Shown here piece after piece: positions 1-54,227 of a DNA stretch of 54,227 nucleotides. Below the pieces are notes generated by a model. That model worked only from the letters and a program-made list of their open reading frames with translations, was not told the origin of the DNA and did not search any database. Source of the DNA: Accumulibacter sp. (GTDB taxonomy: Bacteria > Pseudomonadota > Gammaproteobacteria > Burkholderiales > Rhodocyclaceae); assembly GCF_023806635.1 (NCBI RefSeq), contig NZ_JAMTDQ010000105.1, positions 1 to 54,227 of the forward strand, given 5' to 3'. A program made the position numbers and the translations under genes. How positions within the stretch are numbered: the first letter of the stretch is position 1; every line of letters begins with the position of its first letter.

Positions 1-535
1 ACACCAGTCTGGTGTAGCGCGGCATGATGACGTAAACCATGAGTGCCACGATGACGGCCGCGATCATCGCCTTGGTCGCCAGCATGGGCAGGCCACCCAG
101 CAGCGGTGCCAGGGCCCAAGGCACGATCACAGTCAGCGGAAAGATCGCCGACAGTGTGAGCAAATACTGCTTCCATGGCTTGGGCGGCTTGAGCGTCGGT
201 GGAGTGAACCAGAAGTCCAGCCCGGTGCGGATTTCGTAACGGTCCGCCTGCTCCAGGGCATGCTCGATTCGCTGTAGATGGTCGCGACGTTCTGGGGACA
301 GCATCCACGCTCTGAGCGCCTCGATGCCGGCAAAGCGAATGATCACGGTGTAGTTCGGCTGATTGGCCACTGGGCGAATGACGTCGGTGGACAGGTAGCC
401 AGGGAACCGTCGGCAGGTTTCGCGAATGTCGATGAGCCACCGCTCGTATTCCTCGCGGGCGTCGGCACGCGGGCGATGCACGATGATGCCGGTGACGGCT
501 TCGGCGGTCGAATCGGTCGGCGGGGAAGGATTCAT
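1..535 (-). CDS. ABM-domain membrane protein (partial)
   Basis: The reading frame is open from an ATG at 533-535 and runs off the left edge, giving about 178 residues without a stop. The N-terminal ~95 residues look like an antibiotic-biosynthesis monooxygenase (ABM, dimeric ferredoxin-like) domain: it starts with the pattern GIIVHRPRADAREEYERW and contains a FPGYLSTDVIRP segment typical of the fold. The C-terminal part has two hydrophobic stretches (LLTLSAIFPLTVIVPWAL and a later MIAAVIVALMVYVIM run), so the domain is probably membrane-anchored. This architecture is common in uncharacterised proteins of Proteobacteria. The substrate is unknown. The gene lies 79 bp downstream of a ycaC-like gene on the same strand and could be cotranscribed with it. 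Confidence 0.75.
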   Translation of the reverse strand, partial: MNPSPPTDSTAEAVTGIIVHRPRADAREEYERWLIDIRETCRRFPGYLSTDVIRPVANQPNYTVIIRFAGIEALRAWMLSPERRDHLQRIEHALEQADRYEIRTGLDFWFTPPTLKPPKPWKQYLLTLSAIFPLTVIVPWALAPLLGGLPMLATKAMIAAVIVALMVYVIMPRYTRLV

Positions 536-614
536 GCGAACACGCTCCACGGAAGATTGCGCATCGTGGTGCTGGTGCCGGGACGACCCGGCACCAGTTG
601 CTCATGCTTTCAGC

Positions 615-1240
615 CTACTTGCCGCCCTGGAAGGTGAAGTAGCTGGTCATCAGGTTCTTGTAGTCAGGGATGTGGTTGGCCAACAGCGTACCCAGACCTT
701 CCACGTCGTTGCGCCAGTCGCGGTGCAGTTCGCAGGCCACGCCGAACCAGTTGATGAGTTGGGCGCCTGCTGACGACATGCGGTTCCATGCGGAGTCGCG
801 GGCGATTTCGTTGAAGGTGCCCGAGGCGTCGGTGACGACGAATACCTCGTACCCCTCCGCCAAGGCGGACAACGCCGGGAAAGCGACGCATACCTCGGTC
901 ACCACGCCAGCGATCAGCAGTTGTTTCCTGCCGGTGGCCTTCACCGCTTCTACGAAGTCGGCGTTGTCCCAGGCGTTGATCTGGCCGGGACGTGCGATGT
1001 ACGGGGCATCGGGGAACAGTGCCTTGAGTTCGGGGATCAACGGGCCGTTGGGGCCATCCTCGAAGCTCGTCGTGAGAATGGTCGGCAGCCCGAAATACTT
1101 GGCAGCATCGGCCAGCGCCAGCACGTTATGTTGAAGCGCTCGGGCTCGATGTCGCGAACCAGCGACAGCAGACCTGCCTGATGATCCACCAGCAGCACGG
1201 CGGCATTGTTCTTGTCGAGTTTGACGTAGGGCTTGCTCAT
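615..1240 (-). pseudogene. ycaC: YcaC-like isochorismatase-family hydrolase, frameshifted
   Basis: Translation from the ATG at 1238-1240 gives MSKPYVKLDKNNAAVLLVDH and continues to ERF, where the frame breaks near position 1131. The remainder (NVLALADAAKYFGLPTILTT to FTFQGGK) follows in another frame. Adding one base restores a continuous protein of about 208 residues, the usual YcaC length. The cysteine-hydrolase signature is present: an early Asp (LLVDH) and the nucleophilic Cys in GVVTEVCVAF. Members are homo-oligomeric hydrolases of unclear physiological substrate. The flanking sequence is well conserved, so the lesion is either very recent or a sequencing indel. A start with a purine-rich upstream sequence supports 1240. 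Confidence 0.85.
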
Positions 1241-2030
1241 GTACTTCTCCTTGTTGGCACTCTGGGGAATGGGTGACGTTGCCACGATGGAACATCGCTC
1301 CACGTTGCGGCCTGGTAAACTTAGATATTCCGACGGATTTAGTCAACCATTTCGTCGGCGTCCGGCGAGCCCTGGTTGATTTCCGGTTCAGGGGGGAGCA
1401 TCGGGCAGCCAGCGGTGCAATCCTGTCAACCTGGCACCTGATCATGGTCTGGGGGCGGCTCGTGCGGGGGGTGTCAACTCCGGCCAAGAACCGCGGAAAC
1501 CTGGCGCCGCCAAGAAATCGGGCACGAAAATTGCCGTCCCGGATCCGGGTCAAGGGCGGGCGCCAGCCCGGCGCAGCAAACCCTTGACGCGGCGGACGGA
1601 CGGGTACGCTGCGGCATGGCTGTGAGCGCGGCATGTTCGCGCTCCCAGCCATGCTGACCCGCGCCTCTCGCCGCCAGATTTCCGCGGTTTCTCACCGCCA
1701 CCAACACCCCCAGTCCCCTCGGTGCGCACCAGTCGGTAGGTGACGTAGCTCTCGCCTGTCGCCTTGTTGCCGGTTCTCGTTTGGCGGATGAACCTGCGTC
1801 CGATCGCCCCGCAAAAGCAAGAGGCTGAACCACCAAGGGCGAACCATCATGGCACTGCACAAGGGCAGAAAAATCCGCCACACGAAGAAGCAACGACTTC
1901 CTGATGCACCCCGACGAGAAAGCCCAAGGTATGGGTATGGGATGTTTGAGATGGTCTGTACTGGCTTCGCGCCGGGCACGATGCGTACACCCCGAATCCC
2001 GCGGCGCTGGCGTACCTGGCCGCACACCAG
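1241..2030. other. Intergenic, no gene recognised
   Basis: No frame in this 790 bp has a recognisable family. A plus-strand stretch near 1971-2110 reads like helix-forming protein (NPAALAYLAAHQLPGARLQA) but has no convincing start. It may be a gene remnant or chance. The minus-strand promoter for the ycaC-like gene should lie at about 1290-1350, where the sequence is locally AT-rich. Confidence 0.4.
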
Positions 2031-2591
2031 CTACCCGGTGCTCGACTCCAGGCACTCACCGCCCTGGCACTGGCCGCATGGACTCCCGGCGGCGGGTTGC
2101 TGAAAGAAGATCCGAAGCATGCGTCTTTCACCGAGCACCCGGCCGAGTTCCCGGATGACGCAGTAGTTGAGGATCACGACAAGGAGGATGATCTGTAGCG
2201 CCAGGAAGTGCGGCCAGACGATTTCGGACAGCAGTTTTTCGTTGCCCGCGAGGACTCCGTGGGCCTCCCTGGCGAAGTCGTAGAGTCGCTCCAGGTAATG
2301 GATGAAGCTTGCAACCGCGTAGTAGATGACGGTTTTCCAGACGATGTTGTAGATCAGCGGCTTTTCCGGGAATCGGTTGATCGGTGGCCAAAGATCGGCG
2401 AGCAGGACGGCCTTGCCAATGATCAGCGCGGCGAGTGCGATCTGGGCCGACGACGTGACCGGCAGACCCGTCCCCTGGGTCATCAGCGCTCTGACGAAGC
2501 CGATGATGTGCAGTGCGATCAGGAAAAAGGCGGTTGGCGGCAAGACGGCCAGAAGCTCTTCCTTCAGCTTTTCGACAACTCTGTTCACCAT
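2031..2591 (-). CDS. Four-TM conserved membrane protein
   Basis: This 186-residue protein starts at the ATG 2589-2591, which has an AAGGAG five bases upstream; a GTG two codons earlier is less likely. Four hydrophobic segments are visible: LPPTAFFLIALHIIGFV near residue 20, IALAALIIGKAVLLADLW near 55, IYNIVWKTVIYYAVASFIHY near 85 and FLALQIILLVVILNYCVI near 130. The C-terminus is soluble and holds two cysteines (SPCGQCQGGEC). No enzyme motif is seen. I do not recognise a named family; small four-TM proteins of this kind are widespread in Betaproteobacteria. It stands alone, with no evident operon partner. Confidence 0.7.
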   Translation of the reverse strand: MVNRVVEKLKEELLAVLPPTAFFLIALHIIGFVRALMTQGTGLPVTSSAQIALAALIIGKAVLLADLWPPINRFPEKPLIYNIVWKTVIYYAVASFIHYLERLYDFAREAHGVLAGNEKLLSEIVWPHFLALQIILLVVILNYCVIRELGRVLGERRMLRIFFQQPAAGSPCGQCQGGECLESSTG

Positions 2592-2984
2592 GGTCACTCC
2601 TTTGTCTCGGTGGTGGTGCCGTACGTACGGACCCTGCTGGGTGTCCGGTCCTGGGTCATCACGCGTCGCGGTTCGACGGCTGTCGTCCGCCAGGTGCCGA
2701 GGTCCAATCGACGAGGATGCCGGCTCCAGGCGGGAGCGCGTTTCTCTTCAACTGCGTGGCACGGCGGTGGGATGAACCCATCAGCCCGCCGGGTGCTGGC
2801 GTGTCGGCGCCGCTTCGCTCGCCGGACCTCTCGCCGACTCTCGATTCGGTGCCTCGCTTCATGAGCCCAGGACACCACACCACGTCGCGCTCACCTTGCG
2901 GGTACCGGATCGCTGACTGATCAGTCCCGGTCGGCCGAGAAGCAACGGGGTGCTGCAAGACTCCGGGCGCTCGGGAAAGCCATC
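2592..2984. other. Intergenic, no gene recognised
   Basis: Nothing with coding character or a clear RNA structure is seen in these 393 bp. Frames open on the minus strand are arginine- and proline-rich and resemble random high-GC translation. The region should contain the terminator of guaA, but no stem followed by a T-run stands out. Confidence 0.4.
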
Positions 2985-4550
<1,566 letters not shown>

Positions 4551-4569
4551 ATTGCGGCCTCAAGAGCAG

Positions 4570-4590
4570 CGGGCGGCTCGCCGCCGCCCG
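4570..4590. repeat. Inverted repeat between guaB and guaA
   Basis: CGGGCGGC and GCCGCCCG form a perfect 8-bp stem with a 5-base loop in the 58-bp guaB-guaA gap. There is no T-run after it on the minus strand, so it looks like an mRNA-processing or stability hairpin more than a full terminator. Its role is inferred from position only. Confidence 0.5.
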
Positions 4591-4608
4591 TTGGTCGTCG
4601 GTTCCTGC

Positions 4609-6587
<1,979 letters not shown>

Positions 6588-6597
6588 CCGTTCTCGC

Positions 6598-6912
6598 TCA
6601 TTCGCCGTCGCCAGCGCCTTTCTTCATCACCTTGCCGGCAGCGGCGCGCTGCTTGCGGACCTCCTTCGGGTCGGCGATCAGCGGCCGATAGATCTCGACG
6701 CGGTCGCGGTCGTGGAGGATGGCGTCCGGCTTGCTGAGCTTGCCGAAGACACCGATCCGGTTCGTCTTCAGGTCGATCTCCGGGTATTTCTGCAGCAGCC
6801 CCGAGGCGTCGATGGCCTGTTGCACGGTGCTGCCCGCCGGTAGCCTGAGCGTGAGCAGCTGCTGCTTCGTCGGCAGCGCGTAGATGATCTCGATGCTCAG
6901 CATCTCAGCCAT
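6598..6912 (-). CDS. RnfH/RatB family ubiquitin-like protein
   Basis: A 104-residue protein of the RnfH (UPF0125) family, a beta-grasp fold. Visible features are the strand pattern SIEIIYALPTKQQLLTLRLPAGSTVQQAIDASG, the segment IGVFGKLSKPDAILHDRDRVEIYRPLIADPKEVRKQRA typical of the family end, and a lysine-rich tail. The gene overlaps the end of ratA by 8 bases and follows it, the normal ratA-rnfH order. The function is not established; older annotations call it RatB, an antitoxin of RatA, or link it to the Rnf complex by sequence only. The chosen ATG overlaps the ratA stop, which suits translational coupling. Confidence 0.88.
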   Translation of the reverse strand: MAEMLSIEIIYALPTKQQLLTLRLPAGSTVQQAIDASGLLQKYPEIDLKTNRIGVFGKLSKPDAILHDRDRVEIYRPLIADPKEVRKQRAAAGKVMKKGAGDGE

Positions 6913-7348
6913 GCGGTGCCCCGTGGATCTCGTCGGCACGGCGGATGAAAGCCTCGACGAAGGTGTTGGCGATCTGGCTGAAGACGGGGCCGATGACCTT
7001 CTCGAACATGCGGCTGGAGAATTCGTAGGAGAGCTGGAACTCGATCTTGCAGGCGCCGGCGGTCAGTGGCTTGAATCGCCACAACCCGTCGAGGCGGCGA
7101 AACGGTCCATCGACCAGCGTGATCTTCATCCACAACGGCGACTCCTTGTCGTTTGCCGTCGTGAAGTGCGAGCGGACGCTGCGGTAGTTGATGTGCAACG
7201 TCGCGACCGTCCGCCGCTCGTCACGGAATTCGCAGTGGGTCTGGCTGCACCAGGGCAGGAACTGCGGATAGTCCTCGACACGATCGACGAGATCGAACAT
7301 CCGTTGCGATGAATGCTCGATCAGCACCGACTTCTTGACCATGGCCAT
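6905..7348 (-). CDS. ratA: RatA / COQ10-type START-domain protein
   Basis: A 147-residue START-like (polyketide cyclase/COQ10) protein. The family signature runs from [33 protein letters not shown] near the start through [29 protein letters not shown] to [17 protein letters not shown] at the end. E. coli RatA is reported to block 70S ribosome assembly, while mitochondrial COQ10 homologues bind ubiquinone. Which role applies here cannot be told from sequence. It is divergent from smpB, the classic arrangement in Proteobacteria, and overlaps rnfH downstream. Confidence 0.9.
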
Positions 7349-7373
7349 CGTCTGCCACACCTCGCGAATCCTG

Positions 7374-7390
7374 TAGAATCACCGATTCTA
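7374..7390. repeat. Inverted repeat in ratA-smpB promoter region
   Basis: TAGAATC-ACC-GATTCTA is a perfect 7-bp palindrome with a 3-base centre, 36 bp before smpB. The left arm overlaps a possible TAGAAT -10 box. It could be an operator or part of back-to-back promoters; no regulator can be named. Confidence 0.4.
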
Positions 7391-7425
7391 GCACTCCGGA
7401 ACCAGCCCAACCGAGATACGGCCGC

Positions 7426-7872
7426 ATGAGCATCGTTGCCAACAAGAAGGCCTTTCATGACTACTTCATCGAATCGAAGCTGGAGGCGGGCATCGTTCTC
7501 GAGGGCTGGGAGGTGAAGGCGATCCGCGCCGGCCGGGCGAGCATCAAGGAAGCCTACGTCGTCCTTCGGGACGGCGAGGTCTTCCTCTTCGGCATGCACA
7601 TCACACCGCTGCTGGCGGCGTCGTCACATGTCCGGCCGGACCCGGTCAGGACGCGCAAGCTGCTGCTGCACGGCAGGCAGGTCAGCAGGCTGATCGGCCA
7701 GGTCGAGCGCGCCGGCTACACGCTGCTGCCGCTCGACCTGCACCTGCAGCGCGGCCGCATCAAGGTCGAGATCGGTCTCGCCAAGGGCAAGAAGCAGCAT
7801 GACAAGCGCGAGGCCGAGAAGGAGCGCGACTGGGTGCGCGAGAAGGCGCGCCTGATGCGGGTCAAGGTCTAG
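7426..7872 (+). CDS. smpB: SsrA-binding protein SmpB
   Basis: A 148-residue OB-fold protein that binds tmRNA and brings it to stalled ribosomes for trans-translation. It contains [31 protein letters not shown], the [13 protein letters not shown] strand, the [17 protein letters not shown] segment and the basic tail [28 protein letters not shown], which becomes helical in the ribosomal mRNA channel. Length is normal. No ssrA gene was seen nearby. Confidence 0.97.
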
Positions 7873-7894
7873 CCCAGCTGGCGCGGGCTGGCGT

Positions 7895-8647
7895 TCAGCT
7901 CAGGTGGCGCAGCGATCGTTGCTGTCGCTGCTCGGATTGCGCCGCGTCGATCAGCCGCTGCCGGACATAGTTGATGTGCGCCTCGGCCGCCAGGCGGGCA
8001 GCCTCGGCCTGGCGGCCGGCAATCGCGTCGCGGATTGCTGCGTGCTGGCGCATCAATTGCCGGCCGGTTTCCACGCTGACCGACATTTCCTGCAGCGTGT
8101 GGCGCACGTGTTCGTGCAGCAGGCGCAGGATGCTTGCCAGCAGGTGGGCGAAGACGGCGTTGTGCGCCGATTCGGCGATCGTCAGATGGAAGGCGACATC
8201 GGCAGCCACCTGCGCGCTGCGGTCACTGCCGGCATACGCCGCGTCGAGGCACAGGTACGCCTGGTCGAGACGCTGCAGATCGCTGTCCGTCGCCCGCTGC
8301 GCCGCCAGAGAGGCGGCGGACGCTTCCAGCAGGTGGCGGAACTCGAGGATGTCGTCGTGCAGCAAGGGGTGCTGCTCGAGCAACCGCTGCCAGGGATCGG
8401 TGAAGGCCGTCGTCAGTCGGTCGGTGACGAAGGTGCCGCCCCCGTGGCGACTCACCAGCAGCCCGCGCGAGACGAGCTGCTTGATCGCCTCGCGCAGTGA
8501 GGGGCGCGAGACGCCGAGTTCGAGCGCCAGCTCGCGTTCCGCCGGCAGACGGTCGCCGGGCTTGAGCGAGCCTTCGATGATCCTTGTCTCGAGCTGATGC
8601 GCGATGGCATCGGGAATGCGTGGCAGCTGCAGCTTGCTGTAGGTCAT
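7895..8647 (-). CDS. GntR/FadR-family regulator, LldR-like
   Basis: A 250-residue repressor-type protein. The N-terminal winged helix-turn-helix is clear (LETRIIEGSLKPGDRLPAERELALELGVSRPSLREAIKQL, then the wing SRHGGGTFV). The C-terminal FCD all-helical ligand domain has the metal-binding pattern EFRHLLE near residue 105, FHLTIAESAHN near 160 and MRQHAAIRDAI near 205. It is divergent from the lactate-utilisation genes, the usual place of LldR. Two TGGT-N3-ACCA palindromes in the 269-bp gap match the known FadR-family operator. I infer that it represses lutACB and is relieved by lactate. The start chosen is the Met of MTYSKLQLPRIPDAI; longer versions overlap the operators. Confidence 0.88.
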   Translation of the reverse strand: MTYSKLQLPRIPDAIAHQLETRIIEGSLKPGDRLPAERELALELGVSRPSLREAIKQLVSRGLLVSRHGGGTFVTDRLTTAFTDPWQRLLEQHPLLHDDILEFRHLLEASAASLAAQRATDSDLQRLDQAYLCLDAAYAGSDRSAQVAADVAFHLTIAESAHNAVFAHLLASILRLLHEHVRHTLQEMSVSVETGRQLMRQHAAIRDAIAGRQAEAARLAAEAHINYVRQRLIDAAQSEQRQQRSLRHLS

Positions 8648-8701
8648 GCGCGGGCTCTCGGATCCTCTGGGCATCGGGAGCGGATTATTGCAGGAAGCCG
8701 C

Positions 8702-8712
8702 TGGTCTGACCA
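8702..8712. promoter_or_regulatory. FadR/LldR-type operator 1
   Basis: TGGT-CTG-ACCA, extended by C and G on either side, is a perfect palindrome with the 3-base centre typical of FadR-family operators. It lies 54 bp upstream of the regulator gene, suggesting autoregulation. Confidence 0.7.
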
Positions 8713-8870
8713 GTTGTCCGTGAGTGCACGACGGTCGGCAGGCCACATGCCGGACAACGCATACCGCGTCGGCCTCCGGCCAGCCGCACGACAGGGAATG
8801 AATCCGATCCTGATGTGGCGAGGACGTGACCAGGATTGACAAACGGCCGCAGCGACCGTAAGGTAACGGT

Positions 8871-8887
8871 AAGTGGTCTTACCACTT
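8871..8887. promoter_or_regulatory. FadR/LldR-type operator 2
   Basis: AAGTGGT-CTT-ACCACTT is a perfect 7-bp inverted repeat with a 3-base centre, 29 bp before the lutA start codon. It has the same TGGT-N3-ACCA core as the site at 8702. The two sites are about 170 bp apart, an arrangement seen in E. coli lld, where LldR is thought to loop DNA between two operators. Confidence 0.78.
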
Positions 8888-8916
8888 TCGCCGCAGTCTT
8901 CATGCAGGAGTGTGTC

Positions 8917-9702
8917 ATGGATGGAAGCGAGCACCGCCGGTATCCCGAAAAGCCGGCCCGGGTGTACCTTTTCGGGACCTGCCTGATCGACCTGTTCTGC
9001 CCGCAGGCCGGGCTGGATGCGGTCCGGCTGCTCGAGCGGGAGGGGATCGAGGTGATCTTTCCCGCCGACCAGACCTGCTGCGGGCAGCCGGCGCACAGCA
9101 GCGGCTTTCCCGACCAGGCGCGGGCGGTTGCGCTGGCCCAGTTGCGGCTGTTTCCCGAGCCGTGGCCGGTGATCGTTCCTTCCGGTTCCTGCGCCGGCAC
9201 GATGCGCCACCACTACCCGAAGATGTTCGCCGATGACCCGCTGCTGCAGGCCGAGGCGCAGGCGCTTGCCGATCGCGTGTTCGAGCTGTCGGAGTTCCTG
9301 CTCGAGGTGGCGAGGGTCCGCCTCAGCGACCACGGGCCGCGCGAGCGCGTCGCCCTGCATACCTCGTGTGCGGCTCGCCGCGAGATGGGTACGCACCTGC
9401 ACGCGCGTGCACTGCTCGACCAGTTGCCGGCGGTGGAGGTCGTGGTCCACGCGCACGAAGCGGAATGCTGCGGCTTCGGCGGCACCTTTTCGCTGAAGCA
9501 CCCGGCGATTTCGGGGGCGATGGCAGGCGACAAGGTGGATGCGCTGCAGGAGACGGGGGCGACGACCTTCGTTTCCGCCGACTGTGGCTGCATGCTCAAC
9601 CTCAACCATACGCTGCAGAAAAGGGGCGGCAGCCTGCAGGGGCAGCATCTGGCCAGCTTTCTCTGGCAGCGCTGCGGCGCGGGCGCCGGAGAACCGCGGT
9701 GA
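8917..9702 (+). CDS. lutA: L-lactate utilisation protein LutA (LldE)
   Basis: A 261-residue protein with two CCG-type cysteine-rich domains (DUF3-like): the first around ADQTCCGQPAHSSG, the second around HTSCAARREMG, EAECCGFGGTFSLKHP and SADCGCMLNLN. Such domains bind an iron-sulfur cofactor and pair with LutB to oxidise L-lactate to pyruvate. The start at the ATG 8917-8919 is preceded by AGGAG with a 6-base gap; an ATG at 8901 lies in the same area but lacks that spacing. lutC follows with a 4-base overlap (GTGA). Confidence 0.92.
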   Translation: MDGSEHRRYPEKPARVYLFGTCLIDLFCPQAGLDAVRLLEREGIEVIFPADQTCCGQPAHSSGFPDQARAVALAQLRLFPEPWPVIVPSGSCAGTMRHHYPKMFADDPLLQAEAQALADRVFELSEFLLEVARVRLSDHGPRERVALHTSCAARREMGTHLHARALLDQLPAVEVVVHAHEAECCGFGGTFSLKHPAISGAMAGDKVDALQETGATTFVSADCGCMLNLNHTLQKRGGSLQGQHLASFLWQRCGAGAGEPR

Positions 9703-10367
9703 GCGCCCGCGACCACATTCTGCAGCGCCTGCGGCAGGCGCCCCAGGGAGCGGTTCCCGTGCCGCCCGATGTCTGGGGTTTCCAGGCGGCCGCCGGCGCT
9801 GCGGCAGGAACCGCCGATCGCGGCGAGCGGATCCGGCTGTTCTGCGAGAAGATGGCATTCTGGCGCGGCGAGGTCGTGCGTGCCAGCCGCGACGACTGGC
9901 CGGCGACGCTGCGCGAGCTGTGCCTGGCGAAGGGCGTGCGCTCGCTGCTGCATGGCGAGAGGCACGCCGCGGCGCTCGCCGGCAGCGGGATCGCCGGCCT
10001 GCGCTGCTACGACCGGCCGGTCGAGGAGTGGAAGACGGAGCTCTTTCGCGACATCGATGCCAGCCTGACCTCGACCCGCGGCGGCATCGCCGAGACCGGC
10101 ACGCTGATCATCTGGCCGGACGCCAGCGAGCCGCGCCTGTTGTCGCTGGTGCCGCCGATCCACTTCGCGCTCCTCGATGCCGACCACATCCATGCCAACC
10201 TGCTGGCGGCGATCGGCGCGCAGGACTGGAGCGGCAACCTGCCGACCAACGCGCTGCTCGTCTCGGGGCCGTCGAAGACCGCCGACATCCAGGTGACGCT
10301 GGCCTACGGTGCGCACGGGCCGAAGGAACTGGTCGTCCTGCTGCTCGACGGGGAGGATCTGCCATGA
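9699..10367 (+). CDS. lutC: Lactate utilisation protein LutC (LUD domain)
   Basis: A 222-residue LUD-domain protein starting at a GTG that overlaps the lutA stop. The domain shows STRGGIAETGTLIIWPDASEPRLLSLVPPIH, the usual ligand-site loop, and ends with the family motif SGPSKTADIQVTLAYGAHGPKELVVLLLD. LutC is required with LutA and LutB for lactate oxidation, but its exact step is not known. Its place between lutA and lutB matches the lldEGF-type order of many Betaproteobacteria, unlike lutABC of Bacillus. The next gene overlaps by ATGA. Confidence 0.9.
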   Translation: MSARDHILQRLRQAPQGAVPVPPDVWGFQAAAGAAAGTADRGERIRLFCEKMAFWRGEVVRASRDDWPATLRELCLAKGVRSLLHGERHAAALAGSGIAGLRCYDRPVEEWKTELFRDIDASLTSTRGGIAETGTLIIWPDASEPRLLSLVPPIHFALLDADHIHANLLAAIGAQDWSGNLPTNALLVSGPSKTADIQVTLAYGAHGPKELVVLLLDGEDLP

Positions 10368-11803
10368 ACTCACAGCCTCTGCACTTCGTTCCCGCCAGCG
10401 AGTTCCGCGAGCGCGCGGCGACGGCGGTTGCCGACCAGCACCTGCGCCGCAGCTTTCGCGGCGCGATGGATTTCCTGATCGGCAAGCGGGCGGCGCAGTT
10501 TCCGGACGCGCCGGCCTTCGAGCGTCAGCGCGCGCTCGCCGAACACATTCGCAAGTACAGCCTGGCGCGCCTGCCGGAACTGCTCGAACTGCTCGAGCGC
10601 CGGTTGACCGAGAACGGCGTCCACGTGCACTGGGCCGAAACCGCGGCCGAGGCCAACGGGATCATCATCGACATCGCCCGTCGGCATGCGACGAAGCTGA
10701 TGGTCAAGGGCAAGTCGATGGTCAGCGAGGAGATCGAACTCAATCATGCGATGGCCGACGCCGGCATGGAGGCGCTGGAGAGCGACATGGGCGAATACAT
10801 CGTCCAGCTCGACGGCGAGAAACCCTCGCACATCATCATGCCGGCGATCCACAAGACGAAGGAGCAGATCGCCCGCCTGTTCGCCGAGAAGGTCCCCGGT
10901 GCGCGCTACACCGATTCGGTCGACGAGCTGATCGGCATCGGCCGCGCCGTGCTGCGCGAGAAGTTCATGGCTGCCGAGATCGGGCTCTCGGGAGTCAACT
11001 TCGCGGTGGCCGAGACCGGCACGCTGTGCCTGGTCGAAAACGAGGGCAATGGTCGCATGTGTACGACCGTGCCGGACGTGCACATCGCGATCACCGGCAT
11101 CGAGAAGGTCGTCGAGAAGCTCGAACACGTACCCCCGCTGTTCGCGCTGCTCACCCGCTCGGCGACCGGCCAGGCGATCACCACCTACTTCAACCTGATC
11201 AGCGGGCCGCGCAAGGCGGGGGAGAAGGATGGGCCGCGCGAAGTCCATCTGGTCCTGGTCGACAACGGGCGCACGCAGGCCTACGCCGACGAGCAACTGC
11301 GCGCCACGCTGCAGTGCATCCGCTGCGGCGCCTGCATGAACCATTGCCCGGTGTATACCCGGATCGGCGGCCACGCCTATGGCACGACCTACCCGGGCCC
11401 GATCGGCGAGATCATCTCGCCGCACCTGCTCGGACTGGCGGCGACGCACGTCCTGCCGACCGCCTCCAGCCTCTGTGGCGCCTGTGGCGAAGTCTGTCCG
11501 GTCCGCATCCCGATTCCCGAGCTGCTGGTCCGCTTGCGCGGCGAAGCGCAGCACGACGCGCGCCTCGGGCAGCAGCCGCTGCTCGGCCAGGGGGCGGCGC
11601 GCAATCTCCTGATGGATGCCGTCTGGGCAGGCTGGGCCGCGCTTTATACCCGTCCGCTGCTTTACCGTGCTTTCGGCTGGCTGGCGACCCGCCTGCGCGT
11701 GCTGACGCCGTCGCGCCAGTCGGGATGGACGCAGAGCCGAACGCCGCTGCGACCGGCCAGAAGGACGCTGCACGAGGAGATGGCGGCGAGGACACGGCGC
11801 TGA
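10364..11803 (+). CDS. lutB: Lactate utilisation iron-sulfur protein LutB (LldF)
   Basis: A 479-residue protein with an N-terminal LUD domain (around KLMVKGKSMVSEEIELNHAM and VNFAVAETGTLCLVENEGNG) and a C-terminal pair of 4Fe-4S motifs: CIRCGACMNHCP and CGACGEVCP. A C-terminal DUF3390-like tail follows. It is thought to carry electrons from lactate oxidation to the quinone pool. The ATG overlaps the lutC stop (ATGA), so the three genes are translationally coupled. Length and ends are normal. No lactate permease gene lies in the window. Confidence 0.92.
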   Translation: MNSQPLHFVPASEFRERAATAVADQHLRRSFRGAMDFLIGKRAAQFPDAPAFERQRALAEHIRKYSLARLPELLELLERRLTENGVHVHWAETAAEANGIIIDIARRHATKLMVKGKSMVSEEIELNHAMADAGMEALESDMGEYIVQLDGEKPSHIIMPAIHKTKEQIARLFAEKVPGARYTDSVDELIGIGRAVLREKFMAAEIGLSGVNFAVAETGTLCLVENEGNGRMCTTVPDVHIAITGIEKVVEKLEHVPPLFALLTRSATGQAITTYFNLISGPRKAGEKDGPREVHLVLVDNGRTQAYADEQLRATLQCIRCGACMNHCPVYTRIGGHAYGTTYPGPIGEIISPHLLGLAATHVLPTASSLCGACGEVCPVRIPIPELLVRLRGEAQHDARLGQQPLLGQGAARNLLMDAVWAGWAALYTRPLLYRAFGWLATRLRVLTPSRQSGWTQSRTPLRPARRTLHEEMAARTRR

Positions 11804-11879
11804 GCGTGCCTGGACCGTTCCACGGTGCAGCCGCCCGGCGGCCGGCTGTCGACGCCGCGGCCTGAATCCGCGGCAGCGA

Positions 11880-12668
11880 TCAGTCGCGCGCGGTGAGCAG
11901 GAAATCGATCGCCTGTCGCCACCACTTTTCGTCGAGCCGATAGAACCAGTCGTTGTGATCGGCTCCCTCGATCAGCTCCAGGCGCTTGGGTTGTGGCAGC
12001 CCATCGTACAGCGCGCGGCCGAAACGCGCGGGGACGATGCGGTCATCGACGGCGACGGCGACCAGCACCGGCCGGCGCAGGTCGGCGAGATGGCTGCTGC
12101 TGTCATAGCGGTCGCGCAGCAGCAGCCTGACCGGCAGGAGCGGGTAGTGGTGGCTGGCGACATGCTCCAGCCTGTCCCACGGCGTGAACAGCAGCAGGCC
12201 GCCGATCGCTTCGCGTTGCCGGGCACTGGCGGCCGCTGCCACGCCGGCCCCGAGCGATTCGCCGATCACCAGGAGTGGTCCGCCGTAACGTTCATGCGCG
12301 AGAGCGATCGTCCTTTCGGCATCGGCCACCAGGCTCGCCTCGCCAAGCTCGCCAGCGCGCGGTCCATAGGCCGGATACTCGGCGAGGATCACGCGCAGGC
12401 CGAGCGGCACCAGAGCATCGCTGTAGAACTGGCGGTGGCCGGCGTGCCCGGCATTGCCGTGGAAGACGATCGCCGTCGCGCGCGCCGGGCCGGACGGTTC
12501 GGCCAGCAGTCCGCGGAAGTCCTCGCCGCTCGGCCAGGGAGCGAGGCCGCCGGCGGTCATCTCACCGAGGCCGGCGCGCTGCGGAAAGTAGAGCAGATGA
12601 TTCTGGAACATGGCGATTCCCGTGCAGGCGAGCAGATAGGACAGGATGCAGAGGGCGACGGCACGCAT
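11880..12668 (-). CDS. Membrane-anchored alpha/beta hydrolase
   Basis: A 262-residue protein with one N-terminal membrane segment (AVALCILSYLLACTGIAMF) followed by an alpha/beta hydrolase core. The oxyanion-hole region is VFHGNAGHAGHRQFYSDALVPLG, the nucleophile elbow is GESLGAG, and the acid and base are suggested by AVDDRIVPARFG and EGADHNDWF. It resembles BEM46/YfhR-type serine hydrolases whose substrates are unknown. The start at 12668 gives the membrane anchor directly; longer forms would overlap the next gene's end. Confidence 0.82.
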   Translation of the reverse strand: MRAVALCILSYLLACTGIAMFQNHLLYFPQRAGLGEMTAGGLAPWPSGEDFRGLLAEPSGPARATAIVFHGNAGHAGHRQFYSDALVPLGLRVILAEYPAYGPRAGELGEASLVADAERTIALAHERYGGPLLVIGESLGAGVAAAASARQREAIGGLLLFTPWDRLEHVASHHYPLLPVRLLLRDRYDSSSHLADLRRPVLVAVAVDDRIVPARFGRALYDGLPQPKRLELIEGADHNDWFYRLDEKWWRQAIDFLLTARD

Positions 12669-12708
12669 GCCCGGCCAGCGCCGGGCGCCGGCAGACACCT
12701 GGCAGTCG

Positions 12709-13710
12709 TCACTTGCGCCGGAAATAGCGGGCGTCTTCAAACAGTGAGGAGATTTCAACCTTGCAGATCCCCGGGTTGTCAGGAATCAGGTAGAGGATCG
12801 GCGTGATCAGTTCCTCGAAGATGCCACGCAGGCTGCGTGCGCCGGTCTTGTACTCCATGGCGAGTTCGGCGATCTGCTCGAACACTCGCGGGCCGATGCT
12901 CAGCTCGACGCCTTCGTCGCGAAAGATCTCGATGTACTGGCGGTAGATCGAATTCCGGGCCGTGCTCATGATGCGCACCAGCATCGGCTTGCTCAGTTCG
13001 TGCAGCCGGGCGATCACCGGCAGGCGACCGGTGAACTCGGGAATCAGTCCGAACTCGAACAGATCGGTCGGCTTGACGCGCTTGTTGAGCCGGTCGAGGA
13101 TGTTCTGGTTGTCGTCGGCCGAGGTGGCGATGAAACCGAAGCCATGCGTCCGCGCCATGATGTTTTCGAGCCCGACGAAGGCGCCGCCGCAGATGAACAG
13201 GATGTTTGCCGTGTCGATGTAGCGGTTGTCCTTCAGCTTGACCGGCGAGCCCTCCATGATCTTGAGCAGCGCGTGCTGCACGCTCTCGCCCGAACTGCTG
13301 CCCGCCGCCGCGTTCGGCGAGCGCAGCTTGTCGATCTCGTCGATGAAGACGATCCCGTGCTGCGCGTCCTCGATGCAACCATCGGCCTTGTCGAGCAGCC
13401 GCTGCAGCGCCGCCTCGATCTCCTCGTTGGCGTACTTGGTCTGCGCCAGAGAGGTCGCGTCGGCGGTGACGAAAGGCACCTTCAGCAGGCGCGACAGGGT
13501 GTCGCAGAGCAGCGTCTTGCCGGTTCCCGAGGGGCCGACGAGCAGCACGTTGCTCTTGGCGATCGTCCCCTGCTCATTGCGCAGGGTGGCGATCTTGCGG
13601 TAGTGCGAATAGACCGCGACGGCGAGCACCTTCTTGGCCTCATCCTGGCCGATGACGTACTCGTCGAGGTACCTGACGATGCTGCTGGGTGTCGTTTCTC
13701 TGGCGAGCAA
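12709..13710 (-). CDS. ClpX-like AAA+ ATPase without zinc domain
   Basis: A 333-residue HslU/ClpX-type AAA+ ATPase. It begins directly with TPSSIVRYLDEYVIGQDEAKKVLAVAVYSHYRKI, the ClpX start of the AAA module. It has Walker A (GPSGTGKT), the pore loop region ATSLAQTKYANEEIEAALQRLL, Walker B (GIVFIDEIDKL), sensor 1 near NILFICGGAFVGLE, the RLP arginine-finger region and sensor 2 (KTGARSLRGIFEE). The N-terminal C4 zinc-binding domain of true ClpX is absent, and the usual IGF loop for ClpP docking is not obvious (region LIPEFTGRLP is kept). It is probably an unfoldase paralogue acting alone or with an unknown partner. The gene is monocistronic or precedes the hydrolase gene by 40 bp. Confidence 0.85.
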   Translation of the reverse strand: MLARETTPSSIVRYLDEYVIGQDEAKKVLAVAVYSHYRKIATLRNEQGTIAKSNVLLVGPSGTGKTLLCDTLSRLLKVPFVTADATSLAQTKYANEEIEAALQRLLDKADGCIEDAQHGIVFIDEIDKLRSPNAAAGSSSGESVQHALLKIMEGSPVKLKDNRYIDTANILFICGGAFVGLENIMARTHGFGFIATSADDNQNILDRLNKRVKPTDLFEFGLIPEFTGRLPVIARLHELSKPMLVRIMSTARNSIYRQYIEIFRDEGVELSIGPRVFEQIAELAMEYKTGARSLRGIFEELITPILYLIPDNPGICKVEISSLFEDARYFRRK

Positions 13711-13867
13711 GCTGTTGCACCCCGGATGCGCATGATGGTCATTCGACGATTCGCCGGCGGCGGGCGGGCCCCCCGGTCTCGAATCGCCATCTCTTGGCTA
13801 TCTTACGGTGAAATGGCGGCGGGCGGGCAGCTCTGGCGCAAACAACTGGGCCCGGCTGGTCTTGCCG

Positions 13868-14010
13868 TCACCCGCCGCTCCGCCTCCGCCGCCTTCCTGG
13901 CATCGCCGGCCGCGTTCTCGATCGACCACCGCCAACAACGACTCCGTCTTCGCCCGCAGCTCGGGATGAGCTCGCAAGCGGTCTTCCAGACTTCGACTCG
14001 CCTTGAGCCG
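13868..14010 (-). pseudogene. Transposase N-terminal remnant (ISKra4-like)
   Basis: The minus strand reads SLEDRLRAHPELRAKTESLL and then AVV, with a frame change near 13915-13920 giving ENAAGDARKAAEAERRV. This is the amphipathic N-terminal pattern of ISKra4-type transposases (…HPELR..E.LL.VVE.A.GD…A.EAERR…). The rest of the transposase is missing and I see no terminal repeats. The family assignment is from memory of the motif and is tentative. Confidence 0.4.
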
Positions 14011-14261
14011 CCGCGGACGAGCGCGTCTGTTCGTCTTGTGCCCTACCACGCGATGCGCTGATCGAAGCCGTAGTCGGGTGCGGGTTGTGCTTGCGGATCG
14101 ATGGCGTCCGATCCACTGTCCTGCATCTCCCACAGCGGCGGACCACGCGCCGGCATCACTCCGCAATTCGGTGACAGTATATGAAACTCGCTTTTTAGAC
14201 CTGGACCGAGTGTGACAAGGCGAATTCCAGGCGTTGCCACCACAAACCGTCCTGGAGTTCC

Positions 14262-14287
14262 GTCATTCCCGCTTTCGCAGGGATGAC
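14262..14287. repeat. Short REP-like imperfect hairpin
   Basis: GTCATTCCCGC and GCAGGGATGAC form an imperfect palindrome of the GTCATTCCCGC type, a family of short dispersed repeats in Beta- and Gammaproteobacteria. Only one copy is seen here. The surrounding 14.05-14.43 kb holds no other gene. Confidence 0.5.
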
Positions 14288-14433
14288 CATACGCTCCCGG
14301 CAAACGACATAAACCGCCAGTCCGGAACTGCAGGGCTCCCGGGCCTGGCGGTGCTGCGCGCAAACCCGATTGACCACCCGCGAACGGGGCACCAACCCTC
14401 GTCAGGGTTGCCCATGGCCGTTCGTTTCACCCC

Positions 14434-17431
14434 ATGAGCGCCGATGCCGCAGTCACGCAGCACTCCAACGTAGTCGCCAAGATCACCCTGTTCCGGTCGC
14501 TCTTCCGGGGCCGGGACGACCTCTATGCGCGCCGTTTCGCAAGCCTGCGCACCGGCAAGACGGGTTACGGCCCCGCCTGCGCGAACGAGTGGGCGCGTGG
14601 GCTGTGCGACGAACGGGCGGTCAGGTGCCAGGACTGCCCCAGTCGGCGATTCCTGCCGCTGAGCGACGAAACCATTCGCCAGCAGCTGACGGGCCGAGAC
14701 GAGCGTGGTCGCGAGTTCGTCGTTGGCCTTTACCCGATGCTGCTCGACGAGACCTGCGTCTTTCTTGCCATCGACTTCGACAAGGAGGGCTGGCGTGTAG
14801 ACATCGGTGCCGTTCGCGAGGCCTGCCGACGATTCGGGCTGCCGGCAGCGGTCGAGCGATCGCGCTCGGGCAACGGCGGCCACCTGTGGTTGTTCTTCGC
14901 CGAGGTCCTGCCGGCTGTTCTGGCGAGGAAGCTCGGTGCGCACATCCTCACCGAGACGATGGAACGACGACCGGAAGTCGGGCTGGATTCGTACGACCGG
15001 TTGTTTCCGAACCAGGACGCCCTGCCCAAGGGCGGTTTCGGCAACCTGATCGCATTGCCGCTGCAGAAGCGCCCGCGGGAGAGCGACGACAGCGTGTTCC
15101 TCGACGAACGCTTGCTTCCCTGGCCGGATCAGTGGGCGTTTCTCTCGACCATGCGAAGGATCACCCATGCGCAGGCAGAGTCCATCGTCCGCTCCGCCGA
15201 GCAACGCGGCCGCGTCGTGGGAGTTCGCTTTCCCGCGCTCGACGAAGACCAGGAAGGCGACGCAGAACCATGGACCGCGCCGCCCTCGCGCTGCCGAGCC
15301 GAAGCGTCGATCGTCGGGCCTTTGCCTGAAGACTGGAATTGATCTTCGGCAACGAGATCTATCTCGCCAGGGAGGGTTTGCCAGCCGCCTTGCGCAATCG
15401 TCTGCTGCGGCTGGCGGCGTTCCAGAATCCGGAGTTCTACCGGGCGCAGGCGATGCGCCTGCCGACCTTCGGCCTGCCACGGGTGATCTCCTGCGCCGAG
15501 GAGCATCCGCTGCACATCGGTCTGCCACGCGGCTGCCTGGACGAAGTCCAGGATCTGCTCGGCAGCCTCGGGATCGAGTGCATCGTGCGCGACGAGCGCC
15601 ACCCCGGCGTGCCGCTGGGCGTCACGTTCGACGGCACCTTGCGGCCGCAGCAGGCGGTCGCCGCGAGGGCCCTGGCCGGCCGCGACCAGGGCGTTCTCGC
15701 GGCGACCACCGCTTTCGGCAAGACCGTCGTCGCGGCGTGGCTGATCGCCAGGCGAGGCGTCAGCACGCTGGTGCTCGTGCACCGCCAGCAACTGCTGGAG
15801 CAGTGGGTCGACGACTGGCAAGCTTCCTGGGCTTGCCGGCCAAGGCCATCGGCCGCATCGGCGGCGGCCGCAACAGGCCGAACGGCACGCTCGACGTGGC
15901 GCTGATCCAGAGCCTCGTCCGCGCCGGCGTGGTCGATGACCGCGTCGGGCAATATGGGCATCTGGTCGTGGACGAATGCCATCACCTGCCGGCATCGAGC
16001 TTCGAGCAGCTGGTCCGGCGGGCGAAGGCCCGGTATGTCCTTGGCCTGTCGGCGACCGTGACCCGCAAGGACGGGCACCACCCGATGGTCTTCATGCAGT
16101 GCGGACCGGTCCGCCATCGAGTCAGCGAGCGCGAACAGGCAGCACAGCGACCTTTCAGCCACAATGTCTGGGTGCGTCCGACGGCTTTCCGTCCGCCCGG
16201 CGCCGGGAACCCCGACCTGCGCGTCCAGTTCCATGATCTTTGCGAGGATCTGGTCGCCGACGAAAGACGAAATCGGCTGATCGTCGACGACGTTGCGGCG
16301 GCAGTTCGTGAGAGACGTTCGCCGGTCGTGCTGACCGAGAGAACCGGTCATATCGAACGACTGGCCGAGCGACTGTCGCCGATCGCGCGCCGCCTCGTGG
16401 TCCTGCGCGGCGGCATGGGCAGGCGGCAATTGCAGGATGCGCGCGCGCGACGGGTGGCCATCCCTGAGAGCGAAGAACGGGTCGTCCTGGCGACCGGCGG
16501 CTACCTCGGCGAGGGATTTGACGACGCTCGTCTCGACACCCTGCTCCTGACGCTGCCGGTTTCGTGGCGCGGAACGATTGCCCAGTATGCCGGCCGTCTG
16601 CATCGCCTGCACGACAGCAAGCGGGAGGTCCGCATCTACGACTACGCCGATCTCAATGTGCCGATGCTGGCGCGGATGTTCGACCGGCGCTGCAAGGGCT
16701 ACGAAGCGGTCGGGTACTCCATTCTGCTGCCGGCCAGCGCGGTGCCCGGCTGGCCGCCGGAGGTGCCGTTGCCGGTCGAAGTGGAATGGAAGCGCGATTA
16801 CGCCGCCAGCCTCCAGCGCCTGCTGCGCGATGGGGTGGACGCGCCGCTCGGCGAGCTGTTCGCGGACGTCGCTTGCACGTTCAAGCCGGAGTCGACCGGT
16901 GCCGACCGGGCGCGCAGTGCCAGCGAAGCCTTCCTCCATCGGCGCCTGCAGACGCTTCCCGACACCGCCGGCAAGTTTCGTCTCAACGTCGAATTGCCGA
17001 TTCCCTTCGACGGGCGTGGCGGAATGGAGGTCGATCTGCTGGCGGCTGCGGAGCGGGTGGCGGTGGAAATCGATGGCCCGCAGCACCTGGCCGACCGCGA
17101 AGCCCACCGCCGCGACCGGCGCAAGGATGCGTTGCTGCAGAAGAACGGCTACGTTGTGCTGCGCTTTCTCGCCGAGGATGTCGGCAAACATCTCGATTTT
17201 GCCGGACCACAGGTTCGCCTGCAGGCGCAGCGCGTCATCGCCCACTCCGGTGTGCTCCTGCGTCGGGCGGAATGTCGCCGCCGCGGATTTCCGCCCACCA
17301 CGCACTGCAAGCATGTTTCCTCAGCAACCTCCGGGAGCAGGGCCTGCAGATGCGCGAAGAGCAGTCGGGCCGGATTCTGCATTTCTCCGCCTTTGGGACT
17401 CGAAGTCATGAACCCTCGTCAATCAAGATGA
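14434..17431 (+). pseudogene. TOTE-type primase-helicase-nuclease, two frameshifts
   Basis: Three consecutive frames together make one protein of about 1000 residues. The first (14434 to about 15333) is an archaeo-eukaryotic-type primase domain with an N-terminal cysteine cluster (ACANEWARGLC, CQDCPSRRFLPL) and the motifs FLAIDFDKEGW and SRSGNGGHLWLFF. The second (about 15334-15815) starts the SF2 helicase (TTAFGKTVVAAWL = Walker A). The third (about 15816-17431) has the DEAD-type box VVDECHH, GLSATVTRKDG, GEGFDDARLDTLLL and RLHRLHD, then a PD-(D/E)XK-like nuclease (EVDLL … VAVEIDGPQH … GYVVLRF). This is the architecture of TOTE conflict-system proteins, presumed to act against invading nucleic acid. 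Both breaks are repaired by one inserted C, giving GACCTGG. The end overlaps vapC by 26 bp on the opposite strand. Confidence 0.85.
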
Positions 17432-17810
17432 CTTCCGCGCTCGCGCCCTGGGCTTGGGCCTGGCGTGCGAAGCCTTTGTCGAAGGTGGCGAAGCGGCTGG
17501 CCGGTGCCGAGAGTGCCAGGTGCAGGGCGTCGCCGAAGTCCATGCCGCGATCGAACCAGTCGAGCGCGCGGCAGACGGCCTCGAATTGCAGGGGGCGGAA
17601 GTTGGGCAGGCCGAACAGAAGCCGCAAGCCGCGGGCAATGTCCTCCCGGCTGCAACCATTCGCCTTGAGCACCCAGGCCAGTTCCAGCAGCACGGTGGGA
17701 GGGGCGGTACAGTCTTCCTTGCCGGAAAGTAGCCTCGCCGCAGCGCGGGCCTGGGGTTTGTCGTCGTTCAGCAGGTAGCGGGCCAGGAGGTTGGTGTCGA
17801 GGGCGATCAT
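17406..17810 (-). CDS. vapC: VapC-type PIN-domain toxin
   Basis: A 134-residue PIN ribonuclease. The acidic site residues are visible: Asp in MIALDTNLLARYLL, Glu in LLELAWVL, Asp in MDFGDALHLAL and Asp in FATFDKGFAR. Such toxins cleave RNA (often tRNA or rRNA) when freed from the antitoxin. Its ATG overlaps the stop of the upstream antitoxin gene by 4 bases (ATGA), the usual coupling. The 3' end overlaps the TOTE-type gene on the other strand. Confidence 0.9.
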   Translation of the reverse strand: MIALDTNLLARYLLNDDKPQARAAARLLSGKEDCTAPPTVLLELAWVLKANGCSREDIARGLRLLFGLPNFRPLQFEAVCRALDWFDRGMDFGDALHLALSAPASRFATFDKGFARQAQAQGASAEVILIDEGS

Positions 17811-18076
17811 CCTTTCGTCGTCTCGTCATCTGCCAGTAACTGGGCGGTAACGGCGGCCTCGGTCTCGCTTTCACTCAGCGAGGGCTGGCCAGCCTTCGCC
17901 AGGAAACCCAGGCCGTCGGCGACGCTGGCGGGGGGGAACGCGGGCAGGGGCTTGAGCCGGATCTCCTCGCCGACGAAGCTGATGGCGAATTCGGTGCCCG
18001 GCGCAAGATGGTGAATGTCGCGGATGCCCTTGGGGATGACGATCTGGCCCTTGGTCGAAAGCTTGACGGTTTCCAT
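17807..18076 (-). CDS. vapB: AbrB-family antitoxin
   Basis: An 89-residue protein. The N-terminal SpoVT/AbrB swapped-hairpin DNA-binding domain reads METVKLSTKGQIVIPKGIRD and continues IHHLAPGTEFAISF. The C-terminal half is acidic (SLSESETEAAVTAQLLADDE) and is expected to wrap around the PIN toxin. The ATG at 18074-18076 is chosen because it starts the AbrB motif. It probably autoregulates the pair, as usual for AbrB-type antitoxins. Confidence 0.88.
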   Translation of the reverse strand: METVKLSTKGQIVIPKGIRDIHHLAPGTEFAISFVGEEIRLKPLPAFPPASVADGLGFLAKAGQPSLSESETEAAVTAQLLADDETTKG

Positions 18077-18382
18077 GGCGAGTAGTCGGTCGGGTAAGAC
18101 GGAGCGTAAGAATATACACCCTGACAGCGCCATCGAGGTGTTGGAATCGTCGCCGGATGGTCGAGTTGCCCGGTCACGGTCGCTGGCGCGAACCTGACAC
18201 TCTTGCGCCAGCGAGCGATGGCGAATCGGCGCGACCGGTCCAGTCGAGCCAGTCGCTTGTCGACGCTGGTTCGGTTGAATCTCCCATCCCACTCGTGGGG
18301 TGAATCATCGTGGTTTCTGCTGCAGCGTGCCAGGGCCGGCCGGGCATGTGTCCGTGCAGGCGCGAAATCGCATGCACCAGGG
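18077..18382. other. Intergenic, no gene recognised
   Basis: These 306 bp separate the vapB start from the end of the cytochrome b reductase gene. They should contain the vapBC promoter and the end of the redox operon. No clear operator palindrome, terminator or small gene was identified. Confidence 0.4.
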
Positions 18383-19690
18383 TCAGCGCATGTCGAAAGC
18401 TTCCTGATGGAAGCGCTGCCGCCGGCCCAGGCGCACCAGTCCCGCACGCAGGGTCTCGGCGAGCCCGCTCGGCCCGCAGAACCAGACCTCGGCGCCCGCC
18501 GCATCGCCCAGCGCCTCGGCCTGCAGTCGGTCGCCGGCGCGCGCGTCGTGCACCGTCAGGCGGACAGACGGCAGTTGCACGCACAGCTCCTGCAGCCGGC
18601 CGACGAAGGGATCGGTGGCGCCGTCGCGGGTGCAGTAGTGCATTTCGGCGACGGGCGATTTGGCGCGCCTGCGCGACAGGGCTTCCAGCCAGGCGAGAAA
18701 GGGCGTCACGCCGATGCCGCCGGCGATCCAGATCTGTCGCGCCCGCGGGTCGCAGCGGTCGAGGTCGAAACAGCCGTAGGGGCCTTCGATGCTGACCGGC
18801 TGGCCGACCGCCAGTCGTCGCGCCAGCGTGCCGGTGTAATCCCCGAGCGCCTTGATCTGGAAGCCGAGCGTGCCGTCGCCGCCGTCAGGATTGGCGATGG
18901 TGAAGGGATGCCCGCCCTCGCGCGCATCGAAGGTGACGAAGGCGAACTGGCCGGGGCGATGGCCGGGCCAGTCGTCGTCCACGCGGCAGCGCACGCTGGT
19001 CACCTCTGGCGCCGCCTGCTCGATGGTGACGAGCGTGGCGGCGTGGCGCCGCGTGCGGCCGATGCCGCCGGCCAGCGCGCGGAACGAAGCGTAGCTGCCG
19101 GCCGCGACGAGCGCGGCGACCAGCGCGCCGGCCGGCTGCTGCCAGTAGTCGCGCGGGGCGAGCAGTATGGCGTGGAAGGCAAGGACAAGATAGAGCACCG
19201 GCATGGCGCGATGCACGAGGCGCCAGGCGCGATAGGGAAAGCGGCGCCACAGAGTGACCGCCAGCATCAGCAGCACGGCGTAGATCGCCCATTCGCCCAT
19301 GTCCTTGGCGAGGTCGCGCAGGACTTCGATGAAGCCGGCGTACTTTTCCTTCGGCAGACGCCCCTCGCGTCCGATCACGGACTTGAGGATGTCGTCGCCC
19401 ATCTCGACCAGCCAGTGCGCCGCTGCCAGGCCGATGCCGAGGATACCCGCCGACTTGTGCGTCCGGTAGATGCGGTCCATGCCCCCCAGCGGCGCCTCCA
19501 GCCAGACCGGACGCGTCGCGAGCAGCATCGCCAGCGACATCAGGGCGAGCGACAGCAGGCCGCTCAGGTAGAGCAGTTCCTGGCGGGCGATCCACCACGG
19601 ATGCGCTGTCGCGGGCAAGGTCGCCTGCCCGACATCCCAGCCCCAGACGGCGAGTACCAGCATGCAGAGTCCCGCCAGCAGGATCTTCAT
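18383..19690 (-). CDS. Cytochrome b / flavin reductase (ferric-reductase-like)
   Basis: A 435-residue membrane oxidoreductase. About six TM segments occupy residues 1-215, including HKSAGILGIGLAAAHWLV and HRAMPVLYLVLAFHAILL, whose paired histidines are candidate heme b ligands. The C-terminal half is a ferredoxin-NADP reductase module with FAD motif HPFTIAN, RPGQFAFVTF and NAD(P) motif GGIGVTPFLAWLE, ending EVWFCGPSGLAETLRAGL. It could take electrons from NAD(P)H across the membrane to periplasmic cytochromes. It is last in the cluster shp-dhc-small ORF-cytochrome b; its ATG overlaps the small ORF's stop (ATGA). In published SHP gene clusters a membrane cytochrome b accompanies SHP and DHC, which fits. 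Confidence 0.85.
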   Translation of the reverse strand: MKILLAGLCMLVLAVWGWDVGQATLPATAHPWWIARQELLYLSGLLSLALMSLAMLLATRPVWLEAPLGGMDRIYRTHKSAGILGIGLAAAHWLVEMGDDILKSVIGREGRLPKEKYAGFIEVLRDLAKDMGEWAIYAVLLMLAVTLWRRFPYRAWRLVHRAMPVLYLVLAFHAILLAPRDYWQQPAGALVAALVAAGSYASFRALAGGIGRTRRHAATLVTIEQAAPEVTSVRCRVDDDWPGHRPGQFAFVTFDAREGGHPFTIANPDGGDGTLGFQIKALGDYTGTLARRLAVGQPVSIEGPYGCFDLDRCDPRARQIWIAGGIGVTPFLAWLEALSRRRAKSPVAEMHYCTRDGATDPFVGRLQELCVQLPSVRLTVHDARAGDRLQAEALGDAAGAEVWFCGPSGLAETLRAGLVRLGRRQRFHQEAFDMR

Positions 19691-19836
19691 CGCAGGCTCC
19701 TCAGCGGACCGGCGCCGGCGCAGTCGTGGCCGGCGGGGTCGGCAGGTCGTCGCGGCAGCGGCGCTTGCTGCATACCGGCGCGCGCACGCCGTCGGTGGCA
19801 GGCACCTGCGAAGGGGTATCCCGCGCCGTTCGTCAT
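19687..19836 (-). CDS. Small ORF in the SHP cluster (doubtful)
   Basis: A 49-codon frame starts at an ATG preceded by GGAGG with 8-base spacing, and its TGA overlaps the next gene's ATG. The product is rich in Ala, Gly and Arg with two Cys and has no recognised domain. The good ribosome-binding site and overlap argue that it is translated, at least to couple translation of the reductase. The composition resembles random high-GC translation, so it may not encode a stable protein. Confidence 0.4.
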   Translation of the reverse strand: MTNGAGYPFAGACHRRRARAGMQQAPLPRRPADPAGHDCAGAGPLRSLR

Positions 19837-19908
19837 GATGGAGTCCTCCATTCGTAGCGGCCGGAGCACCGGCCACGGATCGGTGTTGATGGGGTCGTCG
19901 GCGGGCGA

Positions 19909-20439
19909 TCAGTCGTCGTAGTAGCCCCTGGACGCATCGGCATGGCAGGCGGTGCAGTTGGCGCGCGTGCGCACTTCCTGGTGCCTCCACTCCCAGTCCG
20001 GCACCTTGCGGTGCTCGCGCAGCCATTTCGGCAGTTCGGTGATGCGCAGCGGCGCACTGGCGGGCGAGGTCGTCCCCATGGCGCCACGCAGCAGCTTGTC
20101 GCCGTAACGCCGGCCGCCGCGGTCACCGGCATTGCTCACCAGATACTCGCCGATCTTCGCGGCGACAGCCGGATCGAGCGCGGCGTCGTCGCCGAAGTGG
20201 TCCTTCAGGCTGGCCATCATTCGTTGCCAGGAAGCAGCCGGAAGCATCGACGGCGCGAAGGCGATGTGGCAGCCGCCACACTCTTCTTTGACGAGAGGAT
20301 CGGCCACCGGCGGGAAGTAGTGGCTGCCGCCGGCCTGCGCGCGGCCGAGCACGATGGCCGAGAAAGCCAGCACGACGGCACCGAGGACGAGCGGACGCAG
20401 CGGCAACGCACGGGCCGTATCCAGAGGTTTCGGGTTCAT
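19909..20439 (-). CDS. dhc: Diheme cytochrome c (DHC)
   Basis: A 176-residue exported c-type cytochrome. A signal segment (LVLGAVVLAFSAIVLGRAQA) precedes two heme-binding motifs, CGGCH near residue 54 and CTACH near residue 162. Family features include YFPPVADPLVKEECGGCH and the long helix LPAASWQRMMASLKDHFGDDA. DHC of Rhodobacter and Shewanella is the redox partner that donates electrons to SHP. The chosen ATG has AGGAAGGAA a few bases upstream. It follows shp by 42 bp on the same strand. Confidence 0.9.
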   Translation of the reverse strand: MNPKPLDTARALPLRPLVLGAVVLAFSAIVLGRAQAGGSHYFPPVADPLVKEECGGCHIAFAPSMLPAASWQRMMASLKDHFGDDAALDPAVAAKIGEYLVSNAGDRGGRRYGDKLLRGAMGTTSPASAPLRITELPKWLREHRKVPDWEWRHQEVRTRANCTACHADASRGYYDD

Positions 20440-20481
20440 GACGGGTTCCTTCCTGTCCATGGAGAGCGGTGGCATCGCGGC

Positions 20482-20901
20482 CTACTGGGTGAGCATGAAT
20501 GCCAGCCAGTCGCCCTTCTCGAGCGGCGTGCATTCGCGACCGAGCACTTCGTTGCAGTTGCGCCTGAACCACTTCTCGACCTTGGCCGGGTCGCTGTAAC
20601 GTGCCGGGGAAGCGGACAGCGCCATCGCCTCGACGACCTTGCCGGCCGGCGTGCGGCCGGCACCGCGCGGGTCGTTGCCGTGGCACGCGGTGCAGGCCGG
20701 CGACTCCGGCTTGCCGCCGGCGAAGTTCTGCCTGTGCAGGGTCTTGCCGCGCGCTGCGGAGAAGCCGGAGAAGGCCGGGTTGGCCGCACGGGCAGCTGCC
20801 GCGTAGGCAGCCAGCTGGTCGTCGCGCGGGCCGGCGGCGGCCACGGGCAGGGCCATGACGAGAGCCACGGCGAGTACGGGCAGGACGGTGATCGGCTTCA
20901 T
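20482..20901 (-). CDS. shp: SHP-type oxygen-binding cytochrome c (DUF1924)
   Basis: A 139-residue exported monoheme cytochrome. The signal peptide runs to about residue 23. The heme motif CTACH is at 70-74, and the segment KVEKWFRRNCNEVLGRECTP at 108-126 closely matches Sphaeroides heme protein, where an Asn in this stretch is the displaceable axial ligand and the two Cys form a disulfide. SHP binds oxygen and other small ligands when reduced; the physiological role is not settled. It is the first gene of the cluster that continues with dhc and the cytochrome b reductase, and its promoter faces a two-component system. Confidence 0.9.
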   Translation of the reverse strand: MKPITVLPVLAVALVMALPVAAAGPRDDQLAAYAAAARAANPAFSGFSAARGKTLHRQNFAGGKPESPACTACHGNDPRGAGRTPAGKVVEAMALSASPARYSDPAKVEKWFRRNCNEVLGRECTPLEKGDWLAFMLTQ

Positions 20902-20948
20902 GGCGAACTCCTTTTCGCTCGGATGATGACGCCACGATGACAGCCGAC

Positions 20949-20989
20949 GGCTGAACGAAGGCTGAACCGTGCGTTCATCTTCGGTTAAG
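20949..20989. promoter_or_regulatory. Paired 11-bp-spaced direct repeats, likely response-regulator box
   Basis: GGCTGAAC occurs at 20949 and again at 20960, exactly 11 bp apart; on the minus strand this reads GTTCAGCC twice. On the plus strand GTTCA (20973) and GTTAA (20984) are also 11 bp apart. OmpR-family regulators bind such tandem half-sites. One pair faces shp and the other faces the pepSY-regulator-kinase operon, so both directions may be controlled by the neighbouring regulator. Confidence 0.6.
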
Positions 20990-21037
20990 CTCGACCAGGA
21001 TAGAAATGAGCCCTCGACCACGACTGCCGCCACGCGA

Positions 21038-21382
21038 ATGACCCCAGCGTTCTCCTCTCACTGGCGAGCATTGGCCTGCGCCGCCTGGTGCTTGGCTCTG
21101 CCCGCCGTCGCCCACGCCAGCGACGACCATGACCACGACCGCGCCCGGCAGGCACTGGAGGCGGGCGAGATCCTGCCGCTGGCGCGGGTGCTCGAGCGCG
21201 TCGAGCAGCGTCATCCGGGGCAGGTGATCGACGTCGAGCTGGAACGTGAGCGCGATGCGCGCTGGATCTACAAGCTGAAGCTCCTGCAGCGCGGCGGCGC
21301 GCTGATCCGGCTCAAGGTCGACGCGCGCGACGGCACGGTGCTCGGCAGCCGCTCGCGCGAAAAGGACAGGGAGAAGCATTGA
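21038..21382 (+). CDS. PepSY-domain periplasmic protein
   Basis: A 114-residue protein with an N-terminal signal peptide (ALACAAWCLALPAVAHA) followed by one PepSY domain: RARQALEAGEILPLARVLERVEQRHPGQVIDVELERERDARWIYKLKLL and DARDGTVLGSR. PepSY proteins often occur in front of two-component systems and may modulate the sensor. A histidine/aspartate-rich stretch (SDDHDHDRA) follows the signal peptide. Its TGA overlaps the start codon of the regulator, so the three genes are one operon. Confidence 0.85.
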   Translation: MTPAFSSHWRALACAAWCLALPAVAHASDDHDHDRARQALEAGEILPLARVLERVEQRHPGQVIDVELERERDARWIYKLKLLQRGGALIRLKVDARDGTVLGSRSREKDREKH

Positions 21383-22053
21383 TGCGCATTCTGGTGGTCG
21401 AGGACGAGCCGACGCTGCAGGCGCAACTGGTCGAGGCGCTGGCGGCGGCGGGCTACGTCGCGGATCGCGCCGAAAACGGCATCGACGCCCACTTCCTCGG
21501 CGACGGCGAAACGTACGATGCGGTCCTTCTCGACCTCGGGCTGCCGCGCATGGACGGCATCACCGTCCTGAAGAAGTGGCGCGCCGCCGGCCGCACGATG
21601 CCGGTGCTGATCCTCACCGCGCGCGACAGCTGGCACGAGAAGGTGGCCGGCATCGACGCCGGTGCCGACGACTACCTGGCCAAACCCTTCCACATGGCAG
21701 AGCTGCTGGCGCGACTGCGGGCGTTGATCCGCCGCGCCGGCGGCCACGCCAGCGCCGAGATCGCCTGCGGCCCGCTCGTGCTCGACACGCGCATCGGCCG
21801 CGTGCTGGCGGACGGCCAGACGCTGGCGCTGACCGGCCACGAATTCCGCGTGCTCGCCTACCTGATGCACCACCAGGGCGAGGTGATCTCGCGCAGCGAT
21901 CTGGTCGAGCACATCTACGCGCAGGATTTCGACCGCGACTCGAACACCGTCGAGGTCTTCATCGCACGTCTGCGCAAGAAGCTGCCGGCCGGCATGATCG
22001 AGACCGTGCGTGGACTCGGCTATCGTTTGGCGGCGCCAGGCGGGCCGACATGA
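21382..22053 (+). CDS. OmpR-family response regulator
   Basis: A 223-residue protein of the PmrA/QseB type. The receiver domain has the acidic pocket VVEDE, the phosphoacceptor Asp in VLLDLGLPRMDG, the Thr of LILTARDS and the Lys of LAKPFHMAEL. The C-terminal winged helix ends in SNTVEVFIARLRKKL and VRGLGYRL, which contact DNA. It overlaps pepSY upstream and the kinase downstream (ATGATG). The adjacent direct-repeat box suggests it controls the shp cluster and its own operon. Confidence 0.92.
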   Translation: MRILVVEDEPTLQAQLVEALAAAGYVADRAENGIDAHFLGDGETYDAVLLDLGLPRMDGITVLKKWRAAGRTMPVLILTARDSWHEKVAGIDAGADDYLAKPFHMAELLARLRALIRRAGGHASAEIACGPLVLDTRIGRVLADGQTLALTGHEFRVLAYLMHHQGEVISRSDLVEHIYAQDFDRDSNTVEVFIARLRKKLPAGMIETVRGLGYRLAAPGGPT

Positions 22054-23429
22054 TGCGCCGGCGCGGCTCGCTGCGCATTCGCCTGGTCGCCGGCACGCTG
22101 GTGTGGATCACGGTGACCATCGTCGCCGCCGGCTGGGCGCTCGGCAACCTGTTCCGCGACCACGTCGCAGGGCAGTTCCACGCCGAACTGCGCACCCAGC
22201 TCGACCAGCTGACGGCGCATCTCACCCTCGACGCCGAAGGTCGCGCCAGCCTCGCCCTGCCGCTCGGCGACCCGCGCCTGAGCCGTCCCTATTCCGGCTC
22301 CTACTGGCAGGTCGATGGCGTCGTTGGTGTCGGGGGCGTCGGCGCCGGCGTCCTGCGCTCGCGTTCGCTGTGGGATCGCGTGCTGGTCGTGCCGCAGGAC
22401 ACGCCTGCCGACGGCGAGGTGCACCAACACCGCATCGCCGGGCCGCAGGGGCGCATGCTCGGCATGGCCGAACGGACGATCGCCATCGAGGACGGCGCCG
22501 ACGGTACGCCGCATCGATTCCGGCTGATCGCTGCCGCCGACGAGGCGCAGATGGACGAACCGGTCGCCCGTTTCCAGGGCGCGCTGTGGTTGTCGCTCGG
22601 CGTCCTGGCGCTCGGCCTGGCGTTCGCCGTGCTGGTCCAGGTCGGCGTCGGCCTGTCGCCGCTGCGCCGCCTCCGGCAAGACCTGGAACGGATCCGCAAG
22701 GGCGAGGCGCAGCATCTGGTGGACGACCATCCTGCCGAGATCGCTCCGCTGGTCGAGGAATTCAACAGCGTGCTGGCCCAGAACAGCAGCATCGTCGAAC
22801 GGGCGAGAACGCAGGCCGGCAACCTGGCACATGCCGTGAAGACCCCGCTGAGTGTGCTCGCCAACGCCGCGAATGCGCGGCAGGATGATTTTGCACGGCT
22901 GGTCGCAGAGCAGGTCGGGGTCGCGCGTCGCCAGGTCGACTACCACCTCGCGCGAGCACAGGCGGCAGCCGCGGTCAGCCAACCGGGGCTCAACACCTCA
23001 TTGCCGGCAGCGCTCGACGGCTTGATGCGAACGATGCGCCAACTTCACGCCGGATGCGAGCTGAAACTCGAAATGGAACCGCCGACCGTTGCTTGGGGTG
23101 TCCGCGTGGAACTGCACGACTTGCAGGAGATGCTCGGCAACCTGCTGGACAACGCCTGCAAGTGGGCTCGGCGGCGGGTTGTGATTGACGTGTCCAGGTC
23201 CGCAGACGGCATTCGCATCGACATCGATGACGATGGCGACGGTATCGCGGCAGAGCACTGCGAGAGTGTCTTGCGGCGCGGTGTACGTGCCGATCAGCGA
23301 GTGCCGGGAGCCGGTCTCGGTCTGGCGATCGTGGACGAACTGGCTCACCTCTATGGCGGTCGGCTGTCGCTGACCAGATCGCCGCTCGGGGGATTGCGCG
23401 CAACGCTCCTGTTGCCGGCCAATGGCTGA
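22050..23429 (+). CDS. Sensor histidine kinase
   Basis: A 459-residue kinase with TM1 near residues 10-30 (LVAGTLVWITVTIVAAGWAL), a periplasmic region of about 140 residues, TM2 (LWLSLGVLALGLAFAVLVQV), a HAMP-like linker, the H-box ARTQAGNLAHAVKTPLSVLAN, N-box MLGNLLDNACKWA, G1 DDDGDGI and G2 VPGAGLGLAIVDELAHLYGGRL. It is of the PhoQ/QseC-like class. Its partner is the overlapping regulator. The signal is unknown; its genetic link to SHP/DHC suggests a redox, oxygen or NO-related cue, which is inference. Confidence 0.92.
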   Translation: MMRRRGSLRIRLVAGTLVWITVTIVAAGWALGNLFRDHVAGQFHAELRTQLDQLTAHLTLDAEGRASLALPLGDPRLSRPYSGSYWQVDGVVGVGGVGAGVLRSRSLWDRVLVVPQDTPADGEVHQHRIAGPQGRMLGMAERTIAIEDGADGTPHRFRLIAAADEAQMDEPVARFQGALWLSLGVLALGLAFAVLVQVGVGLSPLRRLRQDLERIRKGEAQHLVDDHPAEIAPLVEEFNSVLAQNSSIVERARTQAGNLAHAVKTPLSVLANAANARQDDFARLVAEQVGVARRQVDYHLARAQAAAAVSQPGLNTSLPAALDGLMRTMRQLHAGCELKLEMEPPTVAWGVRVELHDLQEMLGNLLDNACKWARRRVVIDVSRSADGIRIDIDDDGDGIAAEHCESVLRRGVRADQRVPGAGLGLAIVDELAHLYGGRLSLTRSPLGGLRATLLLPANG

Positions 23430-23569
23430 ACGGCTCAGGGACAGATCGGGCCTCGTTACCCGGTCGATCGCCACGCGTGCCCCGTGCCTGCTTCTGGCTG
23501 CCGAGCCGATGCGCTGCGCGCTGCCGCCACCGCGGTTGCGGCGCGCGGCTCGCCGGGTGTGCCGGCCGG

Positions 23570-24757
23570 TCAAGGGCTCCGGCGCAGCAGGAACCACGAA
23601 ACCGGCGCGAGCAGGGTGCAGATGGCGACCGCTGTCGCCAGCGCCGCGCCGCCGCCCGCGAGTCCGTGGCCGACGGCGATGCCGACGACTGCCGCCACGC
23701 TCATCTGGACGAAGCCCATCAGCGCCGACGCCGAGCCCGCCATCGCCGGATAGGGAGCGAGTGCACGCGCGATCGCGTTCGGCATGACGAGGCCGGTACC
23801 CATGGTGCAGAAGAACATCGGTACGAGGATGGCGGCGAGCGTGCGGACTGCGGCGTACTCGAGCAGTGCCATGCCGAGGCCGGCGAGGGCACCGATGCCG
23901 GCGCCGATCAGGAGCAGCCGGTCGCTGCCGAGGCGTCGCACCAGTCGCCCCGAGATCAGCGAGCCGATCAGGTAGCCGGCGATGACGCTGCCGAAGCAGA
24001 TGCCGTAGACCTGCGGCGTCAGCCCGTGCCGCTCGGCGAGGACGAAGGACGATCCCGAGATGAAGGCGAAGAGCGCGCTGTAGGAGAAGGCAAAGGTGAG
24101 CAGGTAGCCGAGATAGGCCCGGTTGGCCATCAGTTCGGCGAAGTTGCCGAGCATCCGTCGCGGCCTGGTGGCGTCCGGGTCACGCTGGAGGTTGCTCTCG
24201 CCGAGGGCGCGCGCGACGACCAGGAGCTGCAGCGAGGCGATCAGCAGGAGGAGCACGAAATTCGACTGCCAGCCGAAGAGGATGGTGAGAAAGCCGCCCA
24301 GCGTCGGCCCGACGAGTGGTGCGAGGGCCATGGCGCTGCCCATGTAGGCGATGATGCGGGCCGACTCGCTGGCTCCCCAGATGTCGCGCACGATCGCGCG
24401 CCCGATCACCGGCCCGGCGCAGGCACCGAGCGCCTGTACGAAGCGGGCGCCGACCAGCGTCGTGATGTCGGGCGCAAAGATGCAGCCGAGCGAGCCGAGA
24501 CAGTAGAGCGCCAGACCGCCGAGCAGCGCCGGGCGGCGTCCGAAGCGGTCGGACAGCGGGCCGTAGAAGATCTGACCACAGGCGAAGCCGGCGAGAAAGA
24601 CCGACAGCGTCAGTTGCACCGCGGCGGCGTCGCTGCCGAAGACCCGGGCGAGGGTCGGCAGCGCCGGCAGGTAGAGATCGGTCGACAGTGGGCCGAGGGC
24701 AACCAGGGTGGTCAGCAGCAGCGCCAAGCTGGCTGACGGGCGCGGCGTCGCTAGCAC
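23570..24757 (-). CDS. Bcr/CflA-family MFS drug exporter
   Basis: A 395-residue 12-TM transporter. The Bcr/CflA signature is visible in LGPLSTDLYLPALPTLARVFGSDAAAVQLTLSVFLAGFACGQIFYGPLSDRFGRRPALLGG, with the RFVQALGACAGPVIGRAIVRD segment typical of the family. It should export drugs or metabolites by proton antiport. No ATG lies at the right place; a GTG at 24755-24757 is the best start found, with a weak ribosome-binding site, so the first ten residues are uncertain. It lies 40 bp after a small conserved gene on the same strand. Confidence 0.88.
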   Translation of the reverse strand: MLATPRPSASLALLLTTLVALGPLSTDLYLPALPTLARVFGSDAAAVQLTLSVFLAGFACGQIFYGPLSDRFGRRPALLGGLALYCLGSLGCIFAPDITTLVGARFVQALGACAGPVIGRAIVRDIWGASESARIIAYMGSAMALAPLVGPTLGGFLTILFGWQSNFVLLLLIASLQLLVVARALGESNLQRDPDATRPRRMLGNFAELMANRAYLGYLLTFAFSYSALFAFISGSSFVLAERHGLTPQVYGICFGSVIAGYLIGSLISGRLVRRLGSDRLLLIGAGIGALAGLGMALLEYAAVRTLAAILVPMFFCTMGTGLVMPNAIARALAPYPAMAGSASALMGFVQMSVAAVVGIAVGHGLAGGGAALATAVAICTLLAPVSWFLLRRSP

Positions 24758-24797
24758 GGCGGCCGGCGGTGGCGCCTGCAGCCTGCTGCACGCACGC

Positions 24798-25070
24798 CTA
24801 GGGGTGCCGGAAATCGAGGAACATCTTGAAGCAGCGCGCGAAGGCGAGCGGTGTCTCGCAATGCTCGGTCCACAGGCTGGAGGTGACCGAGAAGGACACC
24901 TCGCCGTTCGCCTCGCGGTCCTTGACCCAGACCAGGCGGCGATCGCTGTAGACGCCGGTCGGCAGATGCTTGCCGATGAATTCCCACACTCCCTCGAGCG
25001 TGTCGAAGCTGGCGAGATCGCCAGAACCTTCGGCTCCTTCCTCTTCTTCCATGAAAACCTGATAGCGCAT
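24798..25070 (-). CDS. Small conserved hypothetical protein
   Basis: A 90-residue acidic protein beginning MRYQVFMEEEEGAEG. It contains a patterned middle (FDTLEGVWEFIGKHLPTGVYSDRRLVWVKDREANGEVSFSV), which looks like a compact alpha/beta fold, and a C-terminal aromatic helix (AFARCFKMFLDFRHP). No signal peptide, membrane segment or catalytic motif is seen. I do not recognise the family. Codon use fits a real gene. Confidence 0.65.
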   Translation of the reverse strand: MRYQVFMEEEEGAEGSGDLASFDTLEGVWEFIGKHLPTGVYSDRRLVWVKDREANGEVSFSVTSSLWTEHCETPLAFARCFKMFLDFRHP

Positions 25071-25195
25071 GGCAGGACTCGCTCCAGTAAAGCCCGGACG
25101 GCATGCCGCCGGTGCGTGATTGACATTGGCCGAGGCGGACGGCCGCCGCATCCGGGACGCCGCGATGGCAGACCCGGCGCCGCGCCGGCAGTCCC

Positions 25196-25987
25196 TCATC
25201 CGGCTTGCAGGGCCGCCAGTTCCTGCTCGTCGAAGCCGGCGGCGCGCCGCGCGGCGAGGTTGAACGGGCCGCGCGGGCGCGGTGCGCGGTAGCGTCGGGC
25301 CAACTCGGCCTGGCAGGCCAGCGGGTCGAGGCCGCGCCGTTCGCAGAGCCAGCGGTACCAGCGGTTGCCGATGCGGACATGCGTCACCTCGTCGCGCAGA
25401 ATGATCTCGAGCAGTGCTGCGCCGTGCTCGTCGCCGGCATGGCGAAGCCTGTCGCGGATCAGCGGCGCGGCGTCGAGGCCGCGCGCTTCGAGGACGCGCG
25501 GCACGAGCGCGAGTCGTGCCAGCAGGTCGTCACGGGTTCTCTCGGCCATTTCCCACAGCCCGTCGTGCGCCGGGAAGTCGCCGTAAGCGTAGCCCATCGC
25601 CCGCAGATGCTCGTGCAGCAGCTGGAAATGTTGCGACTCCTCCCGCGCGACGCCGATCCAGTCGCGGTAGAAGTCACCCGGCATGCCGGCGAAGCGCCAG
25701 ACGACGTCAAGCGCCAGATTGACGGCGTTGAGTTCGATATGTGCCAGCGAGTGGAATAGCGCAGCACGTCCGGCAAGCGTGCTGACCGGCCGCTGCGCCA
25801 GTTGCGCCGGCGCGACCAGCAGCGGCCGCGCGCCGCGGCCAGGCAGGCTTTCGTGCCGCAAGCGGCTGCTGTCCGGCTCGGCCGGCGTCTGCTCGCCGGC
25901 CGGCAGCGGCATGGCGTCTACGGCGGCGCACTTCAGCGCCGGGTCGCCGAGCAGCAGAGCGTCGAGGGCGAGTTGCCGCGGGTTCAA
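25196..25987 (-). CDS. DUF455 ferritin-like protein
   Basis: A 263-residue protein of the DUF455 family, related to ferritin-like diiron proteins and MiaE. Metal-ligand candidates lie in FHSLAHIELNAVNLALD, GVAREESQHFQLLHEHL and IILRDEVTHVRIGNRWYRWL, with the E…EXXH pattern repeated. The N-terminal part is specific to DUF455. The enzymatic role is unknown. It starts in a 4-base overlap (ATGA) with the upstream gene at 25984-26610, so the two are cotranslated. Confidence 0.88.
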   Translation of the reverse strand: MNPRQLALDALLLGDPALKCAAVDAMPLPAGEQTPAEPDSSRLRHESLPGRGARPLLVAPAQLAQRPVSTLAGRAALFHSLAHIELNAVNLALDVVWRFAGMPGDFYRDWIGVAREESQHFQLLHEHLRAMGYAYGDFPAHDGLWEMAERTRDDLLARLALVPRVLEARGLDAAPLIRDRLRHAGDEHGAALLEIILRDEVTHVRIGNRWYRWLCERRGLDPLACQAELARRYRAPRPRGPFNLAARRAAGFDEQELAALQAG

Positions 25988-26610
25988 CGCCGTTCCTCCG
26001 CGTCATCGGGTCGTGGTGCGGCGACGAAGCCGTAATGTCGCGCGACGTCGGCCTCGCGGAGCGAACGCACCGGCAGCCGTCTGCCGCGCCATGAGAACGT
26101 CAGCGCGCTCGGCTCGCCGTTTCCTGCGCCCATGGCGGCGAGCACGCTGGCGTCGTCGGCCGGCATCCCGTTCGCCAGCTGCAGGCAGTCGTGCAGCGCA
26201 GCGAGGTCGTGGTCGCAGAGCAGCGCAACGCCCTCGGGAATCTCGAGCAGCAGGTTGCCGTGTTCGTCGATCGCGGCGCCGCGAATCTCGTCGACCGCGG
26301 TGCCGATGTGCGTCTCGAGCTGGCCGGTGGCGCCCAGACGCACCACCCAGGGGGTGTATTCGAGCTCGACGTAGACGCGCTGCGGGCCGTTCTGGACGAA
26401 ATGATTGCCGTGCCGGTCGCATCCGTACTGCCGGTCGAGGAAGGCAACGAGGCCGGCATGGGTGAGCGTTTCGCCGCGCAGGCGCCAGCGACCGCGGCGA
26501 TCGAGTCCCAGCCAGCCGTAGCACGCCGGCACATTCGGCCAGCGCAGCATGGCGCCGAGGTCGGGAGTCCGCAGCGGCGCCGAACCGGGCGTCGACTCAG
26601 CGCGGTGCAT
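25984..26610 (-). CDS. Conserved hypothetical, beta-rich cytosolic protein
   Basis: A 208-residue protein without signal peptide or membrane segment. Visible conserved-looking blocks are GWLGLDRRGRWRLRGETLTH near the N-terminus, YGCDRHGNHFVQNGPQRVYVELEYTPWVVRL in the middle and LLEIPEGVALLCDHDLAALHDCL later. The pattern suggests a beta-rich domain of the kind annotated as uncharacterised DUF in Betaproteobacteria; I cannot name it safely. It overlaps the DUF455 gene by 4 bases, so a shared task is likely. Confidence 0.65.
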   Translation of the reverse strand: MHRAESTPGSAPLRTPDLGAMLRWPNVPACYGWLGLDRRGRWRLRGETLTHAGLVAFLDRQYGCDRHGNHFVQNGPQRVYVELEYTPWVVRLGATGQLETHIGTAVDEIRGAAIDEHGNLLLEIPEGVALLCDHDLAALHDCLQLANGMPADDASVLAAMGAGNGEPSALTFSWRGRRLPVRSLREADVARHYGFVAAPRPDDAEERR

Positions 26611-26691
26611 GCGTTTCGTCGTCGCCCGGCAGCAGTGCGCGCGCCGGAGACTGCCACCCGAAGTCGGCGCGGGTCTGCCGCAGGTGGCAGT

Positions 26692-27170
26692 TCACAGCAG
26701 CTTCTCGATGTCGTCGGCGATGCTGTCCGGGGTGGTGGCCGGCGCGTAGCGCTGCACGACGTCGCCGGCGCGATCGACGAGGAACTTGGTGAAGTTCCAC
26801 TTGATCGCCTCGCTGCCGAGAAGGCCCGGCGCCGCTTTCTTCAGATACTGGTAGAGCGGGTGGGCGCGGTCGCCATTGACCTCGATGCGGGCGAACATCG
26901 GGAAGCTGACGCCGTAGTTCTTCTGGCAGAAACTGGCGATCTCGCCGGCATCGCCCGGCTCCTGCGCGCCGAACTGGTTGCAGGGAAATCCGAGAACCAC
27001 CAGACCGCGCTCGCGGTAGCGCTCGTAGAGCGCTTCGAGCCCCGCGTACTGCGGCGTGAAGCCGCACTGGCTGGCGGTGTTGACGATCAGCAGGACCTTG
27101 CCGGCATAGTCGGCGAGTGGCTGCATGCCGCCGCCGAGAAGCTCGGCGCTGAACCCGTGGATGCTTGTAC

Positions 27171-27174
<4 letters not shown>
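26692..27174 (-). CDS. Glutathione peroxidase family protein
   Basis: A 160-residue thiol peroxidase of the GPX/BtuE type. The peroxidatic Cys sits in [17 protein letters not shown], followed by the Gln motif in [14 protein letters not shown] and the Trp-Asn of [12 protein letters not shown] second Cys (ASFCQKNYG) may resolve the sulfenic acid. It reduces hydrogen or lipid peroxides, probably with thioredoxin. The start overlaps the gcvP stop (ATGA), so it is the last gene of the gcv operon and should share its glycine control. Confidence 0.93.
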
Positions 27175-30107
<2,933 letters not shown>

Positions 30108-30134
30108 GGTGTCTTCCGGTGGTTCGCGCGGCGA

Positions 30135-30518
30135 CTAGGCGGCGGCAACGATCTCTTGGTACGCGGCCGCGTCGAGCAGGCCGTCGAGTTCGGCGATGCT
30201 CGCCGGACGCATCCTGAACAGCCACGCCGCGTAGGCGTCCTGATTGACCAGTTCGGGCGAATCCGCCAGCACCGCGTTGTTCTCGATGACGGTTCCCGTC
30301 AGCGGCGCGTAGACGTCGGCCGCCGCCTTGACCGATTCGACGACGGCGGCTTCCTGCCCGGCGGCCAGTTCGCGTCCCGGCTCGGGCAACTCGATGAAGA
30401 CGAGGTCGCCGAGCAGTTCCTGTGCATGATCGGTGATGCCGACGCTGATCGCTCCGTCGGCTTCGACGCGGACCCATTCGTGGCTGCGGGTGTACCTGAG
30501 GTCGGTGGGGATGTTCAC
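30135..30518 (-). CDS. gcvH: Glycine cleavage system H protein
   Basis: A 127-residue lipoyl carrier. It starts [17 protein letters not shown] and contains the lipoylation motif [19 protein letters not shown], with the modified Lys in ESVKAA. It shuttles the aminomethyl group between P and T proteins. It lies between gcvT and gcvP in one operon. Confidence 0.97.
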
Positions 30519-30566
30519 TGTTTCTCCTGATGAGTGGAAGCAGGGCTGGCGTTTGCCAGGTCGGGA

Positions 30567-31655
30567 TCAAACGAGGACGCTGCCGTTCCGGACGAAGCAG
30601 GGTTTGACGACACGTGCCTGCAACGGCTTGTCGCGCACGCTGACGTGGACGACGTCGCCGACCGCGGCGGCCAGCGGCAGGCGGGCGAGGGCGATCGACT
30701 GCTGCAGCGTCGGCGAGAAGCTGCCGCTGGTGGTTTCCCCCGGGCCATGCGCGCTGTCGACGCGCTGGTGGGCACGCAGGACGCCGCGCTCGAGGAGCAG
30801 CAGGCCGAGGAAGCGGTGCTGCTGCGGTTTCGCCAGCAACGCCGCCTTGCCGACGAAGTCGCGCGGCGAAGCGAGGTCGACGGTCCACGCTAGCCCGGCG
30901 TCGAGCGGCGACACGCTCTCGTCCATGTCCTGGCCATAGAGATTCATTCCCGCCTCGAGGCGCAGCGTGTCCCGCGCACCGAGACCACAGGGCCGGGCGC
31001 CCGCTTCGGCAAGGCGCTTCCAGAGCCCGACGGCCTGCGCCGCCGGCAGCGTGATCTCGTAGCCGTCCTCGCCGGTGTAACCGGTGCGGGCGATCAGGTG
31101 CTCACCGACGGTGGCGGCGAAGAAAGGCTTCAGGGCAGCGCTGGCCGGCTGGCATTCGGGCAGCGCCTGCCAGACCTTCTGCCTCGCCTGCGGGCCCTGC
31201 ACGGCAATCATCGCGAGCCCGTCCGCGCCTTCCCGGCGCGCTCTGATCGTCACCGCCTGGCCCCACTCGTCGCGGCGGGCCGTCATCCAGCGCAGATCGT
31301 TGGCGGCGGTCGCGGCGTTGATGACGACGCGGAAGTCGTCTTCGGCGAGATGGTAGACGATGAGGTCGTCGATGACGCCGCCGGCCTCGTTGAGCATCGT
31401 GCTGTAGAGGGCCCTGCCAGGAAGCTGCAGGCGGTCGACGTTGTTCGCCAGCAGCCGCCGCAGGAAGGCGCGTGCGTCGCTGCCCCGGATGTCGACGGCG
31501 CACATGTGCGAGACGTCGAACATGCCGACATCGCGGCGCACGGCATGATGCTCCTCGATCTGCGAACCATAGTGGAGCGGCATGTCCCAGCCAGCGAAAT
31601 CGACCATTCGCGCACCAGCCCGGCGGTGCTCCTCGTTCAGGACAGTTTTCTGCAT
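30567..31655 (-). CDS. gcvT: Glycine cleavage aminomethyltransferase, T protein
   Basis: A 362-residue folate-dependent T protein that releases ammonia and forms 5,10-methylene-tetrahydrofolate. The N-terminal motif [38 protein letters not shown] is canonical, and [13 protein letters not shown] and [22 protein letters not shown] follow in the folate site. The start at 31655 begins the conserved [15 protein letters not shown]; it lies about 70 bases after a tandem glycine riboswitch on the same strand. First gene of gcvT-gcvH-gcvP-gpx. Confidence 0.96.
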
Positions 31656-31724
31656 CGTATCAATCTCTGACAGGAATGTGTTGAAGTGGATTCCAGAAAC
31701 GGGAAAGGGGCGAACCCGCTTCGA

Positions 31725-31914
31725 GTCCACCCCTCTGTCCATGTACCTGAGAGATTGTCTGGCCGACACGCTGCTGCACGGTCGTCCTGGCCCCATCGGT
31801 GGGCGTCCTGCAGAAGCGGGCGCCGCTCTCCAGAGTTCATTGCACGAACGGTCCTCTTGCCTGAGCGTTTCCGGGTGGATTGCGCCTTCGGCGACGGCAG
31901 TGCCGTGCTCTCCC
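31725..31914 (-). ncRNA. Tandem glycine riboswitch
   Basis: Read on the minus strand, the first aptamer has GGGAGAG, then CGCCGAAGGCGCAA and GAAACGCTCAGGCAA followed by AGGAC. The second has CTCTGGAGAG, ACCGATGGGGCCA and AATCTCTCAGGTA, and closes with ACAGAGGGG. These match the two consecutive aptamers of the gcvT (glycine) riboswitch. It lies in the 5' leader of gcvT and should activate the glycine cleavage operon when glycine is abundant. Confidence 0.95.
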
Positions 31915-32147
31915 ATTCGCGGCGAGACTATAGCGCGCGACCAACCCCGGCTGCAAGCCATCGCCGGCGCCGAAGACCTGCGGCGTTGGCCTGCCCCGGG
32001 TGCGCCGGCCGGCCGGGCGGCAGCAAACGCTGTGGGAAGCCGCGACGCCCTGGGAGCCGGGAGGGCTGGCGAACCTCTGCCAGCATGGGATGTCCGCCGA
32101 CCGCCCGGCGCGGGGAAAGCTGGGGAGGCCCTCGTCATTCCCCGCTC

Positions 32148-32549
32148 TCAGGCCAGATGCTGGCGAACCGAGGCGAGCAGCAGCCAGGCCGATGAAAAGA
32201 AGATCGTCGTGAAGGTCAGCGCCATTCCGGTGACGCGGAAGCTGAAGTTCTCGGCCGTCCGGCTGACGCCGAAGGCATGCGCGACGCGTCCGAGCAGCAG
32301 GCAGAGGCACAGGCCGTGCAGCAGCATCGCCTGCGCCCCCTGCGCCTCGACGAAATGGAGCAGGACCAGCGCGAGCGGTACGTACTCGGCGAAGTTGGCA
32401 TGCACGCGCATCGCCCGCAACATCGCCGGGTTGCTGCCGTCGCCGATGGCGATGCGGAGCTGGCGCCGCAGGCGCAGCGTGCGGATGCTGAGGGCGATGA
32501 AGAAGAGCGCCAGCAGCGCGGCATAGGTCGGAACGATGTTCGCGTTCAA
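32148..32549 (-). CDS. MAPEG-family membrane protein
   Basis: A 133-residue four-TM protein of the MAPEG family. Family signatures are NPAMLRAMRVHANFAEYVPLALVLLHFVE, with the charged residues that line the glutathione site, and LLLGRVAHAFGVSR. Bacterial members are assumed to be glutathione-dependent transferases or peroxidases in the membrane, but substrates are unknown. It neighbours a glutathione S-transferase gene and a peroxiredoxin gene on the same strand, suggesting an oxidative-stress or detoxification set. Confidence 0.88.
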   Translation of the reverse strand: MNANIVPTYAALLALFFIALSIRTLRLRRQLRIAIGDGSNPAMLRAMRVHANFAEYVPLALVLLHFVEAQGAQAMLLHGLCLCLLLGRVAHAFGVSRTAENFSFRVTGMALTFTTIFFSSAWLLLASVRQHLA

Positions 32550-32598
32550 TGGGGCCTCCTGGAACGAATTGCCTGCCGATGGCGCCGTCCGGCGCCGC

Positions 32599-33231
32599 TC
32601 ACGTCGTCACCGGGGGCGCCGGCCGCTCCCTCAGCACCCACGACTGTACGCTCGGCCGCTGCCATTGCCGCGTCGCGTAGCGGGCGAGGGCGTCGGGGAC
32701 GGCATCGCCGTTCAGCAGCAGCCGGTTGAGCATCAGCGCGAGGTCGACGTCGGCGATGCACCAGTCGTCGCCGCAGAGATGGTCGCCGCCGTGCGCCAGC
32801 AGCTCGCCGGCGCCGGCGAACAGCCGCGCAGCCGAGCGCTCGGCGGCGGCGGAAAGCGGCTGCGGTGTCGGGCCGTAGAAGATCACCTCGGTCGAGCGTT
32901 CCTGCCGGAGTGGCAGGAAATCGCTGCGCAGCCACGCCTGCACCTGCCGCGCGCGGGCGCGGGCGCGTGGCGCAGAAGGATAGAGCGCCGGTCCCGGATG
33001 GATCTCGTCCAGGTATTCGGCGATCGCCGACGATTCGGACAGGGCAAAGTCGCCATCGACGAGCGTCGGCACGCGCGCGCTGATCGACAGGCGGGCGAAC
33101 TCCGGCCGCTGCTGGTCGCCGGCGGCGAGGTCGAGGGTCTCGATGGTGAACGGCAGTCCCTTCTCGTGCAGGGCGACGAAGGCCGACAAGGCATAGGGTG
33201 AGGCAAACTGGACATCGACGTAGAGGAGCAT
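32599..33231 (-). CDS. Glutathione S-transferase (YfcF-like)
   Basis: A 210-residue GST. The N-terminal thioredoxin-like domain is clear (LYVDVQFASPYALSAFVALHEKGLPFTIETLDL, then RVPTLVDGDFALSESSAIAEYLDEIHPG with the glutathione-contact Ser). The C-terminal helical domain contains CGDDWCIADVDLALMLNRLL, the usual N-capping motif. It resembles YfcF, which has weak peroxidase activity. It starts 15 bp downstream of the peroxiredoxin gene. Confidence 0.85.
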   Translation of the reverse strand: MLLYVDVQFASPYALSAFVALHEKGLPFTIETLDLAAGDQQRPEFARLSISARVPTLVDGDFALSESSAIAEYLDEIHPGPALYPSAPRARARARQVQAWLRSDFLPLRQERSTEVIFYGPTPQPLSAAAERSAARLFAGAGELLAHGGDHLCGDDWCIADVDLALMLNRLLLNGDAVPDALARYATRQWQRPSVQSWVLRERPAPPVTT

Positions 33232-33246
33232 GGTCGGCGACTCCGG

Positions 33247-33864
33247 TCAGGAGGAGAGGGTTCGGGCGCTGGCGGCAGCGGCCGCCGACGGCGACGGGGC
33301 GCTGCGCGGGTTCGCCCGCAGCCAGTCCAGCACGTCGTCCGCATTGCGATCCGGCGGAAAGACCGGATAGAACACCGTGCTGACGCGTCCGTCGTCGACC
33401 ACCAGCGTCAGACGCCGGTACAGCTCCATGCCGGCAACGCGGAAGGTGGGCAGCCGCAGCGCCGATTTCAAGCGCAGCCCGTTGTCGCTGAGCAGCTCGA
33501 AAGGCAGGTGCAGCCGGTCGCGCGCCTCGCGCTGGTAGGCGCTGTCCTGCGTGCTGAGGCCGTAGACGCCGGTGTGCAGCGCCTGCAACTCGGCGAAGTG
33601 ATCGCGGAAACCGCAGGACTGCGGCGTGCAGCCGCGCGCGCCGGGGATCGCGTCCCAGCCGTCGGGCAGCGCGACGCCCGGGCGACCGGTCATCGGGTAG
33701 ACGTAGAGCACCCAGCGCCCCGCCCGTTGCGCCAGGTTGAGCAGCGCGCCGTCGGTGGCGGCCAGGCTCAGCTCCGGCAACGGCGAACCCGCGAGATGGG
33801 CCGCAGCACCGTCATCAGTCGGTACCGGCAGGTTGTCGGGCAGGGGAAACGGGTTCGTGTTCAT
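33247..33864 (-). CDS. Peroxiredoxin (PrxQ/BCP-like)
   Basis: A 205-residue peroxiredoxin. The peroxidatic and resolving Cys are in PGARGCTPQSCGFRDHFAELQALHTGVYGLSTQD, the PrxQ spacing of five residues. The thioredoxin-fold core is preceded by a 25-residue N-terminal extension, and the tail is alanine/serine-rich. It reduces peroxides using thioredoxin or a similar donor. The start has a modest ribosome-binding site and heads a three-gene minus-strand group with the GST and MAPEG genes. Confidence 0.85.
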   Translation of the reverse strand: MNTNPFPLPDNLPVPTDDGAAAHLAGSPLPELSLAATDGALLNLAQRAGRWVLYVYPMTGRPGVALPDGWDAIPGARGCTPQSCGFRDHFAELQALHTGVYGLSTQDSAYQREARDRLHLPFELLSDNGLRLKSALRLPTFRVAGMELYRRLTLVVDDGRVSTVFYPVFPPDRNADDVLDWLRANPRSAPSPSAAAAASARTLSS

Positions 33865-34134
33865 CGGGCATCTCTGTCGTGCCGGTTCTTCCTCGCTCGC
33901 TCGACGCCACGCGCGTCGGCCGGCGCTGCGATGAGCCGGGAAAGCCTCGAGCGCGTCCGCATGGCGGTCGGTCGGACCCAACCGGGTGGCCGACCCACCA
34001 CGGCAGGATACCGCATTGTTGCCGGCGCGGGTCGGAGTACCGGATCGCTGCCGGCAGCCGGCGTCGTGACGGCCCGCGCGTCGAGCCGACCACGGCGCCG
34101 CGCGCGTGGCGCAGCCGCGAACGCTGGAACGGGG
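33865..34134. other. Intergenic with possible decayed cas flank
   Basis: No gene is supported here. A short match (CAGGATA then CGCAT) at 34004-34017 resembles sequence 175 bp upstream of the intact cas2 (36541-36554), so this stretch may derive from the flank of a lost cas2-cas1 copy; the similarity is weak. Confidence 0.3.
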
Positions 34135-34227
34135 AGATGCTGTACTCGAGACCCGCGGGTGAAACCGAGGGGATGGTGGAAGCCGACGAAGGGGTCGAGT
34201 CCCGATCCGTGGAGGGCGAGAAAGGCT
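34135..34227 (-). pseudogene. Decayed second cas2-cas1 fragment
   Basis: Bases 34135-34150 (AGATGCTGTACTCGAG) are identical to 36901-36916 inside the intact cas2. Bases 34181-34227 match 37355-37401 inside intact cas1 at 45 of 47 positions and encode GSGLDPFVGFHHPLGF on the minus strand (cas1 has GSGLDPFVGFYHTLDF). The order and strand of the two pieces equal those of the intact genes, but the space between them has shrunk from about 450 to 46 bp. This is a remnant of another adaptation module. Confidence 0.75.
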
Positions 34228-34234
34228 CCGAGGC

Positions 34235-35011
34235 ATGCTCGTGCGAGCGAGCGTCGCCGCTTGGGCTGGGGGACACGTGCCATCCTGCAGATTGTCAATT
34301 CTCATCGACCTGGCAGGCTACTATCCCATCGTCGCCATTACCGGACCGCGTCACTCCGGCAAGACCACGCTCGCCCGTGCGACATTTCCGGACAAGCCCT
34401 ACGCCAGCCTGGAAGACCCCGACGTGCGCGCGCTCGCCGCCACCGACCCGCGCGGCTTTTATCCACCGCTGCACGACCGCGCCATCCCACCGCACGTCTG
34501 GTTTTCCGACTACCTCGCCACCTATGTCGAACGCGACCTGCGCAGTCTGTTGCAGGTGCGCGAGCGTGACCACTTTCACCGCTTCGTGCTCATGTGCGCC
34601 GCGCGCAGCGGCCAGCTGCTCAACCTCTCCGCGCTTGCCGCCGACTGCGGCATCACGCATAACACCGCACATGCCTGGATCGGCGTGCTGGAAGCGAGCT
34701 ACATCGCGACCCGGCTCACACCCTTTCATCGCAATCTCGGCAAGCGTCTGACCAGGACGCCAAGACTCTACCTCCTCGACCCGGGTCTCGCCGCCTGGCT
34801 GGCGGGTGTGCGCGGCGCCCCGGAACTGGCGGTCGGCAGCCTGCTCGGGCCGCTCTTCGAAACCTGGGTGGTGAGCGAATTCCTCAAGCGTCGCCGCAAC
34901 GGGCTGCACCCGGAGGAGCTTCACTTCTGGCGCGATGACGCCGAATTCGAGTTCCGCCAGGTTGATCGCCAAGAGCAGCAAGTCGCCTCCGGGCAGCGCT
35001 TCGATCAGTGA
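34235..35011 (+). pseudogene. AAA_14/DUF4143 ATPase with internal deletion
   Basis: The frame encodes 258 residues. It contains the start of an AAA_14 ATPase (LAGYYPIVAITGPRHSGKTTLARATF = Walker A, YASLEDPDVRALAATDPRGF), and then jumps directly to PPHVWFSDYLATYVERDLRSLL, which normally lies about 80-90 residues further on. Walker B (LDEIQ) and the sensor region are therefore missing. The DUF4143 C-terminal part is present (LGPLFETWVVSEFLKRR, LHFWRDDAEFEF), but the nuclease-like end is cut off. It cannot hydrolyse ATP normally, so it is probably dead. The N-terminal 16 residues before SCRLSILI are not part of the family. Confidence 0.8.
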
Positions 35012-35201
35012 CGAACAGACCGTTCTTGAAGAGCCCATACTTCATCGAAACCGGTATCCCGCAGATGACGGGCACGGCCGGACGGAAGCGTGTGCCGGCA
35101 GACTGTTCAGGGTGGGGCAGGGCACACAAGCATTATTGCGCTCATGTTGTCAAGATGCTATGTTCCTGGACGTATAGATGCTTAAGCGGTGAGGCAGAAA
35201 C

Positions 35202-35474
35202 ATGTCCAACGAAGAAACTACCCGGCTGACCGTCACGTTCTCTCGCGAGACTGACATGGCATTGCGCGCCTTCCTTGGTGCCCAAGGGATGCGCAAGGGT
35301 GATCTGTCGAAGTTCATCGAGGACGCCGTTCGCTGGCGGATGCTCGACCAGGCGGTTCAGGGTGTGAAAGCCCGCAACGCCGATGTCGATGTCGGCGACC
35401 TGCAGGCGGCGATCGACGAGGCCTGTGCGGCCGTGCGCAACGAAATGTGGCCGACCGCGCCAAAGGCGTCGTAG
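35202..35474 (+). CDS. RHH-type antitoxin
   Basis: A 90-residue protein with a ribbon-helix-helix-like N-terminal half (RLTVTFSRETDMALRAFLGAQGMRKGDLSKFIEDAVRWRML) and a C-terminal acidic/alanine-rich arm (DVDVGDLQAAIDEACAAVRNEM) that should bind the toxin. The ATG at 35202 follows GAGG. It precedes the PIN gene by 5 bp on the same strand. The pair forms a VapBC-like toxin-antitoxin system and should autoregulate from the preceding 190 bp. Confidence 0.82.
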   Translation: MSNEETTRLTVTFSRETDMALRAFLGAQGMRKGDLSKFIEDAVRWRMLDQAVQGVKARNADVDVGDLQAAIDEACAAVRNEMWPTAPKAS

Positions 35475-35479
35475 TTGGG

Positions 35480-35902
35480 ATGCGTTTCATCCTTGACACC
35501 AACATTCTGGTTGCAGCGCTGATCACGCGAGGAACACCCCCGGACCAGCTTTATGAGGCGTGGCGCGACGGGCGCTTCGCGCTCATCACATCTGAACTGC
35601 AAGTCGAGGAAATCCGCCGCGTCACTCGCCGCGAAGGCATCCGCTTCCGCATTCACCCGGCCGAGGCGGGGCGACTGGTCAACGATCTCCGGCGATTGGC
35701 GACCGTCGTGGGCAACCTGCCGACAGTGGACGTCTCTCCTGACCCCTACGACAACTTCCTGTTGGCGATGGCGCAATCCGCGCAGGCCGACATCCTCGTT
35801 ACAGGCGACAAGCGCGACCTGCTTGCGCTCGGCCGTCACCAGGGAATACGCATCCTGACAGCGCGCGGCGCTCTTGATCTGCTGCGGGCATCAAGCCTAT
35901 GA
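35480..35902 (+). CDS. PIN-domain toxin (COG1569-like)
   Basis: A 140-residue PIN ribonuclease starting MRFILDTNILVAALITRGTPPDQLYEAWRDGRF. The acid residues are Asp in LDTNIL, Glu in SELQVEEIRRV, Asp in SPDPYDNFLLAMA and Asp in ILVTGDKRDLLAL. It is of the single-domain type related to COG1569. It is immediately downstream of an RHH antitoxin. The start at 35480 gives the conserved LDTN position near residue 6; a longer frame would add 11 residues. Confidence 0.85.
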   Translation: MRFILDTNILVAALITRGTPPDQLYEAWRDGRFALITSELQVEEIRRVTRREGIRFRIHPAEAGRLVNDLRRLATVVGNLPTVDVSPDPYDNFLLAMAQSAQADILVTGDKRDLLALGRHQGIRILTARGALDLLRASSL

Positions 35903-35920
35903 CGCGCTCCGTTATCACAA

Positions 35921-36049
35921 GAGCAACTCTTGCCGATCCACCCGCCCAAACCAGGCCTGGGGTCGCTGCGCGACTTTCTGGCCAGCCAGCCGTTGCAGAC
36001 GATCCCCAGTGAAGCCCTGCTCGCCGAAGACCGGGAAGATCGCTGTTGA
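35921..36049 (+). pseudogene. Antitoxin C-terminal remnant
   Basis: This frame reads EQLLPIHPPKPGLGSLRDFL and continues to ALLAEDREDRC and a stop. The last part resembles the C-terminal arm of prevent-host-death-type antitoxins, which end in L..DRD.R. The DNA-binding N-terminal half is missing. Its TGA overlaps the TTG start of the following PIN remnant (TTGA), as in an intact operon. Confidence 0.55.
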
Positions 36050-36317
36050 CCGCTCATATCGATACCAGCGCCCTGGCGAAATGCCATGTGCGCGAGCCCT
36101 GGTCGCTGCAGGTTGTCGACTGGGCTGATCTTCAGTGGGCACCGGCAACCGCAGCCCTGACGCCGGTCGAATTCCGCTGCCTGCTGGACAGATCGATGCC
36201 GCGCTCGAACAGCGCGCACTGGCCGATTTCGACGGGCATGTGCACGGCGGCGCCCGGCAGATTCAGTCGGTTGCCCTGAACGACCATGCCGCGGCGCGTG
36301 CCCTGGTCGACTCACTT
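36046..36317 (+). pseudogene. vapC: PIN toxin, internally deleted and frameshifted
   Basis: The first part reads MTAHIDTSALAKCHVREPWS and continues to TALTPVEFRCLL, typical of a PIN toxin, although the motif usually has ALAKWYL. The frame then shifts near 36185-36190, and the next frame continues with QIDAALEQRALADFDGHVHGGARQIQSVALND to ALVDSL. About 8-10 residues are lost at the joint and the C-terminal active-site half is absent. The gene is dead. It lies beside an intact toxin pair and near the decayed cas fragment, so the region has been repeatedly rearranged. Confidence 0.65.
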
Positions 36318-36396
36318 TGCAGGGGCGTCGATAGCCAGGCAAACGGTCATGATTTGTCCAGGCACCCCGATCATGGAAGTCATGACCGTTTCGCTC

Positions 36397-36430
36397 TCCC
36401 CCTTCCCCTCCCTCGCGAGGGGAAGGGGGA
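36397..36430. repeat. Perfect 14-bp inverted repeat
   Basis: TCCCCCTTCCCCTC (36397-36410) and its exact complement GAGGGGAAGGGGGA (36417-36430) enclose a 6-base loop. This C/G-rich hairpin type occurs as a dispersed intergenic repeat in many Proteobacteria. The remaining sequence from 36318 to 36715 contains no recognised gene. Confidence 0.7.
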
Positions 36431-36715
36431 GGTTCGTGAGTTGCATACGCGACTTTCAGACTGGAGGCCTTTCGACGACGCGCGGCCGCGCCTGGTGTCC
36501 GCTGCCGGATCCAGGCACTCGCGGCGCTGACCGACCGCGACAGGATAGCGCATGTCGCCCGGGTTGGCCGGCAAGCGGCCCTGGGGTCGGCCCTTGCGTG
36601 CGGCGCCATCCGGTTGCCCCGGGTCGCGGGGGATGGCCTTCGGGGCGGCGGGACGTTCGCCTTGCCGCCGGCTGCGGCGCGCTCCGGCCATGTTCGCCGC
36701 CACAGCCGGGACCGC

Positions 36716-37012
36716 TCACGCGATCGCCGCCGGCAGCCCCGTCCAGACGATCCCTTCAGGCAGGCTCGCGCGGCCGATACGGCCCTGGAAGCCGCGCGCC
36801 GGCAGCGCGTAGCAGCGGACGTCGTCCTCCTGCGGCGCGATCAGCGACTCGATCTCGAGCAGGCAGCGCTTCTTGTCGTTCTCGCTGCCGATCAAGAGGA
36901 AGATGCTGTACTCGAGCGGCGTCGCGTGCTTGCACATCTCGCGATGCACGCGCAGCAATCGCCGTGGGTCGCTGATGTCGTAGCCGATGACGAAGGCGAG
37001 TTCAGAAGCCAT
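36716..37012 (-). CDS. cas2: CRISPR-associated Cas2 (distal copy)
   Basis: A 98-residue ferredoxin-fold protein. It shows the early Asp in VIGYDISDPRRLLRVHREM and the LEYSIFLLIGSENDKKRCLLEIESLIAP segment of the family. It pairs with Cas1 to insert new spacers. Its start overlaps the cas1 end by 11 bp. Its sequence is quite different from the second Cas2 upstream of cas1, so the two are not a recent duplication. It is the last gene of the CRISPR operon. Confidence 0.88.
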   Translation of the reverse strand: MASELAFVIGYDISDPRRLLRVHREMCKHATPLEYSIFLLIGSENDKKRCLLEIESLIAPQEDDVRCYALPARGFQGRIGRASLPEGIVWTGLPAAIA

Positions 37013-38021
37013 CGCCGTCGCCGGCCGGCGCAGCGGTTGCCGCAGGCGGGTGCGCCCCGCTGCTGGCGACCGCGGTCGTCGCGCCAGCCGCCGCCTCGCC
37101 GATCGCCGCCGTCACATCGCTGACGCTCTCCGCCAGCAGTTTGCGCAGGCGCGCCGCGAGCGCCTCCCATTCGCCGTAGAAGCGTGCCCTGCCAGCCTTG
37201 CCGAGCAGGCAGCCGGCATCGCTGTGGGTGAAGTCCTCGGGCCGCAGCTTTTCTGAGCGAAACAGCATCAGTGCATGCTGGTCGATCTCGACGCGCAGCG
37301 GCTCGACCAGATCGCAAGCCAGCGATTCGCGTGCGAAGTCGAGCGTGTGGTAAAAGCCGACGAAGGGGTCGAGTCCCGATCCGTAGAGGGCGAGAACGGC
37401 TTCCGCGTGCAGCAGCGTGTAGCCGAGAGAGAGGACTGCGTTGACCGGGTCGCGCGGCGGCCGCCGGTTACGGCCGCTGAAGTGCAGCCGCTCGGGGAGG
37501 AGGTCGGCGAAACCCTCGAAGTAAGCCGCTGCCCCGGCGCCTTCGAGTCCGCGCAGCGATCCGATCGTCGCCTGCTGGTCGACGGCCGCGATGCTGCTGG
37601 TCAGGCGCTTCAGCGAAAGGGTCAGCAGGTAGCGCGAGCGCGGCTCGCTATCCCGGCGTTCCCCGAGGAAAGCTGCCTGCGCCCGCAGTTTCGCTTCGAC
37701 GATGGCACGCGCGAAACGCAGGCAGAAGTGAGCATCGAGGGACAGGCGATACTGTGCCACTCGCCGGGCGGCATCGTTGTGCGGGCGCCCCAGAAGCATC
37801 GTCGGCACAGCCTTACGCCCGGAGAGGACCACCACTCCAATGCCCCGTTCGCCGAGCTTGCCGAGGAGCGACGACGATACCGTCACGTCGCCACGAAGGA
37901 AGACGCGCGACAGCGGCGCCAGTGGCACCGTGCCGACACGCTCGCCGTTTTCGTAGAAGACGAGTGCCTCGCCATCGGCTTTCAGCGTCACTCCGCGCCG
38001 GTCTACATACAGGCTTGACAT
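37002..38021 (-). CDS. cas1: CRISPR integrase Cas1
   Basis: A 339-residue Cas1. The active-site residues are present: Glu160 in SLRGLEGAGAAAYFEG, His225 in DPFVGFYHTLDF and Glu240 in CDLVEPLR. The N-terminal beta domain (LYVDRRGVTLKADGEALVFYENG) and the ARFYGEWEALAARL end of the catalytic domain are normal. An alanine/threonine-rich tail of about 35 residues after SVSDVTAA is unusual. There is no reverse-transcriptase or Cas6 fusion. It lies between two cas2 genes, 17 bp from the upstream one. Confidence 0.95.
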   Translation of the reverse strand: MSSLYVDRRGVTLKADGEALVFYENGERVGTVPLAPLSRVFLRGDVTVSSSLLGKLGERGIGVVVLSGRKAVPTMLLGRPHNDAARRVAQYRLSLDAHFCLRFARAIVEAKLRAQAAFLGERRDSEPRSRYLLTLSLKRLTSSIAAVDQQATIGSLRGLEGAGAAAYFEGFADLLPERLHFSGRNRRPPRDPVNAVLSLGYTLLHAEAVLALYGSGLDPFVGFYHTLDFARESLACDLVEPLRVEIDQHALMLFRSEKLRPEDFTHSDAGCLLGKAGRARFYGEWEALAARLRKLLAESVSDVTAAIGEAAAGATTAVASSGAHPPAATAAPAGDGDGF

Positions 38022-38037
38022 CGCTTCGTTCCCTCGC

Positions 38038-38325
38038 TCAGACGATCAGGATGCAGTCGGTGACCGGTTCGGTCGCGAGACCAAGCAGGTCGCGCTGCAT
38101 GCGCGGATCAAGCTGGAAGATATGGGCCCGGTCCTCCGCCAGGTCGAGCAGGTTCGCCAGCGTCGCCCGCACCTCGCGCAACTCCGCAGCGGTCAGCCAG
38201 CACTCGAAGAACGACTTCTGACCACCCACCTTGTAGCCCGTCAGGTACTTCTGCACGCGCCGGCGCAGGGCCGAGTCGCAGACGTCGTAGCAGACCAGGT
38301 AGAGGGTTCGCGCCGCATCGCTCAT
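38038..38325 (-). CDS. cas2: CRISPR-associated Cas2 (proximal copy)
   Basis: A 95-residue Cas2 of the common type: LYLVCYDVCDSALRRRVQKYLTGYKVGGQKSFFECWLTAAELREV with the conserved Asp near the first strand, and HIFQLDPRMQRDLLGLAT at the end. The start ATG gives MSDAARTLYL; longer frames add no conserved sequence. It precedes cas1, and a gap of about 280 bp separates it from csx16. Confidence 0.9.
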   Translation of the reverse strand: MSDAARTLYLVCYDVCDSALRRRVQKYLTGYKVGGQKSFFECWLTAAELREVRATLANLLDLAEDRAHIFQLDPRMQRDLLGLATEPVTDCILIV

Positions 38326-38606
38326 GGCGCCACGATATTCGCCGCAGCCGCGGCTGTCCGCTGCCGCAAGCTTGCCGGCAGGGGCACCGGTGCAACGCGG
38401 CACCTGCGCGCGCCCGCCTGATGATCGGTGGTCAGCCGATGGCGTTCAGGGTCGGCACGCCGACGCACCGTTTGCGGGCGGCGCGCGACGCCGCGGCGAC
38501 CATGGCCGCGCGGCTGGCATCGTCACGGGCAGGCTTCGCACCTCGGCTCCGTGCGCCGGCAGCGCGGTGGGCCAGACGCGTGCCGGTGGCGTGCCGCGGC
38601 TGCCGT

Positions 38607-38918
38607 TCAGGACGGACCCTGCGGGCGGCCCGGTTTCGCGACGATGTATTCTTCCAGCCGCGCGCCGTAGCGCTCGAGGTCGTCGGCCGACAGTTCCTGT
38701 CCCCGTGCCTCGGGCGGTGCATCCAGCGAAAGGTTGAAGAAACGCCCCCCGCGCGCGCAGACCTCGGCCGCCAGGTTGACCGGCAGGGTGCCGATGACGA
38801 CATCACCGGGGTGGATGTTGGCCGGGTCGAGGTGGGCGATCTGCCGGCCGACGTTCAGGCCGCGGCGGGCCGCCCAGACGACGGCACCGGGGTGGCGGGT
38901 GATGAAGAGGGTGGTCAT
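38607..38918 (-). CDS. csx16: CRISPR-associated Csx16
   Basis: A 103-residue protein of the VVA1548/Csx16 family. The signature is LFITRHPGAVVWAARRGLNVGRQIAHLDPANIHPGDVVIGTLPVNLAAEVCARGGRFFNLSLDAPPEARGQELS. Csx16 is found with type III systems; as far as I know it has recently been proposed to handle cyclic oligoadenylates (ring-nuclease-like), and this should be checked. It lies 15 bp after cmr6. Its presence beside a GGDD-containing Cmr2 suggests a cOA signalling branch. Confidence 0.88.
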   Translation of the reverse strand: MTTLFITRHPGAVVWAARRGLNVGRQIAHLDPANIHPGDVVIGTLPVNLAAEVCARGGRFFNLSLDAPPEARGQELSADDLERYGARLEEYIVAKPGRPQGPS

Positions 38919-38933
38919 GGCCGCCCAGGATGG

Positions 38934-40208
38934 TCAGCCGCTCTCGGCACGGACGAGGACGCTTCCCGAGACATGGGCCGTCACCTTGCAGAACTGGTTG
39001 CCCTCGACCTTTCTGCGAAGCTCACTGGGCAGGCTGGCCAGCAGCGCCTTGCCCTTTTCGCCGTGCGCATGGGCCGCCTTGCCGTCCTTCTCGGCGCTGA
39101 GCGTGCCATTCCGCTGGTTGTACTTCAGCCGGGCGCCTGACCAAGGAACGGTTTCGGCCTCTCCGATCGAGTCCTGGTCCCCTTCCGGGCGCGGCTCCGC
39201 CGGAGGACGCCGGGCCTGGCGCATGGCTTCGCTCGCCATCGCACCGTATCCGACCGCCGTCTTGGCGCCGAAGCCCAGCCAGGCAAAGGCATGCTCGAAG
39301 GCTTTGGTCATCAGCTCGTGCCAGCGCGGCTTGCCGCTGTCCGGGTCGGCTGCCGTCAGTTGCGGGGCCATCTGCTGCAGATGCGACTGGTCGCAGGTGA
39401 CGAAGAAGGTGAAGGTGGAACCGGGCGGCACGGTCAGGAAGCTGATCGGGGTGGGCTGCCCGGAGTCGTGGGGAGTGGTGCTGTCGCCGGTTCTGCGATC
39501 GCGCTTCTGCTGATAGTAGTGCGACTGGTGTGGGGTCATGATCTCGACCATCAGACTGTCGCCCTTGATCTGCGGGATGACGTCCCAGAAGGCGAGCGCG
39601 CCGCGCACGTGCTCGCTGTCGCCGTCGCCGGACTCCAGGCCGAACAGGGCGTCGAGCAGGGAAAGCCGGATGCGCTGCTTGCCGGCGTTGAGGACGAAGG
39701 TCTGGTCTTCACTCCACCCGTGCGGCTCTCCCCATTCGCCGGAAGCCAGTTCCCGCGCCGCCTGGCGCAGGACGCCCTTGACGCCGGAGCCCGGCAGGTA
39801 GGGCAGGCCGTAGGGGCTGAGAAAGGCGAAGCCGTTTTCCAGCGGGTGCTCGTTGCCCAGGCCGGTGGTGAACGGTGCCTGTGCGAAGGCGTCGAGGCGC
39901 AGCAGGCTGGCGGCGGGAAGCGTTGCGGCGACGAGCGACTGGCGGGTGGCCAGTGCGGTCATGGCCTGTCGGTCGCGCTGCCGCAAGCCCCTGGCCTCCG
40001 CCAGGGCGGCGACCTTGTTCTCCTTCGGGACTTCACGCTCCTCGCGGTTCTGCCCCCGGACTTCGTAGTCGAGGTCCTGAGTGGACCAGAGTGTGGCATG
40101 GGTGCGCCGGTTTATGCCCCAGAGCTTGAGATACATGCCGAAGCGCATTGCCGGCGAGGCTTCGCTGAAGTCACTGCCCAGATAGGCGGGCACAGCGGCG
40201 ATCGGCAT
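38934..40208 (-). CDS. cmr6: Type III-B RAMP protein Cmr6
   Basis: A 424-residue RAMP protein, longer than many Cmr6. The diagnostic stretch is FTTGLGNEHPLENGFAFLSPYGLPYLPGSGVKGVLRQAARELA, followed by FWDVIPQIKGDSLMVEIMTPHQSHYYQ and AFAWLGFGAKTAVGYGAM, the glycine-rich RAMP loop. It caps the 3' end of the Cmr complex with Cmr1. It follows cmr5 directly. The C-terminal 90 residues are charged and specific to this branch. Confidence 0.92.
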   Translation of the reverse strand: MPIAAVPAYLGSDFSEASPAMRFGMYLKLWGINRRTHATLWSTQDLDYEVRGQNREEREVPKENKVAALAEARGLRQRDRQAMTALATRQSLVAATLPAASLLRLDAFAQAPFTTGLGNEHPLENGFAFLSPYGLPYLPGSGVKGVLRQAARELASGEWGEPHGWSEDQTFVLNAGKQRIRLSLLDALFGLESGDGDSEHVRGALAFWDVIPQIKGDSLMVEIMTPHQSHYYQQKRDRRTGDSTTPHDSGQPTPISFLTVPPGSTFTFFVTCDQSHLQQMAPQLTAADPDSGKPRWHELMTKAFEHAFAWLGFGAKTAVGYGAMASEAMRQARRPPAEPRPEGDQDSIGEAETVPWSGARLKYNQRNGTLSAEKDGKAAHAHGEKGKALLASLPSELRRKVEGNQFCKVTAHVSGSVLVRAESG

Positions 40209-40209
40209 C

Positions 40210-41654
<1,445 letters not shown>

Positions 41655-41689
41655 TCAGGAGCGGCAGCGCGCCCATGTCCTCCCCTCAT

Positions 41690-42895
41690 TCATTTCCAGG
41701 CGGCCAGGGCGATGCGGTTGAAGCCTTCGGCGCGACGCGCGGCATCTTCGCAGGGATCGCCCCACAAGCCCTTGGCAGCAAGCTTGCGCAGGGCCGTGGT
41801 CGTCGCCTCCAGCTCATCCAGCCACCAGACGCTGCCGGCCGGGGCCGCCCGCTGGGCCGCCTTCGGCTGCCATTGCGCCAGATCCCAGCCGGAGATGACT
41901 TCGGCGCGTGGCACGGCGGCGCAGACCAGGCGGCCCCGGACACCGTACAGCTCGAAGCGGTGACTGCCGTCAGCCTGCTGCGTGCTGCCGGTCGGCAGCC
42001 AGCCACCGGTGAACAGGCCGGGGGTGGCCAGGATCATGCGGCAGCGGCCGGCGCCGGCGATGGCATCGAAGTCCGGCTCGGGCAGGGTGGCCGTCGCCGA
42101 ACGGATGGCCGCCGCGCGACCATCGCCGCCGAGGCGCACGGGGCCGTCCGCCGGTGGCGTGGCGCCGCTGATGGTGGCGAGAAAACCCACGTCGTAGTCG
42201 GCAAGAATCGCCTTCCGCGTTCCTTTTTCCGTTCCGATGCGGTGCCCGCGCTTGGTCATCGCCACCGCCTGCAGCGAGAACAGCCGTCCGTCGGCGGCGC
42301 GGCGGGTGGCCGCGTCGAGGCCGACGCCAACCCGGTGGTCGAGCGCCCACAGCTCGGAGGATCTGGCGAGATCGCTGGCGTTCGGGGTTCCACCCGCCAG
42401 GTATCTGCGCCAGCCGGCCTCGGTCAGCCACCAGCCGCCGGCCGGCTTGCTCCGCTCGGCTTCGGCCAGCACGGGCAGCAGGGGCAGGGGGGCGGAGCAC
42501 TGCAACCCCCCTGCCTGCAGGAGCGGGATTGGGGTGAGCGAGCGGATTGTCGTCGAACCAGCATCCGCTTCGCCGATGACCAGGTCGGCCGGTGGCTGAA
42601 CGAGCGCCTCCACGCTGCCGTCGGCATGGCGGCGGGCGAGGTGGAAGGCGGTGACGGCGAAATCGCCGGGCCGTTGCGGCGTACCCAGCGCCGGATGGTC
42701 GATCTCGCCGCGGGCGAAGGCCGCCAGGTCGACGCCGGCGTCCGCCAGCATGCGCGAGCGGATCGCTCCCGCCGCCACCGAGGGCCAGGGCGGCACCAGC
42801 GATTCGCCGAAGCTGCCGGGGTCGCCGAACAGCTTGTTGCCACGCAGGAAAAGCACATCCAGCGGTTCCAGGAAACGGGTCTCCACGGGTTTCAT
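41690..42895 (-). CDS. cmr3: Type III-B RAMP protein Cmr3
   Basis: A 401-residue Cmr3. It starts with the typical RFLEPLDVLFLRGNKLFGDPGSFGESLVPPWPSVAAGAIRSRML and contains SLQAVAMTKRGHRIGTEKGT and a C-terminal glycine-containing segment. It binds the 5' tag of the crRNA and contacts Cmr2. It overlaps cmr2 by ATGA. Confidence 0.93.
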   Translation of the reverse strand: MKPVETRFLEPLDVLFLRGNKLFGDPGSFGESLVPPWPSVAAGAIRSRMLADAGVDLAAFARGEIDHPALGTPQRPGDFAVTAFHLARRHADGSVEALVQPPADLVIGEADAGSTTIRSLTPIPLLQAGGLQCSAPLPLLPVLAEAERSKPAGGWWLTEAGWRRYLAGGTPNASDLARSSELWALDHRVGVGLDAATRRAADGRLFSLQAVAMTKRGHRIGTEKGTRKAILADYDVGFLATISGATPPADGPVRLGGDGRAAAIRSATATLPEPDFDAIAGAGRCRMILATPGLFTGGWLPTGSTQQADGSHRFELYGVRGRLVCAAVPRAEVISGWDLAQWQPKAAQRAAPAGSVWWLDELEATTTALRKLAAKGLWGDPCEDAARRAEGFNRIALAAWK

Positions 42896-45800
42896 GCCTC
42901 ACCTCCGGCGCGGCTTTCGCGGGCCAGGAATTCGGCCACGGTCATGAAGTTTGCCAGCCAGTTCAGGCCGTCGCCGGCTTGCTTGCCGGTCAGATCGGCC
43001 AGCCGTCTGGCCAGGCCGGGCGCCGCGGCACCGGCCGTTCCGCTTGACTGCCGGGCGAGCTGATAGGCCAGCAGGCTCTCCAGCATGTCGGTACGGCCGC
43101 CGGGATCGGGCAGCCCCTTGAGCCATTCCAGGCTGTGGTACACGGCGCGGCGGGAAGTCCCTTCGTCGCGCAGGAAGTCGATCAGTTCGTTGAGCAGCTT
43201 GAGCGGCTCGCCCCACTTGCCGGTGAGTTGCAGCGCTCCGCCGGAACGCTTGATGACGGTGACGCAGAAGGCATCCCGTCCGCCCTCGGCCTTGGCCCGC
43301 CTTTCCGCCGCCCGCAGTTCGCGCATGACAGCCGACAGCGGTGCCTGATGGTGGGCGATGACCGCGCCGCAGGAGGCGGTGGCGCGCTCGCCCATCATGC
43401 GCATGACCTGCAGGCCGCGTTTCGACCGCAGGGCGGCGAAGCCCTGATGCAGGGTCAGGCCCTCGCAGACGCCGCCTTCGTGGTCCGGGTCATGGCCGGA
43501 ATAGGCCTGGCGCAGCCGCTGCATGGCCGGCAGCAGATCGGCCACCGGCAGCATCGCCAGCACGTCGTCGCCGCCGGCGTAGATTACCCGGCCGAGGCGC
43601 TCCTCCTCCAGCACGTGGCGCGCCACGACTTGCGAGAAATCGTTGAGGGCGACGGAAATGGCCAAGTGCCGGTTGGGCGAGACGGGGCGCTTCTGCTGGC
43701 CGTAGCGGCGGATCAGGGGCTGTTTCGCGGCGTGTTCGTCGAACCCCTTGCGCACCTGCGGGTGGAAGCTCTCGCGGTAGGGGATGGCGCAACGGGTCCG
43801 GTCGTCGCCGGCGAGGATGGCGCCCATGCGGTCACCGTCCAGCATCAGAAGGGCGTAGTAGGTTTCCAGACGGATTTCCTGTTCTCCGCCCCCCTTGGGC
43901 GAGGGGCCGGCGGTGGCGGTGCCCTGCGCCAGCGTCCGCCGCACCAGCCGCTGCGCCTGTTCCTGGGCCGCGTCGTCCTCGGCGTCGCGCGCCGCTTCGA
44001 GCAGGCCGGGGATGCGCTTGGCGTCCTCCAGCGCCCGCGGGTTGGCCCGGTGGCGGCGCATCAGGCGGCGCGGCAGGGCGACGGGGTCCGTTCCGCCCGT
44101 ATCCAGCCCGCCGGCAGTCAGGCCGCCCTTTTCCAGCCACTGGTCGATCTGATGCGCCAGTGCCATGGTGTGGGTGGAGACGACGAAGCGGTCGACGCGC
44201 GCCCGCTCGCCGCGTTCCCCGGCCGCCAGCGCCTGGCCCACCTCTTCGGCGAAGATTGTCGGCCACAGGCGCTTGATGGCGGGCAGGGCGGAGAGGTGTT
44301 CACCCTTTCTGGCCCAGGCCGGCCTTTGTTCGGCGATCCGGGTCCACAGCGTTGCGGCGTGTTTCCCATCCTGGAACGCCTTGTCCTTGCGGCTCTTGCG
44401 CTGGCCTGCGGGCATCCGCAGAAGGTCGGGATCGTCCGTCAGCCATTCGGCTTCGCCGGTCATCGAGCAGCGCCAACCCCGCTGTTCGGTCGGCGCAAAG
44501 GTGCGTGTGGCCTTGGCGGCGGCCAGGACCCGCTCGGCGAGGTCATACACCGCCGGGTAGAGGACGCCGGGGTTGGGAGCGAAGAAGCTGGTGCCGTCGC
44601 CCCAGTCGATCTCCTTCTGCAGCGCCTGCCAGGCGGGGGTAGCGAGAAAGCCGCAGTCGTCTCCCGTCCGGGCGCCGAAGAACGGCGCCATGCTGGCGGA
44701 CAGGGCGCTCAGGTCCAGGTCGGTCTGCCTGGCGGCGTTCCTCGGCTGGATCAGGGAGAAGGGCACGGCCGCCCAGTGCACCTCGGGGAAGCCTGCGAGC
44801 TGCTCCGTCATCTGCGCGTAAGGCGTGGCGGTTTCGGCATCGAGCCCGGCCTCGTGCAGCAGGCGCGAAACGACGTCCGCGCCCAGCTTCTGCATCCACT
44901 CGTGCAAGGCGCTGCCAGCCATCCCGGCGATCTCCCGTGCCCGGACTGCCGGCACCACGGCCACGAAGCGGTTCGGCAGTGCCGCCGAAAACAGCGGATT
45001 GGCGTCGGTTCCGCCCTGCATCCACTCGCAGCCGGTGAATAGGGAATCGGGCAGGTCCATGGCGTCGCGCAGCCACAGATCCACCTGCGGAATGCCGCGC
45101 AGGCGGGGGAAGAGGATGGCGTCCGGCCCGAATTCTTCGCACAGCGGGCGCATGGCCTCCCAGGCCAGCCGCGAGAGCAGGTGCGACCCCGCCCAGAGAT
45201 CGTCCATCTTGCGCGCAGCGGCGATGAAGCCCTGCACCGGGCCGATCGACAGCGCCAGCAGCGCCGCCTCACCCTTCGGATCGGCCGCAAAGGCGCCGGC
45301 AAAGGCGGAGGTGAGATCCAGATGATCCCAGATCGAATGGTCGGGGATGCGGGTGTCGGCCGGCAACAGTCCCCAGAGGGCGCCCAGCTTGCCGAAGTCC
45401 TCGTCCTCGACGAGTTCCGGGCCGAAGCGCCAGAAGGTGAGCAGGGTCTTGCGCAGGTCTTCCTCGCCATCCTTGCCGCCGAGCCTGGCCAGCAGCCTGG
45501 AGAAGTGATCGAAGCTGCGTTGCTTGATGTCGTGGAAGTCGGTGTCGGAAAGCCCGCCGTGTCTGCCGAGGTCGAACTGTGTGCCGGTGAGCGGGTGGAT
45601 CAGCACTGGCTGGTTGGTCCAGCGCACCTGGGCGCCTGCGGCGACCCTGATCGTCTTCAGCTCGCCGGTTCGGGTCTCGACGGTCAGTTCCTGCATCGGC
45701 CACTGCGGCCGGTCGGCGGCGGCGGCCCACCAGTCGGCGCGCTGCACATGGCGGTAAATGGCGGACTTGAGACCTCGTTTGAAGATGACGCGCGCGAGCA

Positions 45801-45987
45801 CTTCGTCGTTGTCGGGGTCGATGGTCTCGGGCAGCGCTTCTGCACCGATGGCGAGCAGCCGGCTGAGCGCCTTCGAAGTGCCGTTCTCGTGCCCCGCCGG
45901 GTCGCGCAGCAGGACGAGGGCCTTTTCCGCCGGATCGTGCAGCCGCGCGGCGAGTTTGGCTTGCCAGAGAAAGTCGTTGCAGGTCAT
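42892..45987 (-). CDS. cmr2: Type III-B large subunit Cmr2 (Cas10)
   Basis: A 1031-residue Cas10. The N-terminal HD-like motif is AARLHDPAEKALVLL (His17-Asp18), which may or may not form an active nuclease. The two Palm domains follow; Palm2 holds the intact cyclase motif GGDD at residues 805-808 in VIYAGGDDVLAMLPV, so synthesis of cyclic oligoadenylates from ATP is likely on target RNA binding. A Cys-containing segment GWRCSMTGEAEWL marks the zinc-like region. It starts 3 bases after the cmr1 stop and overlaps cmr3 by ATGA. Confidence 0.96.
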   Translation of the reverse strand: MTCNDFLWQAKLAARLHDPAEKALVLLRDPAGHENGTSKALSRLLAIGAEALPETIDPDNDEVLARVIFKRGLKSAIYRHVQRADWWAAAADRPQWPMQELTVETRTGELKTIRVAAGAQVRWTNQPVLIHPLTGTQFDLGRHGGLSDTDFHDIKQRSFDHFSRLLARLGGKDGEEDLRKTLLTFWRFGPELVEDEDFGKLGALWGLLPADTRIPDHSIWDHLDLTSAFAGAFAADPKGEAALLALSIGPVQGFIAAARKMDDLWAGSHLLSRLAWEAMRPLCEEFGPDAILFPRLRGIPQVDLWLRDAMDLPDSLFTGCEWMQGGTDANPLFSAALPNRFVAVVPAVRAREIAGMAGSALHEWMQKLGADVVSRLLHEAGLDAETATPYAQMTEQLAGFPEVHWAAVPFSLIQPRNAARQTDLDLSALSASMAPFFGARTGDDCGFLATPAWQALQKEIDWGDGTSFFAPNPGVLYPAVYDLAERVLAAAKATRTFAPTEQRGWRCSMTGEAEWLTDDPDLLRMPAGQRKSRKDKAFQDGKHAATLWTRIAEQRPAWARKGEHLSALPAIKRLWPTIFAEEVGQALAAGERGERARVDRFVVSTHTMALAHQIDQWLEKGGLTAGGLDTGGTDPVALPRRLMRRHRANPRALEDAKRIPGLLEAARDAEDDAAQEQAQRLVRRTLAQGTATAGPSPKGGGEQEIRLETYYALLMLDGDRMGAILAGDDRTRCAIPYRESFHPQVRKGFDEHAAKQPLIRRYGQQKRPVSPNRHLAISVALNDFSQVVARHVLEEERLGRVIYAGGDDVLAMLPVADLLPAMQRLRQAYSGHDPDHEGGVCEGLTLHQGFAALRSKRGLQVMRMMGERATASCGAVIAHHQAPLSAVMRELRAAERRAKAEGGRDAFCVTVIKRSGGALQLTGKWGEPLKLLNELIDFLRDEGTSRRAVYHSLEWLKGLPDPGGRTDMLESLLAYQLARQSSGTAGAAAPGLARRLADLTGKQAGDGLNWLANFMTVAEFLARESRAGGEA

Positions 45988-45990
45988 GGC

Positions 45991-47079
45991 TTACTCCGGG
46001 ATGCGGGTGAGCTGTTGGGCCGGGGCGTCGAGGAAACGATGCACCTGGGCCCAGACGTTCTCGATGGCCCGCGGATCCGGGCGGAATGCAGCGGGCGGCA
46101 GATGCGGGACGTGGAAGATCACGCCGACCAGTCTCTGGTCGGCGGTGGCGCGCACCTTGAAACGCAGGGTGTTGGGCAGGCGGGCGTTGTTGCCCCAGGC
46201 CACCACCGAGTGGTTGGTAACGGGGTAGCTCAGCCAGTGACGAGGCTCGACCTGCCGGGCGTTCCTGCCGGTGGTGAAGGCGAACTGGGTGCGCAAGCCG
46301 ATCTTGATCTCCGCCAGCCGCCTCATCAGTGCCTTCCAGTCACTGAACGGCGGCGTCTGCCAGATCAGCGGGCGTTCGTCGCGGCCGATGGCGTGCGGCC
46401 AGTCTGTACCGAGGCAGTCTCGCCACGGGCGAAGCGGAGCCGGCGCGGCCTGCGTTGCTCCGTCGCTCCCGGTGGGAGCGGCGAGCAGGGCCAAGGATCC
46501 CCAGCCGTTGCGGCTGCGGCCGCCCAGGGTGCCATAACGATCCATCAGGCGGAGGGCATGCTGGAGACGAGGCGCGTTCGCTTCGAGCAGGCGCCGCAAC
46601 TCGGCGCCGCTGTGCGTCGTCGGGAAGGCGATGGCAAGCGTGGCTGCCTCGCCGGCCTGGATCGCGGCGTTGGCCTTGAGCGCGGTTCCCTGACGGAACA
46701 CCAGGGGACCGTAGCCGAGATAGAGCTGGGAGCCCACCGGGGTCTGGCGGCCGTCCCGGTTCTTTACCTCCGGATGGGAAACGGGCGAGTCCGGGCCTGC
46801 CCAGACGCGCAGTTGGCCCATCCTCCAGTCGCCCAGCCGCATCCGCACCAGGCTGCGCCTGCTGTTTCCATCGCCATCGCTGGCGACGCCGAACAGTTGC
46901 CCTTCCTCGCGCCGCATCGCGGCCACATCGACACGAAACCCGTGGTCCGCGGCCCACGCCACCCGCCACCACTGCCGCAGGAGCGCCTTGATCGGCGGCG
47001 TGCGCCATTGCCCCTGCTGCTCGGCGTTGCCGAGGAAGGCGGGGGTGTTGAAGCGGAGGCTGTATTCGAGCGTCTTCAT
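45991..47079 (-). CDS. cmr1: Type III-B RAMP protein Cmr1
   Basis: A 362-residue Cmr1. The N-terminal RAMP pattern is YSLRFNTPAFLGNAEQQGQWRTPPIKALLRQWWRVAWAADHG, followed by LFGVASD and the glycine-rich loop GTLGGRSRNGWGSLAL. The C-terminal domain has FTTGRNARQVEPRHWLSYPVTNHSVVAWGNNARLPNTLRFKV. Cmr1 sits at the 3' end of the complex. The ATG at 47077-47079 is the start of the conserved region; longer frames lack similarity. Confidence 0.95.
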   Translation of the reverse strand: MKTLEYSLRFNTPAFLGNAEQQGQWRTPPIKALLRQWWRVAWAADHGFRVDVAAMRREEGQLFGVASDGDGNSRRSLVRMRLGDWRMGQLRVWAGPDSPVSHPEVKNRDGRQTPVGSQLYLGYGPLVFRQGTALKANAAIQAGEAATLAIAFPTTHSGAELRRLLEANAPRLQHALRLMDRYGTLGGRSRNGWGSLALLAAPTGSDGATQAAPAPLRPWRDCLGTDWPHAIGRDERPLIWQTPPFSDWKALMRRLAEIKIGLRTQFAFTTGRNARQVEPRHWLSYPVTNHSVVAWGNNARLPNTLRFKVRATADQRLVGVIFHVPHLPPAAFRPDPRAIENVWAQVHRFLDAPAQQLTRIPE

Positions 47080-47392
47080 GGTCTGTCTCCCGTCCATATC
47101 AGCATTATGCATGAATCGGGCGTGGCCGTTCATCTTCGCAAGCTTGCTGCAGGTCCCCAGGACTGCTGCCAGGACGACACGATGTGCTGTTTGCCATTTC
47201 CGTCGCAAGCAGTGGTTGCAGCCGTTGCCGGCACCTGCATGAGCCTTTGGCAATCGCCCGCGTGGCCGCCCGGGAGCTCCGGCAGGCCGTTGAAGCGGGC
47301 GATCTTCCGGTAGAGGAAGTCACGCCGGGAGAAGGATGGCGCACGGCGCACACGCTCCGGATCTTCGATGGCGGCAAAGCTTCCTGGCGGTT
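47080..47392. other. Gap between the nuclease gene and cmr1
   Basis: These 313 bp separate the tandem-nuclease gene from cmr1 on the minus strand. A plus-strand stretch at 47240-47400 reads like protein (EPLAIARVAARELRQAVEAG), but lacks a convincing start and is probably chance or a remnant. A promoter for the cmr genes may lie here; no clear -35/-10 pair was found. Confidence 0.35.
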
Positions 47393-48526
47393 TCACGCGA
47401 CTCCGCCGACCCTGATGGACCGGCCGCTGATCAGCAGCAGCGACACACCGCCGCGTTGGCAACGTTCGTTCAGCTCGGCGTGGGCGGATTCGGGCAGGCC
47501 ACCCGGCCTGCCGTCCACGCCGAGGAAGAGCGCCAGCGGGCGCACGCCGCCGATCGCCGAGATTCTGTCACGCCAGGCTGCCAGCTTGTCGATGTCCTTG
47601 CGGTAATCGGCAAGCACAGCGTTGCTGGACTTGCGGTCGATTGCCGCACCGCCCTTGACCTCGACGATGGCTTCCAGGTGCGCCAGCTTGTGCCCATCGT
47701 TCGACCGGTGCCGGTCGCCGCCCCGGTACAGGTTGAAGCGCCCGTCGAAACCGGCGTCGAAGACGGCCAGATCCGGTCGCCGCTGCATGCGGTTGCCGGC
47801 TTCGGCGGCGAACGAGAAGTAGGTCTCGAGCGAGAGCTGGTGCACGCCGAAGCCGGCTTCGCGCAGGAAGCCGTAGAGTACGGTGGCGAGGTTGGCTTCG
47901 TGACCACCTGCGGCGAGCAGAGCCTTCGCGAGCGGACGCAGGCGCGTCTCGCCTGCGTTCAGCAGGAAGTCGATACCGGCGCGGCGCGACGTCGGTGGAA
48001 CCGGTGGAAGCGGAAAGTGTGCGAGCGGCGTGGCAGGCCCGGCAGCGAGCCAGGAGGGCTCGCCCTGGCAGTGGTAGGCGAAGTTCAACCCATGCGCGAT
48101 GCAGCGCTCGGCGATCAGCCTCGCCTTCATCGAGCCGACGGCCCGGCCAAGCTCGGGCATGTCCACACACATGAACCAACATTCCACACCTCGGGCGGCC
48201 GCGGGTTGCAGCTTGGCCATGTCGTCGCAGTGACCGCGGGCATCGATGCGATCCCGGAGCGCGTTGCGGTCGCCGTAGGCGCCGCCTTTCACTTCGATCG
48301 CGACGCGCGGCACCAGCGCCGTCTTGTCGGCGGAATGGCCGTGCGGACCCAGGACGACCAGATCCGTCTTTCCGGCTTCCAGGGGGAACTCGCGCATGAG
48401 CTGCGTCGCCGGAATGCCGGACTGGCTCAGGCGGTGGTGCACGATGGCGTGAATGACCTCTTCGTGACCGCAGAACTGTGACGCGTCGGCAAAGGACTTG
48501 GCGATGAGACCGAGATCGAGGTGCAT
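47393..48526 (-). CDS. Tandem PD-(D/E)XK-like nuclease protein, candidate effector
   Basis: A 377-residue protein with two restriction-endonuclease-like modules. In the N-terminal module, Glu46/Glu50 precede Asp55 (KTDLVVLGP) and Glu78-Val-Lys80 (VAIEVKGG). In the C-terminal module, Glu234 precedes Pro251-Asp252 (RRPDLAVFD) and Glu289-Val-Lys291 (AIVEVKGG). Both keep the D…ExK set and the GG after the lysine. I see no CARF or SAVED domain, membrane segment or signal peptide. It is the first gene on the cmr strand, 313 bp before cmr1, and the closest gene to the array. It may be an effector, a processing nuclease, or an unrelated defence nuclease that shares the locus. I do not recognise a named family. 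Confidence 0.7.
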   Translation of the reverse strand: MHLDLGLIAKSFADASQFCGHEEVIHAIVHHRLSQSGIPATQLMREFPLEAGKTDLVVLGPHGHSADKTALVPRVAIEVKGGAYGDRNALRDRIDARGHCDDMAKLQPAAARGVECWFMCVDMPELGRAVGSMKARLIAERCIAHGLNFAYHCQGEPSWLAAGPATPLAHFPLPPVPPTSRRAGIDFLLNAGETRLRPLAKALLAAGGHEANLATVLYGFLREAGFGVHQLSLETYFSFAAEAGNRMQRRPDLAVFDAGFDGRFNLYRGGDRHRSNDGHKLAHLEAIVEVKGGAAIDRKSSNAVLADYRKDIDKLAAWRDRISAIGGVRPLALFLGVDGRPGGLPESAHAELNERCQRGGVSLLLISGRSIRVGGVA

Positions 48527-48846
48527 AGGAGTCTCCGGTTGATTTCGAGAGACGACATGACACCACGAAGCGACGAAACTGTCCGCCGCGGCAAGCTTGC
48601 GATCGAGCGAGCCACTGCCGCGTTTCCCTCAAGCGGCAGTCGCTGAACTTCCAGACGGCAGCCTGCAGTCTGGAATCGGGGACGGTGAATTCACACCGGC
48701 TCCATAGCTGACTTGACCGGACTCTGACGCCCGTCTGTGCCGAAACATGTCGGGCGCCGATTCCCAGCAGACATTCGGCCTGGGTACTCTCGCCCTCCCG
48801 CTGATCGTTTGGCGCTCCTTTCCCAAGTGAAGCAGACAGGTCCGAA
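48527..48846. other. Upstream region of the cas operon
   Basis: These 320 bp lie between the nuclease gene and the disrupted terminal CRISPR repeat. TTCCAGAC (48649-48656) and GTCTGGAA (48668-48675) form a perfect 8-bp inverted repeat with an 11-base loop. No further CRISPR repeat and no gene is seen. The operon promoter is expected here but is not obvious. Confidence 0.4.
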
Positions 48847-48853
48847 GTCTTAA
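48847..48853 (-). repeat. Left part of the IS-split CRISPR repeat
   Basis: GTCTTAA is exactly the first seven bases (plus-strand sense) of the array repeat. The next bases of the repeat, TCCCTTTGATT onward, resume at 49514 after the inserted element. The split shows the insertion point to the base. Confidence 0.8.
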
Positions 48854-48868
48854 CCAAGAATGGGAAAT

Positions 48869-48887
48869 CCCCCGGCTCTGCCGGGGG
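48869..48887. repeat. Left-end hairpin of the IS
   Basis: CCCCCGGC-TCT-GCCGGGGG is a perfect 8-bp stem with a 3-base loop, 15 bases inside the left boundary. The right-end stem has identical arms. Confidence 0.75.
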
Positions 48888-48970
48888 ACTGGAGAAGTTT
48901 GAGATTTCAGGGAGTCCATCAGGAAACTTCAAGCCGTGAGCCGCCAAGCACACGACTATGGAGAATCCCG

Positions 48971-49402
48971 ATGGACGAGTCTGAAAGCCTAAGCCACTCG
49001 AAGTGGGAGTGCAAATATCACGTAGTGTTCATCCCGAAGTGCCGACGGCGTACGCTGTATGAGCAGCTGCGTCGCCACCTCGGGGAAGTGTTCCGCAAAC
49101 TGGCAGAGCAGAGGGAGAGTCGGATCGAAGAGGGGCATCTGATGCAGGATCACGTACACATGCTGATTTCGATTCCCCCGAAGTACGCGGTGTCGCATGT
49201 GGTGGGGTACATCAAGGGCAAGAGCGCGATTCACTTGGCCCGAGTGTACGGTGAGCAGAAGAGAAGCTTCGTCGGCCAGAGCTTCTGGGCAAGAGGGTAC
49301 TTCGTCTCGACCGTTGGTCGAGACGAGACGTTGATCCGGGAGTACATCCGAGACCAGGAGCAGGAGGACAAGCGACTGGATCAACTGAGCCTGTGGCGCT
49401 GA
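48971..49402 (+). CDS. tnpA: IS200/IS605-family transposase TnpA
   Basis: A 143-residue HUH single-strand transposase. The HUH motif is in HLMQDHVHMLISIPP, and the catalytic Tyr is probably in REYIRDQEQED; the segment KWECKYHVVFIPKCRRRTLY at the start is typical of IS200 TnpA. Length is normal and no lesion is seen, so it may be active. The ATG at 48971 has GGAG seven bases upstream. It is transcribed opposite to the cas operon. Confidence 0.95.
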   Translation: MDESESLSHSKWECKYHVVFIPKCRRRTLYEQLRRHLGEVFRKLAEQRESRIEEGHLMQDHVHMLISIPPKYAVSHVVGYIKGKSAIHLARVYGEQKRSFVGQSFWARGYFVSTVGRDETLIREYIRDQEQEDKRLDQLSLWR

Positions 49403-49405
49403 GTT

Positions 49406-49472
49406 GCCACCTTTAGGTGGCGGAAGAGAGTCAGGGTCGCGTTAGCGACCCTGTCTAGCCGCTTTGAGCGGC
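49406..49472 (+). repeat. Three consecutive small stem-loops after tnpA
   Basis: Three perfect stems follow the tnpA stop in a row: GCCACC-TTTA-GGTGGC, GGGTCGC-GTTA-GCGACCC and GCCGC-TTTGA-GCGGC. They lie between the transposase gene and the right-end hairpin. They may terminate or protect the transcript or form a structured RNA of the element. Confidence 0.55.
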
Positions 49473-49486
49473 TCACATAATAAAAG

Positions 49487-49505
49487 CCCCCGGCTTTGCC
49501 GGGGG
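49487..49505. repeat. Right-end hairpin of the IS
   Basis: CCCCCGGC-TTT-GCCGGGGG is a perfect 8-bp stem, 8 bases inside the right boundary, matching the left-end arms exactly. Confidence 0.75.
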
Positions 49506-49513
49506 ATGGTTAC

Positions 49514-52500
49514 TCCCTTTGATTTCAGGGCTGGCTACTGACGGAGATCCAAAAGACCTAGCATACACGATAGCGTCTTAATCCCTTTGATTTCAGGGCT
49601 GGCTACTGACCGCTCGCCCGCTGTGATGCCGCGTGGGCAGCGCGCAGTCTTAATCCCTTTGATTTCAGGGCTGGCTACTGACCCCGGCAGCATGGGCAAG
49701 CTACATCACCGGGCTGAAGTCTTAATCCCTTTGATTTCAGGGCTGGCTACTGACGGAGATCCAAAAGACCTAGCATACACGATAGCGTCTTAATCCCTTT
49801 GATTTCAGGGCTGGCTACTGACGAAACCGGCGGAGACGTGTTGATCCTCGCGCCGCTGGCGCCTTAATCCCTTTGATTTCAGGGCTGGCTACTGACTTTG
49901 CGCACGCCAGAAATGGGGCGTCAAGGATAAGTCTTAATCCCTTTGATTTCAGGGCTGGCTACTGACCGCAGAGCTTCGTGCAAGGGCTTATCTACATGGG
50001 TCTTAATCCCTTTGATTTCAGGGCTGGCTACTGACGTCATGAAGGCGAACAAGGAAGTCACCGCCTTCGGGTCTTAATCCCTTTGATTTCAGGGCTGGCT
50101 ACTGACCTTTGCGGGTCCTTTTAGGAGAAAACACAATGACCAGTCTTAATCCCTTTGATTTCAGGGCTGGCTACTGACGACGCCGCAGCGTTTGGGCGTA
50201 GTTGGAAGGCGAGTCTTAATCCCTTTGATTTCAGGGCTGGCTACTGACATCTACACAACTCTCAAGGCAATCAAAGAACACTCGTCTTAATCCCTTTGAT
50301 TTCAGGGCTGGCTACTGACTAGACAGAGATGCTGCACGCGACAGCTTCATCTCGTCTTAATCCCTTTGATTTCAGGGCTGGCTACTGACGGTCGCGAATG
50401 CCGGACGGGTCCAAGGGAAGCGTCTTAATCCCTTTGATTTCAGGGCTGGCTACTGACAGGCTGTAATCGCAGGTAAGGTTACTCGCTCCCGGGTCTTAAT
50501 CCCTTTGATTTCAGGGCTGGCTACTGACGGCCGCCGAGCGCGCGGCAGGTGTGCGCGACGTTGTCTTAATCCCTTTGATTTCAGGGCTGGCTACTGACCC
50601 AGCTTTTCCCGCATCAGCGCGATCTGGCAGGTCTTAATCCCTTTGATTTCAGGGCTGGCTACTGACGTGCTGGAGTATGATTCCCCGCTTGCGAAATATC
50701 GGTCTTAATCCCTTTGATTTCAGGGCTGGCTACTGACCCAACCCTGCAGTTTATTGATGACCAGTTTGATTGTCTTAATGCCTTTGATTTCAGGGCTGGC
50801 TACTGACCCGCCAAGTACGACGGCCTCAACCCCGGCCAGAAGGTCTTAATCCCTTTGATTTCAGGGCTGGCTACTGACATCAGGACGCTGTACATCGAGC
50901 AGTTCGACGAGGTCTTAATCCCTTTGATTTCAGGGCTGGCTACTGACTACGTCGTCACGCCGACGACGTGGCAAATTCACCTGTCTTAATCCCTTTGATT
51001 TCAGGGCTGGCTACTGACCCGTTGCCCTTCCGACATTCGCCGGCGCCGGCGAGTCTTAATCCCTTTGATTTCAGGGCTGGCTACTGACGACGCCCATGCT
51101 TTTGGGCGGCAATGGCGCGCAAAGTCTTAATCCCTTTGATTTCAGGGCTGGCTACTGACGCGACAGCGTACAGCAATGCGCCTTCGCGAGCGTCTTAATC
51201 CCTTTGATTTCAGGGCTGGCTACTGACGAGATTTAACAGTATGGGAGTACGCCCCGAGTCTTAATCCCTTTGATTTCAGGGCTGGCTACTGACACATTAC
51301 CGGTCTGAAGAAGGCTCCTGCGGTTACGGTCTTAATCCCTTTGATTTCAGGGCTGGCTACTGACAATCCACGCGAGCGAACGATCAAGTTCCTTGCGAGT
51401 CTTAATCCCTTTGATTTCAGGGCTGGCTACTGACCCGGTTGAACCGGGCAAGGTCAGCGGGTCAGACGTCTTAATCCCTTTGATTTCAGGGCTGGCTACT
51501 GACGAAAACCGCCGAGCAAATCGCGCAGCAGAAAGCGTCTTAATCCCTTTGATTTCAGGGCTGGCTACTGACTTCCAACACAAAGTCACGGAACCGAAAG
51601 GCACGTCTTAATCCCTTTGATTTCAGGGCTGGCTACTGACACAAAGCTGCTGTTGCTCGCCATCTCACGGCGTGTCTTAATCCCTTTGATTTCAGGGCTG
51701 GCTACTGACCGCGAGACACGCGAGATTTGGGACAAAATCCTATTGTCTTAATCCCTTTGATTTCAGGGCTGGCTACTGACCGCGAACTGCAACCGGAGTG
51801 GAACAGGGCTTTTGGGTCTTAATCCCTTTGATTTCAGGGCTGGCTACTGACCTGTGAGCGCACCATTCACAGCGACAAAGTTTGACCGGTCTTAATCCCT
51901 TTGATTTCAGGGCTGGCTACTGACCCGAGGATGGCTCCCCGTGCATCGTGTCGGCGATGGTCTTAATCCCTTTGATTTCAGGGCTGGCTACTGACGAAAA
52001 AGCGCCGACCAGCAAGCCGGGGATCAGCACGTCTTAATCCCTTTGATTTCAGGGCTGGCTACTGACAGGAAATGATCAACCACAGCGACCTCGTTGATCG
52101 GTCTTAATCCCTTTGATTTCAGGGCTGGCTACTGACCTGGTGGCAGCGTGAGCGACGGCGTTCTGACCCGGTCTTAATCCCTTTGATTTCAGGGCTGGCT
52201 ACTGACGAAAGGAGAAAGCCGAAGGCGTACCCGCACAGCTCGTCTTAATCCCTTTGATTTCAGGGCTGGCTACTGACAGATGCCGCCATTTTGGCGGAGC
52301 AGTACAACAGTCTTAATCCCTTTGATTTCAGGGCTGGCTACTGACAGCAGCGAACTCAACCACAGCGACCTCGTTGATCGCGTCTTAATCCCTTTGATTT
52401 CAGGGCTGGCTACTGACGTACAACATGGGCGATATTGCCCGTGTAGCACCGGTCTTAATCCCTTTGATTTCAGGGCTGGCTACTGACCGCCCGAGCGGCG

Positions 52501-54227
52501 CAATCAGCCGAGGCAAGACGGGTCTTAATCCCTTTGATTTCAGGGCTGGCTACTGACTGCCAGAAGCAGGCGTGCCGTGCATCGTGTCGGCGTCTTAATC
52601 CCTTTGATTTCAGGGCTGGCTACTGACAGAAAGGAACCGCTGGCAACGGGAAAGAAAGGGGCGTCTTAATCCCTTTGATTTCAGGGCTGGCTACTGACGA
52701 ATGCACGGCGATCATGTGAGGGGTTAGGTTAGTCTTAATCCCTTTGATTTCAGGGCTGGCTACTGACCTCGCGCATGTCAATCACCTGACAGCGTTTCCT
52801 TTGTCTTAATCCCTTTGATTTCAGGGCTGGCTACTGACGGCTGCCGTGCGTTGGGTCGATCGTTGATACGTCTTAATCCCTTTGATTTCAGGGCTGGCTA
52901 CTGACACCAAGGAGATTGAGATGAGATTCGAGACCACTAGTCTTAATCCCTTTGATTTCAGGGCTGGCTACTGACTGCGCATTTTTGCGCAGGCGCAGGA
53001 ATGGCCGCAATGTCTTAATCCCTTTGATTTCAGGGCTGGCTACTGACACTTCGAGCAAGGAGACGACAATGCTTAACCTAAGTCTTAATCCCTTTGATTT
53101 CAGGGCTGGCTACTGACCCCGAGGCCGGCACTCCATGCATCGTGTCGGCGAGTCTTAATCCCTTTGATTTCAGGGCTGGCTACTGACAAGGTTTGACGGC
53201 GCTGAGAGGGGAAAGAAAAGAGGTCTTAATCCCTTTGATTTCAGGGCTGGCTACTGACGGCTAATGTAGCTGAGAGGGTCTGGTGACGGGTCTTAATCCC
53301 TTTGATTTCAGGGCTGGCTACTGACCGGGTAGTTTCATGTTCACGAAACGGAAAAGGGTTGTCTTAATCCCTTTGATTTCAGGGCTGGCTACTGACAGCG
53401 CGAGGTTTGGTCAAAGTTTTTGTTTCGTCTTAATCCCTTTGATTTCAGGGCTGGCTACTGACGGGCAAAATCCTTATGCCGGACAACGTAACCGGTCTTA
53501 ATCCCTTTGATTTCAGGGCTGGCTACTGACAGAGAAAGGAGCAACATGAACTACTTCACCGGCGTCTTAATCCCTTTGATTTCAGGGCTGGCTACTGACA
53601 TTGCCGCCGTCGGTATGGCGGTCGCGAGCGTAATGGTCTTAATCCCTTTGATTTCAGGGCTGGCTACTGACAGTTCGACCGCGAGTATGCGGTCTGCGAT
53701 GAGGGTCTTAATCCCTTTGATTTCAGGGCTGGCTACTGACCCAGATGAGCGTCGCAACCGCGGTGCGCATTTTGTCTTAATCCCTTTGATTTCAGGGCTG
53801 GCTACTGACTGATATTTGCGGTATCGGGAAAACGCACGTCTTAATCCCTTTGATTTCAGGGCTGGCTACTGACGTCACCGTGCTGGTGTACGCGCTCATC
53901 GACACCGTGTCTTAATCCCTTTGATTTCAGGGCTGGCTACTGACTGAGGGGAATGGAATGAGCAGTTTGGATCTGTGCCGGTCTTAATCCCTTTGATTTC
54001 AGGGCTGGCTACTGACCGCATTTACGCGCAGGCGCAAGAGTGGCCGCAGTGTCTTAATCCCTTTGATTTCAGGGCTGGCTACTGACGGAGGATTGAAATA
54101 TGGCAACGAAGATTAAACTGTCTTAATCCCTTTGATTTCAGGGCTGGCTACTGACAGATTATTGCCGTTACCCGGCTGGTGGCGGCATGGTCTTAATCCC
54201 TTTGATTTCAGGGCTGGCTACTGACCC
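49514..54227 (-). CRISPR. Type III CRISPR array, 67 full spacers, runs off window
   Basis: The 36-base repeat starts GTCTTAATCCCTTTGATTTC and ends GCTGGCTACTGAC on the plus strand. One terminal repeat is split by the IS; after it come 67 spacers of 28-38 bases, each followed by a full repeat, and the array continues past 54227. Two repeats differ by one base (49861, T to C at position 2; 50772, C to G at position 10). The reverse strand of the repeat ends in GGGATTAAGAC, giving an ATTAAGAC tag like the 8-base 5' handles of type III crRNAs, so crRNAs are probably read from the minus strand and the leader lies to the right. The spacers at 49543 and 49755 are identical. Confidence 0.97.

Follow-up and report, generated by a model that had tools for sequence, protein, structure and literature searches.

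A tandem PD-(D/E)XK-type protein encoded next to a type III-B CRISPR locus of Accumulibacter sp. is probably a passenger of that locus

The protein encoded by the ORF at positions 47393-48526 (minus strand) of contig NZ_JAMTDQ010000105.1 of Accumulibacter sp. (GCF_023806635.1), designated here NUC, is probably a stand-alone double PD-(D/E)XK nuclease contained in a single chain, which mobile or defence islands carry as cargo and which does not belong to the type III-B system beside which it is found. Its position next to the cmr genes is most likely that of a chance neighbour. The window, i.e. the whole stretch of DNA analysed, comprises positions 1-54,227 of the contig. Adjacency to cmr genes often suffices for a gene to be called a CRISPR accessory; in this case, the relatives of NUC and the remnant of another gene in the gap before cmr1 indicate a passenger instead.

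Motifs, family status and predicted fold of NUC

NUC was delineated from its ORF, motifs, an alignment of its relatives, hhalign and an AlphaFold2 model. The protein is 377 aa in length, and its ATG start codon is preceded by a ribosome-binding-like GGAG. The N-terminal site consists of D55/E78/K80 and the C-terminal one of D252/E289/K291, with GG following both ExK motifs; the ORF, the six residues and both GG pairs were all located exactly where the preliminary description of this DNA had placed them. When the residues of NUC were shuffled 20000 times, two strict sites (E-x-K-G-G with an upstream D) never arose, and at least one was present in 105 shuffles. The loose pattern [DE]xK, on the other hand, occurred at least twice in 5504 of 20000 shuffles, hence the bare motif says little and more weight is given to conservation. 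When the five members of the family are aligned, none of the six catalytic-type residues varies, the other members being 41-53% identical to NUC in this alignment, so that the conserved D...(D/E)xK residues characteristic of the PD-(D/E)XK superfamily are present in 5/5 members.

At E ≤ 1, NUC was matched by nothing in Pfam, NCBIfam, PADLOC or PHROGs; among PDB chains, the best sequence match had an E-value of 0.72. PADLOC-DB includes models of NucC, none of which matched NUC at E ≤ 1. Thus the earlier statement that the protein belongs to no named family holds for these four collections, as does, at the same threshold in Pfam, NCBIfam and PADLOC, the statement that no CARF domain is visible in it. 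No treatment of this family was recognised among the titles and abstract openings retrieved from the literature with terms that could miss one, and the type III effectors presented in the accessible part of PMC11229360 include no tandem nuclease. NUC probably represents a PD-(D/E)XK-type family that is tandem in architecture and as yet uncatalogued.

The N- and C-terminal halves of NUC can be aligned to one another, the D and ExK residues of one half falling on those of the other (hhalign probability 96.6, E 5e-10); the protein is thus a tandem duplication. The AlphaFold2 model of the whole protein has a mean pLDDT of 83 and a pTM of 0.86. In this model, the N-terminal half is composed of a helix, three strands (D55 on the second, E78xK80 on the third), a helix, a strand, a helix and a strand, and the C-terminal half follows the same order of elements, which is less clear around D252. 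A Foldseek search with the model gave nothing at E ≤ 0.001 in either PDB or BFVD. The weak matches included SfsA (probability 0.97), YaeQ, TT1808, the restriction enzymes Cfr10I, PaqCI and EcoT38I, and a viral MmcB-like protein, as well as acetyl-CoA carboxylase domains (the top match) and nitrilases; SfsA, YaeQ, TT1808 and the matched restriction enzymes are members of the PD-(D/E)XK superfamily. The N-terminal half folded alone gave a poor model (pLDDT 64), which retrieved mostly nitrilases, none at E ≤ 0.001. The structural matches are weak and mixed; the predicted PD-(D/E)XK fold is likely, yet falls short of proof by structure comparison. NUC shares with restriction- and repair-type nucleases of this superfamily the D...ExK triads and, in the model and clearly in the N-terminal half only, the order of the core secondary structure elements (αβββαβ), but differs from them in being a one-chain tandem that keeps both triads and in having no significant structure or family match. 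The presence of two complete triads in one chain lets specialists ask whether both domains cut.

The type III-B locus, its array and the gap upstream of cmr1

The genes cmr1-cmr6 of the type III-B system were assigned to positions 38934-47079 (minus strand) using Pfam, NCBIfam and PADLOC, with the start of cmr1 taken at 47079. cmr1 is only weakly matched by its families (E 8e-6 for PADLOC Cmr1; Pfam RAMPs under its cut-off), but in five related loci the gene at the corresponding position encodes a product 58-63% identical to that of cmr1. By inspection, the GGDD motif is retained in Cmr2 of the window. Beside cmr6 lies csx16 (38607-38918, minus strand), a gene of a ring-nuclease family (TIGR02620, E 4.5e-30). 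As Csx16 is reported to be cA4-specific (PMC12409355), its presence points to cA4 signalling by this locus. Further along the same strand, at 36716-38403, cas1 (37002-38021) is flanked by two cas2-like genes (38038-38403 and 36716-37012), the second of which matches just under the curated cut-off.

On the other side of NUC, the CRISPR array extends from position 49506 to the contig end at 54227; it contains 67 repeat copies (≤3 mismatches) and terminates in a further, degenerate copy. Close to this degenerate end, a unit of repeat and spacer is duplicated (49510-49610 versus 49722-49822, 99% over 101 nt), one spacer thus being present twice. Between NUC and the array there is an IS200/IS605-family transposase gene (48860-49402, plus strand; PF01797 E 2e-36, NF033573 E 3.5e-41). 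The IS200/IS605-type element, at about 48870-49505, abuts the degenerate last repeat and has a GC-rich hairpin on each side, the one at about 48870 having been recognised by eye.

With the same limit of three mismatches, the repeat recurs only once elsewhere in the genome, as the last 36 bases of another contig, C8. The window terminates in this repeat followed by CC, and C8, read outward, continues with the repeat and CCCGG; from these matching ends we infer the contig join, C8 very probably holding the far side of the array. A type III-A operon is present on C8 (within 24000-38815), comprising genes for two CARF-family proteins (TIGR02584, E 2e-70; TIGR02221, E 3e-67), cas10/csm1, csm2, csm3, csm4, a csm5-like gene just under the cut-off, and a gene for a cas6-like protein that had no match in NCBIfam and was recognised solely by inspection. 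One array appears, then, to be common to the III-B locus of the window and the III-A locus of C8. The two CARF-family proteins provide the locus with candidate cOA effectors of known type, so NUC is not needed as a gap filler. A third contig of this genome carries an additional Cas10-palm match (C44:113423-113806, 76 bits).

The placement of NUC between the array and cmr1, on the cmr strand, was borne out. The proposal that NUC heads the operon was not: it is separated from cmr1 by 313 nt (47080-47392) containing the truncated remnant of an unrelated gene, and the IS200-type gene lies on its array side. The remnant (47268-47381, minus strand), situated directly downstream of NUC, corresponds to the N-terminus of an M15-peptidase-like gene, with 46% identity over 37 aa in one frame (blastp E 1e-9 in a single comparison). 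A search of the window genome with the M15-like protein recovered the remnant site at E 0.005, plus an intact paralogue (68%) on contig C71. The remnant aligned with a score of 82. Across 886 further stretches of the window, the highest score was 42 with one query and 46 with the other, and for each query a score of 82 was attained by none of 500 shuffles. No clear continuation of the M15-like remnant was seen in a second frame of the gap. The remnant occupies the place of the M15-like gene in Sulfuritalea (see below), so it seems that the event which placed NUC beside cmr1 also truncated the original neighbour of NUC. The 313-nt gap was searched for terminator-like and promoter-like sites and none was detected, so that read-through from NUC into cmr1 is possible. 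The GC3 of NUC is 0.825, and that of the cmr genes 0.828-0.880.

Relatives of NUC and their neighbourhoods

A single-protein search of 395 genomes of the host's own taxonomic family yielded one relative, in a Sulfuritalea MAG. Two of these genomes with matches at E 0.006-0.009 were discarded as chance, as were seven among 399 genomes of the order (E 0.003-0.01), the latter sample otherwise containing NUC in the window genome only. In both samples, the chance-level pieces were short, several had stops and the E-values were per genome. The window genome was also the only one recovered in the class sample (369 genomes) and, with a five-sequence profile, in the phylum sample (398 genomes). A first scan of genome contigs, two scans of viral contigs and one each of plasmids and phages gave zero NUC relatives. 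The genome-contig scan with a two-sequence alignment revealed four relatives among 27 candidate stretches, a count which is a lower bound because the scan relies on two short patterns. These are Thiocystis violacea (54% identity to NUC), a Pseudomonadota MAG (54%), the Sulfuritalea MAG (53%) and Litorilituus lipolyticus (41%). Each of the four homologue genomes has one copy, that of Sulfuritalea being in two pieces on two contigs, and the family looks rare.

In Thiocystis (locus L080) and in the Pseudomonadota MAG (L081), the gene after NUC, at distances of 36 and 39 nt, encodes a Sel1-repeat protein whose C-terminus is kinase-like, and the next one a receiver-like/HEPN-like (RNxxxH) protein, the labels kinase, receiver and HEPN being based on motif inspection only. 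The neighbour proteins of the two loci are 49% and 53% identical. A Tn3 transposase and IS630 pieces lie near. In Sulfuritalea, an M15-peptidase-like gene (PHROG endolysin, E 4e-6) begins 9 nt after NUC, and NUC itself is apparently split by a DDE transposase element. In Litorilituus, an M15-like gene is found 15 nt before NUC; a serine recombinase and a phage integrase are encoded close by, as is PDC-M12A/B, a candidate defence pair.

No cas genes were seen beside any of the four homologues in the DNA listed, which covered L070 to 12 kb, L071 to 9 kb, L080 as a whole (9.8 kb), L081 from 3 to 12.6 kb and L083 from 1 to 16 kb, with family searches made on selected ORFs. The Cas10 palm profile likewise gave no match at E ≤ 0.001 on the NUC-bearing contigs of the four genomes, and nothing over the cut-off anywhere in the Sulfuritalea genome. 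The profile also produced weak matches in Thiocystis and Litorilituus, which may represent diguanylate cyclases. The Pseudomonadota MAG has Cas10 genes, located on contigs other than that of NUC.

The loci related to the cmr genes were inspected as well. Relatives of the window Cmr2 are present in 12 of 199 genomes of the family, its own genome included, and NUC is encoded by none of the other 11 (nine of them at least 90% complete); as a positive control, the same query detects all four homologue genomes. Twelve loci were fetched from these 11 genomes, two of them from G767; the one of G943, which begins inside cmr2, was left out, and in the remaining 11 the DNA preceding cmr1 was inspected over 2 to 10 kb. 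In seven of these (G433, both of G767, G832, G778, G814 and G938) a CARF protein of the NE0113 family is encoded upstream of cmr1, and G433 has in addition a Can2-like gene just upstream of cmr1, whose product matches Can2 (E 5e-33) and Card1. In G387, G874, G939 and G785 no CARF protein was recognised upstream of cmr1. DNA alignment of the region upstream of cmr1 in four loci revealed no usable conservation.

The Sel1-repeat/kinase-like and receiver-like RNxxxH HEPN-like proteins (L080:1862-6033, L081:9177-12448) form a conserved pair. Pfam recognises in it only Sel1 and other repeats, PADLOC gives a weak PtuA match on the repeat region of the Sel1/kinase-like protein, and NCBIfam finds only repeat-type matches below the cut-off in the Sel1 protein of L080 and none in its receiver-like neighbour. 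The pair is possibly an unnamed two-component defence system, and its link with NUC offers a testable lead to a system left unnamed by the Pfam and PADLOC searches.

Alternative readings and proposed mode of action

NUC might be an accessory of the type III system, either activated by the cyclic oligoadenylate of Cmr2/Csm1 or acting together with Cmr on target DNA or RNA or on crRNA. This reading draws on the same-strand position of the gene 313 nt upstream of cmr with a gap free of terminator-like sites, on the GGDD motif seen in Cmr2 by inspection and on the cA4 signalling implied by csx16 (PMC12409355); moreover, no CARF protein is present among the window proteins tested, and the slot before cmr1 is the one that has a CARF protein in 7 of the 11 readable related loci. 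Can1, Can2 and Card1, which combine a CARF domain with a PD-(D/E)XK nuclease, resemble NUC in this type of motif and in length (~380 aa), and the Can2-like gene of G433 sits in the very slot just upstream of cmr1. In contrast to these effectors, NUC consists of two nuclease-like halves, its N-terminal half being homologous to its own C-terminal half and not a CARF domain, and its homologues have no cas genes nearby, the window copy being alone among the five known in lying at a type III locus. No sequence relation was found either: profile A2 retrieves no Can or Card chain, whereas the Can2-like protein of the related locus, used as a control, matches Can2/Card1 at E 5e-33 to 4e-14, and a relative of Can2/Card1 with a hidden CARF domain was ruled out on this basis. 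The neighbourhoods of the four homologues, the lack of NUC in the 11 other cmr2-bearing genomes, the M15-like remnant between NUC and cmr1 and the supply of two CARF-family proteins from the far side of the array all speak against an accessory role, which was rejected on these grounds and is judged quite unlikely. Equally hard to credit is the variant in which mobile defence islands use this small family of single-chain double nucleases as an exchangeable effector, paired with an M15-like protein in some islands and with the Sel1-kinase and receiver-HEPN proteins in others, the window copy having been recruited beside the composite III-A/III-B locus to complement signalling or target cleavage without CARF. 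Of the three options offered in the preliminary description, the type III accessory and the crRNA- or target-processing enzyme thus found no support, as all four homologues lie away from CRISPR genes in the DNA read, with no Cas10 match on their contigs; the unrelated nuclease with two catalytic modules is the option supported.

Two further readings deserve somewhat more weight, though each is still improbable. In one, NUC would serve the Sel1 kinase-like and receiver-HEPN-like proteins, as nuclease effector or as accessory, in a defence system of the two-component type, and would be an orphan in the window, given that it stands first in a three-gene run in two of the five members, with short gaps and conserved neighbours. 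A precedent is Detocs, described in PMC11249213 as a three-gene two-component phage defence system; the two NUC members resemble it in adjoining kinase-like and receiver-like genes, as judged by motif inspection, but differ from it in that the extra gene encodes a separate nuclease and the receiver-like protein has a HEPN-like motif. The pair was not, however, seen beside the other three members, including that of the window, where an M15-like gene or remnant is found instead, and its kinase, receiver and HEPN assignments come from motif inspection, Pfam giving repeats and PADLOC a weak PtuA match. A comparably low probability is attached to NUC of the window being a stranded, functionless gene in early decay after a rearrangement had broken its M15-like partner. 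The truncation of that partner, the apparent splitting of the Sulfuritalea copy by an insertion sequence and the IS200 element just upstream of NUC agree with decay; the full-length frame, the intact catalytic-type residues and the GGAG before the ATG do not.

The reading of NUC as a stand-alone double nuclease and island cargo is the one we favour. Besides the weak and mixed structural matches, further observations count against it. The gene has remained intact, with a GC3 close to the cmr values, so it may be kept for use beside cmr; the Pseudomonadota MAG does have Cas10 genes, albeit on other contigs; and only five members of the family are known, with three of the four homologue contigs being only 11-64 kb. 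According to the favoured reading, the cmr locus would have come to lie beside NUC through the rearrangement that cut the M15-like gene. NUC would act as an intramolecular pseudo-dimer, each domain of which may cut one DNA strand using Mg2+, so that a single polypeptide could introduce a double-strand break into foreign DNA. Metal dependence is a property of the PD-(D/E)XK superfamily and is expected of NUC by virtue of its putative membership. The M15-like protein on the one hand, and the kinase-like and receiver-HEPN-like proteins on the other, might represent alternative co-travelling or regulating modules.

Members of the M15-peptidase-like family were encountered at L070:2016-2642, L083:7335-7985 and C71:39889-40497 of the window genome, as well as in 11 plasmid records. 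In the six of these records that were viewed, the plasmid contexts vary; one, from Nostoc, includes a NACHT protein, and another, from Pseudomonas, includes dynamin and restriction genes. Elsewhere in the window, a PIN-domain-like ORF preceded by a small antitoxin-like one was noted by eye at 35202-35902 (plus strand), and a tandem glycine riboswitch is located at 31733-31925, upstream of glycine cleavage genes.
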